DNA from: Sulfurovum sp.
GTDB lineage: Bacteria > Campylobacterota > Campylobacteria > Campylobacterales > Sulfurovaceae
DNA: 64,000 bases
Assembly (NCBI RefSeq): GCF_015493435.1
Contig: NZ_WGDD01000001.1
Span: 1 to 64,000, forward strand
Direction of reading: 5' to 3'
The notes beneath the pieces are model-generated. The model was not told the DNA's origin. It ran no database searches and saw only the letters and a list, made by a program, of their open reading frames with translations. Position numbers and translations under genes: made by a program. Of the stretch, positions 1-64,000 are shown one piece after another (position 1 is the stretch's first letter; the number at the start of each line of letters is the position of its first letter).

Positions 1-927
1 GATGAAACCGTTGTGGTACTGGGTGAAGATGTAGGACTCTACGGCGGCAGTTACCGGGTCACGGAAGGACTGGTCGCCAAATACGGCGAAAGACGTCTTA
101 TTGACACCCCTATTGCCGAACTTTCCATTGTCGGAAATGCGGTAGGCATGGCTATCGGCGGTCTGCGTCCGGTTGCGGAGATCATGACAGCCAATTTCGG
201 TCTTCTGGCCTTCGATCAGATCATCAACCATATGGCGAAATACCGTTATATGAGCGCAGGGAAGATTACCCTGCCTATGGTGGTACGCTTTCCCCAGGGT
301 GTCAGCCGGCAGCTTGCCGCACAGCATTCGGAGAGTTATGAACAGATGCTTACGGCGGTTCCCGGCCTGACGGTACTCGCAGCGAATGATATCAACTATG
401 CCTACCATGCACTGAAATTTGCGATCATGAGTGATGATCCTGTTGTTTTTATCGAGCATGAACTGCTCTACAACAAAAAAGGCGAAATCGACTTTGAAAC
501 TGCTATCGATCCTCTCAAGGCACGTGTTGTCAAAGAGGGGCAGGATATGACGATCGTCAGCTATCTCAAAATGCTTGACGATGTGATGGAAGCGGTTCCC
601 GAAATAGAAAAGCAGCTTGGCAAGAGCTGTGAAGTGATCGACCTCTGTTCGCTCAATCCGATCGATTACGAGACGCTGGAAACGTCCCTGAAAAAGACCG
701 GTGCCATTGTCGTGGTGGAAGAAGACCACAAAACAGGCGGTTTCGGTTCGCAGATCGTAAGCTGGGCCGCGGAAGAAATGTTCTACAGCCTCGACGCACC
801 GCCGCTGCGCCTTGCAGGAGAAGATGTACCGATTCCGTATAACCGTACGCTTGAACTGGCATCTATTCCTACGCCGGACAAGATCACGGACAAGATCATA
901 GCATGGGGAAAAAACAATGGACTATAA
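1..927 (+). CDS. pdhB: Pyruvate dehydrogenase E1 component beta subunit (5' end outside window)
   Basis: ORF open from base 1 (DETVVVLGEDVGLYGG...RLIDTPIAE), transketolase-like E1beta; followed by E2 and E3. Confidence 0.9.
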   Translation, partial: DETVVVLGEDVGLYGGSYRVTEGLVAKYGERRLIDTPIAELSIVGNAVGMAIGGLRPVAEIMTANFGLLAFDQIINHMAKYRYMSAGKITLPMVVRFPQGVSRQLAAQHSESYEQMLTAVPGLTVLAANDINYAYHALKFAIMSDDPVVFIEHELLYNKKGEIDFETAIDPLKARVVKEGQDMTIVSYLKMLDDVMEAVPEIEKQLGKSCEVIDLCSLNPIDYETLETSLKKTGAIVVVEEDHKTGGFGSQIVSWAAEEMFYSLDAPPLRLAGEDVPIPYNRTLELASIPTPDKITDKIIAWGKNNGL

Positions 928-2236
928 AGTAGTAATGCCCCGCCTCTCCGACTCTATGGATGAAGGAGAGCTGGTTGAATGGAAGATCAAACCCGGAGAC
1001 AGCGTCAAGAACGGTGATGTCATTGCCGAAGTCGAGAGTGACAAGGCGGTCATTGAGATACAGTCGTTCAAAAACGGTGTCGTCAAAGAGATTTTGGTCA
1101 AAGAGGGGACGACCGTACCTGTCGGAACGCCCATAGCACTGATCGATACCGATGCTTCCGCGGCAAAAAAAGTACCAGTGAACCAAAAAGAGGAAACATC
1201 CGGAAAAGGACAGATACCAAAGCCCAAAGAAGAAGCAAAGCAAAACCCCGGGGCGAAAGAGAGCTCTCAAAGCGCAACAACCGCTTCTTCTCCCTCCGCA
1301 GCAGCAGACCTCAACCCGATCGATATTCTTTTGGGCATCACCAATACACAGCCTTCTTCCTATACCGGAGGAAATTCCTCACCCCGTGCGCGGGCGGAAG
1401 CAGCAAAATACGGACTGGATATCGAACAGCTCCAAAAAGAGGACAAACTTCCCGTACCGGCACATATTGCCGATATCAAACGCTATTACATCCACCGTTA
1501 TTTTACCCCCAAAGCATTGGAGCTGATGGCACTCTACCATTTGTCTACCGACCTGTTTGAAGCAGGAAAAAAACATGATGAAGCCGAAGTGGCCTCCTAT
1601 ATTGAAGCACATGAGATCCCCTTGGCTAAACCGCTCAGCATCGCCCAAAAAGCCATGATAAACATGGTCAGCGAATCCGTAAAAAAGCCGGTCTATCATA
1701 TGACTGACTATCTTGATGCAACATTGCTGAACCAGTATACGACAAAAGAGCTTACCGTGACGGTCTGGCTGCTGAAACTGATGGCCGAAGCCATGATGCA
1801 GCATGACTCTTTTCGTATGACACTGGGTACCAATGCGATACAGCTCTGGCCGAATGCCAACCTCTCTCTTGCCATGGCCGACGGAGAACTGCTGTATATG
1901 CCTGTATTCAAAGAAGTCAATACCAAAAAGCCCGCACAGATCGCCGAAGAACTCAATACCTTCAAAACAAAGATCAAAGCACGCAAACTGACCAAAGAAG
2001 ATCTCTCCGCTTCAACCTTCGGTATCTCCAACCTCGGTATGACGGGTATCGCACAGTTCGATGCCATGATCAACCGTGATGACTGCGGCATCGCTGCGAT
2101 CGGAAGTGAGCAGGACGGGAAGATCTCGGTGACACTGACAGTCGATCACCGCATTGTCAACGGCTATCAGGCTGCACTTTTCATGCAGGCATTGAAAAAT
2201 CTTGCCAAAGACCCCCAGAGTTTCAAGGAGCAGTAA
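917..2236 (+). CDS. Dihydrolipoamide acyltransferase (PDH E2)
   Basis: N-terminal lipoyl domain with ESDKAVIE, E3-binding domain (SPRARAEAAKYGLD), C-terminal DHRIVNG catalytic motif; overlaps E1beta by 11 bp. Confidence 0.92.
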   Translation: MDYKVVMPRLSDSMDEGELVEWKIKPGDSVKNGDVIAEVESDKAVIEIQSFKNGVVKEILVKEGTTVPVGTPIALIDTDASAAKKVPVNQKEETSGKGQIPKPKEEAKQNPGAKESSQSATTASSPSAAADLNPIDILLGITNTQPSSYTGGNSSPRARAEAAKYGLDIEQLQKEDKLPVPAHIADIKRYYIHRYFTPKALELMALYHLSTDLFEAGKKHDEAEVASYIEAHEIPLAKPLSIAQKAMINMVSESVKKPVYHMTDYLDATLLNQYTTKELTVTVWLLKLMAEAMMQHDSFRMTLGTNAIQLWPNANLSLAMADGELLYMPVFKEVNTKKPAQIAEELNTFKTKIKARKLTKEDLSASTFGISNLGMTGIAQFDAMINRDDCGIAAIGSEQDGKISVTLTVDHRIVNGYQAALFMQALKNLAKDPQSFKEQ

Positions 2237-3552
2237 TGTATGACGTACTCTATATCGGCGGAGGGCTCAATTATGCGGGAGCCATTGTCGCGGCGAAGAA
2301 CGGTTTGAAAGTGGCACTTGTCGAAAAAGAGATGGACCTGCTTGGCGGGACCTGCCTGCACAAAGGGTGCATCCCTTCCAAAATGTTCCTGCATTATGCC
2401 AATACGCTCAGGCAAAGCAAAAGCCCGTTCTTTGAAGGCACACTGACACTCGAGATGAAAACACTTGTCGAAAAGAAAAACCGTTTGCGCCAAAATGCCA
2501 ATAAAGCGGTGCGCACCCAGTGCAGAGAAATTGATCTCATTGAGGGCGAAGGGAAGCTCACGGCACCGCACAAAGTAGAAGTGGGAGGAAAAACGTATGA
2601 AGCCAAAAGCATTGTCATCGGTACCGGTTCTTCTGCGTTCATCCCGGAGGGGATAGCCTACGACAGGGAAAACATTATTACCAGTGATGAAGTACTTGAA
2701 ATGAAACAGCTTCCCAAAACGATCGCCATTTACGGTGATGGCGCCATTGGGCGGGAAATGGCAAGCTTCTTTGTCTCCAGCGGCGCAAAGGTCACACTTA
2801 TATCGAGGCATGAGGGCCTGCTCAAAGGAGTACATACCCTCATAGCGAACAGTATGCAGAAACAGATGGACACTCTGGGTATAGAACACCTTGGAAACCA
2901 TCCTGTCACCAAAGCCCGTATGACACAGCGGGGAGTGCATGTTACCTTTGAGGACGGCAGCAGCAGATATTTTGAAACATTGCTTGTTGCCACAGGACGC
3001 AGACCCAATACCGGTGTCATCGGGACAGACGCTGTCAAAGTGGGAAAAGGCATTGTGACAGATGATGATTTTGAAACGACACTTTCCGGGCACTATGCCA
3101 TCGGAGACTGCAACGGCAAGCTGCAGCTTGCCCATGCAGCGCGTGCCGAAGCACTTTATGTCACACAGAAAATTCTGGGCAGAACACCGCACAGGCTGAA
3201 TCTTTCGCATGTCGTAAAATTCATGCATACTCTTCCGATGAGCTATGCGTGGGTCGGCGAGACACGGCACACACTTGAAAAACGCAATGCTGACTTCAAA
3301 GAGAGCGTGATGCCGCTGAACCGTTTTACCGCCTCGGTTTTTCATGATGCTGTACACGGCATGATGATCACCTATGCCGACGGGGAAGGCTTCATTCTGG
3401 GGGCAGAGATACTTGCACCCGATGCCGAAGAGCTCATCGCTCCCGTAGCCATGGCACTTGCCGGGGAGATGGATGCTCCGCTGGCACAGCGTACGGTTAT
3501 GGCACATCCTACTTTCAGTGAGGCACTGGAGAGAAGCTGGTTTAAGCTGTAG
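2236..3552 (+). CDS. lpdA: Dihydrolipoamide dehydrogenase (E3)
   Basis: GGTCLHKGCIPSK redox-active disulfide motif, FAD/NAD motifs, HPTFSEAL C-terminus. Confidence 0.92.
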   Translation: MYDVLYIGGGLNYAGAIVAAKNGLKVALVEKEMDLLGGTCLHKGCIPSKMFLHYANTLRQSKSPFFEGTLTLEMKTLVEKKNRLRQNANKAVRTQCREIDLIEGEGKLTAPHKVEVGGKTYEAKSIVIGTGSSAFIPEGIAYDRENIITSDEVLEMKQLPKTIAIYGDGAIGREMASFFVSSGAKVTLISRHEGLLKGVHTLIANSMQKQMDTLGIEHLGNHPVTKARMTQRGVHVTFEDGSSRYFETLLVATGRRPNTGVIGTDAVKVGKGIVTDDDFETTLSGHYAIGDCNGKLQLAHAARAEALYVTQKILGRTPHRLNLSHVVKFMHTLPMSYAWVGETRHTLEKRNADFKESVMPLNRFTASVFHDAVHGMMITYADGEGFILGAEILAPDAEELIAPVAMALAGEMDAPLAQRTVMAHPTFSEALERSWFKL

Positions 3553-3661
3553 GATCTGTCTGTTTTGTTAGAGAGATCCAGAGAAATAGGCTTCTCCATA
3601 CGCTTTTTTAGTTCCCGTCTGGTATCATAAGCTGAAATTGTTTACGAGGAAACCATACAGC

Positions 3662-4897
3662 ATGACAAAATTAGACATATTGACATTTGACAAGGCCGGA
3701 AAACTTGCACAGCAGCACGCTCCTTTACCACAGAATACCGAGACTGTACTTCTCACGGAACTGCTGCAGCGGGTTTTGGCAGAAAACATCACTGTACAGA
3801 AGAACCTCCCTTCCTTTAACAATTCTGCCATGGACGGATTTGCATTCCGATATGCGGAACGCGGTCAGACCCTCAGGATCAGAGCAGCCATCTTTGCCGG
3901 TGACAAGCCTCTTCCCCGGCTCGAAGCAGGAGAATGCTACAAGATCATGACCGGTGCACAGGTACCGTCCGATGCAGATACCATCGTACCCATCGAAAAC
4001 TGCTCCGGCGTGACTGATACCCATGTACAGATCCCCGAAGACATCAAACAGGGAAATGCATTCCGCCAGAAAGGGGAAGAGCAAAAAGAAGGCCATATAC
4101 TTTTTGAGAAAGGTACCTTCATCACCCCCGCACATATTGCCCTGCTCGCCGCACAGGGGATCATGGCTGTCAAAGCATACAAAAAGCTTCAGATCGCCGT
4201 ACTCTCTACAGGCAATGAGATCAAAGAACCCTGGGAGAATGCAGATAAAGATGAGATTTATAACGCCAATGCCTTTGCCATCACCTCACTGCTCGAACAA
4301 TACGGCTTTGCTCCCACTTATGCCGGTTCTCTTCCTGATCACCTGGAACAGACCGTTTCACTCATTAAAAGTCTAAAGCGTTATGACGTCATCATCACGA
4401 CCGGCGGTATCTCTATGGGTGATGCCGACTTCCTCGAAGAAGGTTTCCTGCGCAATGGCCTTACACCGCTCTTTCACGGTGTCAATGTCAAGCCCGGACG
4501 CCCGACAATGATGGGCACCATGGACAGTTCTTTTGTCATGGCTATGCCGGGAAATCCTCTCACCGCAATGATCAATACATTTATGCTTTCGCTTCCTGTA
4601 CTGTTTAAAATGCAGGGCAGCAGACATTTCTCCCATCCCTATATTTACGCCAGAAACAGTAAATCATTTAAGATGAAGCCGGGCAAAAGCAATATCGTTC
4701 TGGGGTCCGTAGAGGACGGTGTATTTCATGTCACGAGAGACAACCGCTATGGTTCAGGTATGCTCACCCCCATCACAGAGAGTAATGCCCTGGCCGTTTT
4801 CAATGATACCGTAGGCATGGTTGAAAAAGGAGAAATGATCAAAGTGGTTCTTTTTGAAAGAGCCCCGCTGGGCAGCAGCAGCGGCTACATCAACTAA
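3662..4897 (+). CDS. moeA: Molybdopterin molybdenumtransferase MoeA
   Basis: NSAMDGFA, IMTGAQVPSDADTIVPIE, TTGGISMGDADF, KPGRPTMMG, MPGNPLTA; ORF track starts at 3638 but MTKLDIL is the likelier start. Confidence 0.92.
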   Translation: MTKLDILTFDKAGKLAQQHAPLPQNTETVLLTELLQRVLAENITVQKNLPSFNNSAMDGFAFRYAERGQTLRIRAAIFAGDKPLPRLEAGECYKIMTGAQVPSDADTIVPIENCSGVTDTHVQIPEDIKQGNAFRQKGEEQKEGHILFEKGTFITPAHIALLAAQGIMAVKAYKKLQIAVLSTGNEIKEPWENADKDEIYNANAFAITSLLEQYGFAPTYAGSLPDHLEQTVSLIKSLKRYDVIITTGGISMGDADFLEEGFLRNGLTPLFHGVNVKPGRPTMMGTMDSSFVMAMPGNPLTAMINTFMLSLPVLFKMQGSRHFSHPYIYARNSKSFKMKPGKSNIVLGSVEDGVFHVTRDNRYGSGMLTPITESNALAVFNDTVGMVEKGEMIKVVLFERAPLGSSSGYIN

Positions 4898-4906
4898 AGG
4901 GAACCT

Positions 4907-6742
4907 CTAAAGCGATGTGTCAAACCGTCTGTTCCCCTCTTTCCTGATATCGGAGAAATGGTCAAGGTATTCAAGATATGCCACAAGGTATTTCCGGCTC
5001 AGGGGATAGTGTGCTTTGAAATTTGCTATCTCTATGTAACCGTCATCCTGTATGATCCTTCGCATTTTCAGGACAATGTTTCCAAGACTCCGGGCACAGA
5101 TAAAAAGGTTGTGTGACAGACGTACAACACTTTTTTGTACACAAAGTGCCTTCAGGACACGATCACCGCTTTTTCTGTCAATATCAAGATCATCATACAT
5201 ATTGAAAGGGGCAGAAGGGGCCGTGTCTTCTTCTCTCAACCGTTCCAGAATACGCGCTCCAAGAAATGAAGCTGTCTCTTCTGTCACCTTTGCATTTTTA
5301 TAGAGATTGCCTTCCGCCTTGAGCACACCTTTTTTTTCAAGTATCCCGAATGCAGAAGCGATCAAGCCCTCACTGGCCCAGGGCATTCTGAGCCTGATAC
5401 TTGAAACAGAAAGCAGTGCATAACGGTTTTTTTCATAGACAGCCCCGATCTGCTCCGCCAATTCGGCTTGCGTTTCCAGAGGGTAGAGCACCAGTGCCTT
5501 TTCATCGACAAACACATTTTTAAGTACTGTGGCCTGTGCTATGGCTTCTTCATGGGAAAGGGCAAAACGCTGTGCGGAAGAAACCAGTCCCAGCCCCTGT
5601 TTATGTGCTTCAAGCAGCACCCTGTAGGCTTGCGGAAAATCCTCCGATTTCAAGGCTTCCAGCAGAGCCAGTTTCTGCTTCCTGCGCAGCGGATCGGCAA
5701 CGGGGTTCAGTACCCTCGCACCCGCTACCGTTCTATTCCCTTCTCTGAGTATCAGTTTTTCCCCGTAGATAGAAAAAATACTGCTGCAGGATTTCAGTGT
5801 GGCAAAACCGCACGCTGCATGCTCTTTGCCTTCAAAGAGTGTCACTCTAACCTCTGAGCGCATCGCACCGATATAGAGTGTATAGTTCCGGTTGTGCCGC
5901 AGTTCTTCTCTGCCGAGTGTCTCAAAAAAGATGTCAATCGATCCAAAACCGCGCAGATAGCCTTTTTGGCTGAGCAGGTAGCCCCGCTTGATCTCTTTGG
6001 CATTGACACCGGCCAGGTTCAGTGCCACACGGCTGGAAAGCTCCGCTTTGCCGACATCTTCATTGTGCACCTGTATATTCCTGATGCGGCAGGGGGTCTC
6101 TGTATTACAAATGAAAAGTGTGTCTTTTAACGAGACAGGCTTCCCAAGTACACTGCCTGTTACCACGGTTCCGACCCCTCTGAGAGAAAAGACACGGTCC
6201 ACATAGAGGCGAAAGAAATTTGCTTCAACTTTGGGTCTGGCAGGCAGAGCAAAAAGCCGTTTTTTCACTGCTTCAACACTGGCTGCGTCATAAATGGAAA
6301 CAGCCAGTGTCCCCAAAAGGTTAAAACCGAATCTTGTCACCTGCTCTTCGATCTGTGCGGAAGCAGCAGCAAGCGCCGTTTCGGGAACAAGGTCTTTTTT
6401 AGTCACGATCAGCAGCGCATCTCTGACCCCCAGCAGCTTGAGTATTTCCATATGCTCCAGTGTTTGGGGCATCACACCTTCTGCAGCCGAAACTGCGATG
6501 AGTACCGCATCGAAGCTGAAAGCCCCGGAGATCATATGTTTTACCAGTTTTTCATGTCCGGGTACATCGATAAAAGATATATTCTTTTCACCATTCCCCA
6601 GACTGGAAAAACTCAGATCAATGGTAATGCCCCGCGCTTTCTCTTCCTTGAGCGTATCGCCTTCAAACCCGTTAAGTGCTTTTATCAGTGCCGTTTTACC
6701 GTGGTCAATATGCCCGCAGGTCCCTACGATGAGATGAGACAT
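4907..6742 (-). CDS. selB: Selenocysteine-specific elongation factor SelB
   Basis: MSHLIVGTCGHIDHGKTALIKALNG, DVPGHEKLVKHM, C-terminal winged-helix region. Confidence 0.95.
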   Translation of the reverse strand: MSHLIVGTCGHIDHGKTALIKALNGFEGDTLKEEKARGITIDLSFSSLGNGEKNISFIDVPGHEKLVKHMISGAFSFDAVLIAVSAAEGVMPQTLEHMEILKLLGVRDALLIVTKKDLVPETALAAASAQIEEQVTRFGFNLLGTLAVSIYDAASVEAVKKRLFALPARPKVEANFFRLYVDRVFSLRGVGTVVTGSVLGKPVSLKDTLFICNTETPCRIRNIQVHNEDVGKAELSSRVALNLAGVNAKEIKRGYLLSQKGYLRGFGSIDIFFETLGREELRHNRNYTLYIGAMRSEVRVTLFEGKEHAACGFATLKSCSSIFSIYGEKLILREGNRTVAGARVLNPVADPLRRKQKLALLEALKSEDFPQAYRVLLEAHKQGLGLVSSAQRFALSHEEAIAQATVLKNVFVDEKALVLYPLETQAELAEQIGAVYEKNRYALLSVSSIRLRMPWASEGLIASAFGILEKKGVLKAEGNLYKNAKVTEETASFLGARILERLREEDTAPSAPFNMYDDLDIDRKSGDRVLKALCVQKSVVRLSHNLFICARSLGNIVLKMRRIIQDDGYIEIANFKAHYPLSRKYLVAYLEYLDHFSDIRKEGNRRFDTSL

Positions 6743-8088
6743 TCCGCTCCCTTCTCGATAGTGTCAAACTCATCCTCACTGACGGTACGCAGATCAAGCA
6801 GAAATCTGCCCGCTTCGATACGTCCGATGATCCTCTGTGCTCTGAAAAGTGCTTCGATCCTGTTGGCACCCAGTCTGCCGGACGTAACTGAAACGGCCAC
6901 AGAGGGGATCTTCCTGTTGGGTGTCGATCCGCCTCCTACCACTGTCTGTGTTCTGACAATCTCACAGGAGACACTCTTTTCAAGCCGCTTTTTAAGCTTT
7001 TCTGCCCTCTGCTCAAGTGTTTTTTCCGTCTCAAACAGCATTCTGAGTGTCGGTATCTTCTCATACTCGTCTCTAAGCATTTTCTGCACATCTTCAGCCA
7101 AAATGGCCAGGGTGACTTTGTCCACCCTGAGCATACGCAGAAGCTGGTTTTTTTTCAGTTTGGAGATCAACGCTTTTTTTCCCACAATAATACCTGCCTG
7201 GACGGAGCCGAAGAGTTTGTCTCCCGAAAAACTCAGAAGTGACGGATCATGTTTCATGATCTCGTGCAAACCGGGTTCTTTTTGCCCCAAACCATAAGGC
7301 AGTTCGGCAACATGCCCGCTGCCGAGGTCATAGTAGTCTATCAGACCGCGGGCTTTGGCAAGCGTGCGTATTTGGGCAAAGGGGACTTCTGACGTAAAGC
7401 CTTCAATACTGTAGTTGGATTTGTGCACTTTCATTACAAGACGGGTACGCTCTCCAAGGGCTTCTTCGTAATCCCGCAGATGCGTTTTATTGGTCGCACC
7501 CACCTCTACCAGTTTCGCACCGGACTGCTTCATCACTTCGGGAATGCGGAAACTTCCCCCTATTTCCACCAGTTCTCCCCTGCTGACGATCACCTCTTTG
7601 CGTTTGGCAAAGGTATTGAGTATCAGAAAGACTGCCGCGGCATTATTGTTGACCACCAGCACATCTTCACAGCCAAGCAGCATTTTCATCAGCCCTGTGA
7701 TGTGCGAATAGCGCTCGCCTCTCTTTCCTTTCTTGAGATCGTACTCAAGGTTGTTGTAGGAACAGGCCAGGGCTCTGGCCTTCTCAAAACTCTCCGGATC
7801 TATCAAACTTCGTCCCAGGTTGGTATGGACGATCACTCCGGTAGCATTGACCACACTTTGAAGCGAAGGGGTCATCACGGTATCATACGCCTGCCTGATC
7901 TCTTCTGCAAGTTTTCCGGCATTTACATCCGTTGTCTTTCCCTCTTCTATCGCAATACGCAGACGTCCAAAACGCTCACGTATCAGAGGCAGAAGCACTT
8001 TGGAAGCGCAGCCCTCAAACACAGGAAGCCCCAAAAACGTATCGACCTTTGGTATACTGCGTAAAAGTTCATGTCTGGATTTTTTCAT
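6724..8088 (-). CDS. selA: L-seryl-tRNA(Sec) selenium transferase SelA
   Basis: NATGVIVHTNLGRSL, YDLGSGHV, FSGDKLFGSVQAGII; overlaps selB by 19 bp. Confidence 0.95.
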   Translation of the reverse strand: MKKSRHELLRSIPKVDTFLGLPVFEGCASKVLLPLIRERFGRLRIAIEEGKTTDVNAGKLAEEIRQAYDTVMTPSLQSVVNATGVIVHTNLGRSLIDPESFEKARALACSYNNLEYDLKKGKRGERYSHITGLMKMLLGCEDVLVVNNNAAAVFLILNTFAKRKEVIVSRGELVEIGGSFRIPEVMKQSGAKLVEVGATNKTHLRDYEEALGERTRLVMKVHKSNYSIEGFTSEVPFAQIRTLAKARGLIDYYDLGSGHVAELPYGLGQKEPGLHEIMKHDPSLLSFSGDKLFGSVQAGIIVGKKALISKLKKNQLLRMLRVDKVTLAILAEDVQKMLRDEYEKIPTLRMLFETEKTLEQRAEKLKKRLEKSVSCEIVRTQTVVGGGSTPNRKIPSVAVSVTSGRLGANRIEALFRAQRIIGRIEAGRFLLDLRTVSEDEFDTIEKGAECLISS

Positions 8089-8127
8089 CTCTTTTACCTT
8101 TTCATGCTACAATGCCATACTTCTTTT

Positions 8128-8228
8128 GAGGGGGAGATGTGATTCTGGTGGACACCGCGGGCTTCAAACCCGTTCGGAGGTTTTTGTGAAAATGCCTCGG
8201 CAGGTTCGATTCCTGCCTCCTCTCGCCA
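8128..8228 (+). tRNA. selC: tRNA-Sec (anticodon TCA)
   Basis: About 101 nt; anticodon arm CGGG-CTTCAAA-CCCG, T arm GCAGG-TTCGATT-CCTGC, encoded GCCA 3' end, long variable arm; next to selA and selD. Confidence 0.9.
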
Positions 8229-8328
8229 AAACCATACAACAGACAGATAACGGCCTCCTGTCCCCAATCATATTTATGATGCCCGCAGAGATCGTTTAAA
8301 AGCAGGATGATCCGGCACAGCCGACACA

Positions 8329-9363
8329 CTAAAAGACAACAATATCCGCTTCACCCTTGGGAACGACTTCACCGATGATCCTTGCGTAACCATAGGTCGT
8401 CTCTTCTATGCGTTTCAAATACTCATTGGCATCTTTCGCATTCATCGAAATAAGCAGGCCGCCGGAAGTTTGTGCATCCGAAAGAATCAGTTTGGCATCT
8501 TCGGCACCCTTTTTGAACGCTACCCTGCTTTCAATATGCTTCATGTTCCGTTTACTGCCGCCGGGGACCGCACCAAGTTCAGCCATAGCCGAAACCTCGG
8601 GCAGTATGGGCAGCAGCCCGCTGTCGATGTCAAAACTGATGGCATCATTCATTGACTCCAGTGCATGTCCGAGCAATCCGAAACCGGTCACATCCGTACA
8701 GGCGGAAACATCGTACTCCCGCATCACAACCGAAGGAAAATAGTTCAGCGACTGCATGATCTTTGCTGCCTCTTCCATACTCGGTTCCGATAACAGGTCA
8801 CGTTTGATCGCCGTAGAAAGGATACCTGTTCCCAAAGGTTTGGTCAAGATGAGCACATGTCCCGCTTTTGCCGTATTGTTCTGAACGATCCTTGCAGGAT
8901 GTATCAGTCCTGTGACAGAAAGACCGTAATACATTTCAGGCGATTCAATCGTATGTCCGCCCATCAGCACACCGCCGCATTCTTTGATCTTTTCATTCCC
9001 TCCGAGCAATATCTCTCCAAGTGCTTCACCCGGAAGATTGCATTTGTCGAAACCGACAATATTCAGCGCCGTTTTGACATCTGCACCCATGGCAAAAACA
9101 TCGGAGAGCGCATTGGCCGCAGCGATCTTTCCATATACATAAGGATCATCCACCACAGGTGTAATAAAATCAAGTGTCTGCACAATCGCCTGATCTTCAT
9201 TGATACGGAAAACAGAAGCATCTTCACTGTTGTCAAATCCTACAAGCAAGTCTTCACTGTCACAATCGAGCCCGCAAAGGGTATGTTTCAGGTCCTCCGG
9301 ACCCATCTTTGCAGCTCAACCGGCAGCTTGAACGAACTTGGTCAATCTATATTCGTTATTCAC
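8329..9363 (-). CDS. selD: Selenide, water dikinase SelD with in-frame TGA (Sec) at codon 16
   Basis: Upstream of the called ATG (9306) the frame reads MNNEYRLTKFVQAAG-TGA-AAKMGPEDLKHTLCGL, the conserved SelD N-terminus with TGA at the catalytic Cys/Sec position; GTG start at 9363 preceded by GAGG. Confidence 0.92.
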
Positions 9364-9503
9364 ATTCACCTCTAAAGAATTTAATTTCAATTTACATTAT
9401 AATTTTACTCTTTTTTCATTACAGGAGGGTTAGCGCCAGGATGGGTAGAAAGTGCAAATCCGAAGATCGTTATTGCTGTGATGGTTCAGGAAAGAAAAGA
9501 GAG

Positions 9504-9531
9504 AGCCATCTGAAGCAGTCTTCAGATGGCT
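9504..9531 (-). terminator. Stem-loop terminator
   Basis: Perfect 11-bp inverted repeat agccatctgaa-gcagtc-ttcagatggct just downstream of the 9542..10060 CDS. Confidence 0.6.
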
Positions 9532-9541
9532 TGAGAGAAAA

Positions 9542-10060
9542 TTACAGGCCGCTGAGCATCTTCTTGACCGCGTATTCCAAACGTTTCTTCTGCTGGTCAA
9601 GGGGCAGGCCTTTAAATTCGCCTTCCGCTGTAGATAACCAGATAATGGAACCGGTATCGGCATCAACAAGCATCAGAACCATTGCAGCAGCCGGTACATT
9701 CTCGATCATAGAACGTCCCTTCTTATCCAGTTTGATCTGCATGGCATTCATATCTGCACCTGCCACATAAGCAACAAAAAAGTCAGGGTTTTTCTTGACT
9801 TCTATTTTGCCTTTTTTCTGCAATTCTGTATTAATCAGTGCTTTGATATCGGCGTCTACATTTGCATTTTTCAGTGTTTTGTCTTTTTTCAATGTGTCAT
9901 CGACACCGCTCTCTTTAATGATCTCATAGGTTTTATACCCTTTAAGATTCGCTTTTGCCGACTTGACCGTCTCCACTTCGATATCTTTTGTCGATACACC
10001 GCATCCTGCAAGTCCTGCGATCATTAATGCGACGACCGCTCCTTTAATCCATTTTGACAT
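9542..10060 (-). CDS. DUF4136-like lipoprotein
   Basis: Lipobox-like LAGCGVS N-terminus; C-terminal ...DADTGSIIWLSTAEGEF. Confidence 0.65.
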   Translation of the reverse strand: MSKWIKGAVVALMIAGLAGCGVSTKDIEVETVKSAKANLKGYKTYEIIKESGVDDTLKKDKTLKNANVDADIKALINTELQKKGKIEVKKNPDFFVAYVAGADMNAMQIKLDKKGRSMIENVPAAAMVLMLVDADTGSIIWLSTAEGEFKGLPLDQQKKRLEYAVKKMLSGL

Positions 10061-10137
10061 TCTGTTCCTTTTTATTGAATTATATCATTATACTCGATAA
10101 AACTAAAGCAGATATGCTTTTATATCTTATTGCACTG

Positions 10138-10716
10138 TCACTGTCGTTTTTTACGTGTATATTTTTTGTTCGTACTGTAAATACGCCGGAGGTCCGGCCG
10201 GGCAAAGCGCATATAGCGGTGCCGTGTAATAAGAACCGGCATTCCCACTCCTGCCCAGTTGTAGAGAAGGGGAATATCTTTTTTGTCCACATGAATGCAG
10301 CCATGCGACGTAAAGTCGATATTGCCTTCATGGAGTGCATGTCCCCACCGGGTGAAAAAAAGGCTGTAATCCATATTGTTGCTGCCGTCGGGTTCAGGAT
10401 ATTTTGATGAAGTATGGTACCTTTTCTTCTTCAGTATGCTCCATTTCCCCGAAGGGGTATACCCCATCTCTTCCCCCGATGAAATGCCGGCACTCAGCCA
10501 GACGGTACCGTCGCGGTCCACAGCGTAAAATCTGCCGTCACTGTTCTCTTCCCTGACCGACACGAGAATAAAGTCTTTGCCTGTCAGGTCAATGTCATGT
10601 TCATTGCCGTTCCTGTCGATAGAAACAAATTCGGTTTTGGAAACAGGAATAAGCTCTCTATCCTGTGCATTCACAGTAATACAGATAAAAAGCAGAGCAA
10701 ACACTATACGCTTCAT
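10138..10716 (-). CDS. L,D-transpeptidase (YkuD family), secreted
   Basis: Signal peptide; HALHEGNIDFTSHGCIHV matches the YkuD HG...SHGC motif. Confidence 0.8.
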   Translation of the reverse strand: MKRIVFALLFICITVNAQDRELIPVSKTEFVSIDRNGNEHDIDLTGKDFILVSVREENSDGRFYAVDRDGTVWLSAGISSGEEMGYTPSGKWSILKKKRYHTSSKYPEPDGSNNMDYSLFFTRWGHALHEGNIDFTSHGCIHVDKKDIPLLYNWAGVGMPVLITRHRYMRFARPDLRRIYSTNKKYTRKKRQ

Positions 10717-10815
10717 AAAATGACCCTATAAAAATTGATTTAAATTGATTATAGCATAAAAGGAGAGATACTTCCATCCCCTCAAGGGGAAGAAGTATAA
10801 AAAAAGAGGCGATTT

Positions 10816-13389
10816 CTACTCAACCATCGCTTCAAGATCTTTTTTGGAAACTTTGTTGAAATTCAGGTACCTGTAGACATCATCCGTCATTTCAGGTTTG
10901 ATCTTCTTGGGGACCAGCTCCATATACTCTTCAGCTGTAGGCAGTTCGCCTTTGAGTGCAACAACGGCTGCCAGCTCTGCCGAACCGAGATAGACCTGAG
11001 AGTCTTTGCCCAGTCTGTTGTCAAAGTTTCTTGTAGAGGTCGAGAAAACATACGCACCCTTGGCCACCTGTGCCTGGTTACCCATACAGAGTGAACATCC
11101 GGGGATCTCTGTTCTCGCACCTGCCGTACCGAAGACAGAGTAGTACCCTTCTTCGATCAGTGTGTGTTCATCCATCTTTGTCGGAGGACATACCCACAGT
11201 TTCGTAGGCACGGGACCTTCCCCTCTGAGCACTTCACCCAGCGCTCTGAAAAGACCGATGTTCGTCATACATGAACCGACAAATACTTCATCGATCTTTG
11301 TTCTGAGGCCCTGCTCATGGATCTCTGTCAATGTCTTGACATCATCCGGATCGTTAGGACATGCCAAAATAGGTTCTTTGATCTCATTCATGTCGATCTC
11401 GATGACCGCTGCATACTGGGCATCCGGATCCGCTTCAAGCAGTTCAGGGTTTGCGATCCATTCTTTCATTTTGTCTGCACGTCTCTGAAGTGTATTTTTA
11501 TCTTCATATCCCTGAGCGATCAACTCTTCGATAAGCACGATGTTCGACTTGAGATACTCGATGATAGGTTCTTTGTTCAATTTGACCGTACATGCCGCTG
11601 CCGAACGCTCTGCCGATGCATCTGAAAGCTCGAATGCCTGCTCGCACTTTAAATCTTCAAGGCCCTCGATCTCAAGAACACGGCCTGCAAAGATATTTTT
11701 CTTCCCTTTTTTTTCTACGGTAAGAAGACCGTCTTTGATCGCCTGGTAAGGAATAGCATTTACCATGTCTCTCAGTGTGATACCCGGCTGCATTTCACCT
11801 TTGAATCGTACGAGAACAGATTCCGGCATCGTAAGAGGCATCATCCCCGTTACCGCCGCGAATGCTACAAGCCCTGACCCCGCGGGGAACGAGATACCGA
11901 TAGGGAATCTTGTGTGGCTGTCCCCGCCTGTACCGACTGTGTCGGGAAGACACATTCGGTTCAGCCATGAGTGGATAACCCCGTCACCCGGTCTAAGGAT
12001 GAAACCTTTTCTCTCTGTCCAGAATTTGGGTAGTGTATGCTGCAAATTGATATCGGCAGGCTTTGGATACGCCGCTGTATGACAGAAGGACTGAAGTACG
12101 AAGTCCGCCCCGAAGCTCAGTGCCGCAAGTTCTTTGATCTCGTCTCTCGTCATGGGCCCCGTTGTATCTTGGGAACCGACTGTCGTTGCAATAGGCTCGC
12201 AGTAGGTACCCGGCTTTACACCTTCCATACCGCAGGCTTTGCCTACCATTTTCTGTGCAAGGGTAAATCCTTTTCCGTCATCTTCGGGCTGTGTCGGTGT
12301 CATGAAAATATGACCTGCATCCATACCGAGCGCTTCTCTCGCTTTGGCAGTTAACCCTTTGCCGATGATCAACGGAATACGACCGCCCGCTCTCATTTCG
12401 TCAGGAAGCGTGTTCGGCTCGAGCGTGAACTCGGATACCACTTTTCCGTCTTTCTCGATCACACCTTCAAAAGGCTTTACAGTGATCACATCACCTGTCT
12501 CAAGCTCAGCGACCGGTGCCTGGATAGGAAGACATCCCGAATCTTCCGCAGTGTTGAAAAAGATCGGAGCGATAATATCGCCGATAACCACACCGCCGGT
12601 TCTCTTGTTCGGTACACCGGGGATGTCTCTACCCATATGCCACTGCACGGAATTGATCCCGGATTTTCTTGAAGAACCGGTACCGACGACATCACCGACA
12701 TAGGCAAGAGGATGTCCTTTTTTCTTCAGCTCTGCCATGGTCTCCAACGGATTTTCCATTCTCGCCTGAAGAAAAGAGTTCGCATGCAGAGGAATATCCG
12801 CTCGCGTAAAGGCTTCAGAAGCAGGAGAAAGGTCATCGGTATTCGTCTCACCGGGAATCTTATAGACAGTAAGCGTGATCTCTTTTTCCAGCTCCGGCTT
12901 GTTCGTGAACCACTCGGCATTCGCCCATGACTCTACCACCTGCTTTGCGTATTCGTTGCCTTCCTCCATCAGTGTTTTGACCGTTTCGAAGTCTCCGTAA
13001 ACCAAAATCGTATTTTTCAGCTGGTCTGCCGCTTCCTGTGCAATGGCAACATCCTGGTTTCTCAAAGCATCGATCAGCGGTCCGATATTGTAACCGCCCA
13101 GCATAGCACCAAGAAGCTCTACTGCTTCGAACTTGGTGATGGCATCGCTTTTTGCATCACCCTGAACGATCGCATTCAGGAAAGCCGCTTTTACATACGC
13201 TGCATCATCCACACCCGCGGGTACCTTGTTCTTCAAGAGGTCCAACAGGTATTCTTTTTCTACGATCGGGTTCGCTTTAAGCAATTCCACAAGTTCCGCT
13301 GTCTGCTCAGCAGTCAATGCCAAAGGCGGGACACCAAGCTTTGCACGCTCAGCGGTATGTGCTTTGTATTCTTCAATTAAGGCCATCAT
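10816..13389 (-). CDS. acnB: Aconitate hydratase B
   Basis: [25 protein letters not shown]..., full-length AcnB; RBS AGGAG before ATG near 13389 (ORF track start 13464 looks over-extended). Confidence 0.95.
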
Positions 13390-13545
13390 GGTCTCCTGTA
13401 TAATGATAAATTTGTACATAAATGGTACCCAAATGAGGTTAAATCTTATTTGAATGATAAGCATCGGTAAAGCAGTTGCAAACGATGTAGCGAAATGTTA
13501 CAAAAAAGATACCATCCGGTACTTTTCCCTTCAACAGGTCACAGC

Positions 13546-15852
13546 TTAGAGAATATCCCTGTTACCTTTTGCATTCGGCGCAGAAAGTATTCCCATGGCT
13601 TCAAGCTGTTCAATGATATTGGCAGAACGGTTGTATCCTATCTGCAATTTTCTCTGCAAATAGGAAATGGACGTTTTTTTGTCCGTACGCACAATATTTT
13701 TTGCCTCTTCAAACAGCGGATCAAGCGTAATCTCGTCATTCTCTGCATTACCGTTCCCCGCTGCGGCACCCCCTGCAACAAGGTAACTCTCATCATACTC
13801 CGGTGCTCTTTGTGATTTTAGAAATTCAACAACTTCATCGATCTCTTCCTCCGTATTCCAGGGAGCATGTATACGCACAAGGCCTGTCATGCCAGGAGGT
13901 GTAAAAAGCCCGTCACCGCGTCCCAGAAGGCTCTCCGCCCCCATGGAATCGAGGATGACCTTGGAGTCGATGCGCTGCCCCACGCGGTAGCTGAGCCGTG
14001 AAGGCAGGTTGGCTTTGATCAGCCCGGTAACGACATCGACACTGGGCCGCTGTGTTGCTACTATCAGATGGATACCGCAGGCTCTGGATTTCTGTGCCAG
14101 TCTGGCGATAGAGAGTTCCACCTCTTTACCGCCGTTCATCATCAGGTCAGCCAGTTCGTCAATAACGATCACGATATAGGGGAACGGCTCGGCACTGCCT
14201 TCTTTTTTGACCTTTTCATTGTAGTTTTCAATGTTCTTGGTACGGCTCTCCGCCATCAGTTTATAGCGGCGCTCCATCTCCCCTACCATATTGGCGAGGG
14301 CAGCGATCGCTTTGACCGGTTCCGTGATGACAGGAGTAATAAGATGCGGAATATCATTATACATTGAGAATTCCAGCATTTTCGGATCGATCAGCATCAG
14401 TTTGAGGTGTTCAGGATCGTTCCGGTACAGTAGAGAAAGGATCATAGCGTTGATCCCTACCGATTTTCCGGAACCTGTCGTTCCGGCTATCAGCAAATGC
14501 GGCAGTTTTTTAATGTCGGTCACGAACGGTTTGCCGACAATATCTTTGCCCAGAGCCACGGTCAAAGGAGAACTGGACTCTTTAAAGACATCACTCTCAA
14601 GGATCTCCCGGAGGTAGATCGTATCGATCTTTTCATTGGGTATCTCTATGCCTACAACATCACGTCCGGGAATGGGCGCCTGTATACGGATCGTTTCGGC
14701 ACTCAGCGCCATGGCAAGATCATCCTGAAGTCCCAATATCTTGGAAACCTTGACATTGGGTGCGGGTTTGAACTCAAAAGTTGTGACAAGAGGACCGCTG
14801 TAAGTCCTTACGACATCACCTTCCACTTTGAACTGCTGAAGTTTGGTCAAAAGCTCTTCTATTTTTCTGTCAATCTCTGCTTCATTGATCTTTTTGGTCA
14901 CTTTGGGTGCTTTTTGCAGAAAATCCAGTTTGGGCAGTTTGAAATTCTCCGGCTTAGCTACTTTTCCTTTTTCCATCTGCTCAAGCAGTTTGGAATTTTC
15001 TTCAAGCTCTTCCACGATCTCAACACCTGTTTTGCTGCTCGTCACAGCTGCTTCTTTTTTCGGGTGCCTCCCTTTTGCTGCCGGTACCGGCATAGCTTCC
15101 GCCTCATGTTCACGCTCCAATATTTCATCGGAGGTAAGACTGTCCATTTCGTCTATTTCCTGAACCACTCTCTCCTTGGGTTTTGACAGCGTTTTGTTCT
15201 TTGCAGCTGTTTTTCTCGGTTTTCGTATCTTTTTGGGCTTTACTTCTGCATTTTGGGCCGGTGTATCAATGATCGGCATCATTTCGTCTTCCAGCCGGGG
15301 AGAGGAAAAAGGATTGGTAAAAAGTACTTTCAGGAATTTTTTCAGTCCGCTGCCTACGGGGACAAGCACATTTCCGACAGAACGGCTTTGCTCTTTCTTT
15401 CTGCTGCTTTTTTCCTTTCTTTCCGGCACAAGTGATCTCCAGGAAAAATCATCTTCCAGAATGAACACCAGAGAAAGTACCATAACCATCAGCCAGAGCA
15501 GCCAGAGCCCTGCTTTTCCGATCAGCGGGGCAAGGAAACCAATGATCTGGGTACCTATAAACCCGATATTCCTGCTTTCAAGCACCAGCGATTCAAACAG
15601 AACGGCACCTATGAACAGGAGTATCCATCCCAGATAGAAATCGATCTCTTTTCTCACCTTGGGCCGGGTATACAGTTTATAGAGCGGATAAAAAAGTATG
15701 ATGATATTGACATAAGCGAAGTAGCCGAAAAGATGCAGGTTGGTATCTCCAACGATTTTTCCTATATTCCCGACCAGCGCAGTCTCATGAAAAAGGGTAG
15801 AAAAAGCACCATACATAAACAGTATAGCCGTAATGATAATAACTATTTTCAC
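13546..15852 (-). CDS. ftsK: DNA translocase FtsK
   Basis: N-terminal TM segments, GTTGSGKSVGINAMI P-loop, C-terminal gamma domain. Confidence 0.95.
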   Translation of the reverse strand: MKIVIIITAILFMYGAFSTLFHETALVGNIGKIVGDTNLHLFGYFAYVNIIILFYPLYKLYTRPKVRKEIDFYLGWILLFIGAVLFESLVLESRNIGFIGTQIIGFLAPLIGKAGLWLLWLMVMVLSLVFILEDDFSWRSLVPERKEKSSRKKEQSRSVGNVLVPVGSGLKKFLKVLFTNPFSSPRLEDEMMPIIDTPAQNAEVKPKKIRKPRKTAAKNKTLSKPKERVVQEIDEMDSLTSDEILEREHEAEAMPVPAAKGRHPKKEAAVTSSKTGVEIVEELEENSKLLEQMEKGKVAKPENFKLPKLDFLQKAPKVTKKINEAEIDRKIEELLTKLQQFKVEGDVVRTYSGPLVTTFEFKPAPNVKVSKILGLQDDLAMALSAETIRIQAPIPGRDVVGIEIPNEKIDTIYLREILESDVFKESSSPLTVALGKDIVGKPFVTDIKKLPHLLIAGTTGSGKSVGINAMILSLLYRNDPEHLKLMLIDPKMLEFSMYNDIPHLITPVITEPVKAIAALANMVGEMERRYKLMAESRTKNIENYNEKVKKEGSAEPFPYIVIVIDELADLMMNGGKEVELSIARLAQKSRACGIHLIVATQRPSVDVVTGLIKANLPSRLSYRVGQRIDSKVILDSMGAESLLGRGDGLFTPPGMTGLVRIHAPWNTEEEIDEVVEFLKSQRAPEYDESYLVAGGAAAGNGNAENDEITLDPLFEEAKNIVRTDKKTSISYLQRKLQIGYNRSANIIEQLEAMGILSAPNAKGNRDIL

Positions 15853-16034
15853 TCGTTGTCCTAAATATTACCGCACAGGGTAATTCATATTAATTAATGA
15901 AGATATTATAACGTATAAACTTTAGGCATCTATGAAAAAATGCCAAATTGTCATAAAAGTACTTTTTTAAACTGTTCTAAACAGTATTTAAGCCTTGCAG
16001 GGGTAAAATTCTTTTTACATTTCAGGATGTGCAT

Positions 16035-16119
16035 GCCGCAGTGATGGAACTGGTAGACTTGGTAGACTCAAAATCTTCTGCCTTCGGGCGTGGCGGTTCG
16101 AATCCGCCCTGCGGTACCA
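16035..16119 (+). tRNA. tRNA-Leu (anticodon CAA)
   Basis: 85 nt class II tRNA, acceptor gccgcag/ctgcggt, CCA encoded, loop ctCAAaa. Confidence 0.85.
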
Positions 16120-16272
16120 TTAGATAGGACGTAAAATGAACGAAGTTCATCTTTACTGCGTTAACACTGGGTTTTACTCAGCGTAAGGCTCAAGCGACTG
16201 GTCGCTTTGTGTGAACGAATAAACTATCAAAAACCAGATTTACAGCCTGTCTGATTTCAGACAAACTCTTTT

Positions 16273-16349
16273 GCGGGAGTAGCTCAGTTGGCTAGAGCGT
16301 CAGCCTTCCAAGCTGAGGGTCGCGGGTTCGAGTCCCGTCTCCCGCTCCA
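16273..16349 (+). tRNA. tRNA-Gly (anticodon TCC)
   Basis: gcgggag...ctcccgctcca, anticodon loop ctTCCaa. Confidence 0.92.
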
Positions 16350-16371
16350 CTTTAGCGACATATGGATATAT

Positions 16372-16446
16372 GCGGGCGTAGCTCAGCGGTAGAGCATAAC
16401 CTTGCCAAGGTTAGGGTCGACGGTTCGATCCCGTTCGCCCGCTCCA
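16372..16446 (+). tRNA. tRNA-Gly (anticodon GCC)
   Basis: gcgggcg...cgcccgctcca, anticodon loop ttGCCaa. Confidence 0.92.
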
Positions 16447-16599
16447 TGATCTTTTATCCCCACTTTTATTATTTTTTCATTTACAGTGCAGGGTTAACTG
16501 TTAATCCTTTATTACCCTCCGTTAACTCCCAGGGGTTATACTGTCACTAAGAAAGGTGACAAACTCTTTCAGGAGATTTTGTTTTACTCCTTGTCCAAA

Positions 16600-16702
16600 A
16601 TTGTAAACTTCCTTGTTTATCTCTTGGAGAGTCACCTTTTAGAACCAAAGAGCCGTCCTCCCTTACTTCATTGTAAACTTCCTTGTTTTAGGCTCTTTGG
16701 TT
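16600..16702. repeat. Two 19-bp direct repeats plus 12-bp inverted repeat upstream of ubiX
   Basis: attgtaaacttccttgttt at 16600-16618 and 16670-16688; aaccaaagagcc (16643-16654) / ggctctttggtt (16691-16702). Confidence 0.85.
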
Positions 16703-16773
16703 ATCCTCAACCCAAATTCTTACTTTCTTTTGATATAATCTTTTCATACATTAAAAATAATGAGGCTTTTGAT

Positions 16774-17298
16774 TTGAAACTTGTTGTAGCCATTACCGGT
16801 GCGAGCGGTGTTGCATTGGGGAAAAAATTTGTCGACTGCCTGCCTGAAGATATAGAAGTGCATGTGATCGTTTCGGACAATGCCTTTACCGTTGAATCTT
16901 TCGAGAACAGAAAAGTGACACTGCATGCTTCAGAGGACATTGCCGCCTCCGTCTCAAGCGGTTCCTTCAGGGTCGATGCCACAGCCATCATTCCCTGCAG
17001 TATGAATACCCTGGCCAAAGTCGCCTGCGGGATCAGCGACAATCTGGCTACCCGTGTTGCCGCTGTCGCACTCAAAGAACAAAAAAAACTCCTCCTTGCC
17101 CCCCGTGAACTTCCTTTTTCAGCTATTGCACTTGAAAATATGCAGAAACTGGCCGCTTTGGGCGTCATCATCGCTCCGCCGGTCATGGGATACTATTCCG
17201 ATGTTTCCTCCCTCGAAGAGATGGAGGAATTTATCGTCGGGAAGTGGTTTGATGTACTCGGCATTGAAAACAGTTTATATGAAAGATGGGAAGGATAA
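16774..17298 (+). CDS. ubiX: UbiX family flavin prenyltransferase
   Basis: MKLVVAITGASGVALGKKF from a TTG start at 16774; ORF track extends to 16579 across repeat-rich non-coding DNA. Confidence 0.85.
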   Translation: MKLVVAITGASGVALGKKFVDCLPEDIEVHVIVSDNAFTVESFENRKVTLHASEDIAASVSSGSFRVDATAIIPCSMNTLAKVACGISDNLATRVAAVALKEQKKLLLAPRELPFSAIALENMQKLAALGVIIAPPVMGYYSDVSSLEEMEEFIVGKWFDVLGIENSLYERWEG

Positions 17299-17381
17299 CA
17301 TCCAGTGACAGGTATGAAAAATAAAATGAAACGCAACATGATCGCATTAGGGCATAATAAAAATCTTCAAAGGCGTTTTTC

Positions 17382-17858
17382 ATGAGACGTGCCATATACC
17401 CCGGAACCTTCGACCCGATCACCAACGGCCATCTCGATATTATCAAAAGAGCCTGCAGTATGTTCGACGAGATCATCGTGGCAGTGGCAGCTTCGGAAGC
17501 GAAAAAGCCTATGTTTACGTTGGAACAGCGTATTCAGATGGCACAGGATGCAAGCAAAGAATTTCCAAAGATCACCGTGATCGGCTTTGACAAACTGCTG
17601 GTCGACCTCTCCGATGATCTCGATGCCAATATCGTGGTCAGGGGCCTCAGGGCTGTCAGTGACTTCGAGTATGAACTGCAGATGGGATATGCCAATGCCT
17701 CTTTGAAGAAAGAACTCGAGACCATTTACCTCATGCCAAGCCTGCAGCATGCCTTTGTCAGCTCATCAGTCGTACGTGCCATCCTTGCCTATGACGGAAA
17801 AGTGGACCATCTGCTGCCTGAAACCACGTACAGAATGATCCGGGAGTACAGGAAGTAA
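17382..17858 (+). CDS. coaD: Phosphopantetheine adenylyltransferase
   Basis: MRRAIYPGTFDPITNGHLDIIKRA; SSSVVRAI. Confidence 0.96.
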   Translation: MRRAIYPGTFDPITNGHLDIIKRACSMFDEIIVAVAASEAKKPMFTLEQRIQMAQDASKEFPKITVIGFDKLLVDLSDDLDANIVVRGLRAVSDFEYELQMGYANASLKKELETIYLMPSLQHAFVSSSVVRAILAYDGKVDHLLPETTYRMIREYRK

Positions 17859-18433
17859 TGTACATACTCTTTGAAGGCATCGACACATGCGGGAAAAGCA
17901 CACAGATAGACCTTCTTGCCAAGGCAGAGCCTGACATCATCATTACCTATGAACCCGGCGGTACGGCTTTCGGACAAAAAGCACGAGAGATACTTTTGAG
18001 CGACTCTCTGCATTCCAAGCGGGCCGAACTGCTGCTTTTTCTCGCTGACCGTGCCGAACACTATGAAGCCATCATTGAACCCAACCGGGACAAAGTAGTC
18101 GTCTCCGACAGAGGTTTTATTTCCGGTATCGGCTATGCTCTTGCCAATGACGACTTTGACTTTGAAGAACTGGTAGCGTTAAACCGTTTTGCACTCAAAG
18201 GCCGCTTTCCTGACAGGATCATTCTGTTCCTGACCGATATGGAAACACTTCAGGAACGTACCTCCCAAAAAGATCTTGACGGTATCGAACTCAGGGGACT
18301 GGCATATCTGCTTGACGTTCAGAAACATATGAAAGAGACCATCCTTCGACTCGGTATCCCTCATCTCTTTGTCGATGCGACGGACAGTATAGACAATATA
18401 CATATTGCCATACTGCGATACCTGAAAATATAG
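17858..18433 (+). CDS. tmk: dTMP kinase
   Basis: MYILFEGIDTCGKSTQIDLL, EPGGTAFGQKAREIL, SDRGFISGIGYA. Confidence 0.93.
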   Translation: MYILFEGIDTCGKSTQIDLLAKAEPDIIITYEPGGTAFGQKAREILLSDSLHSKRAELLLFLADRAEHYEAIIEPNRDKVVVSDRGFISGIGYALANDDFDFEELVALNRFALKGRFPDRIILFLTDMETLQERTSQKDLDGIELRGLAYLLDVQKHMKETILRLGIPHLFVDATDSIDNIHIAILRYLKI

Positions 18434-18434
18434 C

Positions 18435-19112
18435 TCAAGGGTCTATTGTCATTGCGTCTTCTGTTTCTTCAGCCTGATAATGTGCCGGGAAATAGGATTT
18501 CTGTTTCATTTCATTCAGTTTTTTTTCAACAGCAGTCATCGCGTTTTGATACAGACGTGCTTTTGCATTGCTATCCAAATGTATATCACTGCTGTTGCTG
18601 CCCTCTTCACTCTGAACGTACTGTTTGATCGCATTTTTACTTTTTTCTCCCATTAAACCGTCAATCTTTCCGTCATAGAACCCCATTATCTGTAATGCAC
18701 TTTGAAGTTTTTTAACGTTTTTTTGCTTATTTATTCCCTCGTATGATATATTTTTTTGCATCTCAAGCTGTACATAGATATCAGAAAGATACGGTTTGAA
18801 ACGCTCATCAAGAAATCCTGAAGCCAAGCCCTGGTAGGTATGCTGAAAGGTTTCAACCGCCTGATAGGATTCCGGTGTCAAAAGATCACCGTTGATCTTT
18901 CCATGATAATATCCGAGATACTGCAATGCCAACTGCCACTTCACTTCATGACTGACCCTGTGGTCTTTATGATAATGTCTGTGACGGTAATGCTTATGAT
19001 GCATATGGGATGCGCCATAAGTCTGTACCCGTTCAACCATATCATCCAGGAACGCTGCCTGAAGCGAAAGCGTGCCCAAAAAAACAATCCATATACTTTT
19101 TTTGCCAAACAC
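18435..19112 (-). CDS. Secreted protein with two peptidoglycan-binding-like domains and a His-rich N-terminal stretch
   Basis: ALQYLGYYHGKINGD... and LQIMGFYDGKIDGLMGEKSKNAI; HMHHKHYRHRHYHKDHRVSHE. Confidence 0.65.
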   Translation of the reverse strand: MFGKKSIWIVFLGTLSLQAAFLDDMVERVQTYGASHMHHKHYRHRHYHKDHRVSHEVKWQLALQYLGYYHGKINGDLLTPESYQAVETFQHTYQGLASGFLDERFKPYLSDIYVQLEMQKNISYEGINKQKNVKKLQSALQIMGFYDGKIDGLMGEKSKNAIKQYVQSEEGSNSSDIHLDSNAKARLYQNAMTAVEKKLNEMKQKSYFPAHYQAEETEDAMTIDP

Positions 19113-19251
19113 TATCTCTTCCTTTCAATAACACTAATGCTATTTTACTCTCTTTGCATTACCTCTTTGTTACCTTTTTTATGTGACCGCCTCTTAATAA
19201 CGACAAGGTATAATTACGTCACAATTTTAACTTCCATCAAAGGAAACTGCC

Positions 19252-20460
19252 ATGATCAATCCGTTACGCGGTATGAAAGACCTTATGTTTGAGGATTCCC
19301 AGCGTTTTGTACACATTATTACTACGGCCATTACCGTGGCAAAACGCTACGGTTACAGCTATATCGAAACACCCATCCTTGAAGAGACCGCACTTTTCAG
19401 GCGTTCCGTGGGAGACAGCTCTGACATTGTAAGCAAAGAAATGTACCAGTTCGAGGACAAAGGCGGCAACGATGTCTGTATGCGTCCGGAAGGGACTGCC
19501 GGTGTGGTCCGTGCTTTTGTTTCGGGCAAACTTGACCGTCAGCCGGCAAAACAGAAATTCTACTACTACGGACCGATGTTCCGTTACGAACGACCGCAGA
19601 AAGGACGATTGAGAGAATTTCACCAGTTCGGATGCGAAAGTTTCGGGGAAGCTTCTGTTTATGAAGATTTCACCATCATTACCATGGTCGGCCAAATCTT
19701 CAAAGCACTCGGTATCGGGTTTGAATTGAAGATCAATTCCCTGGGCTGTCCTGAATGTATGCCTCCCTATAAGCAGAATCTTGTCAGCTTCCTGACGGAT
19801 ATCAGTGAAGATCTCTGTGCAGACTGCAACCGGCGGATCGAAACCAACCCCATCCGTGTGCTTGACTGCAAAAATGAGCAATGCCAGTCTCTTTTGGCAC
19901 AATCGCCAAAACTCATAGATGAGCTCTGCGAAGCATGTGATACAGACTTCAAAAAACTCACTTCCCTGCTTGATGATGCAGGCATTGCCTATGAGGTCGA
20001 TACCAACCTGGTCAGGGGACTGGACTACTACAACAAGACCGCATTTGAATTCGTCAGCAACGAGATCGGTTCGCAGTCTGCCATTGCCGGCGGCGGGCGC
20101 TACGACAAACTGGTAGAGTACCTTGACGGGAAACCCACACCGGCTGTAGGTTTTGCCATAGGGGCAGAACGTATCATGGAACTGGTGCAAATGCCGGGAA
20201 GAGAACGCGAAGGCTACTATATGGGTGCCATGGTACCCGAAGCTGTTGAAAAGATCATTATGCTTGCCAACCGAAAACGAACCTCGGACAAAGTGACTGT
20301 TGAGTACAGTTCAAAAGGTTTCAAGAGCCATATGAAAGGGGTAGACAAAGCCCATGCGCGCTATGCTGTTCTCATCGGGGAAGACGAGCTTGCAAACAAT
20401 ACAGTGTGGATAAAAGATATGGAAAGCAAAGAAGAAAAAACTGTCGCCTATACTGTCTAG
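19252..20460 (+). CDS. hisS: Histidyl-tRNA synthetase
   Basis: INPLRGMKDL, class II motifs, RGLDYYNKTAFEF, GGGRYDKLVE. Confidence 0.96.
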   Translation: MINPLRGMKDLMFEDSQRFVHIITTAITVAKRYGYSYIETPILEETALFRRSVGDSSDIVSKEMYQFEDKGGNDVCMRPEGTAGVVRAFVSGKLDRQPAKQKFYYYGPMFRYERPQKGRLREFHQFGCESFGEASVYEDFTIITMVGQIFKALGIGFELKINSLGCPECMPPYKQNLVSFLTDISEDLCADCNRRIETNPIRVLDCKNEQCQSLLAQSPKLIDELCEACDTDFKKLTSLLDDAGIAYEVDTNLVRGLDYYNKTAFEFVSNEIGSQSAIAGGGRYDKLVEYLDGKPTPAVGFAIGAERIMELVQMPGREREGYYMGAMVPEAVEKIIMLANRKRTSDKVTVEYSSKGFKSHMKGVDKAHARYAVLIGEDELANNTVWIKDMESKEEKTVAYTV

Positions 20461-20543
20461 GCAGTACTGTACCGGCTAAACAGCGTGACAGTTACCGGAG
20501 TGCGGGCCCGGCAGGAGCATTTCCGGTCCCATATCGGGCATAT

Positions 20544-21122
20544 TTAGAAATTGAACATCATACCGGCATAAATAGAATCGCCGCGCGGTCCTTTGATCGT
20601 AGAGTGTTCATATTCCGTGATCAGTTTATAGTCTTCGTTTATCGCTATCTCCATACCGGCACCGACGACTGCTCCATGATCGGTATTTTTCTCATCAAGC
20701 TCATCAATATTCTCCCATTCATACTCATAACCTATTTTGGCAAAAAGACCGACTGTTTCGGTGGCTTCATAAACATACACAAAATCTATGGCCGAAGTAT
20801 AATATTGCACATCGAATGCTTCAGGCTCAAAACCTTCTTTTTTCGCAGTCATCGTATTCTTTGAGTAGGAGAAATCATACTCCAGGGCAAACCCCTTTCC
20901 AATACGGTAGCCAAAGTCAACACCAAAACCGTATCCGGTATCTCCGTTGCGGGTCTCCTCTTCTTCCGTTATTTCGTCACCCCGGATCAACAGTCCTTTT
21001 GCCACGATGTAAAAGTTTGATCCTTCTACCTCCGCCGGCTCCGCTTTTTCAATATCTCCGCCGGCATACAGTTGTGTCATCAGTTGTGCCGCAAGTGCAG
21101 CGGCGAGTAATTGTTTTTTCAT
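20544..21122 (-). CDS. Outer-membrane beta-barrel protein
   Basis: Signal peptide, alternating beta-strand pattern, terminal Phe (MMFNF). Confidence 0.6.
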   Translation of the reverse strand: MKKQLLAAALAAQLMTQLYAGGDIEKAEPAEVEGSNFYIVAKGLLIRGDEITEEEETRNGDTGYGFGVDFGYRIGKGFALEYDFSYSKNTMTAKKEGFEPEAFDVQYYTSAIDFVYVYEATETVGLFAKIGYEYEWENIDELDEKNTDHGAVVGAGMEIAINEDYKLITEYEHSTIKGPRGDSIYAGMMFNF

Positions 21123-21176
21123 TCCTCATCCTTTTAAAAAATAATAAAGCAGCATTATAATCCGTTTAATTTAATC

Positions 21177-21755
21177 TTACTTGAGCCACCGGACAAGATC
21201 GCGGCTCAGCTTGACCATGATCCGGTTCGTCGCTTCTGCATAGCCTTTTGCATCGATTGTGGGAGTATTTTCTCTGTAACTGAATCTTTTTACCTTCAGG
21301 AGTTTCCCTGTCTCTGCATTTGTCAGCGTGAACTGTATGGAAACTACCGCATAGGAAGCCTTGCCTCTTACATGATGCGAAAAATCAAAAATGGTACTCT
21401 CAAGCCGAAGGTTCTCTTCTATATTTGAAGTGTACGGTACCACCACTTTAAAAAGCCTGCTTTGCGAAAGTATCTGTATCATACTGCCCTGCAGCAGTCT
21501 GCCTATGTTGTTAGACCAGCGTGAATTCAGGTATTCGCCACTGTCAGACAGTGAATAGGAATAAAGCATCCCGTCCGTCAACTTTTCCCCCAGTCCGACA
21601 GGATAGGAGACTTTCAGTATTTTGTTTCTGTACTCTCCCCCCGAAACAGGTGATACATGAGGAATCAGCAAACTGTATACCTTCATCACCGGTGCTTCTT
21701 TAAAGCTGCATCCGCTCAGCAGAAAAAAACTCAACACAAGCATAATATATCTCAT
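21177..21755 (-). CDS. ABC-type transport auxiliary lipoprotein (PqiC/Mla-associated)
   Basis: Lipobox LSGCSFKEAPVMKVYSL; last gene of MCE operon. Confidence 0.75.
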   Translation of the reverse strand: MRYIMLVLSFFLLSGCSFKEAPVMKVYSLLIPHVSPVSGGEYRNKILKVSYPVGLGEKLTDGMLYSYSLSDSGEYLNSRWSNNIGRLLQGSMIQILSQSRLFKVVVPYTSNIEENLRLESTIFDFSHHVRGKASYAVVSIQFTLTNAETGKLLKVKRFSYRENTPTIDAKGYAEATNRIMVKLSRDLVRWLK

Positions 21756-22663
21756 TCTCCCGGCCCCCTTCTTCTTTTTCTCGAATTGAACAGCAGGCTG
21801 CTCGGATTGTTCTGCAGTTCTCTTGTCAGATCGGTCAGCTGTTCTGTTAAAATACCGATATCAACCAGCATCGGCTGAAACGTTTCTTTGATATTGTAGT
21901 CACCGCGGTTGAGACTCTTTTCCGCCTTCAGGGTCAAACGGTTGAAATTGACGGTGGCTTTCTGCAATGATTTGAGTACGGGAACGGTATTGTCTGTAAT
22001 GCGTGTAAAATCAGAACTGACCGTATGCACATCCTGGTTGAGTTTCACCACTGCTTTTTTATAGACATCGATAGTACGGTTGAAGTCATCCAGTGTATGG
22101 ACTGCTTTAGCGGTGAACGCATCGGTATGGTCAAGAATGCGGCTGAAAGCCCTGATATTCTTTTCACTCATCAGTTTTTCCGCTTTTTGCATAATATTCT
22201 CCAGGTTCTCCGCTATTGTACCCACCCCTTTTTTTGTTTTGTTAAACCACGAGGGGGCTGTTGGAATAACCGGGATTTGACCTTTTTTTGCCGTCAGAAG
22301 AGGCGATGCATTCGTCCCGCCTGAAATCTCTATGGCAAGCAGTCCGGTGATACCGAGCATTTCCGTATGCGCGACCATGTCTTTTTTAATGGGTACATCA
22401 CTGCGTATTTTCAGAAAAACATCGATACGTTCTATATTTTTGGGATCGATGTGTATGTCACTGACCCGCCCGACATTCACACCATGCAGTCTGACCGTTG
22501 AATCTTTCGACAGTCCGGATACAGATTCGGTCATAGACAGTTTATACATTTTGTACTGGTCCTGCATGCCGTATTTGGCAAGCCATAAGGTAAAAGCCAC
22601 AAGCCCTACCCCAAAAAGCAATACAAAAATACCGACGATCGTATAATTGACTTTACTATACAT
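21752..22663 (-). CDS. MlaD/MCE family protein
   Basis: N-terminal TM, VSGLSKDSTVRLHGVNVGRVSDI MCE motif. Confidence 0.88.
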   Translation of the reverse strand: MYSKVNYTIVGIFVLLFGVGLVAFTLWLAKYGMQDQYKMYKLSMTESVSGLSKDSTVRLHGVNVGRVSDIHIDPKNIERIDVFLKIRSDVPIKKDMVAHTEMLGITGLLAIEISGGTNASPLLTAKKGQIPVIPTAPSWFNKTKKGVGTIAENLENIMQKAEKLMSEKNIRAFSRILDHTDAFTAKAVHTLDDFNRTIDVYKKAVVKLNQDVHTVSSDFTRITDNTVPVLKSLQKATVNFNRLTLKAEKSLNRGDYNIKETFQPMLVDIGILTEQLTDLTRELQNNPSSLLFNSRKRRRGPGE

Positions 22664-23447
22664 TTTCTACCTTACTCAACTTGTCCACATACTTCTCTTT
22701 CGTGTAGTCATTTTTAAAAAACGCTTCGACAAAAGGATGTTGTGATTGTAACACATTTTTCAAAGAACCCTCTGCTACCACACGTTTGTCTGCCAGAACA
22801 GCCATCCTGTCCACGATGTTGAAAATACTGTCCAGATCATGTGTGATCATAACAACCGTAATGCCGAGCATATCGCGAAGCTCTACAATAAGTGCATCAA
22901 AATTGCGTGCACCCACCGGGTCCAGGCCGGAAGTCGGTTCGTCGAGAAAAAGCAGCTTGGGCTCCATGGCAAGGGCCCGAGCCAGTGCCGCTCTTTTAAT
23001 CATTCCGCCGCTCAGTTCGGAAGGGTAGAGGCTGCCCACATGGGCATCCAGTCCCACCATACCGATCTTGGAACGTACCAGCTGGTCACGCATTTCCTGA
23101 CTGATATCGGTATATTCTTTGAGCTGCACTTCAATATTTTCCGCAATGGTCATGGAGGAGAAAAGTGCACCGAACTGAAAAAGCACTCCCCACTCTTGTC
23201 TCAGCTGCTGTGCCTCTTGAAAAGTAATGCGGCCGAGATCTTTGCCCAGCACGACAATGTCACCGCTGTTGGGTTCCTGAAGCATGATCATCTCTTTCAT
23301 CAAAACCGATTTCCCCGCCCCGCTCTCTCCGAGAATGCCATAGATCTCATTCTCTCTGATCGTCAGGGAAACACCGTCATGAACCGTACGCTCACCGAAA
23401 CGGGTCACAATATCTTTGGCTTCTATAACGACTTTGTCAGGCATCAC
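22656..23447 (-). CDS. ABC transporter ATP-binding protein (MlaF-like)
   Basis: GESGAGKSVLM, LSGGMIKRAALARALA, LFLDEPTSGLDPVGA. Confidence 0.92.
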   Translation of the reverse strand: MMPDKVVIEAKDIVTRFGERTVHDGVSLTIRENEIYGILGESGAGKSVLMKEMIMLQEPNSGDIVVLGKDLGRITFQEAQQLRQEWGVLFQFGALFSSMTIAENIEVQLKEYTDISQEMRDQLVRSKIGMVGLDAHVGSLYPSELSGGMIKRAALARALAMEPKLLFLDEPTSGLDPVGARNFDALIVELRDMLGITVVMITHDLDSIFNIVDRMAVLADKRVVAEGSLKNVLQSQHPFVEAFFKNDYTKEKYVDKLSKVENV

Positions 23448-24547
23448 AGGTTAAGCTCCGTATAGATCACAGAGAAGAGTGCATCAAACGCAATGACCAA
23501 AAAAATGGAGTTGACGACACTCGCCGTGGTATGCAGTCCGAGACTCTCTGTATTGTCCGACACCTGAAAGCCCCTGAAACAGCCCACCGCCGCGATCACA
23601 AAAGCAAAAACAGGCCCTTTGATCATGCCCAGAATGTAATGTTTGACCTCCACAACTTCATGCAGTCTGTCCACAAACTGGGAAAAAGTAATATTCAGCT
23701 GCATATCTGACGCAACCATCCCGCCGAAAATACCCATAATATCAGAAAAAAAGATCAGCAGCGGCAGAGAGATGATCAGGGCAAACACCCGCGGCAGCAC
23801 CAGAAAACTGTAAGGATCAAAGCCCATCGTGCGCATGGCTGAAATTTCTTCCGTGATCTTCATGGCCCCGATCTCGGCCGTATAGGCTGAACCGCTCCGC
23901 CCGGCAATGACAATAGCCGTGATCATCGGGCCGAGTTCCCGCACAATGGAAATACCCACTGTATCGACAATATAGATATCGGCACCGAATTTTGCCAGTT
24001 CGACCGCTCCCTGGTAGGCGATGACCATTCCCACGAGAAAAGAGGTCAGACCAATGATCAGGAGTGCATTGAATCCCGAGTGGTGTATGTGGTAGGTCAT
24101 CTCTTTTAAACGCATGGTGCCAGGATGGATAAGGGCATGAAAAACAGCCGAAAAGAGCTGCCCCAGAAAGGCGACAAAATCTTTGATGTCTTTCAACCCT
24201 TCTACCGCACTCTTCCCTATGTCCCTGACAAAACTTGACTTTCGCGGCGGCACAGAAGCGACGGTATGTCCCATCAGCAGGTCATACATTTCTTTCTGGC
24301 TTTGCGTGTAGCCTTTGGGTTCCACTTTCGTTTTCTTTTGAAAATGTTCAAAATATTCGATAAAAAGCAAAACGCCTGCACTGTCAAATTCGTCCACACC
24401 GGAAAGATCCCAGACGATCCTGCGATCCAGAGGAACACGGCGCAGCACTGGTTCGATCTTTTGTACGGTAGAGAGTGTCCACTCTCCTGACGAAACGAGC
24501 GTCACCTGCTGCTGGTCTTCTTTGATAGACAAAAACTCCCTCTTCAT
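23444..24547 (-). CDS. STAS-domain/MlaE-type permease fusion
   Basis: N-terminal STAS-like region (DLSGVDEFDSAGVLLFIEY) followed by MlaE permease (GRSGSAYTAEIGAMKITEEI). Confidence 0.88.
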   Translation of the reverse strand: MKREFLSIKEDQQQVTLVSSGEWTLSTVQKIEPVLRRVPLDRRIVWDLSGVDEFDSAGVLLFIEYFEHFQKKTKVEPKGYTQSQKEMYDLLMGHTVASVPPRKSSFVRDIGKSAVEGLKDIKDFVAFLGQLFSAVFHALIHPGTMRLKEMTYHIHHSGFNALLIIGLTSFLVGMVIAYQGAVELAKFGADIYIVDTVGISIVRELGPMITAIVIAGRSGSAYTAEIGAMKITEEISAMRTMGFDPYSFLVLPRVFALIISLPLLIFFSDIMGIFGGMVASDMQLNITFSQFVDRLHEVVEVKHYILGMIKGPVFAFVIAAVGCFRGFQVSDNTESLGLHTTASVVNSIFLVIAFDALFSVIYTELNL

Positions 24548-24678
24548 CCCTCTATTATAGGTAAGATTAGATTAAGTTTTGCTATAATCCGTGTAATTTT
24601 CCAATTCAGCCGGGATGATACTTTGCGGAAGAGCTATACTCTCTATTGCATCAGCCGGGTTCAATACAGAGGTATGTC

Positions 24679-26544
24679 ATGAAACAGTTTGGTTTGGATA
24701 TCTGGGCAGATGATAATTTTTTCATCAACAACGATACGGTCAATGTCAACTACGGCAGCCGGCCTTCTCTGCTTCAAATCACACAGGAGATCCGGGAGAG
24801 AGGCTACAAAGGCCCTCTGCTGCTGCGTTTTCCCCACCTCATCAGCAAACAGATCCATACCCTCTTTGACACGTTCACACAAGCCAAAAAAGCATTTGGT
24901 TACCGGGGAAATTTTCATGCCGTTTTTCCGCTTAAAGTCAACCAGTTCCCCAACTTTATCCACGCTCTTATCGATGTTTCCCGGGACTATCATTACGGTC
25001 TCGAAGCAGGAAGCAAGGCCGAGCTTATCCTCGCCATAAGCAAAACCCCTCCCGGTGCTCCTATTACGGTCAACGGCTTCAAGGACAAAGAGATGATATC
25101 CCTCTGTTTCATTGCGGCAAAAACAGGACACAATATTACCGTGACCATCGAAGGCCTCGGCGAACTCGAAACGATCATTCAGGTGGACAGAGAATTCAAT
25201 TCTGACCAGGAACGCTCCGTTGCACCCAAGATAGGCATGCGCGTACGTCTTCACAGTGCCGGTACGGGTACCTGGGCAAAAAGCGGCGGCTACAGTTCCA
25301 AATTCGGACTGACGTCCACTGAACTGCTTGAAGCCTATGAAATGCTCACACAGAATGCACTGCTTGACCGTCTCTGGATGATCCACTTCCATATCGGTTC
25401 TCAGATGGGCGACATTGCCCCTCTGAAAAAAGCGCTCAGGGAAGCAGGCAATATTTATGCCGAACTGAAGAAACGGGGTGCGGACAGCCTTGGTGCCATC
25501 AATATAGGCGGCGGACTGGCAGTAGAATATTCCCAGCACGACAGCAGTATGGAACGAAATTATTCTCTCAGGGAATTTGCCAATGACGTGGTGTACCTGA
25601 TGCAGGAGATCTCCAGGAGCAAAGGTGTTGCAGAACCGGATATTTTTACCGAATCCGGCCGATATATCGCGGCATCCCATTCTGTACTAATCGCTCCCGT
25701 ACTGGAACTTTTTTCGCAGGAGTACCACCAAAAAGCGCTGCGCCTCAAAGCAGAGAATCCGCCGCTTATCCAGGAACTTTATGACCTTCTCCATACCATC
25801 AGCCGGAAAAATGCACGGGAGTATCTGCATGATGCCCTTGACCACATGGAGTCGCTGCTGACACTCTTCGATCTGGGTTATATTGACCTTGAAGACCGTT
25901 CCAATACTGAAATTCTGGTCAATCTGATCGTCAAAAAAGCGATCTCCCTGCTGAAGAATGAAGGTTCGGACGAACTCAAACGCCTTCAGGACCGTATTCA
26001 GGAGCGTTATCTCGTCAATTTTTCCCTCTTTCAGTCCCTGCCCGACTTTTGGGGACTGGCACAGCAGTTTCCGGTCATGCCCCTGGACAGACTCGATGAA
26101 AAACCAAGCAATCCGGCCAGTATTTGGGACATTACCTGCGACAGTGACGGAGAAATGGCTTTCAGCCGTGACCTGCCTCTCTACCTTCATGACATTGATG
26201 TGGGCAAAGAAGAGTATTTTCTTGCTTTCTTTCTTACCGGTGCCTACCAGGAAGTGCTGGGTATGCAGCACAACCTTTTCACACATCCCACCGAATGTGT
26301 CATCCGATTTAAAGAGGACGGCACATACAGCATCGGCAGCCTGATCGAAGCACAAAACCTCATGGATGTTCTGGATGATCTCGACTATGATACTGCGCTC
26401 ATCGACAAGACACTCAAACAGCAGATAGAGGAATCTCTCTTCATTTCCAAAGAGGAAAAAGAGGAACTTTTGGGAAAACTTTATCTTTATTTAAGTGAAA
26501 ACAGTTATCTTAAGACCATTCAGGCCATAAGTGAAAACAATTAA
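24679..26544 (+). CDS. speA: Biosynthetic arginine decarboxylase
   Basis: DIWADDNFFIN, HAVFPLKVNQ PLP-Lys motif, GLEAGSKAEL. Confidence 0.93.
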   Translation: MKQFGLDIWADDNFFINNDTVNVNYGSRPSLLQITQEIRERGYKGPLLLRFPHLISKQIHTLFDTFTQAKKAFGYRGNFHAVFPLKVNQFPNFIHALIDVSRDYHYGLEAGSKAELILAISKTPPGAPITVNGFKDKEMISLCFIAAKTGHNITVTIEGLGELETIIQVDREFNSDQERSVAPKIGMRVRLHSAGTGTWAKSGGYSSKFGLTSTELLEAYEMLTQNALLDRLWMIHFHIGSQMGDIAPLKKALREAGNIYAELKKRGADSLGAINIGGGLAVEYSQHDSSMERNYSLREFANDVVYLMQEISRSKGVAEPDIFTESGRYIAASHSVLIAPVLELFSQEYHQKALRLKAENPPLIQELYDLLHTISRKNAREYLHDALDHMESLLTLFDLGYIDLEDRSNTEILVNLIVKKAISLLKNEGSDELKRLQDRIQERYLVNFSLFQSLPDFWGLAQQFPVMPLDRLDEKPSNPASIWDITCDSDGEMAFSRDLPLYLHDIDVGKEEYFLAFFLTGAYQEVLGMQHNLFTHPTECVIRFKEDGTYSIGSLIEAQNLMDVLDDLDYDTALIDKTLKQQIEESLFISKEEKEELLGKLYLYLSENSYLKTIQAISENN

Positions 26545-26553
26545 GGATATAAT

Positions 26554-27255
26554 GTGAACCTATTCAGTCTTATCAAAGAGGACTTTCTCAATGTCAAGAG
26601 GAACGACCCTGCCCTGCATTCAACCTTTGAACTCTTTTTCAACTACCCGGGTCTCTGGGCACTCTTTTTTTACCGTTTCGCACATGCCCTCTACCAGACA
26701 GGTCTGCGCTTTCTTCCGCGTTTTATTTCTGCGATCGGACTTTTTCTGACCACCATAGACATTCATCCCGCTGCGGTGCTGGGCAGAAGGGTTTTCATTG
26801 ACCATGGGGTCGGTGTGGTCATCGGTGAAACAACGATCATAGGCAACGATGTCATCATTTACCAGCAGGTGACACTCGGCGGTGTCAGTACCAGCAAAGG
26901 AAAACGCCACCCGACGCTTGAAAACAATGTCGTCATCGGGGCAGGGTCCAAAATCCTGGGGAACATCACCATCGGAGCCAACTCCAAAGTCGGAGCCAAC
27001 TCTGTTGTCGTCAAAGATGTCCCTGCCGACTCGACAGCCATCGGTATTCCTGCCCGTGTCCTGAAAAGAGGGTATGACAAAACACCGCTGAGCCACAACA
27101 AGATCCCCGATGTCAACAAAGAGATTTTCGAATATCTGCTCAAGCGTATCGAAGTACTCGAAGATGCCCTGCCGAAGACAAAACAGAAAAACATCAAAGA
27201 GAGAGATCACCAGCTTGAAGAGCTCTATGACAACTTCATTCACAGTATGGAGTAG
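26554..27255 (+). CDS. cysE: Serine O-acetyltransferase
   Basis: Hexapeptide repeat, [42 protein letters not shown]. Confidence 0.93.
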
Positions 27256-27317
27256 CAGATAACACTTTCTAAACCACTTTTGGATATAATAATTAAATTT
27301 TATTCAGAGGGTTTTTT

Positions 27318-28484
27318 ATGTTATCAGACCGTATACAGACACTTTCATCATCACTCACCATTGCTATTTCCTCCTTGGCCAGGGACCTCAAGGCACAAGG
27401 AAAAGACATTCTCAGTTTTTCTGCGGGAGAGCCGGACTTCGGTACCCCCAGACGCATCAAAGACGAAGCGATCAAAGCGATCAACGAAGGATTTACCCAG
27501 TATACCGCCGTACCCGGTATTCCCGAACTCCTTGAAGCGATAGCCGGCAAACTCAAAAGAGACAACGGGCTTGTGTACGAGCCTTCGGACATTATTGTCA
27601 GCAACGGGGCGAAACACTCCCTCTTCAATCTCTGCCAGGCACTCATCAACGAAGGCGATGAAGTGATCATTCCTGCTCCCTACTGGGTCACTTATCCTGA
27701 ACAGGTCAAATACTCCCAGGGCACGCCTGTCATCATCGAGACTGACGAAATGAACAATTTCAAGATCACAGCCAAGCAGTTGAAGGCAGCCATCACACCC
27801 AAAACCAAAATGCTTATACTCACTACCCCCTCCAACCCGACAGGTTCCGTCTATACCAGGGCAGAGCTTGAATCCATAGGAGAGGTCCTCAAAGGAACAG
27901 AGATCATCATTGCAAGTGACGAAATGTATGAAAAGCTCGTTTACGGTGCCGAATTCACTGCTACGGCAAGCATCTCCGAAGATATGTTCCGCAGAACAGT
28001 TACCATTAACGGACTGAGCAAATCTGTTGCGATGACAGGATGGCGTTTCGGCTACCTGGCTTCACCGAACAAAGAATTGATCTCAGTGATGAACAAACTG
28101 CAGAGCCAGAGTACGTCCAATATCAATTCCATTACCCAAAAGGCGGCTATTCCTGCGCTTGACGGAGAAGTCGACGATGAGATAGAGATGATGAGACAGG
28201 CATTTGAAGCCAGAGCCAAAGAGGCGGCAGAGCTCATGAATGAAATCGAGGGACTGAGTGTTCTCAGGCCCGAAGGTGCTTTTTATCTTTTTGTCAACAT
28301 CAAAGATATCAGCAATGATTCTATCACTTTCTGCAAAGAACTGCTTCAGGAAGTGGGTGTAGCCGTAGTTCCCGGCTTAGGGTTCGGGTCGGAAGGATAT
28401 TTCAGATTTTCCTTTGCAACCGATATTTCAACCATCAGAGAAGGTATCCGGCGGATCGACAAATACGTCAAAAGCAAGCGATAG
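27318..28484 (+). CDS. aspC: Class I/II aminotransferase (aspartate aminotransferase family)
   Basis: FSAGEPDFGTP, SNPTGSVY, GLSKSVAMTGWRFGY. Confidence 0.9.
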   Translation: MLSDRIQTLSSSLTIAISSLARDLKAQGKDILSFSAGEPDFGTPRRIKDEAIKAINEGFTQYTAVPGIPELLEAIAGKLKRDNGLVYEPSDIIVSNGAKHSLFNLCQALINEGDEVIIPAPYWVTYPEQVKYSQGTPVIIETDEMNNFKITAKQLKAAITPKTKMLILTTPSNPTGSVYTRAELESIGEVLKGTEIIIASDEMYEKLVYGAEFTATASISEDMFRRTVTINGLSKSVAMTGWRFGYLASPNKELISVMNKLQSQSTSNINSITQKAAIPALDGEVDDEIEMMRQAFEARAKEAAELMNEIEGLSVLRPEGAFYLFVNIKDISNDSITFCKELLQEVGVAVVPGLGFGSEGYFRFSFATDISTIREGIRRIDKYVKSKR

Positions 28485-28553
28485 GTCTTTTTGACTTCAG
28501 GGGAGGCAGCTTCGCTGTCATCCTCGCTTTTTCAGCGGCAAAGGGCTTTTTCC

Positions 28554-30632
28554 ATGAAGTTTTTCTATACACTTTTTTTTCTTTTCACTTTTGCTGCATT
28601 CCCGCTCCGGGCAAGCCCCAGAACAATCGATTTTTCCATGGTGATCTCGGGCGGTGTGAGTCTTGGAGCCTATGAGTCCGGCTACAACTGGGCTATGATA
28701 AAAATGATGAAGAACCTGCGTCAGCATGCCGTTTACATTAAGCCGGAGCTGCGTGCGGTCGCCGGTGCTTCTGCCGGCAGCATCAATGCTCTGCTCACGA
28801 CACTCTACTGGTGTCAAAAAGAAGATGTGCCGTTAAAGAACAGTGTGGAAGACAACCTTTTTTACGATACCTGGGTCGATCTCGGTATTGAAGATCTTAT
28901 GATTAAGGGTGAAGACCCCCATAACCAAAGTTCACTCTTCAGCCGCAGGGTTTTGCGTAAAAAAGCGCAAAAGATCATAGCGCATCTTCAAAAAGATATT
29001 TACAAAAAAGGGTGTGAAGTCGCTCTTGGCGTCTCTGTCACCAAAGCAACCCCCATTGTGGAAGACATTGCCGGAATACAGATCAAAAACCAGCATTTTT
29101 CCATTCCTTTCACGATGGAGGAGTATCAGGGGCATATGCGTATCAGCAACAGAAAGATGCCTCCCAGTACAGATTTTTACCTTTCCATTCCCGGCATCGA
29201 ACATAATGCTTCCAAAATAATCAATGTGCTTTTTGCCTCATCCGCTTTTCCCGGTGTCTTCCAGCAGGTCAAACTTGACTATGTGTACAAAGGAAAACCG
29301 TATAAAAATTATTTCATAGACGGCGGTGCTTATGACAATGTTCCGCTTCAACTCGCCATCGAACTGGACCGACGGTCTCACTTCTTTCTCTTTATGGACC
29401 CTTCCAATATGCGCAAAGAACCCAAACAAAAAGAAGAGGAGACGGAACAGGCTCCCATAGGTTTTTTCAGCAGCAATACGCTACCCCTGCTCAACACTCT
29501 GGAAATCTTTCAGTCCATGAAACTCTATGAGGCGATCAACAAATATTTCAGAGGCCATACGGACAATTCACTCATACTCTCTTCACGCTATCATCCTCTG
29601 ACCGGTAACTATCTTGAACACTTTGCTGCCTTTCTCGACAAAAATTTCAGACAATACGATTATCAGGTAGGCGTTTATGATGCCGTGTACCATCTTGCCA
29701 AAAAGCTCAGAACAGAAAAACATTTCAGCGGCTATTCGCAGGAAGCATTGATGCAGATACTTCAAAAAAAGATCGGCATCGACAAAAACCCAGATGCAAA
29801 AGAGGCATTCAAACTCTTTATGGACACTGAGTTTCACCATATCCGGCCCAAAACAGACAATCGCTACACTGCGATCTACAATGCCTTCAACCTGCAATGT
29901 ATCGACAGAAAACGCTATGGGTTTGAAGCGTTTAAAACGTTTCTTTCCAAACTCGATATGCACTATCTTCCTACCCCGAAAAGATCGTTTCTGCGTTATG
30001 CCAAAAAAGATATTGACAACTGGTACAAGAAACCGCTCCGCTTTGTGGTCAACCGTATCACGACCCTGGAGAACGACAGGGCGAAAGTCTACCCTGACTA
30101 CCGTTCTTTTGCCACACTCGCCAGTGTCAGTGCCTGGGCGGGAAGCACTTTCATCAAAGACAAAGAAGGCTTTGAATTTTTGCCGCTGAATGCCCCTGAC
30201 GATGGACAGAACGGCACGTTAAGAACCGCTCTGAGACTGCTGCCAGGAGGAATCTCTACCGACATGAAGAACGGCGGTATGAGCATGGGCTATACGGCAC
30301 TTTACCATTTGAACAAACCGCTGATCAGCGGTTTTGAAGGCAAAGCGTCCTATGTTCTGGGAAGCCATACCCCCGATTTTGTACGTTTTGATCTTGGCGC
30401 CTACAGCGAATACAGTAATGTCCTCAAATTCGGTGCCGGTGCCAGTCTGTTCGGAGATACAAAGGGGAAATTCTACAAAAAAGAAAGTGCCTACGGCTAC
30501 AACACGTACGTCGATCTGCTCGATATCTTCCGTCTCACCTATGTCCACCGGGGAGGCGATCTTTATACCAATGACTATCTTTATTTCGGTATTGAAAATA
30601 TTCCCAGTCTTCTCTACTGGCTGAGCCGTTAA
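28554..30632 (+). CDS. Secreted patatin-like phospholipase
   Basis: Signal peptide from M at 28554, SGGVSLGAYESGY, GASAGSINALL, DGGAYDNVPL. Confidence 0.85.
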   Translation: MKFFYTLFFLFTFAAFPLRASPRTIDFSMVISGGVSLGAYESGYNWAMIKMMKNLRQHAVYIKPELRAVAGASAGSINALLTTLYWCQKEDVPLKNSVEDNLFYDTWVDLGIEDLMIKGEDPHNQSSLFSRRVLRKKAQKIIAHLQKDIYKKGCEVALGVSVTKATPIVEDIAGIQIKNQHFSIPFTMEEYQGHMRISNRKMPPSTDFYLSIPGIEHNASKIINVLFASSAFPGVFQQVKLDYVYKGKPYKNYFIDGGAYDNVPLQLAIELDRRSHFFLFMDPSNMRKEPKQKEEETEQAPIGFFSSNTLPLLNTLEIFQSMKLYEAINKYFRGHTDNSLILSSRYHPLTGNYLEHFAAFLDKNFRQYDYQVGVYDAVYHLAKKLRTEKHFSGYSQEALMQILQKKIGIDKNPDAKEAFKLFMDTEFHHIRPKTDNRYTAIYNAFNLQCIDRKRYGFEAFKTFLSKLDMHYLPTPKRSFLRYAKKDIDNWYKKPLRFVVNRITTLENDRAKVYPDYRSFATLASVSAWAGSTFIKDKEGFEFLPLNAPDDGQNGTLRTALRLLPGGISTDMKNGGMSMGYTALYHLNKPLISGFEGKASYVLGSHTPDFVRFDLGAYSEYSNVLKFGAGASLFGDTKGKFYKKESAYGYNTYVDLLDIFRLTYVHRGGDLYTNDYLYFGIENIPSLLYWLSR

Positions 30633-30641
30633 TCCCTGATC

Positions 30642-31205
30642 TTATTTTGTATCTTTTTTCCTGGTCATAGCGTGCATCCCGTACCAGATAAGCCCTATGA
30701 CACTTACCGCTGCCAAAGGGGCGATCCAGGCATGGTGCTGCACAAAAGTGAACAGCAAAATGATCTTTGCACTGGCATAATAGGCACTGAGCCCGATAGT
30801 GAGTATAAAAATGATCGTTGCAAATATATTAAAGAATATAAACTTTTTAAAGTCATATTTTGACAGGGCCATGGAAATGGGTACCAGTGTTTTCACGCCA
30901 TACAGGAACTTCTGAATGAAAATCGCCCATACGCCGTATTTGCGCATAATGAGCGTGGCAAGTGCTATTTTGCGCTTGTGTTTGGCATAGTAGGGACGGA
31001 TATCTTTTTTATGGTATTTCCCAAGGTAGAAGAGAAAGTTGTCACCCATAAAATTGGCGACCATTGCCACGATCAGTGCCGTGGTCAGGTCCATATGTCC
31101 CAGATAGGAGAAAACCCCTGCCGCTGCCACAATGAAGAGAGAACCGCCGAAAGAGAAAAATGCGACCGCAAGATAACCCCAGGTCTCCAGAGAAGAAAAA
31201 TCCAT
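30642..31205 (-). CDS. DedA family membrane protein
   Basis: FMGDNFLFYLGKYHKK, FIQKFLYGVKTLVPISMAL; ORF-track start 31250 probably too long. Confidence 0.85.
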   Translation of the reverse strand: MDFSSLETWGYLAVAFFSFGGSLFIVAAAGVFSYLGHMDLTTALIVAMVANFMGDNFLFYLGKYHKKDIRPYYAKHKRKIALATLIMRKYGVWAIFIQKFLYGVKTLVPISMALSKYDFKKFIFFNIFATIIFILTIGLSAYYASAKIILLFTFVQHHAWIAPLAAVSVIGLIWYGMHAMTRKKDTK

Positions 31206-31305
31206 ATATATTCCAAAATTTAAAATTAGGCAATGATATCCAAATATCATTAACCAAGCACATCTTTAATGGTTAATTTTTAATTCATTGGCTATAATCC
31301 CAACC

Positions 31306-32220
31306 ATGATCAGCACACTGTTTTCCATCATTTTTGTGTATGTCTTCATCCTGCTCGGCTACCTTGCCAAACGCATCTTCAAAGACGACATGAATACCAA
31401 AACCCTGACATTGATGTCAGTCTACTTTCTTCAGCCCTTTGTAACGGTCTGGGGTTTCAGTACCGCCAGGCTGCATGAGGAACATTTCTTTGTTCCCCTG
31501 ATCTATCTGGCGATCATCCTAGCGCTGCTGCTTCCGACTATCCTGATAGGCAGATTGATATTTTCAGATATTAAAAAACGGGCCATCTTCTCTATCGCCG
31601 GATTTGTGGGTAATACAGGCAACATCGGTATTCCTCTCGGCATAGCACTTTTCGGAGAGCAGAGTGTCATTTTTACCACACTCATCAATATTGCCAATGT
31701 ATTCGTCGTGTATGGGCTGGGCGTCTATATCTACTCGCGCGGCTCTTTTGGCATCAGACAGTCGCTTTTCAATATTGTAAAAATTCCTATCATACCTGCT
31801 TCCCTCATTGCAATATTAATGAATATAAACAATATCCGGTTTACTCCCGAAATAGAAGAATTCTTTAAAATGGGCGCCTATGCAGGCATTGTACTGCAAC
31901 TCTTCCTGCTCGGTACCTTCCTCCAGGGGATCCGCATCAGAGAACTGCATCCCAAACTGTTCATAGGGACCATGAGCCAGAAATTCATCATTGTTCCCCT
32001 TGCTACGGCACTCATTCTCTCTATGACCGGCCTGCCGCTTTTTGTCCAGGGTGTCATTTTCATGGAAATGATGACCCCGCTTGCCGTGGCCAACATCAAT
32101 CTTGCCTCGCTCTACGACTGCCGCCCCAAAGATGTTACGTCCCTTATACTGCTGAGCACCCTGCTCTTTATTCCCCTGCTTTTTCTCCTCAGTTATGTCA
32201 TAAATCACTACTATTTGTGA
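31306..32220 (+). CDS. AEC family transporter
   Basis: Ten-TM-like profile, FVGNTGNIGIPLG motif. Confidence 0.85.
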   Translation: MISTLFSIIFVYVFILLGYLAKRIFKDDMNTKTLTLMSVYFLQPFVTVWGFSTARLHEEHFFVPLIYLAIILALLLPTILIGRLIFSDIKKRAIFSIAGFVGNTGNIGIPLGIALFGEQSVIFTTLINIANVFVVYGLGVYIYSRGSFGIRQSLFNIVKIPIIPASLIAILMNINNIRFTPEIEEFFKMGAYAGIVLQLFLLGTFLQGIRIRELHPKLFIGTMSQKFIIVPLATALILSMTGLPLFVQGVIFMEMMTPLAVANINLASLYDCRPKDVTSLILLSTLLFIPLLFLLSYVINHYYL

Positions 32221-32252
32221 TAAAATAACCCATTCTACATTGAGGAGTTCCC

Positions 32253-33491
32253 ATGTCCAAAAAAACCCTTATCATCGGTGCCGGCGGTGTCGGCAATGTC
32301 GTTGCCTTCAAATGCGCCATGAATGACGGCACCTTCGGAGAAATCACGCTGGCAAGCAGGACGCTCAGCAAGTGCGATGCCATCGCGGCAAATGTCAAAG
32401 CCAAAACCGGTGTGGAGATCAAAACGGCTCAAGTCGATGCAGATTCGGTGCCCGAACTCATCGAGCTCATCAACCGTACCGGAGCGAATATCGTCATTAA
32501 TGTAGCACTCCCCTACCAGGACCTGACCATCATGGATGCCTGCGAGGAATGTCTTGTCGACTACCTTGACACAGCCAACTACGAACATCCGGACACTGCC
32601 AGCTTTGAGTACAGGGAACAGTGGGCCAGAGACGAAGAATACCGCAAAAGCAATATCATGGCACTGCTGGGCAGCGGCTTTGACCCGGGTGTGACCAATG
32701 TCTTCTGTGCCTATGCCCAGAAACACTATTTTGACGAGATCCATACCATAGACATTCTTGACTGCAATGCAGGGAACCACGGCTACCCCTTTGCCACCAA
32801 TTTCAACCCGGAGATCAACCTGCGTGAAGTCTCTGCCAAGGGCCGCTACTGGCAAAAAAACGAGAAGGGAGAGGGGGAATGGATCGAAACCGAACCGATG
32901 GAGATCAAACAGGTCTGGGACTATCCGGAAATCGGTCCCAAAGACTCCTATCTGCTCTACCACGAAGAGATGGAAAGTCTGGTCAAACACATCAAGGGGC
33001 TCAAACGTATCCGCTTCTTTATGACCTTCGGTGAAAGCTACCTGACGCACATGCGCTGCCTTGAAAATGTCGGCATGCTCGGTATTGAACCTGTAGAACA
33101 CAAAGGCCAGAAGATCATCCCCATTGAATTTCTCAAAACCCTCCTTCCCGACCCTGCAAGTCTGGGACCCCGTACCAAAGGCAAGACCAACATCGGCATT
33201 TTTGCCAAAGGCATCAAAGACGGCAAAGAGAAAACCGTATACATTTACCAGGTCAGTGACCATGAAAAATGCTACGAAGAGGTGCTCGCCCAGGCAGTCA
33301 GCTACACGACCGGCGTACCTGCCATGATCGGTGCCAAACTGATGCTTGAAGGCATCTGGGAGGGCAAAGGGGTCTTCAACATGGAACAGTTCGACCCTGA
33401 CCCCTTCATGGAAGAGCTCAACAGACAGGGACTGCCCTGGAAAGTCATGGAACTGGGAGCCAATGAAGACCTCAGAGTGGATATATCATGA
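32253..33491 (+). CDS. Saccharopine dehydrogenase family protein; carboxynorspermidine synthase-like
   Basis: KKTLIIGAGGVGNVVAFKC Rossmann motif, GSGFDPGVTNVF. Confidence 0.85.
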   Translation: MSKKTLIIGAGGVGNVVAFKCAMNDGTFGEITLASRTLSKCDAIAANVKAKTGVEIKTAQVDADSVPELIELINRTGANIVINVALPYQDLTIMDACEECLVDYLDTANYEHPDTASFEYREQWARDEEYRKSNIMALLGSGFDPGVTNVFCAYAQKHYFDEIHTIDILDCNAGNHGYPFATNFNPEINLREVSAKGRYWQKNEKGEGEWIETEPMEIKQVWDYPEIGPKDSYLLYHEEMESLVKHIKGLKRIRFFMTFGESYLTHMRCLENVGMLGIEPVEHKGQKIIPIEFLKTLLPDPASLGPRTKGKTNIGIFAKGIKDGKEKTVYIYQVSDHEKCYEEVLAQAVSYTTGVPAMIGAKLMLEGIWEGKGVFNMEQFDPDPFMEELNRQGLPWKVMELGANEDLRVDIS

Positions 33492-34195
33492 CCTTCAACG
33501 GTTTCCCCCAAGAGGGACTTCAGTTTTTAAGCAAGATCATTACCCATAATTCCAAAGAGTGGCTTGATGCACACAGAGACGAATATGAACGCTGTATTGT
33601 GGCTCCAAACAAAGCCTATGTCGAAGAGATGGGAGAGCACCTGCAGATCCTGGTACCGACCATCCATGCCGAACCGAAAACCAACAAATCCCTCTTCCGC
33701 ATTTACCGTGACGCACGTTTTCACCTGAATGACCCCATCAAAACACGCATCGGTATCATCTTCTGGCAGGGGGCGGGACACCGTATGCAGAGCAGCAGTT
33801 TCTACATGCACTACGATCCCTTTGAAATCTTCGTAGCCACAGGCATACGCAACTTCAAACCCACCCTGCTGGCCGCCTACAGAGCATACATCCAAAACGA
33901 TGAACGGCGCAATGAGCTTCACGGCATTCTTCAGAACTTAAAGGCCAAAGGCTACACCCTTCCCGAACCAAAGTACAAACGTATGCCAAGGGAATGCGAC
34001 AGCAAAGAGGCACACAGTTATCTCTATCGCATGGGAGCTCTTTATGGCTACACCACTTTCCCGCCCGATGAAATCTTCCATTCCGAAGCGATCATTGACC
34101 GGAATTTCAAGATTTATGAAGACATGCTTCCCCTGCAGCAATGGCTTTATGAACTGACACTGCACTGTGATACCGATGCCGATACATTCAAATAA
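33488..34195 (+). CDS. DUF2461 (TIGR02453) family protein
   Basis: LQFLSKIITHNSKEWLDAHRDEYE...SLFRIYRDARFHLNDPIKT. Confidence 0.85.
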   Translation: MTFNGFPQEGLQFLSKIITHNSKEWLDAHRDEYERCIVAPNKAYVEEMGEHLQILVPTIHAEPKTNKSLFRIYRDARFHLNDPIKTRIGIIFWQGAGHRMQSSSFYMHYDPFEIFVATGIRNFKPTLLAAYRAYIQNDERRNELHGILQNLKAKGYTLPEPKYKRMPRECDSKEAHSYLYRMGALYGYTTFPPDEIFHSEAIIDRNFKIYEDMLPLQQWLYELTLHCDTDADTFK

Positions 34196-34270
34196 GCCGG
34201 GATTCTCCGTCTATACACATTTTTTGCACACAGTTAGACTACAATAACCTATCAAGCAAAAAGGCTTTTC

Positions 34271-35470
34271 ATGAAACATCATGTGGTAATACTCGGCGGA
34301 AGTTACGGCGGCATTTCTGCACTCAGAAAACTGCAGAGCGATCCCAATATCCTCATTACACTTATTGACCGGCATCCCTGCCATTATCTGCAGACAGAAG
34401 GGTATGAGCTCATTGCCGGCGATACCTACTTTTCCAATACCATTGTGAACCTCTCTTCGCTGTGTGCCAATTATCCCAATGTCACCTTCAGACACAGTAC
34501 GGTCAGAGAGATCGATCCGAAACAGAAGCGTATTTTCCTCGAAGAAGGGGAAGAGAGCTACGATACCCTTATTATCGCCATGGGATGTGTCACCAAACGT
34601 TTTGAATGCGACACACAGGTGTACCATTACTCTTCAGGGGCCAAAAGCCTCAGAGGCGCCTTGAAACTGAACCGGTTTTTTCAGGATGAGCTTTACAAAC
34701 GGCTTGAATCGGACAGGCATGCCAAAGAGAACTTCAACATCGTTATCGGAGGTGCCGGCCTTTCCGGTGTCGAGATCGCAGCAAGTATGCAGCATTTTTT
34801 CAACCGCTACTACAGAAGCAACACACTCTCCTGCGAAACACTCAATATCCACCTCATCGCCAGCAGGGAAAGCGTCCTGCACGGCATGCATCCCAAGATC
34901 ATCAAGATCACGACAAAAAGACTTAAATCGCTCCGGGTCAAGATACATACCCACTGCCGGATCGCTGCCATTGAAGACCATGAGGCTGTTATGACGAACG
35001 GAGAGAAAATTCCTTTCGATTTCATGATCTTTGCAGGCGGTACAACCGCCAATCCGGCCCTAAAGGATTTTGAAGCGGACAAGAACCGCAAAGGACAGAT
35101 CCTTGTTGATGATTCTATGCGCTGTCCTGCCTACAGCAATCTCTATGTCATAGGCGATGCAGCCGAACTGAAAGACAGACAGGGTAATATCCTTCCGCCT
35201 ACGGCAATGACAGCCATGGGAAGCGGTACACTGGCCGCAGAAAACATTATCAATACACTCGATGCAAAGGCATTGAAAAAAGCCGATCTCCGTATTGAAG
35301 GCATCGCTATTGCCCTCGGCGGAAAATATGCCGCGGTCGATATAAAATTCATACGCTTTTCAGGCTACCCGGCCTACCTGACAAAAAAGTTGATCGAAAA
35401 GATGTATAAATGGCCGCTCTGGTGGCTGGCATACAGGGGCTTCAAAAAGATCGAAAACTGCCGTATCTGA
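34271..35470 (+). CDS. FAD-dependent NAD(P)H dehydrogenase-like oxidoreductase (NDH-2 type)
   Basis: HHVVILGGSYGGISALRKL, GGAGLSGVEIA, YVIGDAAEL. Confidence 0.85.
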   Translation: MKHHVVILGGSYGGISALRKLQSDPNILITLIDRHPCHYLQTEGYELIAGDTYFSNTIVNLSSLCANYPNVTFRHSTVREIDPKQKRIFLEEGEESYDTLIIAMGCVTKRFECDTQVYHYSSGAKSLRGALKLNRFFQDELYKRLESDRHAKENFNIVIGGAGLSGVEIAASMQHFFNRYYRSNTLSCETLNIHLIASRESVLHGMHPKIIKITTKRLKSLRVKIHTHCRIAAIEDHEAVMTNGEKIPFDFMIFAGGTTANPALKDFEADKNRKGQILVDDSMRCPAYSNLYVIGDAAELKDRQGNILPPTAMTAMGSGTLAAENIINTLDAKALKKADLRIEGIAIALGGKYAAVDIKFIRFSGYPAYLTKKLIEKMYKWPLWWLAYRGFKKIENCRI

Positions 35471-36235
35471 TCAGCACAGCCCTATCATACTCATGAACCG
35501 TCCGCTGCATCCCTGCTCTTTTCGGTAAGAGAAAAAGGACGCCGTTTCACAAGCGGTACAGAGATGGCTCATTTCGATATTGGACGGCAAAAGACCGCTT
35601 TCAAGAAGTTGATATTTGTTAATATATGGAAGGTCGAGCCTGTATTTCCCCTGCTTTCCATCAAGGCAGGCTTCAGGTATTTCAAAAAAATGTCTGGCCA
35701 CGTCTTCTCCCACTTCATAGCAGCATTTTCCTATGGCCGGGCCAATACCTGCCCTTATCATCCGGGGATCACACCCGAACCTGTCCGCCATCATCCTGAC
35801 TGTTTTGGCAGCAATTTCTGTGTACGTCCCTTTCCAGCCTGCATGGACTGCCGCTGCCACCTTTTTTTCAGGTTCATACAGAAGAACGGGTACACAGTCC
35901 GCCGTCAAGATCGTCAGCATTACCCCCGGTACATCCGTGATCAGGGCATCACAGTCTGCCACTGCATCTTCGATCCCTTCCCAGCCTTTTGTCTCTTTGT
36001 CTCCTATGACCGCTATATGGTCGCTGTGTGTCTGCTCGGCAACGACAAAATGCATCTCCTTCGCCAAACCCAGTTCAGAAATGACCTTTTTCCGGTTCGC
36101 CACGATCTCCCGAGCCGCTTCCCCCGTATGGAGTGCTAGACTGAATGCATACGGTTCCATGGGGTCTTTCTGCGTGACTGCATGCAGACATCCAGTCTCT
36201 TCGGAAAGATTTTTAAAACGGTAAAAAGAAGCCAT
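35471..36235 (-). CDS. pgeF: Peptidoglycan editing factor PgeF (YfiH/laccase-like)
   Basis: TADCVPVLLYEPEKKVAAAVHAGWKGTYTEI, GIGPAIGKCCYEVGEDV, C-terminal FFSYRKEQGCSGRF; start reassigned to 36235. Confidence 0.9.
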   Translation of the reverse strand: MASFYRFKNLSEETGCLHAVTQKDPMEPYAFSLALHTGEAAREIVANRKKVISELGLAKEMHFVVAEQTHSDHIAVIGDKETKGWEGIEDAVADCDALITDVPGVMLTILTADCVPVLLYEPEKKVAAAVHAGWKGTYTEIAAKTVRMMADRFGCDPRMIRAGIGPAIGKCCYEVGEDVARHFFEIPEACLDGKQGKYRLDLPYINKYQLLESGLLPSNIEMSHLCTACETASFFSYRKEQGCSGRFMSMIGLC

Positions 36236-36289
36236 AGCAATCCTTATATCCTTTTCGATATAATACCCTAAAAAACAGCAGGGTTGCGC

Positions 36290-37423
36290 ATGCTCGAATA
36301 CGACAAACGGATCTTTAAACATTTCTCCTATCTGCTCATACTGCAACTTATACCGATTTTTTATATTTCATCCTACCTCATTTACGAGATCAACAAACAT
36401 CTTTTCCAAAAACAAATGCTCTACTACGGTATCGCCGCTATTGCTTTCGTCGTTGCCGCGCTCATCCCGTGGAGGCGCATTCTCTGGTGGTTCGCCCCCC
36501 TCTTCTACCTTCTAAACCTCGCCCTGCTCATCGCTGTCGAATTTGTCGGGAAAAGCGTTCTGGGCGCCCAAAGATGGATCGAGATCCCCGGCATCGGCAT
36601 CACCATCCAGCCTTCAGAGTTCATCAAGGTCAACGTCATTATGCTCCTTGCCTATCTCATTTCAAAAAAACCGCCTCCGCGAAATGGCTACGGGATTATC
36701 GGGTTTTTTGTACTCTCACTGGTCATCATTATTCCTTTCGTCATCATTGCCAAAGAACCCGACCTCGGTACGGCTCTGGTACTGCTCATTACCGGTTACG
36801 GCATTCTCTTCATCATCGGGATCGACTGGAAGATCTGGGTCACCATCTTCATTCTTGCCGGTGCCGGTGCACCCCTTGTCTACGAACATGGTCTCAAACC
36901 TTACCAGAAAAAGCGTATCCACGACATGATCAACAAACCGAGCTACCAGGTAAGGCAGGCACTCATTGCCATCGGTTCGGGAGGCATCAACGGCCAAAGC
37001 AAAGAGGAGTCGACACAGACGCAGCTGAAATTCCTGCCTGTCTCTTCAACGGACTTCATCTTCGCCTATCTCGGAGAACGTTTCGGCCTCAAGGGCATGG
37101 TCACCGTCATTGCACTGTACATTCTGCTCATCCTCCATTTGCTCTATCTCTCTGCAAAATACAGCGGAGATTATCTCATCAAAACATTTTCAGCCGGACT
37201 GGCCTTCCTCTTCTTCGTCTACATGGGTGTCAACATCTTCATGATCATCGGACTCGCCCCGGTTGTAGGGCTCCCTCTGCCCATGTTCAGCCATGGCGGT
37301 ACCTCTTTCATTATTTTTGCGGTAATTTTTGGAATTTTACAAAATTTAATTGCCTTCAAAGACTACAATCGCTATACTTCGGACGCAAAAATAACCATGC
37401 AGACAAAAAGTAAACTTACTTAA
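36290..37423 (+). CDS. rodA: Rod-shape-determining protein RodA (SEDS family)
   Basis: ALIAIGSGGINGQSKEESTQTQLKFLPVSSTDFIFAYLGERFG, VGLPLPMFSHGGTSF. Confidence 0.92.
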   Translation: MLEYDKRIFKHFSYLLILQLIPIFYISSYLIYEINKHLFQKQMLYYGIAAIAFVVAALIPWRRILWWFAPLFYLLNLALLIAVEFVGKSVLGAQRWIEIPGIGITIQPSEFIKVNVIMLLAYLISKKPPPRNGYGIIGFFVLSLVIIIPFVIIAKEPDLGTALVLLITGYGILFIIGIDWKIWVTIFILAGAGAPLVYEHGLKPYQKKRIHDMINKPSYQVRQALIAIGSGGINGQSKEESTQTQLKFLPVSSTDFIFAYLGERFGLKGMVTVIALYILLILHLLYLSAKYSGDYLIKTFSAGLAFLFFVYMGVNIFMIIGLAPVVGLPLPMFSHGGTSFIIFAVIFGILQNLIAFKDYNRYTSDAKITMQTKSKLT

Positions 37424-37427
37424 AGAC

Positions 37428-37504
37428 GGGTCTTTAGCTCAGCTGGTTAGAGCACTCGGCTCATAACCGAGTGGTCCAGGGTTCGAGTCCCTGAGGACCC
37501 ACCA
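37428..37504 (+). tRNA. tRNA with CAT anticodon (tRNA-Met or Ile2)
   Basis: gggtctt...aggacccacca, loop ctCATaa. Confidence 0.93.
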
Positions 37505-37567
37505 CCTATAACTCTTAACAATCCCCTAAATTACACCGTTTCAGAGCTTTTACAGCATTTAATTTTT

Positions 37568-37807
37568 TTACTTTGGCACCCTGTTGGTATCATGGATATA
37601 ACTTATCTCTTTGAGTAGAGAGTGCGGTGTTTTGGCATAGTAAGTCTCTCTCCTGTCATATATCAAGTCTTGTGCGTTTATAGCGGTATCAGGCAAAACC
37701 CAAATCTGTATTTGCCTACCTGCAAGAACCAAATGCTGTAGCGTTCCATCTTTTTGCCAAATATCACGGCAGGATTCGGCAGAATATCTGCTATTTATCG
37801 GACTCAA
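37568..37807 (-). CDS. Small protein of unknown function, third ORF of hipA-hipB operon
   Basis: 79 aa ORF overlapping the 3' end of the HipB-like ORF by 17 bp. Confidence 0.4.
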   Translation of the reverse strand: MSPINSRYSAESCRDIWQKDGTLQHLVLAGRQIQIWVLPDTAINAQDLIYDRRETYYAKTPHSLLKEISYIHDTNRVPK

Positions 37808-38015
37808 ACGGATTTAAAGGCTTCACATCAAGCTCATAGCCAAGATGGTTGAGTATGTCATTGAGTGTGACTATGGAGACCTGGGCGATATGTCCATTTT
37901 CGAGCTTGGAAAGCGTTGCGCGTGAAATGTCTGCTTGTTGAGCTAAGGTCTCCTGTGTAAGCCCCCGCTCTTTTCTGAGTGTTTTGACAGTACTACCAAG
38001 TTCGAGTAAGTTCAA
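37791..38015 (-). CDS. HipB-like XRE antitoxin
   Basis: HTH: RKERGLTQETLAQQADISRATLSKLENGHIAQVSI. Confidence 0.88.
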   Translation of the reverse strand: MNLLELGSTVKTLRKERGLTQETLAQQADISRATLSKLENGHIAQVSIVTLNDILNHLGYELDVKPLNPFESDK

Positions 38016-39189
38016 GAGGCAACTCCTTTATCGTCTGGTTTTTCAAAGAGATCATAAAACTCTCTATCATTCGTCTGCCGATGGTCTCAAAATGTCGGTT
38101 TTTTGCCATGTAGCTTTCTATCTCAGTGATTGTTTGTTTTAGTGCATTTTCACACTCGCTATAGAAACGATCCGCCTCTTTTTGTGTAAGCAGGCAATGT
38201 TTCATACCAAACGCCACCAAAGCCTCCTTGCCAAACCATACTTTCTTGCCCTGCATCATAAGTGCAGGTTTGTCTTGATAGATATAGCTTGTGGTATTGA
38301 CCACATCGTAGGCAGGGCTAAGCCAGATGCGGCTAAAATCATCGTTGAAAAGCAATCCGAAGTTCTTCAAATGTGCATCTCCGTTTTTAAGCAGATAGTT
38401 CATTACAACGATTTTATAGTAAGCCCTCAAAGAGTCTTTTTTGTGTGTTGCGAACCGGTAAATGCTCTTGGCTACCTGTTCATAACTCCCATTATACTTC
38501 CGGTTTCGATTTTTATCTTGTAAAGAGAGTATTTCTTCAAAGCCCAGGGTTTGATCCCCCTGGAAGATGAAGTTTTCCACTATGAGAAACTTTTTGTTTT
38601 TAGACAGCTTAATATGGGGTATCTCTATCCCTGCCATCTCACACGCTTTGAGGCAAAAGTACTCGTTTTCAGCTAAACAGGGGTACTCCTCTCCCCATGT
38701 TTTGATGATATACTCTTTTATTCGAAGTGTCTCTTTCTCTTTCAAAAGTGCTACGGTTTTGGGTTGTACCCCGGAGATGGCATTTTTATTTAGAAATATC
38801 TCAAGCAGTTTTTTGAAGGTGTCGGCAGAATCATTCTCCACAATATTTTCTATGTTTAGAAAATCGAAGTCGAGCTTAGAAAAGTCACTTTTGAAAGTGA
38901 TCCTGCTTTGAATATTGGGTGCCAATCTTGAAAAGATGAGATAGTCATCTATATATCCATACTCCTTGGTAAGCAGATTTTTAAATATCTCATACAGATA
39001 CCCTTCAGGTAAAAAAGTCTCAAAAAAAGGTGGAAACCTGTACTCATAGGTATAGAACTTTTTAGTGTTGGGCAAAGAGAGAGCGATGGAGTTTTGTATC
39101 TCTATGTTTTGATACTCTATAAGATAGTTATGTTTATCCTGGATAAATTTTGCGATCTCTGTATCTTTTAGATAAATCTTTACCATCAA
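37993..39189 (-). CDS. HipA-like kinase toxin
   Basis: SGVQPKTVALL, NGDAHLKNFGLLF, LSPAYDVVNT. Confidence 0.9.
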   Translation of the reverse strand: MMVKIYLKDTEIAKFIQDKHNYLIEYQNIEIQNSIALSLPNTKKFYTYEYRFPPFFETFLPEGYLYEIFKNLLTKEYGYIDDYLIFSRLAPNIQSRITFKSDFSKLDFDFLNIENIVENDSADTFKKLLEIFLNKNAISGVQPKTVALLKEKETLRIKEYIIKTWGEEYPCLAENEYFCLKACEMAGIEIPHIKLSKNKKFLIVENFIFQGDQTLGFEEILSLQDKNRNRKYNGSYEQVAKSIYRFATHKKDSLRAYYKIVVMNYLLKNGDAHLKNFGLLFNDDFSRIWLSPAYDVVNTTSYIYQDKPALMMQGKKVWFGKEALVAFGMKHCLLTQKEADRFYSECENALKQTITEIESYMAKNRHFETIGRRMIESFMISLKNQTIKELPLELTRTW

Positions 39190-39198
39190 TACCTCTTA

Positions 39199-39257
39199 TG
39201 TATAAATTAGTTTACAATAATAGCATTTATACACTATAGTGTCAATTGATTTATACA
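39199..39257. promoter_or_regulatory. Candidate HipB operator cluster
   Basis: tgtataaat (39199-39207), inverted atttataca (39225-39233) and again atttataca (39249-39257), directly upstream of hipA. Confidence 0.5.
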
Positions 39258-39473
39258 TTAAATCCATAAATTCCCAATACTCTTAACCCTTATGCTATAA
39301 TATTACCGCTAAAAAGGATTACCATATGTATACAACAATACATAGAGATCAGGAAAAATATGATATTGCAATGAACGAATTTATGAAAACACTATGAAAA
39401 CACTATGAAAATAGATGAAGAGAAGCAAATTATTATTGATATGAAAAATACACAAAAAGAACTATAATACCCC

Positions 39474-40772
39474 ATGCCGAAGAACCAAACCCAGTTAAAC
39501 ATTAAAACCAATCTCTCCCCTGAACTGCGTTTCCTCATCGCCTGCTGCCAGGCAGACCCGTCCAAAGATCTGGCACTAAATGCCGATACCCCCGTCGTTA
39601 AAACGAAAGAGGGGTGCAACGCTCTGATCGGCTTGGCCCATCAGCACGGCATACTGCCGCTGGTCTACAAAACCCTGAAACGACTTAGTGAAGAGGAAAA
39701 AATGGAAAACCCCGTAGGTTTGGCCGTGCCAAACGTTTATGGCAAGTCCGAATCTGCCACGAACGAAACAAACCCATTCACCCCTTTACTCTCCGACCTG
39801 AAGCATTTTTACATGTCCATAGTCCAAAAAAATATGTTAATGACAAGTGAATTACTGAGAATCATGAAACTTTTCGAAGAGAATGGCATTGAGGCATTAG
39901 CCTTCAAAGGCCCTGCTCTGGCACAGGTGGCGTATGGTGACATTACGCTGCGGCAGTATGGAGATCTCGATATTCTGATACACAGAAAAGATTTTAGAAA
40001 TATCGCATCCCTTATGCAGGAGAAAGGCTACACTCCCCATTACCCCATAGAGACGTTTAGCGGCGATAAAGTGATGTTTGAAATGAATAACGACTGTCCT
40101 TTTTATGACAGGAGCCGTGGGCTTGCGACAGAGATACACTGGGACTTTTTTCGAAAACTTGCATTGCCTACCAAAGGGTTTTCTCCCTGGGAGAATACGG
40201 AAACCGTAATAATAAACGGCAAGGCGGTGCAGACACTTTCACAGGAAGCCCATCTTCTCTACCATGCACTGCATGGAGCGAAACATGTATGGGAGCGGCT
40301 GGTGTGGATCGTGGATATAGACAGGTTTATACGTGCCGTACCGGATATTGATTGGGTTAAAACCATAAAAATGGCAAAAGGTATGGGTGCGGAAAAAATG
40401 TTTTTCTCGGGCATTGCACTTGCACAAAGGTATTTTCATACGCCTCTGCCTGACGATATCCGTCTTCGATGCCAGGCATTGGAACTTGAGCCTTTTATAA
40501 CCTATGTCGAATCGGAACTTGGCAGTGACAGCCCTGCTGCCGAAGACAGTTTGACAAAACTTTCCAAAGTCATTGGATTAAGGGACAATCCGTACTATAA
40601 AACCATGACGCTTTTGGCGTTTCTGTTCCGTCCTGGCATCAATGAACGGCGCATGGTCATCCTTCCGGACAGCCTTTTCTGGCTCTATTGGCTCCTTCGC
40701 CCTGCGGGAATGGTATACCGATTCATTTTTTGCCGTAGTATGAAACTTTGCAAAACAGATGCGGAAGCCTGA
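39474..40772 (+). CDS. Nucleotidyltransferase family protein (NTP_transf_5-like)
   Basis: EENGIEALAFKGPALAQVAYGDITLRQYGDLDILI, LATEIHWDFF, LLYHALHGAKHVWERLVWIVDI. Confidence 0.85.
   Translation: MPKNQTQLNIKTNLSPELRFLIACCQADPSKDLALNADTPVVKTKEGCNALIGLAHQHGILPLVYKTLKRLSEEEKMENPVGLAVPNVYGKSESATNETNPFTPLLSDLKHFYMSIVQKNMLMTSELLRIMKLFEENGIEALAFKGPALAQVAYGDITLRQYGDLDILIHRKDFRNIASLMQEKGYTPHYPIETFSGDKVMFEMNNDCPFYDRSRGLATEIHWDFFRKLALPTKGFSPWENTETVIINGKAVQTLSQEAHLLYHALHGAKHVWERLVWIVDIDRFIRAVPDIDWVKTIKMAKGMGAEKMFFSGIALAQRYFHTPLPDDIRLRCQALELEPFITYVESELGSDSPAAEDSLTKLSKVIGLRDNPYYKTMTLLAFLFRPGINERRMVILPDSLFWLYWLLRPAGMVYRFIFCRSMKLCKTDAEA
39714..39775. repeat. In-frame palindromic element inside the NTP_transf_5 CDS
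   Basis: gtttggc-cgt-gccaaac (39718-39734) followed by tggca...tgcca; encodes low-homology insert VGLAVPNVYGKSESATNETN. Confidence 0.55.
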
Positions 40773-40790
40773 GTCAGACCTTCATATAAT
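40744..40790. repeat. Direct repeat A copy 1
   Basis: 41/47 identical by eye to 41440-41486; contains the stop region of the NTP_transf_5 CDS. Confidence 0.85.
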
Positions 40791-40812
40791 CACAGGAGCA
40801 CACAGGAGTGCT

Positions 40813-40829
40813 CCCCTGCAAGGGGTTTT
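40813..40829 (+). terminator. Rho-independent terminator of NTP_transf_5 gene
   Basis: cccct-gca-agggg-tttt, with a ggagcac/gtgctcc stem just upstream. Confidence 0.6.
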
Positions 40830-40833
40830 AATA

Positions 40834-41118
40834 TCAATAATTTTTCTGTCTAAAAATTGTCAAAATATATACATGATCCTCAATAACTTTGTAGACGACC
40901 GTATACCCTTTATAGATCAAATCATAAGTATCTGCTTCATCCGTATAATAACTTTTCCGACATCTAAAAGGTAAGTTGTCCAATGTTCTTATTGTTGTTT
41001 TTAGTTCCTCTAAAAATGTTTCTGCTTTGACTGCAGTATCATTCTTCGCAATAAACCAGAAAATCGATTCCAGATCTTGCAGTGCTTCTGGTTCAACAAT
41101 AATAGTATACTGTTTCAA
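40834..41118 (-). CDS. ParE/RelE superfamily toxin
   Basis: VEPEALQDLESIFWFIAKNDTAVKAETFLEEL...YKVIEDHVYILTIFRQ. Confidence 0.85.
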   Translation of the reverse strand: MKQYTIIVEPEALQDLESIFWFIAKNDTAVKAETFLEELKTTIRTLDNLPFRCRKSYYTDEADTYDLIYKGYTVVYKVIEDHVYILTIFRQKNY

Positions 41119-41339
41119 TATCCCAAAACTTTATTGAAAGCTTCATCCAGTGACACTCCTTCACCTTTAGCCATATGATCAATAGCATATTGCACTTTTC
41201 TTGCAGCCTCTTTTTTCGATATCGGGGGATAGTCATACCCGTTATCTTCTACCCTGATTTTATCTTGAGGAAGCAGCTCAAGCATGGTCATTACTTTATC
41301 AAAAATACTGTCATCAATTTTCAATTGAATGGTATGCAT
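41115..41339 (-). CDS. Cognate antitoxin of the ParE/RelE toxin
   Basis: 74 aa, overlaps toxin start by 4 bp. Confidence 0.75.
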   Translation of the reverse strand: MHTIQLKIDDSIFDKVMTMLELLPQDKIRVEDNGYDYPPISKKEAARKVQYAIDHMAKGEGVSLDEAFNKVLGY

Positions 41340-41439
41340 ATATTCTCCTCATTATTTCATTGGGTTTATTATAACATAATCAAAATTTCTATATTTTGAG
41401 GGGATCTATAATAATAGTTGAAAAATGAGATATGATAAA

Positions 41440-41486
41440 AACTTTGTCACACAGATGCGGAAGCCTGAGTTACATCTTCATATAAT
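41440..41486. repeat. Direct repeat A copy 2
   Basis: See repeat A copy 1. Confidence 0.85.
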
Positions 41487-41938
41487 ATTTCATTTTTAAA
41501 ACGGCACTGTCCTGCTTTACATCATAGCGCTTTTGCATATAGGGGCGGTTATGGGGTGTCTGGGCATGCAAAATCTTAAATTGTCCATTCATCACAGTGA
41601 CAAGTGTTCCCTTGGCACGTGTAAAGAAATCGGCATGATCGAGGCGTTTGATGCGCGCATCCCATCCCACCAGCTTCAGCCGTTCTGTACGGGCAATGTA
41701 AAAATTTGGAATCTTGTCATATACCGGCAGACCCGAGAGCAGTGTTCCCGGCGGGATAAGGGATGCTTTGTCGGTAGGATGCAGTATTGACCAGCGGCGT
41801 ATGTTTGAAAGGCAGTCTATCCCGCTCTTTTCTCTTTACCCATTTCAACTCCAGCGCGACCAAGCCTTCATACAAGGGTTTTCCAAGCCATTGAAGTTTG
41901 CCGTGCTTTAGGTGGCGGGAGAGAGTTTGTCCAAGCAT
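41470..41938 (-). pseudogene. Frameshifted/degraded glycan-biosynthesis gene (probable glycosyltransferase)
   Basis: Two ORFs (41717..41938, 41470..41670) join through a one-base frameshift near the purine-rich run at 41826-41843: MLGQTLSRHLKHGKLQWLGKPLYEGLVALELKWVKRKE / KSGIDCLSNIRRWSILHPTDKASLIPPGTLLSGLPVYDKIPNFYIARTERLKLVGWDARIKRLDHADFF... Confidence 0.65.
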
Positions 41939-41953
41939 TATGCAATAGCTTTC
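41893..41953. repeat. Direct repeat B copy 1
   Basis: agtttgccgtgctttaggtggcgggagaga...; translates (minus) MLGQTLSRHLKHGKL. Confidence 0.75.
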
Positions 41954-42015
41954 AAAGTTTTATTTTGTTTTTTCTTTATAGCATTGAATATCAACAATGC
42001 CTCCTCAACATTCAA
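41945..42015 (-). pseudogene. VapC (PIN) gene fragment
   Basis: Minus-strand LNVEEALLIFNAIKKK resembles ENALLIFNAIEKK of the VapC at 43939..44340; DNA tatagcatt(g/a)aatatcaacaatgc nearly identical. Confidence 0.6.
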
Positions 42016-42325
42016 GTTGCGCACACAGTGCTTCCCGGATGGCTGCAAACACACTACTCTTAAGCTTTGCAATACATCGAGTATGATTGATAAGTCCACT
42101 GTCTATAGCTGTTAGTTTTGGAATAATCAAAACCGATTTTTTCTTTAAACTCCCCTCTTTTATATCGCTACTGTCAATAACAATGCCTTTACCTGAAAGA
42201 TTTGTTGTCAGCGGCAAGACAAGAAGATCGTTTTTGTCAATTTTTTTAAACACCAAAACGGGACGTGCCTTAAACTGTCTGAAATGAGAGTAAGGCATAT
42301 CGATAACATAGATTCCCCCTACCAT
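42005..42325 (-). CDS. MazF/PemK-like toxin
   Basis: GGIYVIDMPYSHFRQFKARPVLVFKKIDKNDLLVLPLTTN...VLIIPKLTAI. Confidence 0.85.
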   Translation of the reverse strand: MVGGIYVIDMPYSHFRQFKARPVLVFKKIDKNDLLVLPLTTNLSGKGIVIDSSDIKEGSLKKKSVLIIPKLTAIDSGLINHTRCIAKLKSSVFAAIREALCAQLEC

Positions 42326-42630
42326 TTGCTGTAATCTTCCTCATCATAATCATGTTTGCTCAACCCTATGGCGATCTTGCCAAAGTTATCCAGTTCGACA
42401 TCTTTCCAGTAAGCCCAGGGGATATCGTTGTCTTTTTCCGTATTTGTTTCGTTTTGTTTCAAATGCGATGAGCGTGGCAGTTTGATCTCAAAAGGCATAC
42501 CACCTTCAAGACGGACTTTGTTTAAAAAAATATTGATCGCATCGGAAAGGGTTAGATCATACTCTTTAAATATCTCCTTTGCCTTCTCCCATGCTTCAGG
42601 GTCAACTTTTATGGAGGTTTGTTTTCTCAT
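42319..42630 (-). CDS. RelB/DinJ-type antitoxin paired with MazF-like toxin
   Basis: SIKVDPEAWEKAKEIFKEYDLTLSDAINIFLNKVRLEGGMPFEI. Confidence 0.85.
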   Translation of the reverse strand: MRKQTSIKVDPEAWEKAKEIFKEYDLTLSDAINIFLNKVRLEGGMPFEIKLPRSSHLKQNETNTEKDNDIPWAYWKDVELDNFGKIAIGLSKHDYDEEDYSKW

Positions 42631-42727
42631 TCAATGACTCCTTTTTGGTTTATTATACTTCAATAGAATTATAATGTCAATCTACTTTCTGTAATCTTTA
42701 ACATCATTTCCGCCAAAATATTTCTGC

Positions 42728-42794
42728 CAGTTTGCCGTGCTTCAGGTAGCGGGAGAGGGACTTTCCTATCATTGCGGTGTATGTTCCAAAATGG
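42728..42794. repeat. Direct repeat B copy 2 (wecB 3' end / next-gene start)
   Basis: agtttgccgtgcttcaggtagcgggagagg...; translates (minus) MIGKSLSRYLKHGKL then diverges. Confidence 0.75.
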
Positions 42795-43923
42795 CTTCAA
42801 GGCAGCGCTCTGCCGCTTTGCCGTCCCAAAGTTCCGGACGCTGCGGTTTGCGTTTAGTCTCTGAGACTTTTTGGTAGGCTTCACGTATGGCAGCGACATT
42901 GTTCCCCACCAGGGTGGATGCGCCGCCATGCTCTTTGAGGGTAATGGGGCGTTCGGTGTTCCAGCGCAGTGTCAGACAAGGGGTACCGAGCACGCAGCAC
43001 TCTTCCTGTAATCCGCCGCTGTCGGTAAGCATACTGTTCGCGGACATATTGAGCTTGAGCATCTCATGGTAGTTGACTGGATGAAGCAGTATAATCATCG
43101 GGGACGTGCTTACCTTCTCCCACAATCCAAAGGTCTCAAGCTGTTTTCTCGCCCGGGGATGGATTGGCCAGAGCAGCAGCTCTTTTTCACATACCTCATC
43201 CAGCAAAAAATCGACAATCGGTTCCAGTACCTCTTTTTTATCGACATTGGAAGGTCTGTGCATGGTCAATACAGAATACTCCCCTATCTCATCGGGTACC
43301 TCACGCAGAGGATCAAGCAGGTTTTCTTTTACTATATTTTCAACCTGCATCGCTTCAGCTTTCTCTCTGTTGGCTTCGAGCGTATCGATCATTACATTAC
43401 CCACAAAACAGATTTTTCCCTCTGCTACACCTTCATTGCGAAGGTTCTCTGTTGAAAGCAGATCAGGCGTAAGCAGCAGGTCAGAGAGGCGGTCTGTCAC
43501 CAGACGGTTGATCTCTTCGGGCATATCCATATCGCCCGAGCGCAACCCCGCTTCGATGTGGCAGACTTTGATGTGCTCTTTTTTGGCGGTTACGGAACAG
43601 GCGAGTGTGGCATTGACATCACCCACGACCACTACCCAGTCCGGCTTTTCCTCTTTGATGATCTTTTCAAAAGCAATCATCGTATGCCCTACCTGCTCGG
43701 CATGGGTACCCGAACCTATGTCCATATGCCTGTCTGCATCAGGGATGCCAAGTGATTCAAAAAAGACTTTTGACATACGGTCATCATAATGCTGCCCGGT
43801 ATGTACCAGCAAATGTTCTATTTTTTCAGATGCAAGATCGTGATTATACGCTTCTATCGCATGCACAAAGGGTGCAATTTTCATAAAATTGGGCCTTGCC
43901 CCGACTACAGAGATGATTTTCAT
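42769..43923 (-). CDS. wecB: UDP-N-acetylglucosamine 2-epimerase (non-hydrolysing)
   Basis: KIISVVGARPNFMKIAPFVHA, VVVVGDVNATLACS, HIEAGLRSGDMDMPEEINR, DSGGLQEE. Confidence 0.93.
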   Translation of the reverse strand: MKIISVVGARPNFMKIAPFVHAIEAYNHDLASEKIEHLLVHTGQHYDDRMSKVFFESLGIPDADRHMDIGSGTHAEQVGHTMIAFEKIIKEEKPDWVVVVGDVNATLACSVTAKKEHIKVCHIEAGLRSGDMDMPEEINRLVTDRLSDLLLTPDLLSTENLRNEGVAEGKICFVGNVMIDTLEANREKAEAMQVENIVKENLLDPLREVPDEIGEYSVLTMHRPSNVDKKEVLEPIVDFLLDEVCEKELLLWPIHPRARKQLETFGLWEKVSTSPMIILLHPVNYHEMLKLNMSANSMLTDSGGLQEECCVLGTPCLTLRWNTERPITLKEHGGASTLVGNNVAAIREAYQKVSETKRKPQRPELWDGKAAERCLEAILEHTPQ

Positions 43924-43938
43924 ACTGTTTTATACCTT

Positions 43939-44340
43939 TTATTTGAAATATTTTTTCACAAATGTACTACTTGTCAATGTTTCTATGCCTTCCGCATAGA
44001 AGTTCTGATCATTGGTCACAATGACATCACACACCATTTTTTGAGCACTCACATACTGTAAACTGTCTTCTAAGTCATCATTTTTCAAAGATAATGCGTC
44101 ATGAAACATTTTGTTGTTCCCACCAACAACTTCAAACACACTGTTGACCAGTCTCAAAAAAGCTTTGACATCTTTTACCTGTTTATTTGCAACATAGTCA
44201 ATATTTAACAGTGTGATATCCAACACCACTCCAAAGTAGTATTTTTTCTCTATAGCATTAAATATCAACAATGCATTCTCAAAATTCTCTCTTTTTAAAA
44301 TGAGATCGAGAAAAATATTTGTATCGACAAAAACCTTCAT
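43939..44340 (-). CDS. VapC-type PIN domain toxin
   Basis: MKVFVDTNIFLDLILKREN... PIN acidic residues, DVIVTNDQNF. Confidence 0.88.
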   Translation of the reverse strand: MKVFVDTNIFLDLILKRENFENALLIFNAIEKKYYFGVVLDITLLNIDYVANKQVKDVKAFLRLVNSVFEVVGGNNKMFHDALSLKNDDLEDSLQYVSAQKMVCDVIVTNDQNFYAEGIETLTSSTFVKKYFK

Positions 44341-44585
44341 TTGACAATCTTGTTATACTTTATGTCATCTGTCTTAAATGTGTTATCCAGTATACCTACA
44401 AACTGGTTGAATGATCCTTCTTCAAGACTCTTCTCTGTACTGGCTTGTCTCATCAGCTTTTCATACTCTTCGTAAGGCATGATCACAGCCTTTTTTTTAC
44501 GTGCCTTTTTATCGACTATTAAAACTGTCTGGGACAAGAGCTTTGTGAACTGTGCCTGTGCCTGCGAAATACCCAGTTCCAACAT
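44337..44585 (-). CDS. Phd/YefM-like antitoxin
   Basis: LGISQAQAQFTKLLSQTVLIVDKKARKKKAVIMPYEEYEKL; overlaps VapC by 4 bp. Confidence 0.8.
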   Translation of the reverse strand: MLELGISQAQAQFTKLLSQTVLIVDKKARKKKAVIMPYEEYEKLMRQASTEKSLEEGSFNQFVGILDNTFKTDDIKYNKIVK

Positions 44586-44649
44586 AATGAACCCCTTTCA
44601 ATATATATGTACATACTACGATATATATATTTATATATCTCTTAAATTT

Positions 44650-45876
44650 TTAACTAATGTTAGAATATGAACAACTGTCAGCCAAGATACCCAACATCTT
44701 TTCAGCCAAGACTTTTCTGTCAAAATCCTGTACCAGTTTGTCACATCCTGATTGGCAGGTTTCATACAACGCTTTATCATTTTTAAGTCGTCCAAGTTTT
44801 TCAAGGAAATCTGTTTCATCTTCCGGTTTGAAGCAAAGTCCGGCACCATATTTTTCTATGATCTCCTGTGCCTGCCCTTCAACACCAAGCAGTGTGGGTT
44901 TTCGCATGGCGGAGGCTTCAAATATCTTGGAGGGGATGACGGTTTTGAAAGTGTCGGACTTTTTGAGCGGGGCGAGTGACACATCGATAATGGAGAGGTA
45001 GTCTGGCACCTGTTTTTTGGAAACGGGGTCAAGAAACGTTACATTTTTCAATGCCAGTTTCTCTGCCATCTCCACAATGGTTTGTTTCATCGCCCCACCG
45101 CCGACAAACAGGAAATGGATGTCAGGGTCATCCACTTTTTTCAAAGCGGTGACAATGAAGTCCAGACTGTGTGCCATGCCATGTGTTCCAATGTAGCCGA
45201 CAACAAACTTCCCTTCCAGTCCAAGTGATTTCAGGAGTGCCTTGTCTTTCTTTCTTGCAACATATAGCTCAAGATTTGCCCCATTGGTGACGACATCGAT
45301 CTTCTCTGCGTCGATGCCGCGGCCAATAAGGTTTTGTTTGAATGCTTCCGTCACGGCCACTACTCTGTCGGCATCCCTGTAGAGCCATAGCTCCACCTTT
45401 TCCAGCCAGTCAAGCACCCTGCTCTGCTTCATAGCCCCAACGGTACGAATGGACTCCGGCCAGAGGTCCCGCAACTCGAAGATCCACGGTTTCCTTCGGA
45501 TCTTCGAGATACCGACTGCTGCCCAGGTGGTAAAAAACTGCGGAGAAGTCGCCACGACGACATCAGCCTTTTGAAACAGCCCGACCCAAAATGCAGAAAA
45601 GGCAAAGCTCACATAGTCAAGTACCCGTTTTGCAAAGCCTTCGTTTGCAGTGATATAACTCCAGACCCGTATGACTTCAATGCCGTCAATATTTTCTTTC
45701 TGATACAGCCTGTTTTTATATCCCTCATAAACCTTTCCCTGCGGGAAATTGGGTGCACAAGTAATGATGGTTACTTCGGCTCCCTTTTTCACCCACTCTT
45801 TGCAGTGTTCATAGGTACGGGTTGCCGGAGCGTTGGTTTCGGGCGGGAAGTTGTCGGTGAGGAAGAGTATTTTCAT
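44650..45876 (-). CDS. Glycosyltransferase family 4 (WbuB-like)
   Basis: MKILFLTDNFPPETNAPATRTYEHCKEWVKKGAEVTIITCAPNFPQGK..., GT1-type C-terminal domain. Confidence 0.9.
   Translation of the reverse strand: MKILFLTDNFPPETNAPATRTYEHCKEWVKKGAEVTIITCAPNFPQGKVYEGYKNRLYQKENIDGIEVIRVWSYITANEGFAKRVLDYVSFAFSAFWVGLFQKADVVVATSPQFFTTWAAVGISKIRRKPWIFELRDLWPESIRTVGAMKQSRVLDWLEKVELWLYRDADRVVAVTEAFKQNLIGRGIDAEKIDVVTNGANLELYVARKKDKALLKSLGLEGKFVVGYIGTHGMAHSLDFIVTALKKVDDPDIHFLFVGGGAMKQTIVEMAEKLALKNVTFLDPVSKKQVPDYLSIIDVSLAPLKKSDTFKTVIPSKIFEASAMRKPTLLGVEGQAQEIIEKYGAGLCFKPEDETDFLEKLGRLKNDKALYETCQSGCDKLVQDFDRKVLAEKMLGILADSCSYSNIS
45733..45876. repeat. Direct repeat C copy 1 (5' end of the intact glycosyltransferase)
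   Basis: About 129/144 identical by hand to 47201-47344. Confidence 0.9.
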
Positions 45877-45888
45877 TTTCCCTTTTCC

Positions 45889-47136
45889 TTATACACCAAA
45901 GTATTCCCAAAATGCAACAATCTTTACACTGTCAGAAGTATCTGACTGATTATAGGTAATAATATATTTACTATCTACTTCAAACGGCAGCTTGGCAAGT
46001 CCGCCTATTTCTCTTTTTCTATTTTGATCATGCAACTCATAACATACTTGAATGGCGATTATCTTACCATCTTGTATAGCTATAAAATCACATTCAAAAT
46101 TCTTATTGTAAAAATAGACTTCATATCCCGCTTTGATCAATTCTGTATAGACTAAATTTTCAAGCATCTTTCCACGATTCTCTGAAAAACTATAACTAAA
46201 AGATAAAAAACCATTATCATTGGCGTATATCTTTTTCTTGGAATGGTTCTGCTCTTTGAGAGAGTAAGAGTAGTGCTTGATCTCATCGATCAAATAACTG
46301 TTTTCCAGATATGACACGTACTCTTTGGCACTTTTATCATTTATATCAATTGCTTTTGCAAGTGAATTATAGGAATACAGAGATGTTACATTGGAGAGCA
46401 GATAATAACTTAACTCTTTAAAACTTTTGACATCTCTAATGGCATTATTGGTGACACAATCCTTAAGCAAAATAGTATCGTAGTAAGCGCTGAGTATCTC
46501 TCTCCTAAATTCTTCTTTGTTATCAACTATTTCTACAAAAGATCCATACTTGACCATATTGTCTACGATGTTTAAAACCTTCGGTGAGTGCTCTACAAGC
46601 TGCATATAGGTAGTGATGTCATTTATTTTCAATATCTCCTTTAATGAGAGTGGATACACTTTGGTAGATAAATATCGTCCTGTCAATAAAGTTGCCAGGT
46701 CACCATTCAGGAGTGAAGAGTTTGAACCCGTAATAAATATCTTTTTAAACGCTTCGTTATCGTAGACACTTTTCACATATCTTTCCCAGCCATTCATCGC
46801 CTGTACTTCATCTAAAAACAGATATGTTATATTCTTCTGTGTAAGTTTTTGTGCTGTCTGGATGACATCATGCAGTTTTGCAGCATCATCCGAATAGGGA
46901 ATAAAGAATGGATCATCCAGATTCACATACAGTATTTCCTGTGGGTCGATTTCCAGGGAAAGATGATTGATAAGAAGTTTGAACAGTGTGGATTTACCAC
47001 TTCTTCTTATGCCTTGAAGCACCTGTATATGTTTAACCTCCAGTTTTTTTACCAAACTGGGAAATATATCCCTCTCGTACAGTTCAGCATAAGGCTTGTT
47101 CCAATGTTTGTTTTGAGATAAAATTACCTTTTCCAT
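45889..47136 (-). CDS. AAA ATPase with DUF4143-like C-terminal domain
   Basis: LQGIRRSGKSTLFKLLI P-loop, YLFLDEVQAMNGWE, FITGSNSSLL, CDFIAIQDGKIIAIQVCYEL. Confidence 0.88.
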   Translation of the reverse strand: MEKVILSQNKHWNKPYAELYERDIFPSLVKKLEVKHIQVLQGIRRSGKSTLFKLLINHLSLEIDPQEILYVNLDDPFFIPYSDDAAKLHDVIQTAQKLTQKNITYLFLDEVQAMNGWERYVKSVYDNEAFKKIFITGSNSSLLNGDLATLLTGRYLSTKVYPLSLKEILKINDITTYMQLVEHSPKVLNIVDNMVKYGSFVEIVDNKEEFRREILSAYYDTILLKDCVTNNAIRDVKSFKELSYYLLSNVTSLYSYNSLAKAIDINDKSAKEYVSYLENSYLIDEIKHYSYSLKEQNHSKKKIYANDNGFLSFSYSFSENRGKMLENLVYTELIKAGYEVYFYNKNFECDFIAIQDGKIIAIQVCYELHDQNRKREIGGLAKLPFEVDSKYIITYNQSDTSDSVKIVAFWEYFGV

Positions 47137-47200
47137 ACTATAGTAACCTACTTTAATCTATTTATTCGTATTATAGCACGAATATTTATATTCTATTCAC

Positions 47201-47344
47201 TTTTCCTTGTGGAAAATTTGGCACACAGGTAATGATGGTGACTTCCGCCCCCTTTTTCACCCACTCTTTGCAGTGTTCATAGGTACGGGTTGCAGGAGCA
47301 TTGGTTTCGGGAGGGAAGTTGTCGGTGAGGAAGAGGATTTTCAT
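47201..47344 (-). pseudogene. Direct repeat C copy 2: duplicated 5' fragment of the glycosyltransferase gene
   Basis: Minus-strand MKILFLTDNFPPETNAPATRTYEHCKEWVKKGAEVTIITCVPNFPQGK then divergence. Confidence 0.9.
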
Positions 47345-47410
47345 TTGTTTTTTTATATTATACATTGTAATAATTATATTTTTTATAAAGAGAAAGATAG
47401 TCCATTTCTT

Positions 47411-47782
47411 CTAAATCGATTCGTTTAGCTCTTGAATATACGCTTCTAATTCATCTATCTTTTCATCACAGATATCATAAATTATCTCAGCATCGATATC
47501 GATGTAGTGATGTGTCAAAATTTCTCTGGTTTTAATGATTTTGCTCCAATAGTTTTGAGAAGCGACGCGCAATAAAATCTCTCTATCTCTTTTATCGATA
47601 TTTTTCAATGCTTCACCAATAGACTGTAGCCGCATGGATATCGCATCCAACCTGTCGAGTCCTTCATCACTGTTTATAAAATCATCACTGCTGCAAACAG
47701 GCTCGAAACGGCGCTTGATAAGTGCAATACTCTCAAGTATAAACTTCAAAAGCTCTTTAGTCGCTGCTTTGTCCATAAACAA
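47411..47782 (-). CDS. HepT-like HEPN toxin
   Basis: RX4HXY motif REILTHHY. Confidence 0.88.
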   Translation of the reverse strand: MFMDKAATKELLKFILESIALIKRRFEPVCSSDDFINSDEGLDRLDAISMRLQSIGEALKNIDKRDREILLRVASQNYWSKIIKTREILTHHYIDIDAEIIYDICDEKIDELEAYIQELNESI

Positions 47783-48074
47783 CCTCTTTTTGAATGCTAT
47801 TTAAAATAACGCTGTTGCTGTTGCTGTGTTTGTGTAAAATGTCGACTTTTTTATGAAACAATGTCTCCAAATATACCCACAATCCTGCAAGATTGTCAAA
47901 TGTTTTTTTTCTAAATTCTACATAAAAATCAATATCGCTGGACTCTGTCTGCTTCCCTTTTGCATAAGAGCCAAAAAGACCTATTTTCTCTACACCAAAC
48001 TCTTTTTTCATAAAATTTTCCTGCTGCTGCAACGTCTGTAAAATATCCTTTTTTGTCATATTCCACCCTTTCAA
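47757..48074 (-). CDS. MntA-like nucleotidyltransferase antitoxin
   Basis: GLFGSYAKGKQTESSDIDFYVEF (GSX10DXD); overlaps hepT by 26 bp. Confidence 0.9.
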   Translation of the reverse strand: MKGWNMTKKDILQTLQQQENFMKKEFGVEKIGLFGSYAKGKQTESSDIDFYVEFRKKTFDNLAGLWVYLETLFHKKVDILHKHSNSNSVILNSIQKEVVYGQSSD

Positions 48075-48164
48075 TTTTTCACATGCATATCTTTAAAGTC
48101 TATTACTATGCTATATTTAGCCTATTTGTTCATATTATAACACGAATATTTATTTTTTATTCTC

Positions 48165-48223
48165 TTTTCCCTGAGGAAAATCAGGCACACAAGTCATGAC
48201 GGTCACTTCCGCTCCCTTCTTCA
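48165..48223 (-). pseudogene. Direct repeat C copy 3: shorter glycosyltransferase 5' fragment
   Basis: cttttccctgaggaaaatcaggcacacaagtcatgacggtcacttccgctcccttcttca parallels copies 1 and 2. Confidence 0.8.
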
Positions 48224-48323
48224 TATGTTTTGGCATCAATAAAGATTTGAGATACTTTCAGCTTCTCTATAAGCGCTATTAACTCCTCTAGTAATCTTGC
48301 TTCACAATTAATATTTTATATCA

Positions 48324-48424
48324 TAAATTATATCTCTGAAGAATTTCATTTATTCTTTCATCACTAATATTTTCCAATTCTGTTTTGGAGTACATTGCCA
48401 TTAGGTAAAGATTATTCTCTACTA
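48324..48424 (-). pseudogene. C-terminal remnant of a RelE/HigB-like toxin
   Basis: ENNLYLMAMYSKTELENISDERINEILQRYNL* in frame without an upstream toxin N-terminus. Confidence 0.45.
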
Positions 48425-48712
48425 ATGATCTTCAAGTTCATCAATCAAATCATTTAAACTTTGTATTTCTTTATGTTTCTTCAAGCTACGAGTCTCTTGC
48501 AACTCTTTTGCTGCATTTTCAAAATTATCATAAAATAATTTTGATTTCTGCTCACTGATATATGACTTTATTGCTTCCACAATGATATCTGTTCTGGTCA
48601 CAGAGTATTTTTTGGTAAATGCATCTATATCATCTATAAGATACTTAGGAAGTCTCAACCCCACTTGCTGCTTTTCTAACTGTTCAACACTAAGCATACT
48701 ACAATTCCTCAA
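48422..48712 (-). CDS. Ribbon-helix-helix antitoxin-like protein
   Basis: QQVGLRLPKYLIDDIDAFTKKYSVTRTDIIVEAIKSYI. Confidence 0.75.
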   Translation of the reverse strand: MRNCSMLSVEQLEKQQVGLRLPKYLIDDIDAFTKKYSVTRTDIIVEAIKSYISEQKSKLFYDNFENAAKELQETRSLKKHKEIQSLNDLIDELEDH

Positions 48713-48799
48713 TATTTGTTTAACAATATTAAATATTATTTATATACATATGTCAATATCCATACTATTTAACAACTATTAAATTTTTATTTTAACTTT

Positions 48800-48828
48800 G
48801 TTGGTTTAGTGATGAAGAGGATTTTCAC
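48800..48828 (-). pseudogene. Direct repeat C copy 4: first codons of glycosyltransferase overlapping the capK-like stop
   Basis: Minus-strand GTGAAAATCCTCTTCATCAC; same start as copy 2 (ATGAAAATCCTCTTCCTCAC). Confidence 0.6.
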
Positions 48829-50117
48829 TTATTCTCCAATTCCGAATAAAAATGTTTGATTTTCCCTGAAGCCGGGCGCTCAATCCGGTCGACCTGATGC
48901 ACTACGATATTCAACCCTGGTTCAAGATATTCTTCAGCCGTTTTTTTCAACTCTTCTATATCTGTCTCCTCCAAAGCCTTATCGGAGACAACATCAAACT
49001 CAAACGTATCCAAAGCTGTTTGACGGATTATAAATTCTTTTAAAATACCGGAAGATTCAAGTAATGCACGTGAAACGTAATAAAAAGTAAACCCTGGTGA
49101 AAACTTTCCGCTTGGCAATTGGATAACATCATTTGTACGTCCCAACAATTTGTCAATCGATCGATAGGAAGATCCACACTTACATTTTTTTTCAGTTATA
49201 TCCGCAATATCACCTACCTTATATCTTACAAATGGGAAACTTTTATTAAAAAGATCTGTTACCAATAATTCTCCATTGGATGTTGACTCAATAAAAACAT
49301 TATCTTCAGGAATATGCATTGTACCTTCTTGACATTCATATCCAAGTAAACCGACCTCTGTCGTTCCATATTCCTGAACAACAGGAATTCCAAAAGCTTT
49401 TTCGATGAGTATTTTATCTTCTTTGGTACAGGTCTCAGATGTCACCATACATACCTTTAATGTAGGACAAATAGACTTAAGTAAAATATTGTTTGTATTA
49501 AGATATCGACAAAAAAGTACGATAGAACTGGTATAACCATAAATATATTCAAATTTATCGCTCTGAAATTTGCTTACCCATTTGGAAAATATTTTATCAG
49601 ACATTTCAAAAATGACAAATCTGTAACGATTCAAAACCATATCTTTTAGTCTTTGGACCCATGCAGATCTCCAACTTTTCGGTATACCATAAAATCGTGC
49701 CTCTCGACTGCCTATATCTATGCCATGCATTTGAAAAAAAAGTTTTTTTGCACTCCATACTCGGGCTTGCGTATAATAGTCTTTTGTAAATTTTAAAGGA
49801 TGCCCCGATGAACCAGAAGTATTGTTTGCATAGATTTCATTCTTATTTAAACTTCCACTTATAAGCTGATACTCATTACTTTGGAGATCTGACTTCAGGA
49901 CAAGAGGAAGTTCCTCCCACTTTTCAGGAAGCTGGTCACCTATATGTTCCCGATAAAATGCATTATTCTCATAAAGATACTGCACTATCTCCCATTTTTT
50001 CTGCTCCTGCCATGCTTCAAAGTCATCTTTGGGCAATGCCCTCAGTGTTTTCAGTTCATCAACGATGGGAGCAAGGTCATGGTGTCGCCATTTATAGATC
50101 AGTTCAAAGAGTGACAT
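48825..50117 (-). CDS. Phenylacetate-CoA ligase/CapK-like protein
   Basis: ANNTSGSSGHPLKFTKDYY, QEYGTTEVGLLGYEC. Confidence 0.88.
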   Translation of the reverse strand: MSLFELIYKWRHHDLAPIVDELKTLRALPKDDFEAWQEQKKWEIVQYLYENNAFYREHIGDQLPEKWEELPLVLKSDLQSNEYQLISGSLNKNEIYANNTSGSSGHPLKFTKDYYTQARVWSAKKLFFQMHGIDIGSREARFYGIPKSWRSAWVQRLKDMVLNRYRFVIFEMSDKIFSKWVSKFQSDKFEYIYGYTSSIVLFCRYLNTNNILLKSICPTLKVCMVTSETCTKEDKILIEKAFGIPVVQEYGTTEVGLLGYECQEGTMHIPEDNVFIESTSNGELLVTDLFNKSFPFVRYKVGDIADITEKKCKCGSSYRSIDKLLGRTNDVIQLPSGKFSPGFTFYYVSRALLESSGILKEFIIRQTALDTFEFDVVSDKALEETDIEELKKTAEEYLEPGLNIVVHQVDRIERPASGKIKHFYSELENK

Positions 50118-51131
50118 TTATTTTTTACCTTTCAACAAGTCTACCCAGGCAATTTTAACATTTTCCCAGTCAAACCCCTCGACCTTTTTTCGTGCATTTT
50201 GTGCCAATTCAACGGCTTTTAACGGATGGTCGACGAGGAGCAATATTTTCTGTGCCATCCCTTCTGCATCATCAGCATCCACCAGCAGAGCCTCTTTGCC
50301 ATCTTCTACAAGATAGGGGATCCCGCCAACGTTGGTACTCACTACCGGTAAGCCCAGTGCCATGGCTTCCATAACACTCACAGGCGTATTGTCAACGTTG
50401 GTTGTGTTAATGAAAATGTCATACGATTCAGATAACTTCCACCAAGCCTCTTTACTTAATTTTCCTGTAAATATGACTTTGTCATCCAGTCCCATTTCTT
50501 CGGCTTTCTGTTTTATTTTTTCAAGTGTACCGTCTCTGTCAGGACCAACCATACACAAAGAGGCATCGTCATATTTTTGTAACAAAAGAGCCAGCACATC
50601 CAGCGCCATTTGGGGGTTATACAGGGGGCTGAAAGCCCTCACGTAAAGCAGTTTTGGACGAACGCTGTTTCGTTTGGTAAATGTGTAGTTCCCAATCTCT
50701 ATATTATTGGGGATATAGTCAACATTATAGCCGTACTTTTGAAAGATCTCAAACAAATAGCCGGAAGGTGCAACATTGGCATAGGAATATTTAAATATGA
50801 AGTCACTCATCTTTGCATTCAAACGTAAGCGGTTTTCAAGCTTTCCCCCATGCAAAACAGGGATATAAGGCGCACCGACACAGCGAGCCATCCCTGCACA
50901 CAGCAGTGCATAGTAAAAATTGGAAGTGCTGTAGGTATCTATGAGTACATACTCTGTCTTATGCCGGTATTTGACAATAGACCAAAGCATCTCTAAAAGT
51001 CGAAGTATTTTATTTTTTTTGTCGGAAACTGACTTTACCTGAAAATCTTTTGACAGTAGTTTTCCAAGTGTTTCTACAGAGGTCGGTGTATTTCCGTGCC
51101 GGGAAAGTTTGTTTCCTATGTAGAGGATCAT
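50118..51131 (-). CDS. Glycosyltransferase family 4
   Basis: PVLHGGKLENRLRLNAKMSDFIF, EAMALGLPVVSTNVGGIPYLVEDGKEALLV. Confidence 0.9.
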   Translation of the reverse strand: MILYIGNKLSRHGNTPTSVETLGKLLSKDFQVKSVSDKKNKILRLLEMLWSIVKYRHKTEYVLIDTYSTSNFYYALLCAGMARCVGAPYIPVLHGGKLENRLRLNAKMSDFIFKYSYANVAPSGYLFEIFQKYGYNVDYIPNNIEIGNYTFTKRNSVRPKLLYVRAFSPLYNPQMALDVLALLLQKYDDASLCMVGPDRDGTLEKIKQKAEEMGLDDKVIFTGKLSKEAWWKLSESYDIFINTTNVDNTPVSVMEAMALGLPVVSTNVGGIPYLVEDGKEALLVDADDAEGMAQKILLLVDHPLKAVELAQNARKKVEGFDWENVKIAWVDLLKGKK

Positions 51132-52501
51132 CCTCTGCCCTTTAGTTTCATATGCTTATTTTCTATCAATATCCAGATAAATCCTGCACCATACAGAAAA
51201 CTGGGCAAAGCCAAGCGCATAGCATTGTGTGTCATGGTCAAAACACCGTAACCGGTAAACACGACAAGAGTAAAACGTGTTATCGCATTTTTACTGCGGA
51301 AAAACATCCAAACAGGAAACAACAACATGATCGCCAAGGCAAACAAACCCAAAATACCGTGTTCCGCAGGCAACCTGCTTAACTCTACATGCGCAGCACT
51401 GATGCCTGTATCTTCTGCACGATATACTCTGCCGCCGCCAATACCCGCTCCCGTAATACTATGATCCAAGAACGTTTTCCAGTCTGCCAAAACAATGTCA
51501 CCACGCTTTGTTGTGTAGTCTTCCTTGATCTGTTGACCATACTTATCGGTATTGATATAGCGACGTTCTACTGCACCGGATGAAATATTATTGGAAACAA
51601 AAAAAGCAAATGAAAATACTAAACCTAAAATTACAATATGCGTAAAGCGAATATGCAAAAGATGCATAGCCTGTTTTATATTATAGAGATACAATAAAAC
51701 AATGCCCAATACTAAAGAGGAAATAGCTGCGATCAGCCCACCCCGTGAAAGTGTAAAAAGTCCCTGAAGCGTAAACAGCAGAAGCATTCCGACATCAATG
51801 GTACGATAGACAAATATCTTACGGCCAGTTAACAACGCATACCCGATCAACACCATACCCAGTCCCAAAATAGCTGCAACCTGGTTGGGACCAAATCCGC
51901 CACTTGCAGCAAAATTAGAGCCCCCGCCATAATGGATCGATCCATAGTCAGGGGTCTTCAGAAACAACAGTGCCGAGGTTACTATCACACCAAGCAGTAT
52001 CCATCTGACAAAACGCACCATATCTTCCAGACTCAGAGTGCGTTTATAAAAGTAGAATACACTCATCACCAATACAACTTCCCCAAAAAATGTGAACATA
52101 AACTCCTTTTTAAAATGGGCTATGCTTTCCCAATTTGGGACGAATATACCGGGAAGCAGTAAAAGCAAATAGACCAAAAAAAGCAAAGGAAAAGGTTTAT
52201 GTTTTTTTTCAACGACCCATCCGGTCAAAAGCAGTAAAAAAACGGCGATTTTCCCAAACTCCCAGGGCAAGCCGGCAAAGGACATGCGAAGATACACTTC
52301 CGCTCCTACGATAAATCCGGCAAAAAGATGGGCCTCTCCACCCCTGTTGCGTCTGAGTATGGTACGGTACATACCTATGGCAAATGCTCCCATGCCTACC
52401 AAAAATGCTATTTGGGAAATTTGGGCAGTCACTGCTCCCAATGCTATCATCAAAACCAATAGCACCAATGGTTGATACTTCCCCCTAAACAGTTTACGCA
52501 T
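51128..52501 (-). CDS. O-antigen ligase/polymerase (Wzy-like)
   Basis: Polytopic; GGLIAAISSLVLGIVLLYLYN, AAHVELSRLPAEHGILGL. Confidence 0.8.
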   Translation of the reverse strand: MRKLFRGKYQPLVLLVLMIALGAVTAQISQIAFLVGMGAFAIGMYRTILRRNRGGEAHLFAGFIVGAEVYLRMSFAGLPWEFGKIAVFLLLLTGWVVEKKHKPFPLLFLVYLLLLLPGIFVPNWESIAHFKKEFMFTFFGEVVLVMSVFYFYKRTLSLEDMVRFVRWILLGVIVTSALLFLKTPDYGSIHYGGGSNFAASGGFGPNQVAAILGLGMVLIGYALLTGRKIFVYRTIDVGMLLLFTLQGLFTLSRGGLIAAISSLVLGIVLLYLYNIKQAMHLLHIRFTHIVILGLVFSFAFFVSNNISSGAVERRYINTDKYGQQIKEDYTTKRGDIVLADWKTFLDHSITGAGIGGGRVYRAEDTGISAAHVELSRLPAEHGILGLFALAIMLLFPVWMFFRSKNAITRFTLVVFTGYGVLTMTHNAMRLALPSFLYGAGFIWILIENKHMKLKGRG

Positions 52502-53591
52502 TTAAGACCTCATTATAGATTTCGACAAGTTTTTGTACCACAGCTTTTGAAGAGTAATTTTCTCTCACATGTGCATTCAATTTCGATGCCATGCTCTCTC
52601 TATATTTTTCATCTTCTATGAGCTTCAACATACTTTCTGCCAATGCTTCACTGTCCTTTGCCGGTACGACTTCACCATGCACCCCATGCCCAAGCACCTC
52701 TGCACACTGGCCCACCTCTGTACAGACGACAGGCAGTTTTGCCAGGCCATACTCAAGCAGTGCCACAGGCAATCCTTCAGACTCTGAAGATAGTATTCCC
52801 ATGCCCGAAGCCAACAAAATATCTGCCGAATCACTTCTGGTACCCAGAATATGCACATTGTCCTGCAAATGGTTTGCTTTGATGAATGCCTTGATCTTTT
52901 GGCTGTAGGCATCGTTTTTGTCCTCTCCGACAAGCAGGAGATGATATTCTCGATGCGTTTCATGTACTTGCTCAAATGCCTTTAACAAATTTATATGGTC
53001 TTTCTGCCAGCGTAAATTAGCCAGGCATACTATACGCGTATTTTTTGTTCCGGGAAGTGACACAAAAGAATTTTTTTCCTCCAGTTGTGCAAAATTTTGT
53101 ACATAGATAATTTTTTTTTCATGCAAATATAAATTATTTTTACTCCATTGTACAAGTTTTTCATTCACTGAAATAACGGCATCAAAAAAATGGGAAAATT
53201 GTATGATGATTCTATTTTGTTTTGGATCTACTTCATAACGGATACCGTTATGGTCATGCCAGATAATCTTGACACCGGTAAACGGCTTGCAAAGCACCGC
53301 AGTAAAAAAAGAGGAGGAGTGTGCGTGGATCACATTGATTTTATGCTTTTTTATAAATTTTATCAACTTTCCAAGGGCTTTCATATCCAATGCTGAATGT
53401 TTATGTAAAATCATATATCCCACGTTATCGGAAAGAAAAGATTCCAGTGCACCACCCTGACGTGTTGCGCACAGGTAACTGGGAACGTCTGCTTCTTTCA
53501 GTGCATTTGCCAGATTGACACTGACACGTTCTGCACCACCGGCAGCCAGTGAGTCTATCAACTGCAATACCCTCGGCTCTTTAATTCCCAT
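52494..53591 (-). CDS. Glycosyltransferase family 4
   Basis: LIDSLAAGGAERVSVNLANAL, SSESEGLPVALLEYGLAKLPVVCTEVG. Confidence 0.9.
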   Translation of the reverse strand: MGIKEPRVLQLIDSLAAGGAERVSVNLANALKEADVPSYLCATRQGGALESFLSDNVGYMILHKHSALDMKALGKLIKFIKKHKINVIHAHSSSFFTAVLCKPFTGVKIIWHDHNGIRYEVDPKQNRIIIQFSHFFDAVISVNEKLVQWSKNNLYLHEKKIIYVQNFAQLEEKNSFVSLPGTKNTRIVCLANLRWQKDHINLLKAFEQVHETHREYHLLLVGEDKNDAYSQKIKAFIKANHLQDNVHILGTRSDSADILLASGMGILSSESEGLPVALLEYGLAKLPVVCTEVGQCAEVLGHGVHGEVVPAKDSEALAESMLKLIEDEKYRESMASKLNAHVRENYSSKAVVQKLVEIYNEVLNA

Positions 53592-54780
53592 ATAGTAGCT
53601 TCCCAATCTCTTCTTCAAACTTTTCCAGCGTAAACTGCCGTGACCATGTCATAGCCTCTTCACTGCTTTGCCTGAATGCATCTGCATTTTCAAGATAATA
53701 TTTTACCTTGTTTACAATGTCATCCACATTGGGCATAACGATCTTCCCTCGAGATCCGTTGCCTATCATGTAATTGACACAGGAAACATCTGTCGTAATG
53801 GGCAGACACCCCCAAAACATCGCCTCTGCCACCACCTTCGGCCAGCCTTCAGACTTGGAGACAAAGATGAGAAAATGTGCATTTTGGTAGTAGCGTTTAA
53901 CAGTATCGGCATCTTGGTTGCCGTGAAGCACCACAAAATCTTCCAGCCCGTTCTCCTTGATGTACGACTCAAGCTTTGGACGTTCCACACCTTCACCAAA
54001 CAGATCTAAATGTACTTCATACCCTTCCTTGTGCAGACGTTCTGCAGTTTGAATGCTGAGCAATGGACGTTTCCCTGGGCTTAGGGCACCTACGTACAGT
54101 AAGTTGGAAGTTGGAAGTTGGAAGTTGGAAGTTGGAAGTTGGAGGTTGGAGGTTGGAGGTTGGAGGTTGGAAGTTTGAGGTTGGAAGTTGGAAGCTCTTT
54201 CTTGAAACTTGAAACTTGAAACTTCCTCCTCACTATACGTAGCTGTAAAAAACGGGACAATGTTACTACTCTGTTCCGGCCATTCACCATATACCAGTAC
54301 TTTCATATTACGGGTCAGAAACGTGTTGGAGAGTATCTTCTTTTGTAAACGGTAGCTCCATGGCTGTGGACTGTCAGGGTCCCAGTTGCCGGCATATTTG
54401 GCTGTTTTTGGTTTATGAGGGAAAAAGATCTGTGCCACACTGCCCAGTAAGCCCATATTGCCCGGACAGCGGAGGTGTATGTGGTCTGCCCAGACCATGC
54501 CACGTACGATCTGCACAAAAACGACAGGGAGTTTAAAAAGTGTTTTTACAGCCTCTTTTTTAGAAGTGAGGTGAAAAGCCGGAACTTCGGAAAATGTCAG
54601 TTTTTCATGTTTGTAAGGAAGGTCTATCAGATCGGCAGTGCCATTCTGTATGGGGGCGACCACTTTTACTTCATCGACATGTTTTAACCAAAGGTTCATC
54701 TCTTTAATATAGGGGCCATACCCATATATCTGATCACCTGTTTTTTTATGTTGGACGTGTGTGACTATGAGAAACTTCAT
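53581..54780 (-). CDS. Glycosyltransferase family 4 with heptad-repeat-encoded linker
   Basis: LLYVGALSPGKRPLLSIQTAERL, VSKSEGWPKVVAEAMFWGCLPITTDV; linker TSNLQPPTSNLQLPTSNFQLPTSN. Confidence 0.88.
   Translation of the reverse strand: MKFLIVTHVQHKKTGDQIYGYGPYIKEMNLWLKHVDEVKVVAPIQNGTADLIDLPYKHEKLTFSEVPAFHLTSKKEAVKTLFKLPVVFVQIVRGMVWADHIHLRCPGNMGLLGSVAQIFFPHKPKTAKYAGNWDPDSPQPWSYRLQKKILSNTFLTRNMKVLVYGEWPEQSSNIVPFFTATYSEEEVSSFKFQERASNFQPQTSNLQPPTSNLQLPTSNFQLPTSNLLYVGALSPGKRPLLSIQTAERLHKEGYEVHLDLFGEGVERPKLESYIKENGLEDFVVLHGNQDADTVKRYYQNAHFLIFVSKSEGWPKVVAEAMFWGCLPITTDVSCVNYMIGNGSRGKIVMPNVDDIVNKVKYYLENADAFRQSSEEAMTWSRQFTLEKFEEEIGKLLYGN
54101..54225. repeat. Heptanucleotide array (AAGTTGG-like, 13 units) plus short inverted array
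   Basis: 6x aagttgg, 4x aggttgg, aagtttg, aggttgg, aagttgg (54101-54191), then 54201-54225 cttgaaacttgaaacttgaaacttc in inverted sense. Confidence 0.95.
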
Positions 54781-55916
54781 AACAATGACCTGTAAAAATC
54801 GATATTCTGTTCGACAATACGCTCCAGATTAAAACGGGTCAGAACATCTTCCCGCGCATTCTCTCCCATCACCTGTGCCATTTCAGGATCGTCGAACATG
54901 GCGATGATCTTTCCGGCAATATTATTCGGATCGAGCGGATGGCAAAGCAGTCCCGTCTTCTGGTCTATTACTGCTTCAGGTCCGGGTCCGAGTTTGCTTG
55001 CAACCACCCCTTTGCCCATACCGAGTGCTTCCAGCCAGGCAATAGGCATCGCCTCCATATGCGAAGGGTACACACACACCTCCGCCTGCTCCAGCTTTTT
55101 TGGTATATCATGATGCGGCAGCGGTCCGACGATCTTCACGGCTTTTTCAATGTCTGGTGTAATGAATGTTTTCAGGTATGCAGTATAGGATTCTCCTGTT
55201 TGGGGATCTTTCCAGTCCCTACCGACAATGTCAAGTGTGGCATCCGGGTAAGCCTCAAGGATCTTCGGCATTGCTTCTACCAGTTGGCGTACCCCTTTTT
55301 TCTCAACTACCGTACCGACAAAAAGGATCTTCCTTGCGATCACCTTGTCATCCGATGCGGCATAAAACTTTCCGGTATCGACGATATTGTAGATCGTTTC
55401 AAAAGGTTGTGAAAAGTGCAGCAGTGATTTCGTAGTCTTGCCCACAAAATCACTGACAGCGATCAGCCCGTCAGCTTTTGCAAACGACTGCTTCTCCTGA
55501 AAAGAACGCCAGAATGCAGTTTTTTTACCCAATGTCACCGCGAAGAAATGATGCCCGCCATGCATACGTATCACTTTTTTGGCAGGAAAATTATTTGGAA
55601 TGAACGCAAAAGAAAGCTCTGCACCTTCAATGATGTCTATGGGTGTTTCATCATGTATCTGGTAAAGTTTTTTTACCAAACGTTTAGAATTTGGTATAAA
55701 GTTGCCCGCCGGCCATCTGGCACCGGGAAGCCGCCATACGTGTACCCCCTCGTCATTTTCATACATCTCACGCTCGATCCCGTTGTAGGCACCAACAACC
55801 GATACCCGTATGCCCTTATTGCACAACGCACGTCCTATGGTCTGTACAACTGACCCTATGCCTCCCTGCGTTTTTCCGGTCATAGGGTATTCATGGGTTA
55901 TAAAAGAGATGTGCAT
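54777..55916 (-). CDS. Glycosyltransferase family 4
   Basis: GGIGSVVQTIGRAL, LFVGTVVEKKGVRQLVEAMPKIL, EAMPIAWLEALGMGKGVVASKLGPGPEAV. Confidence 0.9.
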   Translation of the reverse strand: MHISFITHEYPMTGKTQGGIGSVVQTIGRALCNKGIRVSVVGAYNGIEREMYENDEGVHVWRLPGARWPAGNFIPNSKRLVKKLYQIHDETPIDIIEGAELSFAFIPNNFPAKKVIRMHGGHHFFAVTLGKKTAFWRSFQEKQSFAKADGLIAVSDFVGKTTKSLLHFSQPFETIYNIVDTGKFYAASDDKVIARKILFVGTVVEKKGVRQLVEAMPKILEAYPDATLDIVGRDWKDPQTGESYTAYLKTFITPDIEKAVKIVGPLPHHDIPKKLEQAEVCVYPSHMEAMPIAWLEALGMGKGVVASKLGPGPEAVIDQKTGLLCHPLDPNNIAGKIIAMFDDPEMAQVMGENAREDVLTRFNLERIVEQNIDFYRSLL

Positions 55917-55919
55917 ATT

Positions 55920-57308
55920 TTATCCTTCTGTTAAAAATGCTGCAATACGTTTTGAAACATTTTGTTGAGATTCGGTAATGATATTCAGCCATTTCTTTCT
56001 GTCAACTGCAACTTCATCGGGATGTTCAAGTACACGCAGTACCTTTTCAGCCATTTCTTCTTTACTGTTGATCCATACTACGGCATCCAGGCCTTCCATA
56101 CTTTTAAAGTGTTGGAACCTGTAAATCGTCTCTACCGACCACGCTTCAGAATCTGTCTGGTCATACTTGATATAACATGCCGGTTTGTCAAACATCGCAA
56201 AGTCGTGTGCCATGGTTGACCCGACATTATAAACCGTATCGCAATGAAAGGCGATATTGACCAGTAATGCAACATCCTCAAATGATGGGTAAAAAAGGTT
56301 CCAATTTTCACCCTCATCACGGTTCCACAAAGGATCGGACACTTTAATGACATCCTTATAACGCTTCAACACTTCATCATACCGATTTGAAAAGTCAGCA
56401 GGGCACCGACGAAAAAGTATTTGGGGTCTTTTGCTTTTTTCCATCTGTTCTACCGCTTCTGCAAGGTCTGCCAAATACTCAGGATCGTAAGGAGAGGTAC
56501 GTGTATCATCACCGGAAAAACATATTATTTTTCTCTTAGGATCAAGATCATATTTTTGGCAAAATAGTTCTTTGTCCCAGTAAAGTGATTTGTCATGGTA
56601 AAAATCAAATTGAGGTGTTCCGGTAACAACTATGGAAGCTTCCTCTATTTCAGGATAATACATTTGCATCTCATTTTTCATATACTCTGACCATACACAA
56701 TAACCATCCGTCCGTGTAGCCAGCCGGGCTTTGGGAAGGTTGTCCCATGAGTAGATCGCGGTGATTGTCTTTATACCTGACATCTGCGCTGTGAGAACAG
56801 CAGGTACGGCAATGATGGAACGCTGATGCGTGTTGAACACCACATCCGGATTATGACGTTTTAAAAAATCACTAAACGGCTGCAGATAGGCTGATTTTTT
56901 CACACGATTGTCATACATGCCTTCCATCTTTAAAATAGCTTTATCACTGTTAAAAGCAGAACCTGTTATTTCCACTGCTTTATAAAACAGTTTAAGCCTG
57001 AAATTTCTAATGGAAGGTGCCCAGTTCGTCATCAGAGTCTGATTTTTCACTATATGAGTGTTATGCCGCAAACGGGCATAGCTGATACTCTCACGTAAGA
57101 ACTTTTCAGACATACTCTCTTTATAGGGCGGTAACGGCTCACTATCCAATCTTATGTCATGTAAAGATTCAACCTCGCCTAAAGCACTTTCACTCAACGC
57201 ATGCCACACAACGATTTCATGCCCTTTATCTGTCAAATCTTTTAAAATGTTCGAATACAGATAATTGCGTATTCCCACACCATCGGGTACCAAAAACAGT
57301 ATTTTCAC
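55920..57308 (-). CDS. Surface-carbohydrate biosynthesis protein, glycosyltransferase-like
   Basis: VKILFLVPDGVGIRNYLYSNILKDL; GTG start at 57308 overlapping asnB stop. Confidence 0.65.
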   Translation of the reverse strand: MKILFLVPDGVGIRNYLYSNILKDLTDKGHEIVVWHALSESALGEVESLHDIRLDSEPLPPYKESMSEKFLRESISYARLRHNTHIVKNQTLMTNWAPSIRNFRLKLFYKAVEITGSAFNSDKAILKMEGMYDNRVKKSAYLQPFSDFLKRHNPDVVFNTHQRSIIAVPAVLTAQMSGIKTITAIYSWDNLPKARLATRTDGYCVWSEYMKNEMQMYYPEIEEASIVVTGTPQFDFYHDKSLYWDKELFCQKYDLDPKRKIICFSGDDTRTSPYDPEYLADLAEAVEQMEKSKRPQILFRRCPADFSNRYDEVLKRYKDVIKVSDPLWNRDEGENWNLFYPSFEDVALLVNIAFHCDTVYNVGSTMAHDFAMFDKPACYIKYDQTDSEAWSVETIYRFQHFKSMEGLDAVVWINSKEEMAEKVLRVLEHPDEVAVDRKKWLNIITESQQNVSKRIAAFLTEG

Positions 57309-59023
57309 TTGATCCCCCTGCTTTCTATCATCAGTCCGACACTCACCCACTGCCAAATATAAAAAGCGTTATCCTGTGCACCGTTTTTGTAGGCAAGCCA
57401 CTCTTTTTGCATTTCATCTACCTTAAACCATCGTCTCAGTTCTGAAGATGCGATCTGCTCTATCTGTTCATCTACAAAACTTGTCAACTCATTACCTAAC
57501 CATTCACGCTGAGGTGTCTGTACCGGACGTTTGGGAGCGAAAACGATCTCTTTACTCAAATGCTTTTGTGCAATCTGCCGGAGCATCCACTTTTTTTGCC
57601 CTGCACGTATCTTGTACTCCTGTGGCTGCGCAAAGGCAAGCTCAACCAGACGGTAGTCAAGAAAAGGTTCACGCAGTTCAACCGACGATGCCATGGAAAC
57701 ACGGTCATTAAAACGCAAAGCCCGTGGGATTTTAGTATAAAAAAGATCTCGGTACTGCATATTCTGCAAGGCATTATCAAAGGGTTTGGGATAAGGATGT
57801 TTTTGCGCTGCCTGGGCAAAGTCTGTCCGCAAAACATTGGTACGGGTGGGAGATGTCTTGACACCCTGTACAAGGCTGTCACCCTGTGCCGTATAGTAAT
57901 CATACCCTGCCCACTGCTCATCCATGCCCTGTCCGTCAAGCAGCACCAGTGTCCCGTCAGCTCTTGCCTGTTTAAAAAGCGTGTAGTAAGCGATTGTAGG
58001 GATGCCCCCATAGGGTTCATACTGCACTTCAAACAGCTCCTGGGCAAGTGCGGGTACACCTGCAGCGGTAAGAAGCACTTTTTGCAGCGGGTTGCCTGTA
58101 CGCTCAAGCATCATCTCTACCCATTTGTCCTCATCGTAGCGTTCGTCACCTGTGTAGAAGGTATATGCCTTGATGTTGTCATTGCCCGGATGGGTTTTGT
58201 GTACCATGGCAAGCAGGGTCGAGCTGTCCAACCCCCCGCTGAGATTGAACCCTACTGTTACATCGGCACGGAAACGCAATTTGACACTCTCTTCAAGCAG
58301 CGTTTCATACGATGCCTGCACCGCTTCGAGTGTAGTTTCGGTATGAAGTTGCCCGATGCGTGATGCAAAATCGTACCACCGTCTTATCTTCACACTGCCG
58401 TCATACACCATCGAGCATCCTGCCTCAAGCTGCCGTACCCCTTCCCAAAAACTCTCTTCAGGTCTGCCGTAGGTACCGTAGGCAAGATAGGATGCCCACA
58501 CTCTCTCTTTGGGACGAAGCGGTATGCCGGCAGCTTCAAACGCCTTGATCTCGCTGGCAACATAGAGACTCCCTTCATACTCCATATAGTAGAATGGCTT
58601 TACCCCAAAACGATCCCTTGCACAAAAGAGGTTTCCCTGCTGCCGGTCGTAAATGACAAACGCAAACATACCGTTAAGCCGTTCAAGCATCGCTTCTCCC
58701 CAAACAGTATAGGCTGTAAGGAGTACCTCCGTGTCGGACACGGTACGAAATGCATAGTGGTAAGCCAATGTCTGTCTTAGTTCAAGATAGTTGTATATCT
58801 CACCGTTAAAGACGATCACATAGCGTCCCTGACCATCTTCCATGGGCTGGTTCGCTTCAGTAGAGAGGTCAATGATAGAGAGCCTGTTATGTCCCAGTGC
58901 CACCCCCTCTTTTGGCATCAGCTTTCCGGTATGGTCAGGGCCTCTGTGCTGTTGGGCATGGAGCATTGCATCGAGTGTACGCTCTTTCGCTGCCTTTCCG
59001 ACAATGCCGACTATACCGCACAT
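57305..59023 (-). CDS. asnB: Asparagine synthase (glutamine-hydrolysing)
   Basis: MCGIVGIVGKA, HRGPDHTG, FNLSGGLDSSTLLAM. Confidence 0.95.
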   Translation of the reverse strand: MCGIVGIVGKAAKERTLDAMLHAQQHRGPDHTGKLMPKEGVALGHNRLSIIDLSTEANQPMEDGQGRYVIVFNGEIYNYLELRQTLAYHYAFRTVSDTEVLLTAYTVWGEAMLERLNGMFAFVIYDRQQGNLFCARDRFGVKPFYYMEYEGSLYVASEIKAFEAAGIPLRPKERVWASYLAYGTYGRPEESFWEGVRQLEAGCSMVYDGSVKIRRWYDFASRIGQLHTETTLEAVQASYETLLEESVKLRFRADVTVGFNLSGGLDSSTLLAMVHKTHPGNDNIKAYTFYTGDERYDEDKWVEMMLERTGNPLQKVLLTAAGVPALAQELFEVQYEPYGGIPTIAYYTLFKQARADGTLVLLDGQGMDEQWAGYDYYTAQGDSLVQGVKTSPTRTNVLRTDFAQAAQKHPYPKPFDNALQNMQYRDLFYTKIPRALRFNDRVSMASSVELREPFLDYRLVELAFAQPQEYKIRAGQKKWMLRQIAQKHLSKEIVFAPKRPVQTPQREWLGNELTSFVDEQIEQIASSELRRWFKVDEMQKEWLAYKNGAQDNAFYIWQWVSVGLMIESRGIK

Positions 59024-59794
59024 TTACGACTCTTCCTTTCCATTGAGGGATACATAAAAGGACTCTGCCTTTTCCCAATCCTCCATCGTATCGATATTGA
59101 TTAGCTCCGGACTCTCGATGGGGAAAGCCACAATATCGTCTCCAAGCAGTGAGCCTTTGTTGCGTATGGTCTCTACGGAAGTGATGTAGATGGCACCGTC
59201 ACGGTGGTAGGCAGGCGGAAGTTCCTGACGGCGGGGGATGATCTTTTTCTCTCCGGTACTGATTTTGAGACGGTTATTCTTTTCTATTTCAAAGGTCCAG
59301 TGAGGGTTAAACTCATCGGGCACCTTCCTCACCGATACCAGTGCATCGGGGCGTTCCTGAACAAACATGCGTATGGCATCGTCTATGACCCCTTGTGGAC
59401 GGTAAGGACTTGTCACCTGAAGCAGACAGACCGCATCGTACACTTCACCCTGTGATTCCATAAAATCCAAAGCATGCTGCACGACTTCAAGGCTTCCCGA
59501 ATGATCTTGCGCCAGTGCTTCCGGTCGCATGAAGGGTACTTCAAGTCCATAGTTGCGTGCCACTTCCGCTATCTTCTCATCATCGGTTGAGAGAATGGTT
59601 TTTTCAAGTAATAAAGCATCATTTGCCTGTTCAATGGTATAGGCGATCAGCGGCTTTCCTGCCAGTGGCTTGATGTTTTTGCCTGGCACACCTTTGGAAC
59701 CACCCCTTGCCGGAATTAATCCGAGGATTTTTAAGTTAGAAGTTGGAAGTTTCAAGTTGGAAGTTTCAAGTTTCAGGTTGGAAGTTTGTTTCAT
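59024..59794 (-). CDS. Acylneuraminate (nonulosonate) cytidylyltransferase
   Basis: ILGLIPARGGSKGVPGKNIKPLAGKPLIAYTIEQA; N-terminal extension encoded by heptad array. Confidence 0.9.
   Translation of the reverse strand: MKQTSNLKLETSNLKLPTSNLKILGLIPARGGSKGVPGKNIKPLAGKPLIAYTIEQANDALLLEKTILSTDDEKIAEVARNYGLEVPFMRPEALAQDHSGSLEVVQHALDFMESQGEVYDAVCLLQVTSPYRPQGVIDDAIRMFVQERPDALVSVRKVPDEFNPHWTFEIEKNNRLKISTGEKKIIPRRQELPPAYHRDGAIYITSVETIRNKGSLLGDDIVAFPIESPELINIDTMEDWEKAESFYVSLNGKEES
59734..59790. repeat. Heptanucleotide array, left side of four-helix-bundle gene
   Basis: aagttag aagttgg aagtttc aagttgg aagtttc aagtttc aggttgg aagtttg. Confidence 0.92.
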
Positions 59795-60150
59795 TGGATA
59801 CCTTTTTTTATGGAACTTATTAGAGCATTAAGCATTTTTTCAATTTCAAAAATTTTATCCAAGAGTATTTCATCATTGGCAATATAACCAATACGCTCCG
59901 AAATTTCCAATTGTGTTTGTAGTTCATAAAGAGAACCTAAGGCAATATGCAAAAACTGAACAAACTCTTTTTTAGAATTTCTTCCAGCCCCCTCAGCAAT
60001 ATTGGAAGGAATAGATACACCACATCTACGAATTTGATCCGACAAAGCATACATTTCATTTTTAGGAAAATCTTCCAGTTTTTTATAAACCAAAACAACA
60101 AGATCCATAGCTCTCTGCCAAACAATCAACTCTTTAAACTTCGCCATCAC
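59791..60150 (-). CDS. Four-helix-bundle protein (S23/IVP, TIGR02436-like)
   Basis: FKELIVWQRAMDLVVLVYKKLEDFPKNEMYALSDQIRRCGVSIPSNIAEGAGRNSKKEFVQFLHIALGSLYELQTQL. Confidence 0.93.
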   Translation of the reverse strand: MMAKFKELIVWQRAMDLVVLVYKKLEDFPKNEMYALSDQIRRCGVSIPSNIAEGAGRNSKKEFVQFLHIALGSLYELQTQLEISERIGYIANDEILLDKIFEIEKMLNALISSIKKGIQ

Positions 60151-60161
60151 CCCTCCTCAAC

Positions 60162-60208
60162 TTCAAACTTCAAACTTCAAACTTCAAACTTCCAACTTCC
60201 AACTTCCC
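60162..60208. repeat. Heptanucleotide array, right side of four-helix-bundle gene, inverted relative to left array
   Basis: aacttca x4 then aacttcc x3 on the + strand. Confidence 0.93.
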
Positions 60209-60210
60209 CA

Positions 60211-61371
60211 CTAATAAGTAATCGTTTTATGAAAACGAAGTGGTATGGTTGCCAAAGTTTCTGCGATTTTAACGCCAGCCATACCGTCTCCATAAATATA
60301 TTCCGATTCGTAGTGACCATGTTCAACATGCTTTTCAATAGCCTGCTCGATCTCTTTTTGATCGTAACCGCAGTCAATCACGTTTTTCCCGCGTTTTCGA
60401 CCATGTTGGCGTGTACCGATATTTACAACAGGAATCCCCAAGTAGGAACTTTCGCGTATGCCTACGCTTGAATTGCCGACCAATACTTTTGCATTTTTTA
60501 TCAAGCGTAGAAAATCTTCAGGTTCCATGTTTTTGAAAAAGCGGATATTTTTGGGGTTTTTCAATTCTCTGAAAGTACGGATCGCATTAGAAGTACCGTC
60601 AGCTCCGGCATCTACATTGGGCCAGAACCAGAAGGTAGGCATATTCAGTACATCAACCGCTTTGAGTGTTTCAAGCACATGTTCTTTGGATGCCTCATAT
60701 TCTGTGGTAACGGGATGCTGCATTACTACAAGGTATCCTTCTTTCTCCCAGTCGTCTATGTCTCCCACACCACCATATTTTTCTACAGGGTCAAAACCGA
60801 GTTTCTGGTTTTCCAGCACTTCTTTTGCCAAATCTATCGAGGGACAGCCCGTATTGATAACATAGGCAGGGTCTTCTCCCATTTTGATGACACGTTCACG
60901 GGCATCCCGGGAAGCGACCAGGTGGATATCTGCCAGTTTTGTATTGGCATGGCGGACTTTTTCGTCTATGTTCCCTGTCACTTCTCCCCCCTGTATGTGT
61001 GCCAGAGGAATATTTTGATAAGAAGCGGCAATGGAAGTGGCAATTGTTTCGAAACGGTCGGCAATACTGACGACAACATCGGGTTGAAGATTGTAAAAAA
61101 CATTAGACAGCTCCATCAGTGCCAAACCGGTAGTCTTGGCCATTGCTGTTGGCGTTTCACCCTCCAAAACATTGTAGACCTTTTCGGTTATTTCGAAACC
61201 ATCTTCTTCTATGACATTTACAGCATTGCCGTATCTGTCTAACAATGCAGAACCTGCGACAACAAGTTGAAGTTCCAAATCAGGATGTTCATTAATAGCG
61301 GTTAAAGCTGTTTTTACCCGTGCATAGCTTGGCCTTGCTGTGATTACCACACAAATTTTTCGTTTATTCAT
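60211..61371 (-). CDS. UDP-N-acetylglucosamine 2-epimerase (hydrolysing), NeuC/LegG-like
   Basis: KICVVITARPSYARVKTAL, HIQGGEVTGNIDEKVRHANTKLADIHL, GNSSVGIRESSYLGIPVVNIGTRQHGR. Confidence 0.92.
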   Translation of the reverse strand: MNKRKICVVITARPSYARVKTALTAINEHPDLELQLVVAGSALLDRYGNAVNVIEEDGFEITEKVYNVLEGETPTAMAKTTGLALMELSNVFYNLQPDVVVSIADRFETIATSIAASYQNIPLAHIQGGEVTGNIDEKVRHANTKLADIHLVASRDARERVIKMGEDPAYVINTGCPSIDLAKEVLENQKLGFDPVEKYGGVGDIDDWEKEGYLVVMQHPVTTEYEASKEHVLETLKAVDVLNMPTFWFWPNVDAGADGTSNAIRTFRELKNPKNIRFFKNMEPEDFLRLIKNAKVLVGNSSVGIRESSYLGIPVVNIGTRQHGRKRGKNVIDCGYDQKEIEQAIEKHVEHGHYESEYIYGDGMAGVKIAETLATIPLRFHKTITY

Positions 61372-62371
61372 CGATGTCTTCCTTTGTGAGAAACTCCCAA
61401 GTCGTTTTATCTGTTTTTAGTGTTTTGCCTATTGCTTGTTGCCATGCAGAAGCATCGATGCCGAACCCTTTCGGTTTTTTGGCTTCAAGATCATCAAATG
61501 TCAACACATGCCCGGCTTCAAGGTTTTTGTTAACTGCAAGACTCTTTTCAAAGATGCTTTTGAGTGTACTAAATCGGCTGTTGTCCTGTTTGTCGACTGG
61601 ATGGGAGAGAGCAGTCTCTATGTCTCGTACCCCTTCGACAAGACGGGCAATCTCGTCTATGGTCAGAGATGCTTTGGCATCGGGACCGAACATCCGTTTG
61701 TCGAACACGGCATGAAACTCCAGTATCTCCGCTCCGAGTGACACTGCTGCCAAACAGGCGAAAATATCACCTGAGTGGTCGGAAAATCCTACGGGCACCC
61801 CATAGCGTGTCTTTAATGCATCGATAACATTCAACCCCCACTCTTCGGGTTTGGTCGGGTAGGCTGTCGTACACTGAAGTACGGAAACATCGATGCCCTT
61901 CTCTTTGAGAAACTGCACACTGATGTCAAGCTCTTCAAATGAGCTCATCCCCGATGAGAGAATGACCGGCTTTCCTGTTCGGGCTATCTTTTCAAGCAGC
62001 AGCAGGTTCGTTACCTCCCCGCTGCCTATTTTGTAGGCAGATACCCCTGCTTCTTCAAGAAGGTCTACTGCCGCATTGGAAAAGGGAGAAGAGATAAAAG
62101 CAACACCCACCTCATCACAATGGGCTTTGATGCCTTTCCACTGCTCCAGTGTGAACTCCATCCGTTTCCAGTAGTCGTACCGTGTGGCATCTTCATACGA
62201 AAACTTCACACGGAACGGTTCATGCTCACTGCTCTCTGCATGGGCAATGTGTGTCTGGAACTTGACAGCATCTACTCCGGTCTGTGCCAGGGCATCGATG
62301 TAGGAGTGCAAAATACCCAAACTTCCTTCGTGGGCTTGTGCTATTTCTGCTATAATGTACGTTTTTTCCAT
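61364..62371 (-). CDS. N-acetylneuraminate/legionaminate synthase, NeuB-like
   Basis: YIIAEIAQAHEGSLGILHSYIDALAQTGVDAVKFQTH, LQCTTAYPTKPEEWGLNVI, GFSDHSGD, C-terminal SAF-like domain. Confidence 0.92.
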   Translation of the reverse strand: MEKTYIIAEIAQAHEGSLGILHSYIDALAQTGVDAVKFQTHIAHAESSEHEPFRVKFSYEDATRYDYWKRMEFTLEQWKGIKAHCDEVGVAFISSPFSNAAVDLLEEAGVSAYKIGSGEVTNLLLLEKIARTGKPVILSSGMSSFEELDISVQFLKEKGIDVSVLQCTTAYPTKPEEWGLNVIDALKTRYGVPVGFSDHSGDIFACLAAVSLGAEILEFHAVFDKRMFGPDAKASLTIDEIARLVEGVRDIETALSHPVDKQDNSRFSTLKSIFEKSLAVNKNLEAGHVLTFDDLEAKKPKGFGIDASAWQQAIGKTLKTDKTTWEFLTKEDIDE

Positions 62372-63447
62372 TTTTCAACCAATTTTTCAATATTTTTACA
62401 CCATTCTTCTAAATCATATATTTTATCTGGTATATTTTTTCTATATGTATTTATTCTACTATTATTTTCATATTTCTTAAGTTCATCAGAAATCGCTTTT
62501 ACCCAATTTTGTGGCATATTTGGAAAATCTACCAACCGACCAAAAGAACCAGTTCCCATAATTTCCGCAACTGGGTCGATATTGGAGGCTATACATACAT
62601 TTCCGCATTTTAATGCTTCAGTCAAGGACATCGGGTGCCCTTCATGGCATAAAGTTGAAAAAAGATATATGTCTGAAGCTTGATAATAAGAAGCTAACTG
62701 ATCATTAGGGATTCTTCCCAACCATCTTATCTGTTTACCATGGATTTCATTATGGGTTCCGATTATCAAAAGTTCTATATTAGGGAGGTCCTGTATAAGT
62801 TTTTCCCAGGCTTTAAGAATAATATGCAATCCTTTTTTAGAACGATCTTGAGAGAGCCAAAGCAAATATATCTTATTTTCGGATAATCCCAATGTCTGAC
62901 GCAATATTGTTTTATCAGAAGCTGAAACGTGTTGAAATTTTATTGAGTCCACCCCATTATATATATGTGTAACTTCACAAGGAAGTGCATGTGTCTGAGT
63001 AAGCTGAAAATGATAGGAAGCTCTTGTCAATACAATTAAGTCATCTATCATTCCATAAAAATTTTCAAGTTCATTAGGTGGCATAAAATAATGATACCCA
63101 TGAATAAAAAATAATATTTTAATGCGACTTCTTACACCTTCTTTTCTAGCATAATAATCAACGGTTTTCAAAAGTCCAGGATTGTCAATGATCATAACAA
63201 TCAGTTCTTTTTCAGAGGAGAGTATCTTCTTGAGTGCATTCCAGTAGACTTTAAAACGATAAAACTTGATAAAAGCTTCCATTTTATATCTCAAAATTTT
63301 TGGTTCTTCTACAAGGTAATGTTTTGACTGAACAATAGTTTTATCTAAATTTTTTTTAGGACAAATAACATAGTCGATATTTGAATTTTCTTTTTTTAAC
63401 AGATATGAAAATCTTGTAGTCCAACTTGCAATACCACTATATGGCAA
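62350..63447 (-). CDS. Glycosyltransferase family 4
   Basis: YLLWLSQDRSKKGLHIILKAWEKLI, FSTLCHEGHPMSLTEALKCGNVCIASNIDPVAEIM. Confidence 0.88.
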   Translation of the reverse strand: MPYSGIASWTTRFSYLLKKENSNIDYVICPKKNLDKTIVQSKHYLVEEPKILRYKMEAFIKFYRFKVYWNALKKILSSEKELIVMIIDNPGLLKTVDYYARKEGVRSRIKILFFIHGYHYFMPPNELENFYGMIDDLIVLTRASYHFQLTQTHALPCEVTHIYNGVDSIKFQHVSASDKTILRQTLGLSENKIYLLWLSQDRSKKGLHIILKAWEKLIQDLPNIELLIIGTHNEIHGKQIRWLGRIPNDQLASYYQASDIYLFSTLCHEGHPMSLTEALKCGNVCIASNIDPVAEIMGTGSFGRLVDFPNMPQNWVKAISDELKKYENNSRINTYRKNIPDKIYDLEEWCKNIEKLVEKWKKRTL

Positions 63448-63475
63448 TGCAAAATGTGAAACAATAACCGTTTTT

Positions 63476-64000
63476 TCATATTTTTCCTTTTTGAAGAAGT
63501 ATGTTAGATATTTTTGTCAACAATTTGTATATTTTATGTTCCTTATTTACAAGAAAGGAAAATGATTTAAAAAAATATTGTCTGTAAATGACAAGATGAA
63601 ACAAAATAAAGAGCAATAACATAAGTATTCCTGCCAATATAAACCCAACCATGCTTTTATCGAATATTGAAATTATTAAAGCAATACTCACAGAAAATAT
63701 TATATTCTGTATCACAAAAATACCAAGCTTAAGACTCGTAAAAAAAACAAAAGGATTGTAACCTAGCTTAATGATGCCAATACCTGACTTTATTACAGAA
63801 TACAATATGGTAATAACAACATATGTTATTGCATAATCAATAATACTCCCTTTCAAAAAAGAAATAAGTAATAGCACAGGAATAAGTACAACTAAATTTG
63901 CCAAAGAAAGTTTAGACTGTATCTCAGGATATCCTATGCCAGTCAAAATATTGATTGAGGCTCCATAAATAGATGTGATCAATCCATATACCAAGAAAAC
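63476..64000 (-). CDS. Wzx-like flippase / polysaccharide biosynthesis membrane protein (N-terminus outside window)
   Basis: Polytopic C-terminal half, open to the window edge, within the polysaccharide locus. Confidence 0.65.
   Translation of the reverse strand, partial: VFLVYGLITSIYGASINILTGIGYPEIQSKLSLANLVVLIPVLLLISFLKGSIIDYAITYVVITILYSVIKSGIGIIKLGYNPFVFFTSLKLGIFVIQNIIFSVSIALIISIFDKSMVGFILAGILMLLLFILFHLVIYRQYFFKSFSFLVNKEHKIYKLLTKISNILLQKGKI

Follow-up and report, generated by a model that had tools for sequence, protein, structure and literature searches.

The polysaccharide (sugar-coat) operon of Sulfurovum sp. analysed here is interrupted at its gene junctions by six insertions, and it probably constitutes a hotspot at which minimal toxin-antitoxin (TA) and DUF4143 cassettes, each spanning promoter to stop codon, were gained serially at tight junctions, mainly via one-sided recombination. 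A preliminary description of this DNA had proposed that TA/ATPase modules entered serially at gene junctions and were bordered by duplicated gene ends, and our analysis supports this proposal. The stronger claim that each cassette leaves a duplication held for four of the six insertions (ParDE, RelB-MazF, DUF4143, and MntA-HepT) but not for the Phd-PIN cassette and the RHH remnant.

Results

The DNA covers positions 1 to 64,000 of the forward strand of contig NZ_WGDD01000001.1 (assembly GCF_015493435.1), and this whole 64,000-nucleotide stretch is referred to as the window; its source is a vent bacterium. Within the window, the stretch from the NTP_transf_5 gene to the capK-like gene contains five TA/ATPase modules and one RHH remnant. 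The GC content of the cassettes is 27 to 37%, compared with 47 to 49% for NTP_transf_5, geneX, wecB, and the glycosyltransferase (GT) gene. ParDE, RelB-MazF, and MntA-HepT are addictive gene pairs as assigned by family profiles alone; DUF4143 is not established as a TA. The flanking duplications measure 48 bp (88% identity) at ParDE, 45 bp (82%) at RelB-MazF, 148 bp (90%) at DUF4143, and at least 108 bp (83%) at MntA-HepT, and self-BLAST E values of the window repeats (3e-51, 1e-25, 2e-9, and 4.5e-5) place them beyond chance.

Comparison with two relatives, G049 (locus L036) and G040 (locus L037), revealed the predicted cassette-free sites: in both, NTP_transf_5, geneX, wecB, GT, and capK form an overlapping operon without cassettes, and the junctions carry a single copy of each target. 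The ParDE-like cassette (40791 to 41438, minus strand, 33.5% GC; PF05016, E value of 4e-15), which is missing from both relatives, comprises a toxin gene (40834 to 41118) and an antitoxin gene (41115 to 41339) and follows the intact NTP_transf_5 gene (39474 to 40772, plus strand; PF14907, E value of 2e-60). The left copy of the repeat around it (repeat A, 40743 to 40790) consists of the NTP_transf_5 3′ end and the last codons of geneX, covering the tail-to-tail stop codons of the two genes, and the right copy lies at 41439 to 41486; the repeat had been described earlier as 47 bp long. What is left of geneX, a GT2 family gene (41461 to 41938, minus strand), was aligned to the intact 279-amino-acid gene of the relative (L036:7384-8223) and is now a pseudogene with an internal deletion of approximately 370 bp.

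The RelB-MazF cassette (42005 to 42630, minus strand; PF02452, PF04221, TIGR02384), with its MazF/PemK toxin gene at 42005 to 42325 and RelB antitoxin gene at 42319 to 42630, lies between two copies of the geneX start (repeat B). The left copy is at 41895 to 41939, and the right copy, at 42729 to 42773, is joined to the 3′ end of wecB, an intact UDP-GlcNAc 2-epimerase gene (42769 to 43923, minus strand; PF02350, E value of 2e-93). A fragment of a PIN toxin gene at 41968 to 42013, 89% identical to 44242 to 44287, is the trace of an earlier TA at this site. At the wecB/GT junction, the Phd-PIN cassette (43940 to 44640, minus strand; PIN and PhdYeFM matches), which does not occur in the relatives, showed no flanking repeat.

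The start of the GT gene is present in one complete and three partial copies, in line with the preliminary description. The full GT4 gene (44650 to 45876, minus strand), whose orthologues are 92% (G049) and 90% (G040) identical, contains copy c1 (45731 to 45878). It is followed by the DUF4143/AAA_14 ATPase cassette (45889 to 47195, minus strand; PF13173, PF13635), which extends from a palindromic promoter to the stop codon, and by copy c2 (47199 to 47346, minus strand), 90% identical to c1. Beyond c2 lies the TA pair of HepT (47411 to 47782) and MntA (47757 to 48074), which together occupy 47411 to 48074 on the minus strand (PF01934, PF18765, NF047752), and then copy c3 (48116 to 48223, minus strand). 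The latter joins GT codons ~29 to 50 to a second copy (48116 to 48165) of the DUF4143 palindromic promoter region (47152 to 47198) and is 83% identical to 47152 to 47259; its GT part (48166 to 48223) is 81% identical to c1, and the 83% identity to c2 holds over 108 bp including non-GT sequence. Since c3 includes the DUF4143 promoter palindrome, MntA-HepT arrived later than DUF4143. The DUF4143 unit of ~1303 bp recurs at L220 and at L232, each time in different surroundings, and among the fetched loci the palindrome was seen only with this cassette or its copy. The palindrome was rejected as a transposon end, since just one of the two ends of the DUF4143 cassette carries it.

At the outer edge, the segment from 48224 to 48808 (27.4% GC) contains an RHH-type antitoxin-like open reading frame (48422 to 48712, minus strand) with only weak BrnA-type NCBIfam matches, and its partner toxin was apparently lost. 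Copy c4 (48809 to 48833, ~25 bp, minus strand) follows beside the stop codon of the capK-like gene (48825 to 50117, minus strand), whose DNA is not alignable to capK of G049 or G040. Only traces of a repeat flank this remnant, c4 comprising the first ~8 GT codons and c3 codons 29 to 50, without overlap.

A comparison of c1 with c2 revealed 14 synonymous changes and 1 nonsynonymous change (P = 2e-6 if one copy were a drifting pseudogene) at a pS of 0.45, similar to the 0.50 to 0.62 found between species. Simple target duplication followed by drift was therefore rejected for the GT copy. Because c1 and c2 differ almost solely at silent sites, they were working alleles of separate lineages before they were joined. 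The pattern points either to recombination with DNA received from a sibling lineage or to an allele swap at a later stage. A search for a donor strain carrying the exact c2 allele found none, and sliding identity along GT showed no clear switch marking a donor/recipient crossover point.

The preliminary description had also suggested scanning related genomes for TA operons flanked in this way, and the genus scan revealed the same architecture at further loci. Direct repeats flank 19 of 107 TA domains (18%) versus 22 of 827 control positions, and random placement within the same stretches would yield 6.0 flanked domains instead of the 19 observed. With the dispersed-repeat loci L157, L179, L198, L217, and L224 removed, and with L130 (a long gene duplication) also left out of the curated test, 12 flanked domains remained against 4.4 expected (P = 1.5e-4). 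Clear repeats of host gene ends were found at L182, L149/L245, L187, L195, L210, L220, and L223, and a targeted search added L225 and L226.

Could the repeats derive from dispersed elements (IS, MITE, REP, or integron attC) or from an assembly error? Elsewhere in the genus, some flanked TAs do lie between attC-like (L157) or REP-like (L198, L217, and L224) repeats. The window repeats, however, are diverged parts of host genes for which own-genome searches found no copies away from the locus, in line with the preliminary description, which had seen host-gene ends rather than transposon ends. No terminal inverted repeats or short target site duplications of fixed length were detected, the palindrome is one-sided, and inspection by eye found no attC between the window cassettes, which are separated by host gene fragments. 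Moreover, the pattern is also present in the single-contig genomes G002 (L223) and G004 (L231). We consider this explanation highly improbable.

Evidence on in-place duplication differed among the remaining loci. In the genome studied here (G000), an epimerase 3′ copy at G000:C9 differs by 10 synonymous and 3 nonsynonymous changes (P = 7e-4) with a pS of 0.53, versus 0.49 between species, and this ratio rejected target duplication plus drift for that copy as well. Drift-like synonymous-to-nonsynonymous ratios were obtained for L225 (5:10), the G049 epimerase (6:10), and the L187 fragment at 5214 (2:5), and neutral drift accounts for the changes at L225, at L182, and in two fragments of L187. 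In most copies, short length or accumulated drift leaves allelic import indistinguishable from in-place duplication.

Discussion

The GT and C9 epimerase copies diverged as functional alleles of different lineages, and for this reason incoming DNA with homology at one end and an illegitimate join at the other fits best. On this reading, DNA from related strains would be the main source. One end of the incoming DNA would recombine homologously within a neighbouring gene, and the other would join illegitimately a short way inside the same gene, by homology-facilitated illegitimate recombination or a variant with a single crossover. The native copy would thereby be truncated, and the full gene would acquire its end from the donor. 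Since neighbouring operon genes overlap or lie directly side by side, the survivors would mainly be joins in which each neighbour retains an intact copy, and addiction would then oppose loss of the cassette through recombination between the repeats. DNA uptake by this Sulfurovum is suggested by a ComEC homologue alone; ComEC is also found in bacteria not known as naturally competent.

In homology-facilitated illegitimate recombination (PMC3240628 and references therein), a homologous junction paired with an illegitimate one can produce a partial duplication next to the foreign DNA; the process is known from laboratory transformation and conjugation, whereas in Sulfurovum it is suggested by comparative anatomy. 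In Helicobacter pylori ELS37, a 1577-bp duplication enclosing an ICE was attributed to incoming DNA that had formed one homologous and one non-homologous junction, but the insert in that case is an ICE of ~50 kb equipped with an integration system of its own (PMC4615327).

The main competing reading is insertion with a long target duplication of variable length, by a cassette-encoded or host mechanism, in which insertion itself would copy the target end and the truncated copy would drift afterwards. Insertion with long target duplications has been proposed for restriction-modification (RM) genes (Nobusato 2000; Furuta 2010; cited in PMC3874152 and PMC3031569), and the preliminary description had drawn this parallel, which the architecture bears out. 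RM-type insertion shares with our locus addictive pairs, the lack of a transposase, and direct repeats of host sequence that are long (~100 bp) and vary in length, and it is known in H. pylori, a member of the same phylum as Sulfurovum. Lengths of 45 to ~200 bp at gene ends match that account (PMC3874152). The drift-like changes noted above, the L202 pair around MazEF (97% over 68 bp, not dispersed), and the copying of part of an earlier cassette in c3 also agree with duplication. In contrast, the GT and C9 epimerase copies diverged under purifying selection, and none of the flanked loci carries a 100% identical pair. In-place duplication, as implied by the preliminary description, thus fails for c1 and c2, while other loci are still compatible with duplication plus drift; as a general account we regard it as possible but unlikely. 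Here, TA and DUF4143 cassettes of several families are inserted, serially and nested at one locus, and the copies are partly divergent alleles rather than fresh duplicates; the TA families constitute a new variant of the RM-type insertion architecture.

Circles carrying a TA and a host gene end might instead excise and integrate by RecA-dependent single crossover (Campbell type), building gene-TA-end-TA-end arrays without an integrase. DUF6997 3′ ends are indeed set between different TAs in G000 (four copies, three TAs), G060 (four copies), G003, and G032. MazEF with a trailing DUF6997 end fragment is common to G000 and G060 (94.4% and 93.4%) with differing other flanks, so that the fragment moves with MazEF between species, and the two form a unit with one-sided homology, which also favours one-sided recombination. 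According to PMC3240628, linear DNA can also form circles in Escherichia coli and integrate through a single crossover. Nevertheless, neither circular nor excised forms were observed, each window junction uses a different gene end, and MazEF also occurs without DUF6997 fragments (L188), which makes this route improbable.

The cassette boundaries are sharp, running from promoter to stop codon and recurring in other genomic contexts, and they look more precise than would be expected of random end-joining from random donors; this counts against the favoured route, as does the lack of a duplication at Phd-PIN. One speculative extension, which we hold to be rather doubtful, is that host gene ends serve as de facto attachment sites: TA cassettes that have acquired part of a host gene end would pass between strains as units and attach through RecA to the corresponding gene end, building integrase-free, integron-like TA arrays in which addiction retains repeats otherwise prone to loss by recombination. 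Chromosomal integron arrays similarly combine serial TA cassettes with a recurring separator, but the separator here is a host gene end and not attC. An integron-like array occurs elsewhere in the genus, at L157.

Collectively, the insertions at the locus and its relatives are polymorphic, and together with the empty sites, the nesting of cassettes, and the junction evidence from alleles they make target duplication, one-sided recombination, and RecA docking directly testable. The locus bears on the spread of chromosomal TA modules in the absence of a mobile element, and it ties the RM mobility model to TA modules within one phylum.

Toxin-antitoxin modules and flanking repeats between NTP_transf_5 and capK

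The Sulfurovum genome that contains the window (G000; 61 contigs, 2.16 Mb, completeness of 99.6%) harbors an insertion hotspot bordered on the left by NTP_transf_5 (39474-40772) and on the right by capK (48825-50117). The interval holds the host genes geneX (GT2), wecB, and a GT4 glycosyltransferase (GT; 44650-45876, minus strand) together with six small modules: ParDE-like, RelB-MazF, Phd-PIN, a DUF4143/AAA_14 ATPase, MntA-HepT, and an RHH antitoxin-like ORF that has apparently lost its partner. The GC content is 27-37% in the modules versus 47-49% in NTP_transf_5, geneX, wecB, and GT. Family profiles mark the modules as toxin-antitoxin (TA) systems, from which we infer their function; DUF4143 is no established TA. 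A HipAB-like pair (HTH and HipA_C; 37791-39189) adjoins the hotspot and lacks flanking direct repeats.

The preliminary description proposed that TA/ATPase cassettes had entered serially at operon junctions, each leaving a duplicated junction, and all the repeats that it claimed were present. Repeat A (48 bp, 88% identity; 40743-40790 and 41439-41486), located around ParDE, covers both converging stop codons, and a readable end of both genes is kept on either side. Repeat B (45 bp, 82% identity; 41895-41939 and 42729-42773) surrounds RelB-MazF, while repeat C consists of four copies of the GT start, c1 within the full gene (45731-45878), c2 retaining 148 bp (47199-47346), c3 58 bp (48166-48223), and c4 25 bp (48809-48833). 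A search of the same genome confined all three repeats to this locus; no flanking repeat was found for the Phd-PIN module. The GT fragments around the RHH remnant correspond to codons 1-8 and 29-50 and do not overlap, which means that sequence was lost in the RHH insertion or in a later event.

In two relatives, G049 and G040, whose GT proteins are 92% and 90% identical to that of the window, the order is NTP_transf_5, geneX, wecB, GT, and capK, and the genes abut or overlap by a few bases. As the proposed duplication predicts, the cassettes are absent and each junction is single copy; neither relative carries the repeats without the cassettes. Compared with both relatives, geneX of the window (41461-41938, minus strand) has an internal deletion of ~370 bp and is a pseudogene. 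The capK genes could not be aligned at the DNA level, which indicates that the capK flank was exchanged too.

Elsewhere in the window, tandem arrays of AAGTTGG and related heptanucleotides (54101-54194, 59733-59787, and 60159-60206), reaching 13 copies, were observed within the ORF of a glycosyltransferase (53581-54780) and at the beginning of one that is cytidylyltransferase-like (59024-59794). Since the 7-nt unit is no multiple of three, a change in copy number could switch both ORFs on or off.

The DUF4143 cassette recurs as the same unit of ~1303 bp in three contexts, the window, G003 (L220), and G048 (L232), and is limited by a palindromic promoter at one end and a stop codon at the other. 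In G003, the unit sits behind a gene whose product, identified by eye, is lasso-peptide B2-like. Similarly, a MazEF cassette common to G000, G060, and G058 is a −35-to-stop unit with differing neighbors. The c3 copy is fused to a copy of the DUF4143 palindrome, before MntA; MntA-HepT therefore entered later than DUF4143, and its insertion duplication took in the edge of the earlier cassette.

The same pattern across the genus

Stretches around 107 ParE, HepT, MazF, and DUF4143 domains from Sulfurovum genomes were scanned for flanking direct repeats of at least 25 bp and at least 40 bits with a spacer of 0.25-3.5 kb. Such repeats flanked 19/107 TA domains versus 22/827 other positions of the same stretches (Fisher P = 8 × 10−9, with positions inside one stretch not independent); random placement in these stretches would yield 6.0 flanked domains. 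When loci with dispersed-looking repeats, chosen by eye after the hits were known, were removed, 12/99 domains were flanked versus 4.4 expected (P = 1.5 × 10−4). The repeats represent clear host-gene ends at L182, L149/L245, L187, L195, L210, L220, and L223, and are intergenic or short at L202, L133, L197, and L215; that of L165 is a duplicate of the TA gene itself. At L157 (G045:C1), attC-like repeats surround a ParE gene, suggesting a chromosomal integron array in the genus.

The 3′ end of the DUF6997 gene (L187 on G000:C3, L195, L225, and L226) was observed as a recurrent docking site across species, occupied by different TAs with a gene-end copy after each one. A targeted search with the DUF6997 C terminus as the query revealed TumE-TumA between two gene ends in G003 (87% over 116 bp), HigBA flanked by such ends in G032 (88% over 189 bp), and, in G040 and G053, full DUF6997 genes that lack a TA. 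G000 itself contains four DUF6997 ends with three modules between them. MazEF and the trailing DUF6997 fragment are common to G000 and G060 (94.4% and 93.4%) and the other flank differs; this pair appears to be a transferred unit with one-sided homology. Duplicate copies of a UDP-sugar epimerase gene end flank MntA-type modules in G000 (L149/L245, C9) and G049 (L182, C27), and nearly all other fetched loci have this end in single copy. The G000 epimerase locus, a second polysaccharide locus in which TAs have accumulated, also carries HepT-end remnants.

Origin of the repeat copies and route of insertion

In a truncated in-place copy under drift, nonsynonymous changes are expected to make up about two thirds of all differences. 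About 12 pairs were tested, and the three smallest P values survived multiple-test correction. GT copies c1 and c2 differ by 14 synonymous changes and 1 nonsynonymous change (P = 2 × 10−6), and their silent divergence of 0.45 is comparable to the 0.50 and 0.62 found between species. Synonymous-to-nonsynonymous counts were 10:3 for the G000:C9 epimerase copy (P = 7 × 10−4; pS of 0.53 versus 0.49 between species), 33:23 for the ORF6N pair of G004 (P = 3 × 10−5), and 9:5 for L210 (P = 0.025). This synonymous excess indicates that most of the divergence arose within working genes of different lineages. In-place target duplication is possible for many copies and suits the drift-like ratios at L225 (5:10), the G049 epimerase (6:10), and the L187 fragment (2:5); the 14:1 ratio of GT conflicts with a drifting in-place copy, and there this origin is possible given later allele replacement of the full gene.

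The simplest account is recombination with sibling-strain DNA, in which the incoming DNA would recombine by homology at one end and illegitimately at the other, and selection for intact neighbor genes would filter the resulting joins. A ComEC homologue is encoded, making DNA uptake a candidate ability only. Homology-facilitated illegitimate recombination is established for competent bacteria (PMC3240628), and one Helicobacter pylori case was interpreted as one homologous and one nonhomologous junction (PMC4615327). According to two papers, restriction-modification genes insert with long, variable target duplications on the order of 100 bp (PMC3874152 and PMC3031569). A literature search, with subscription papers mostly outside its scope, retrieved no account of such insertion for TA modules.
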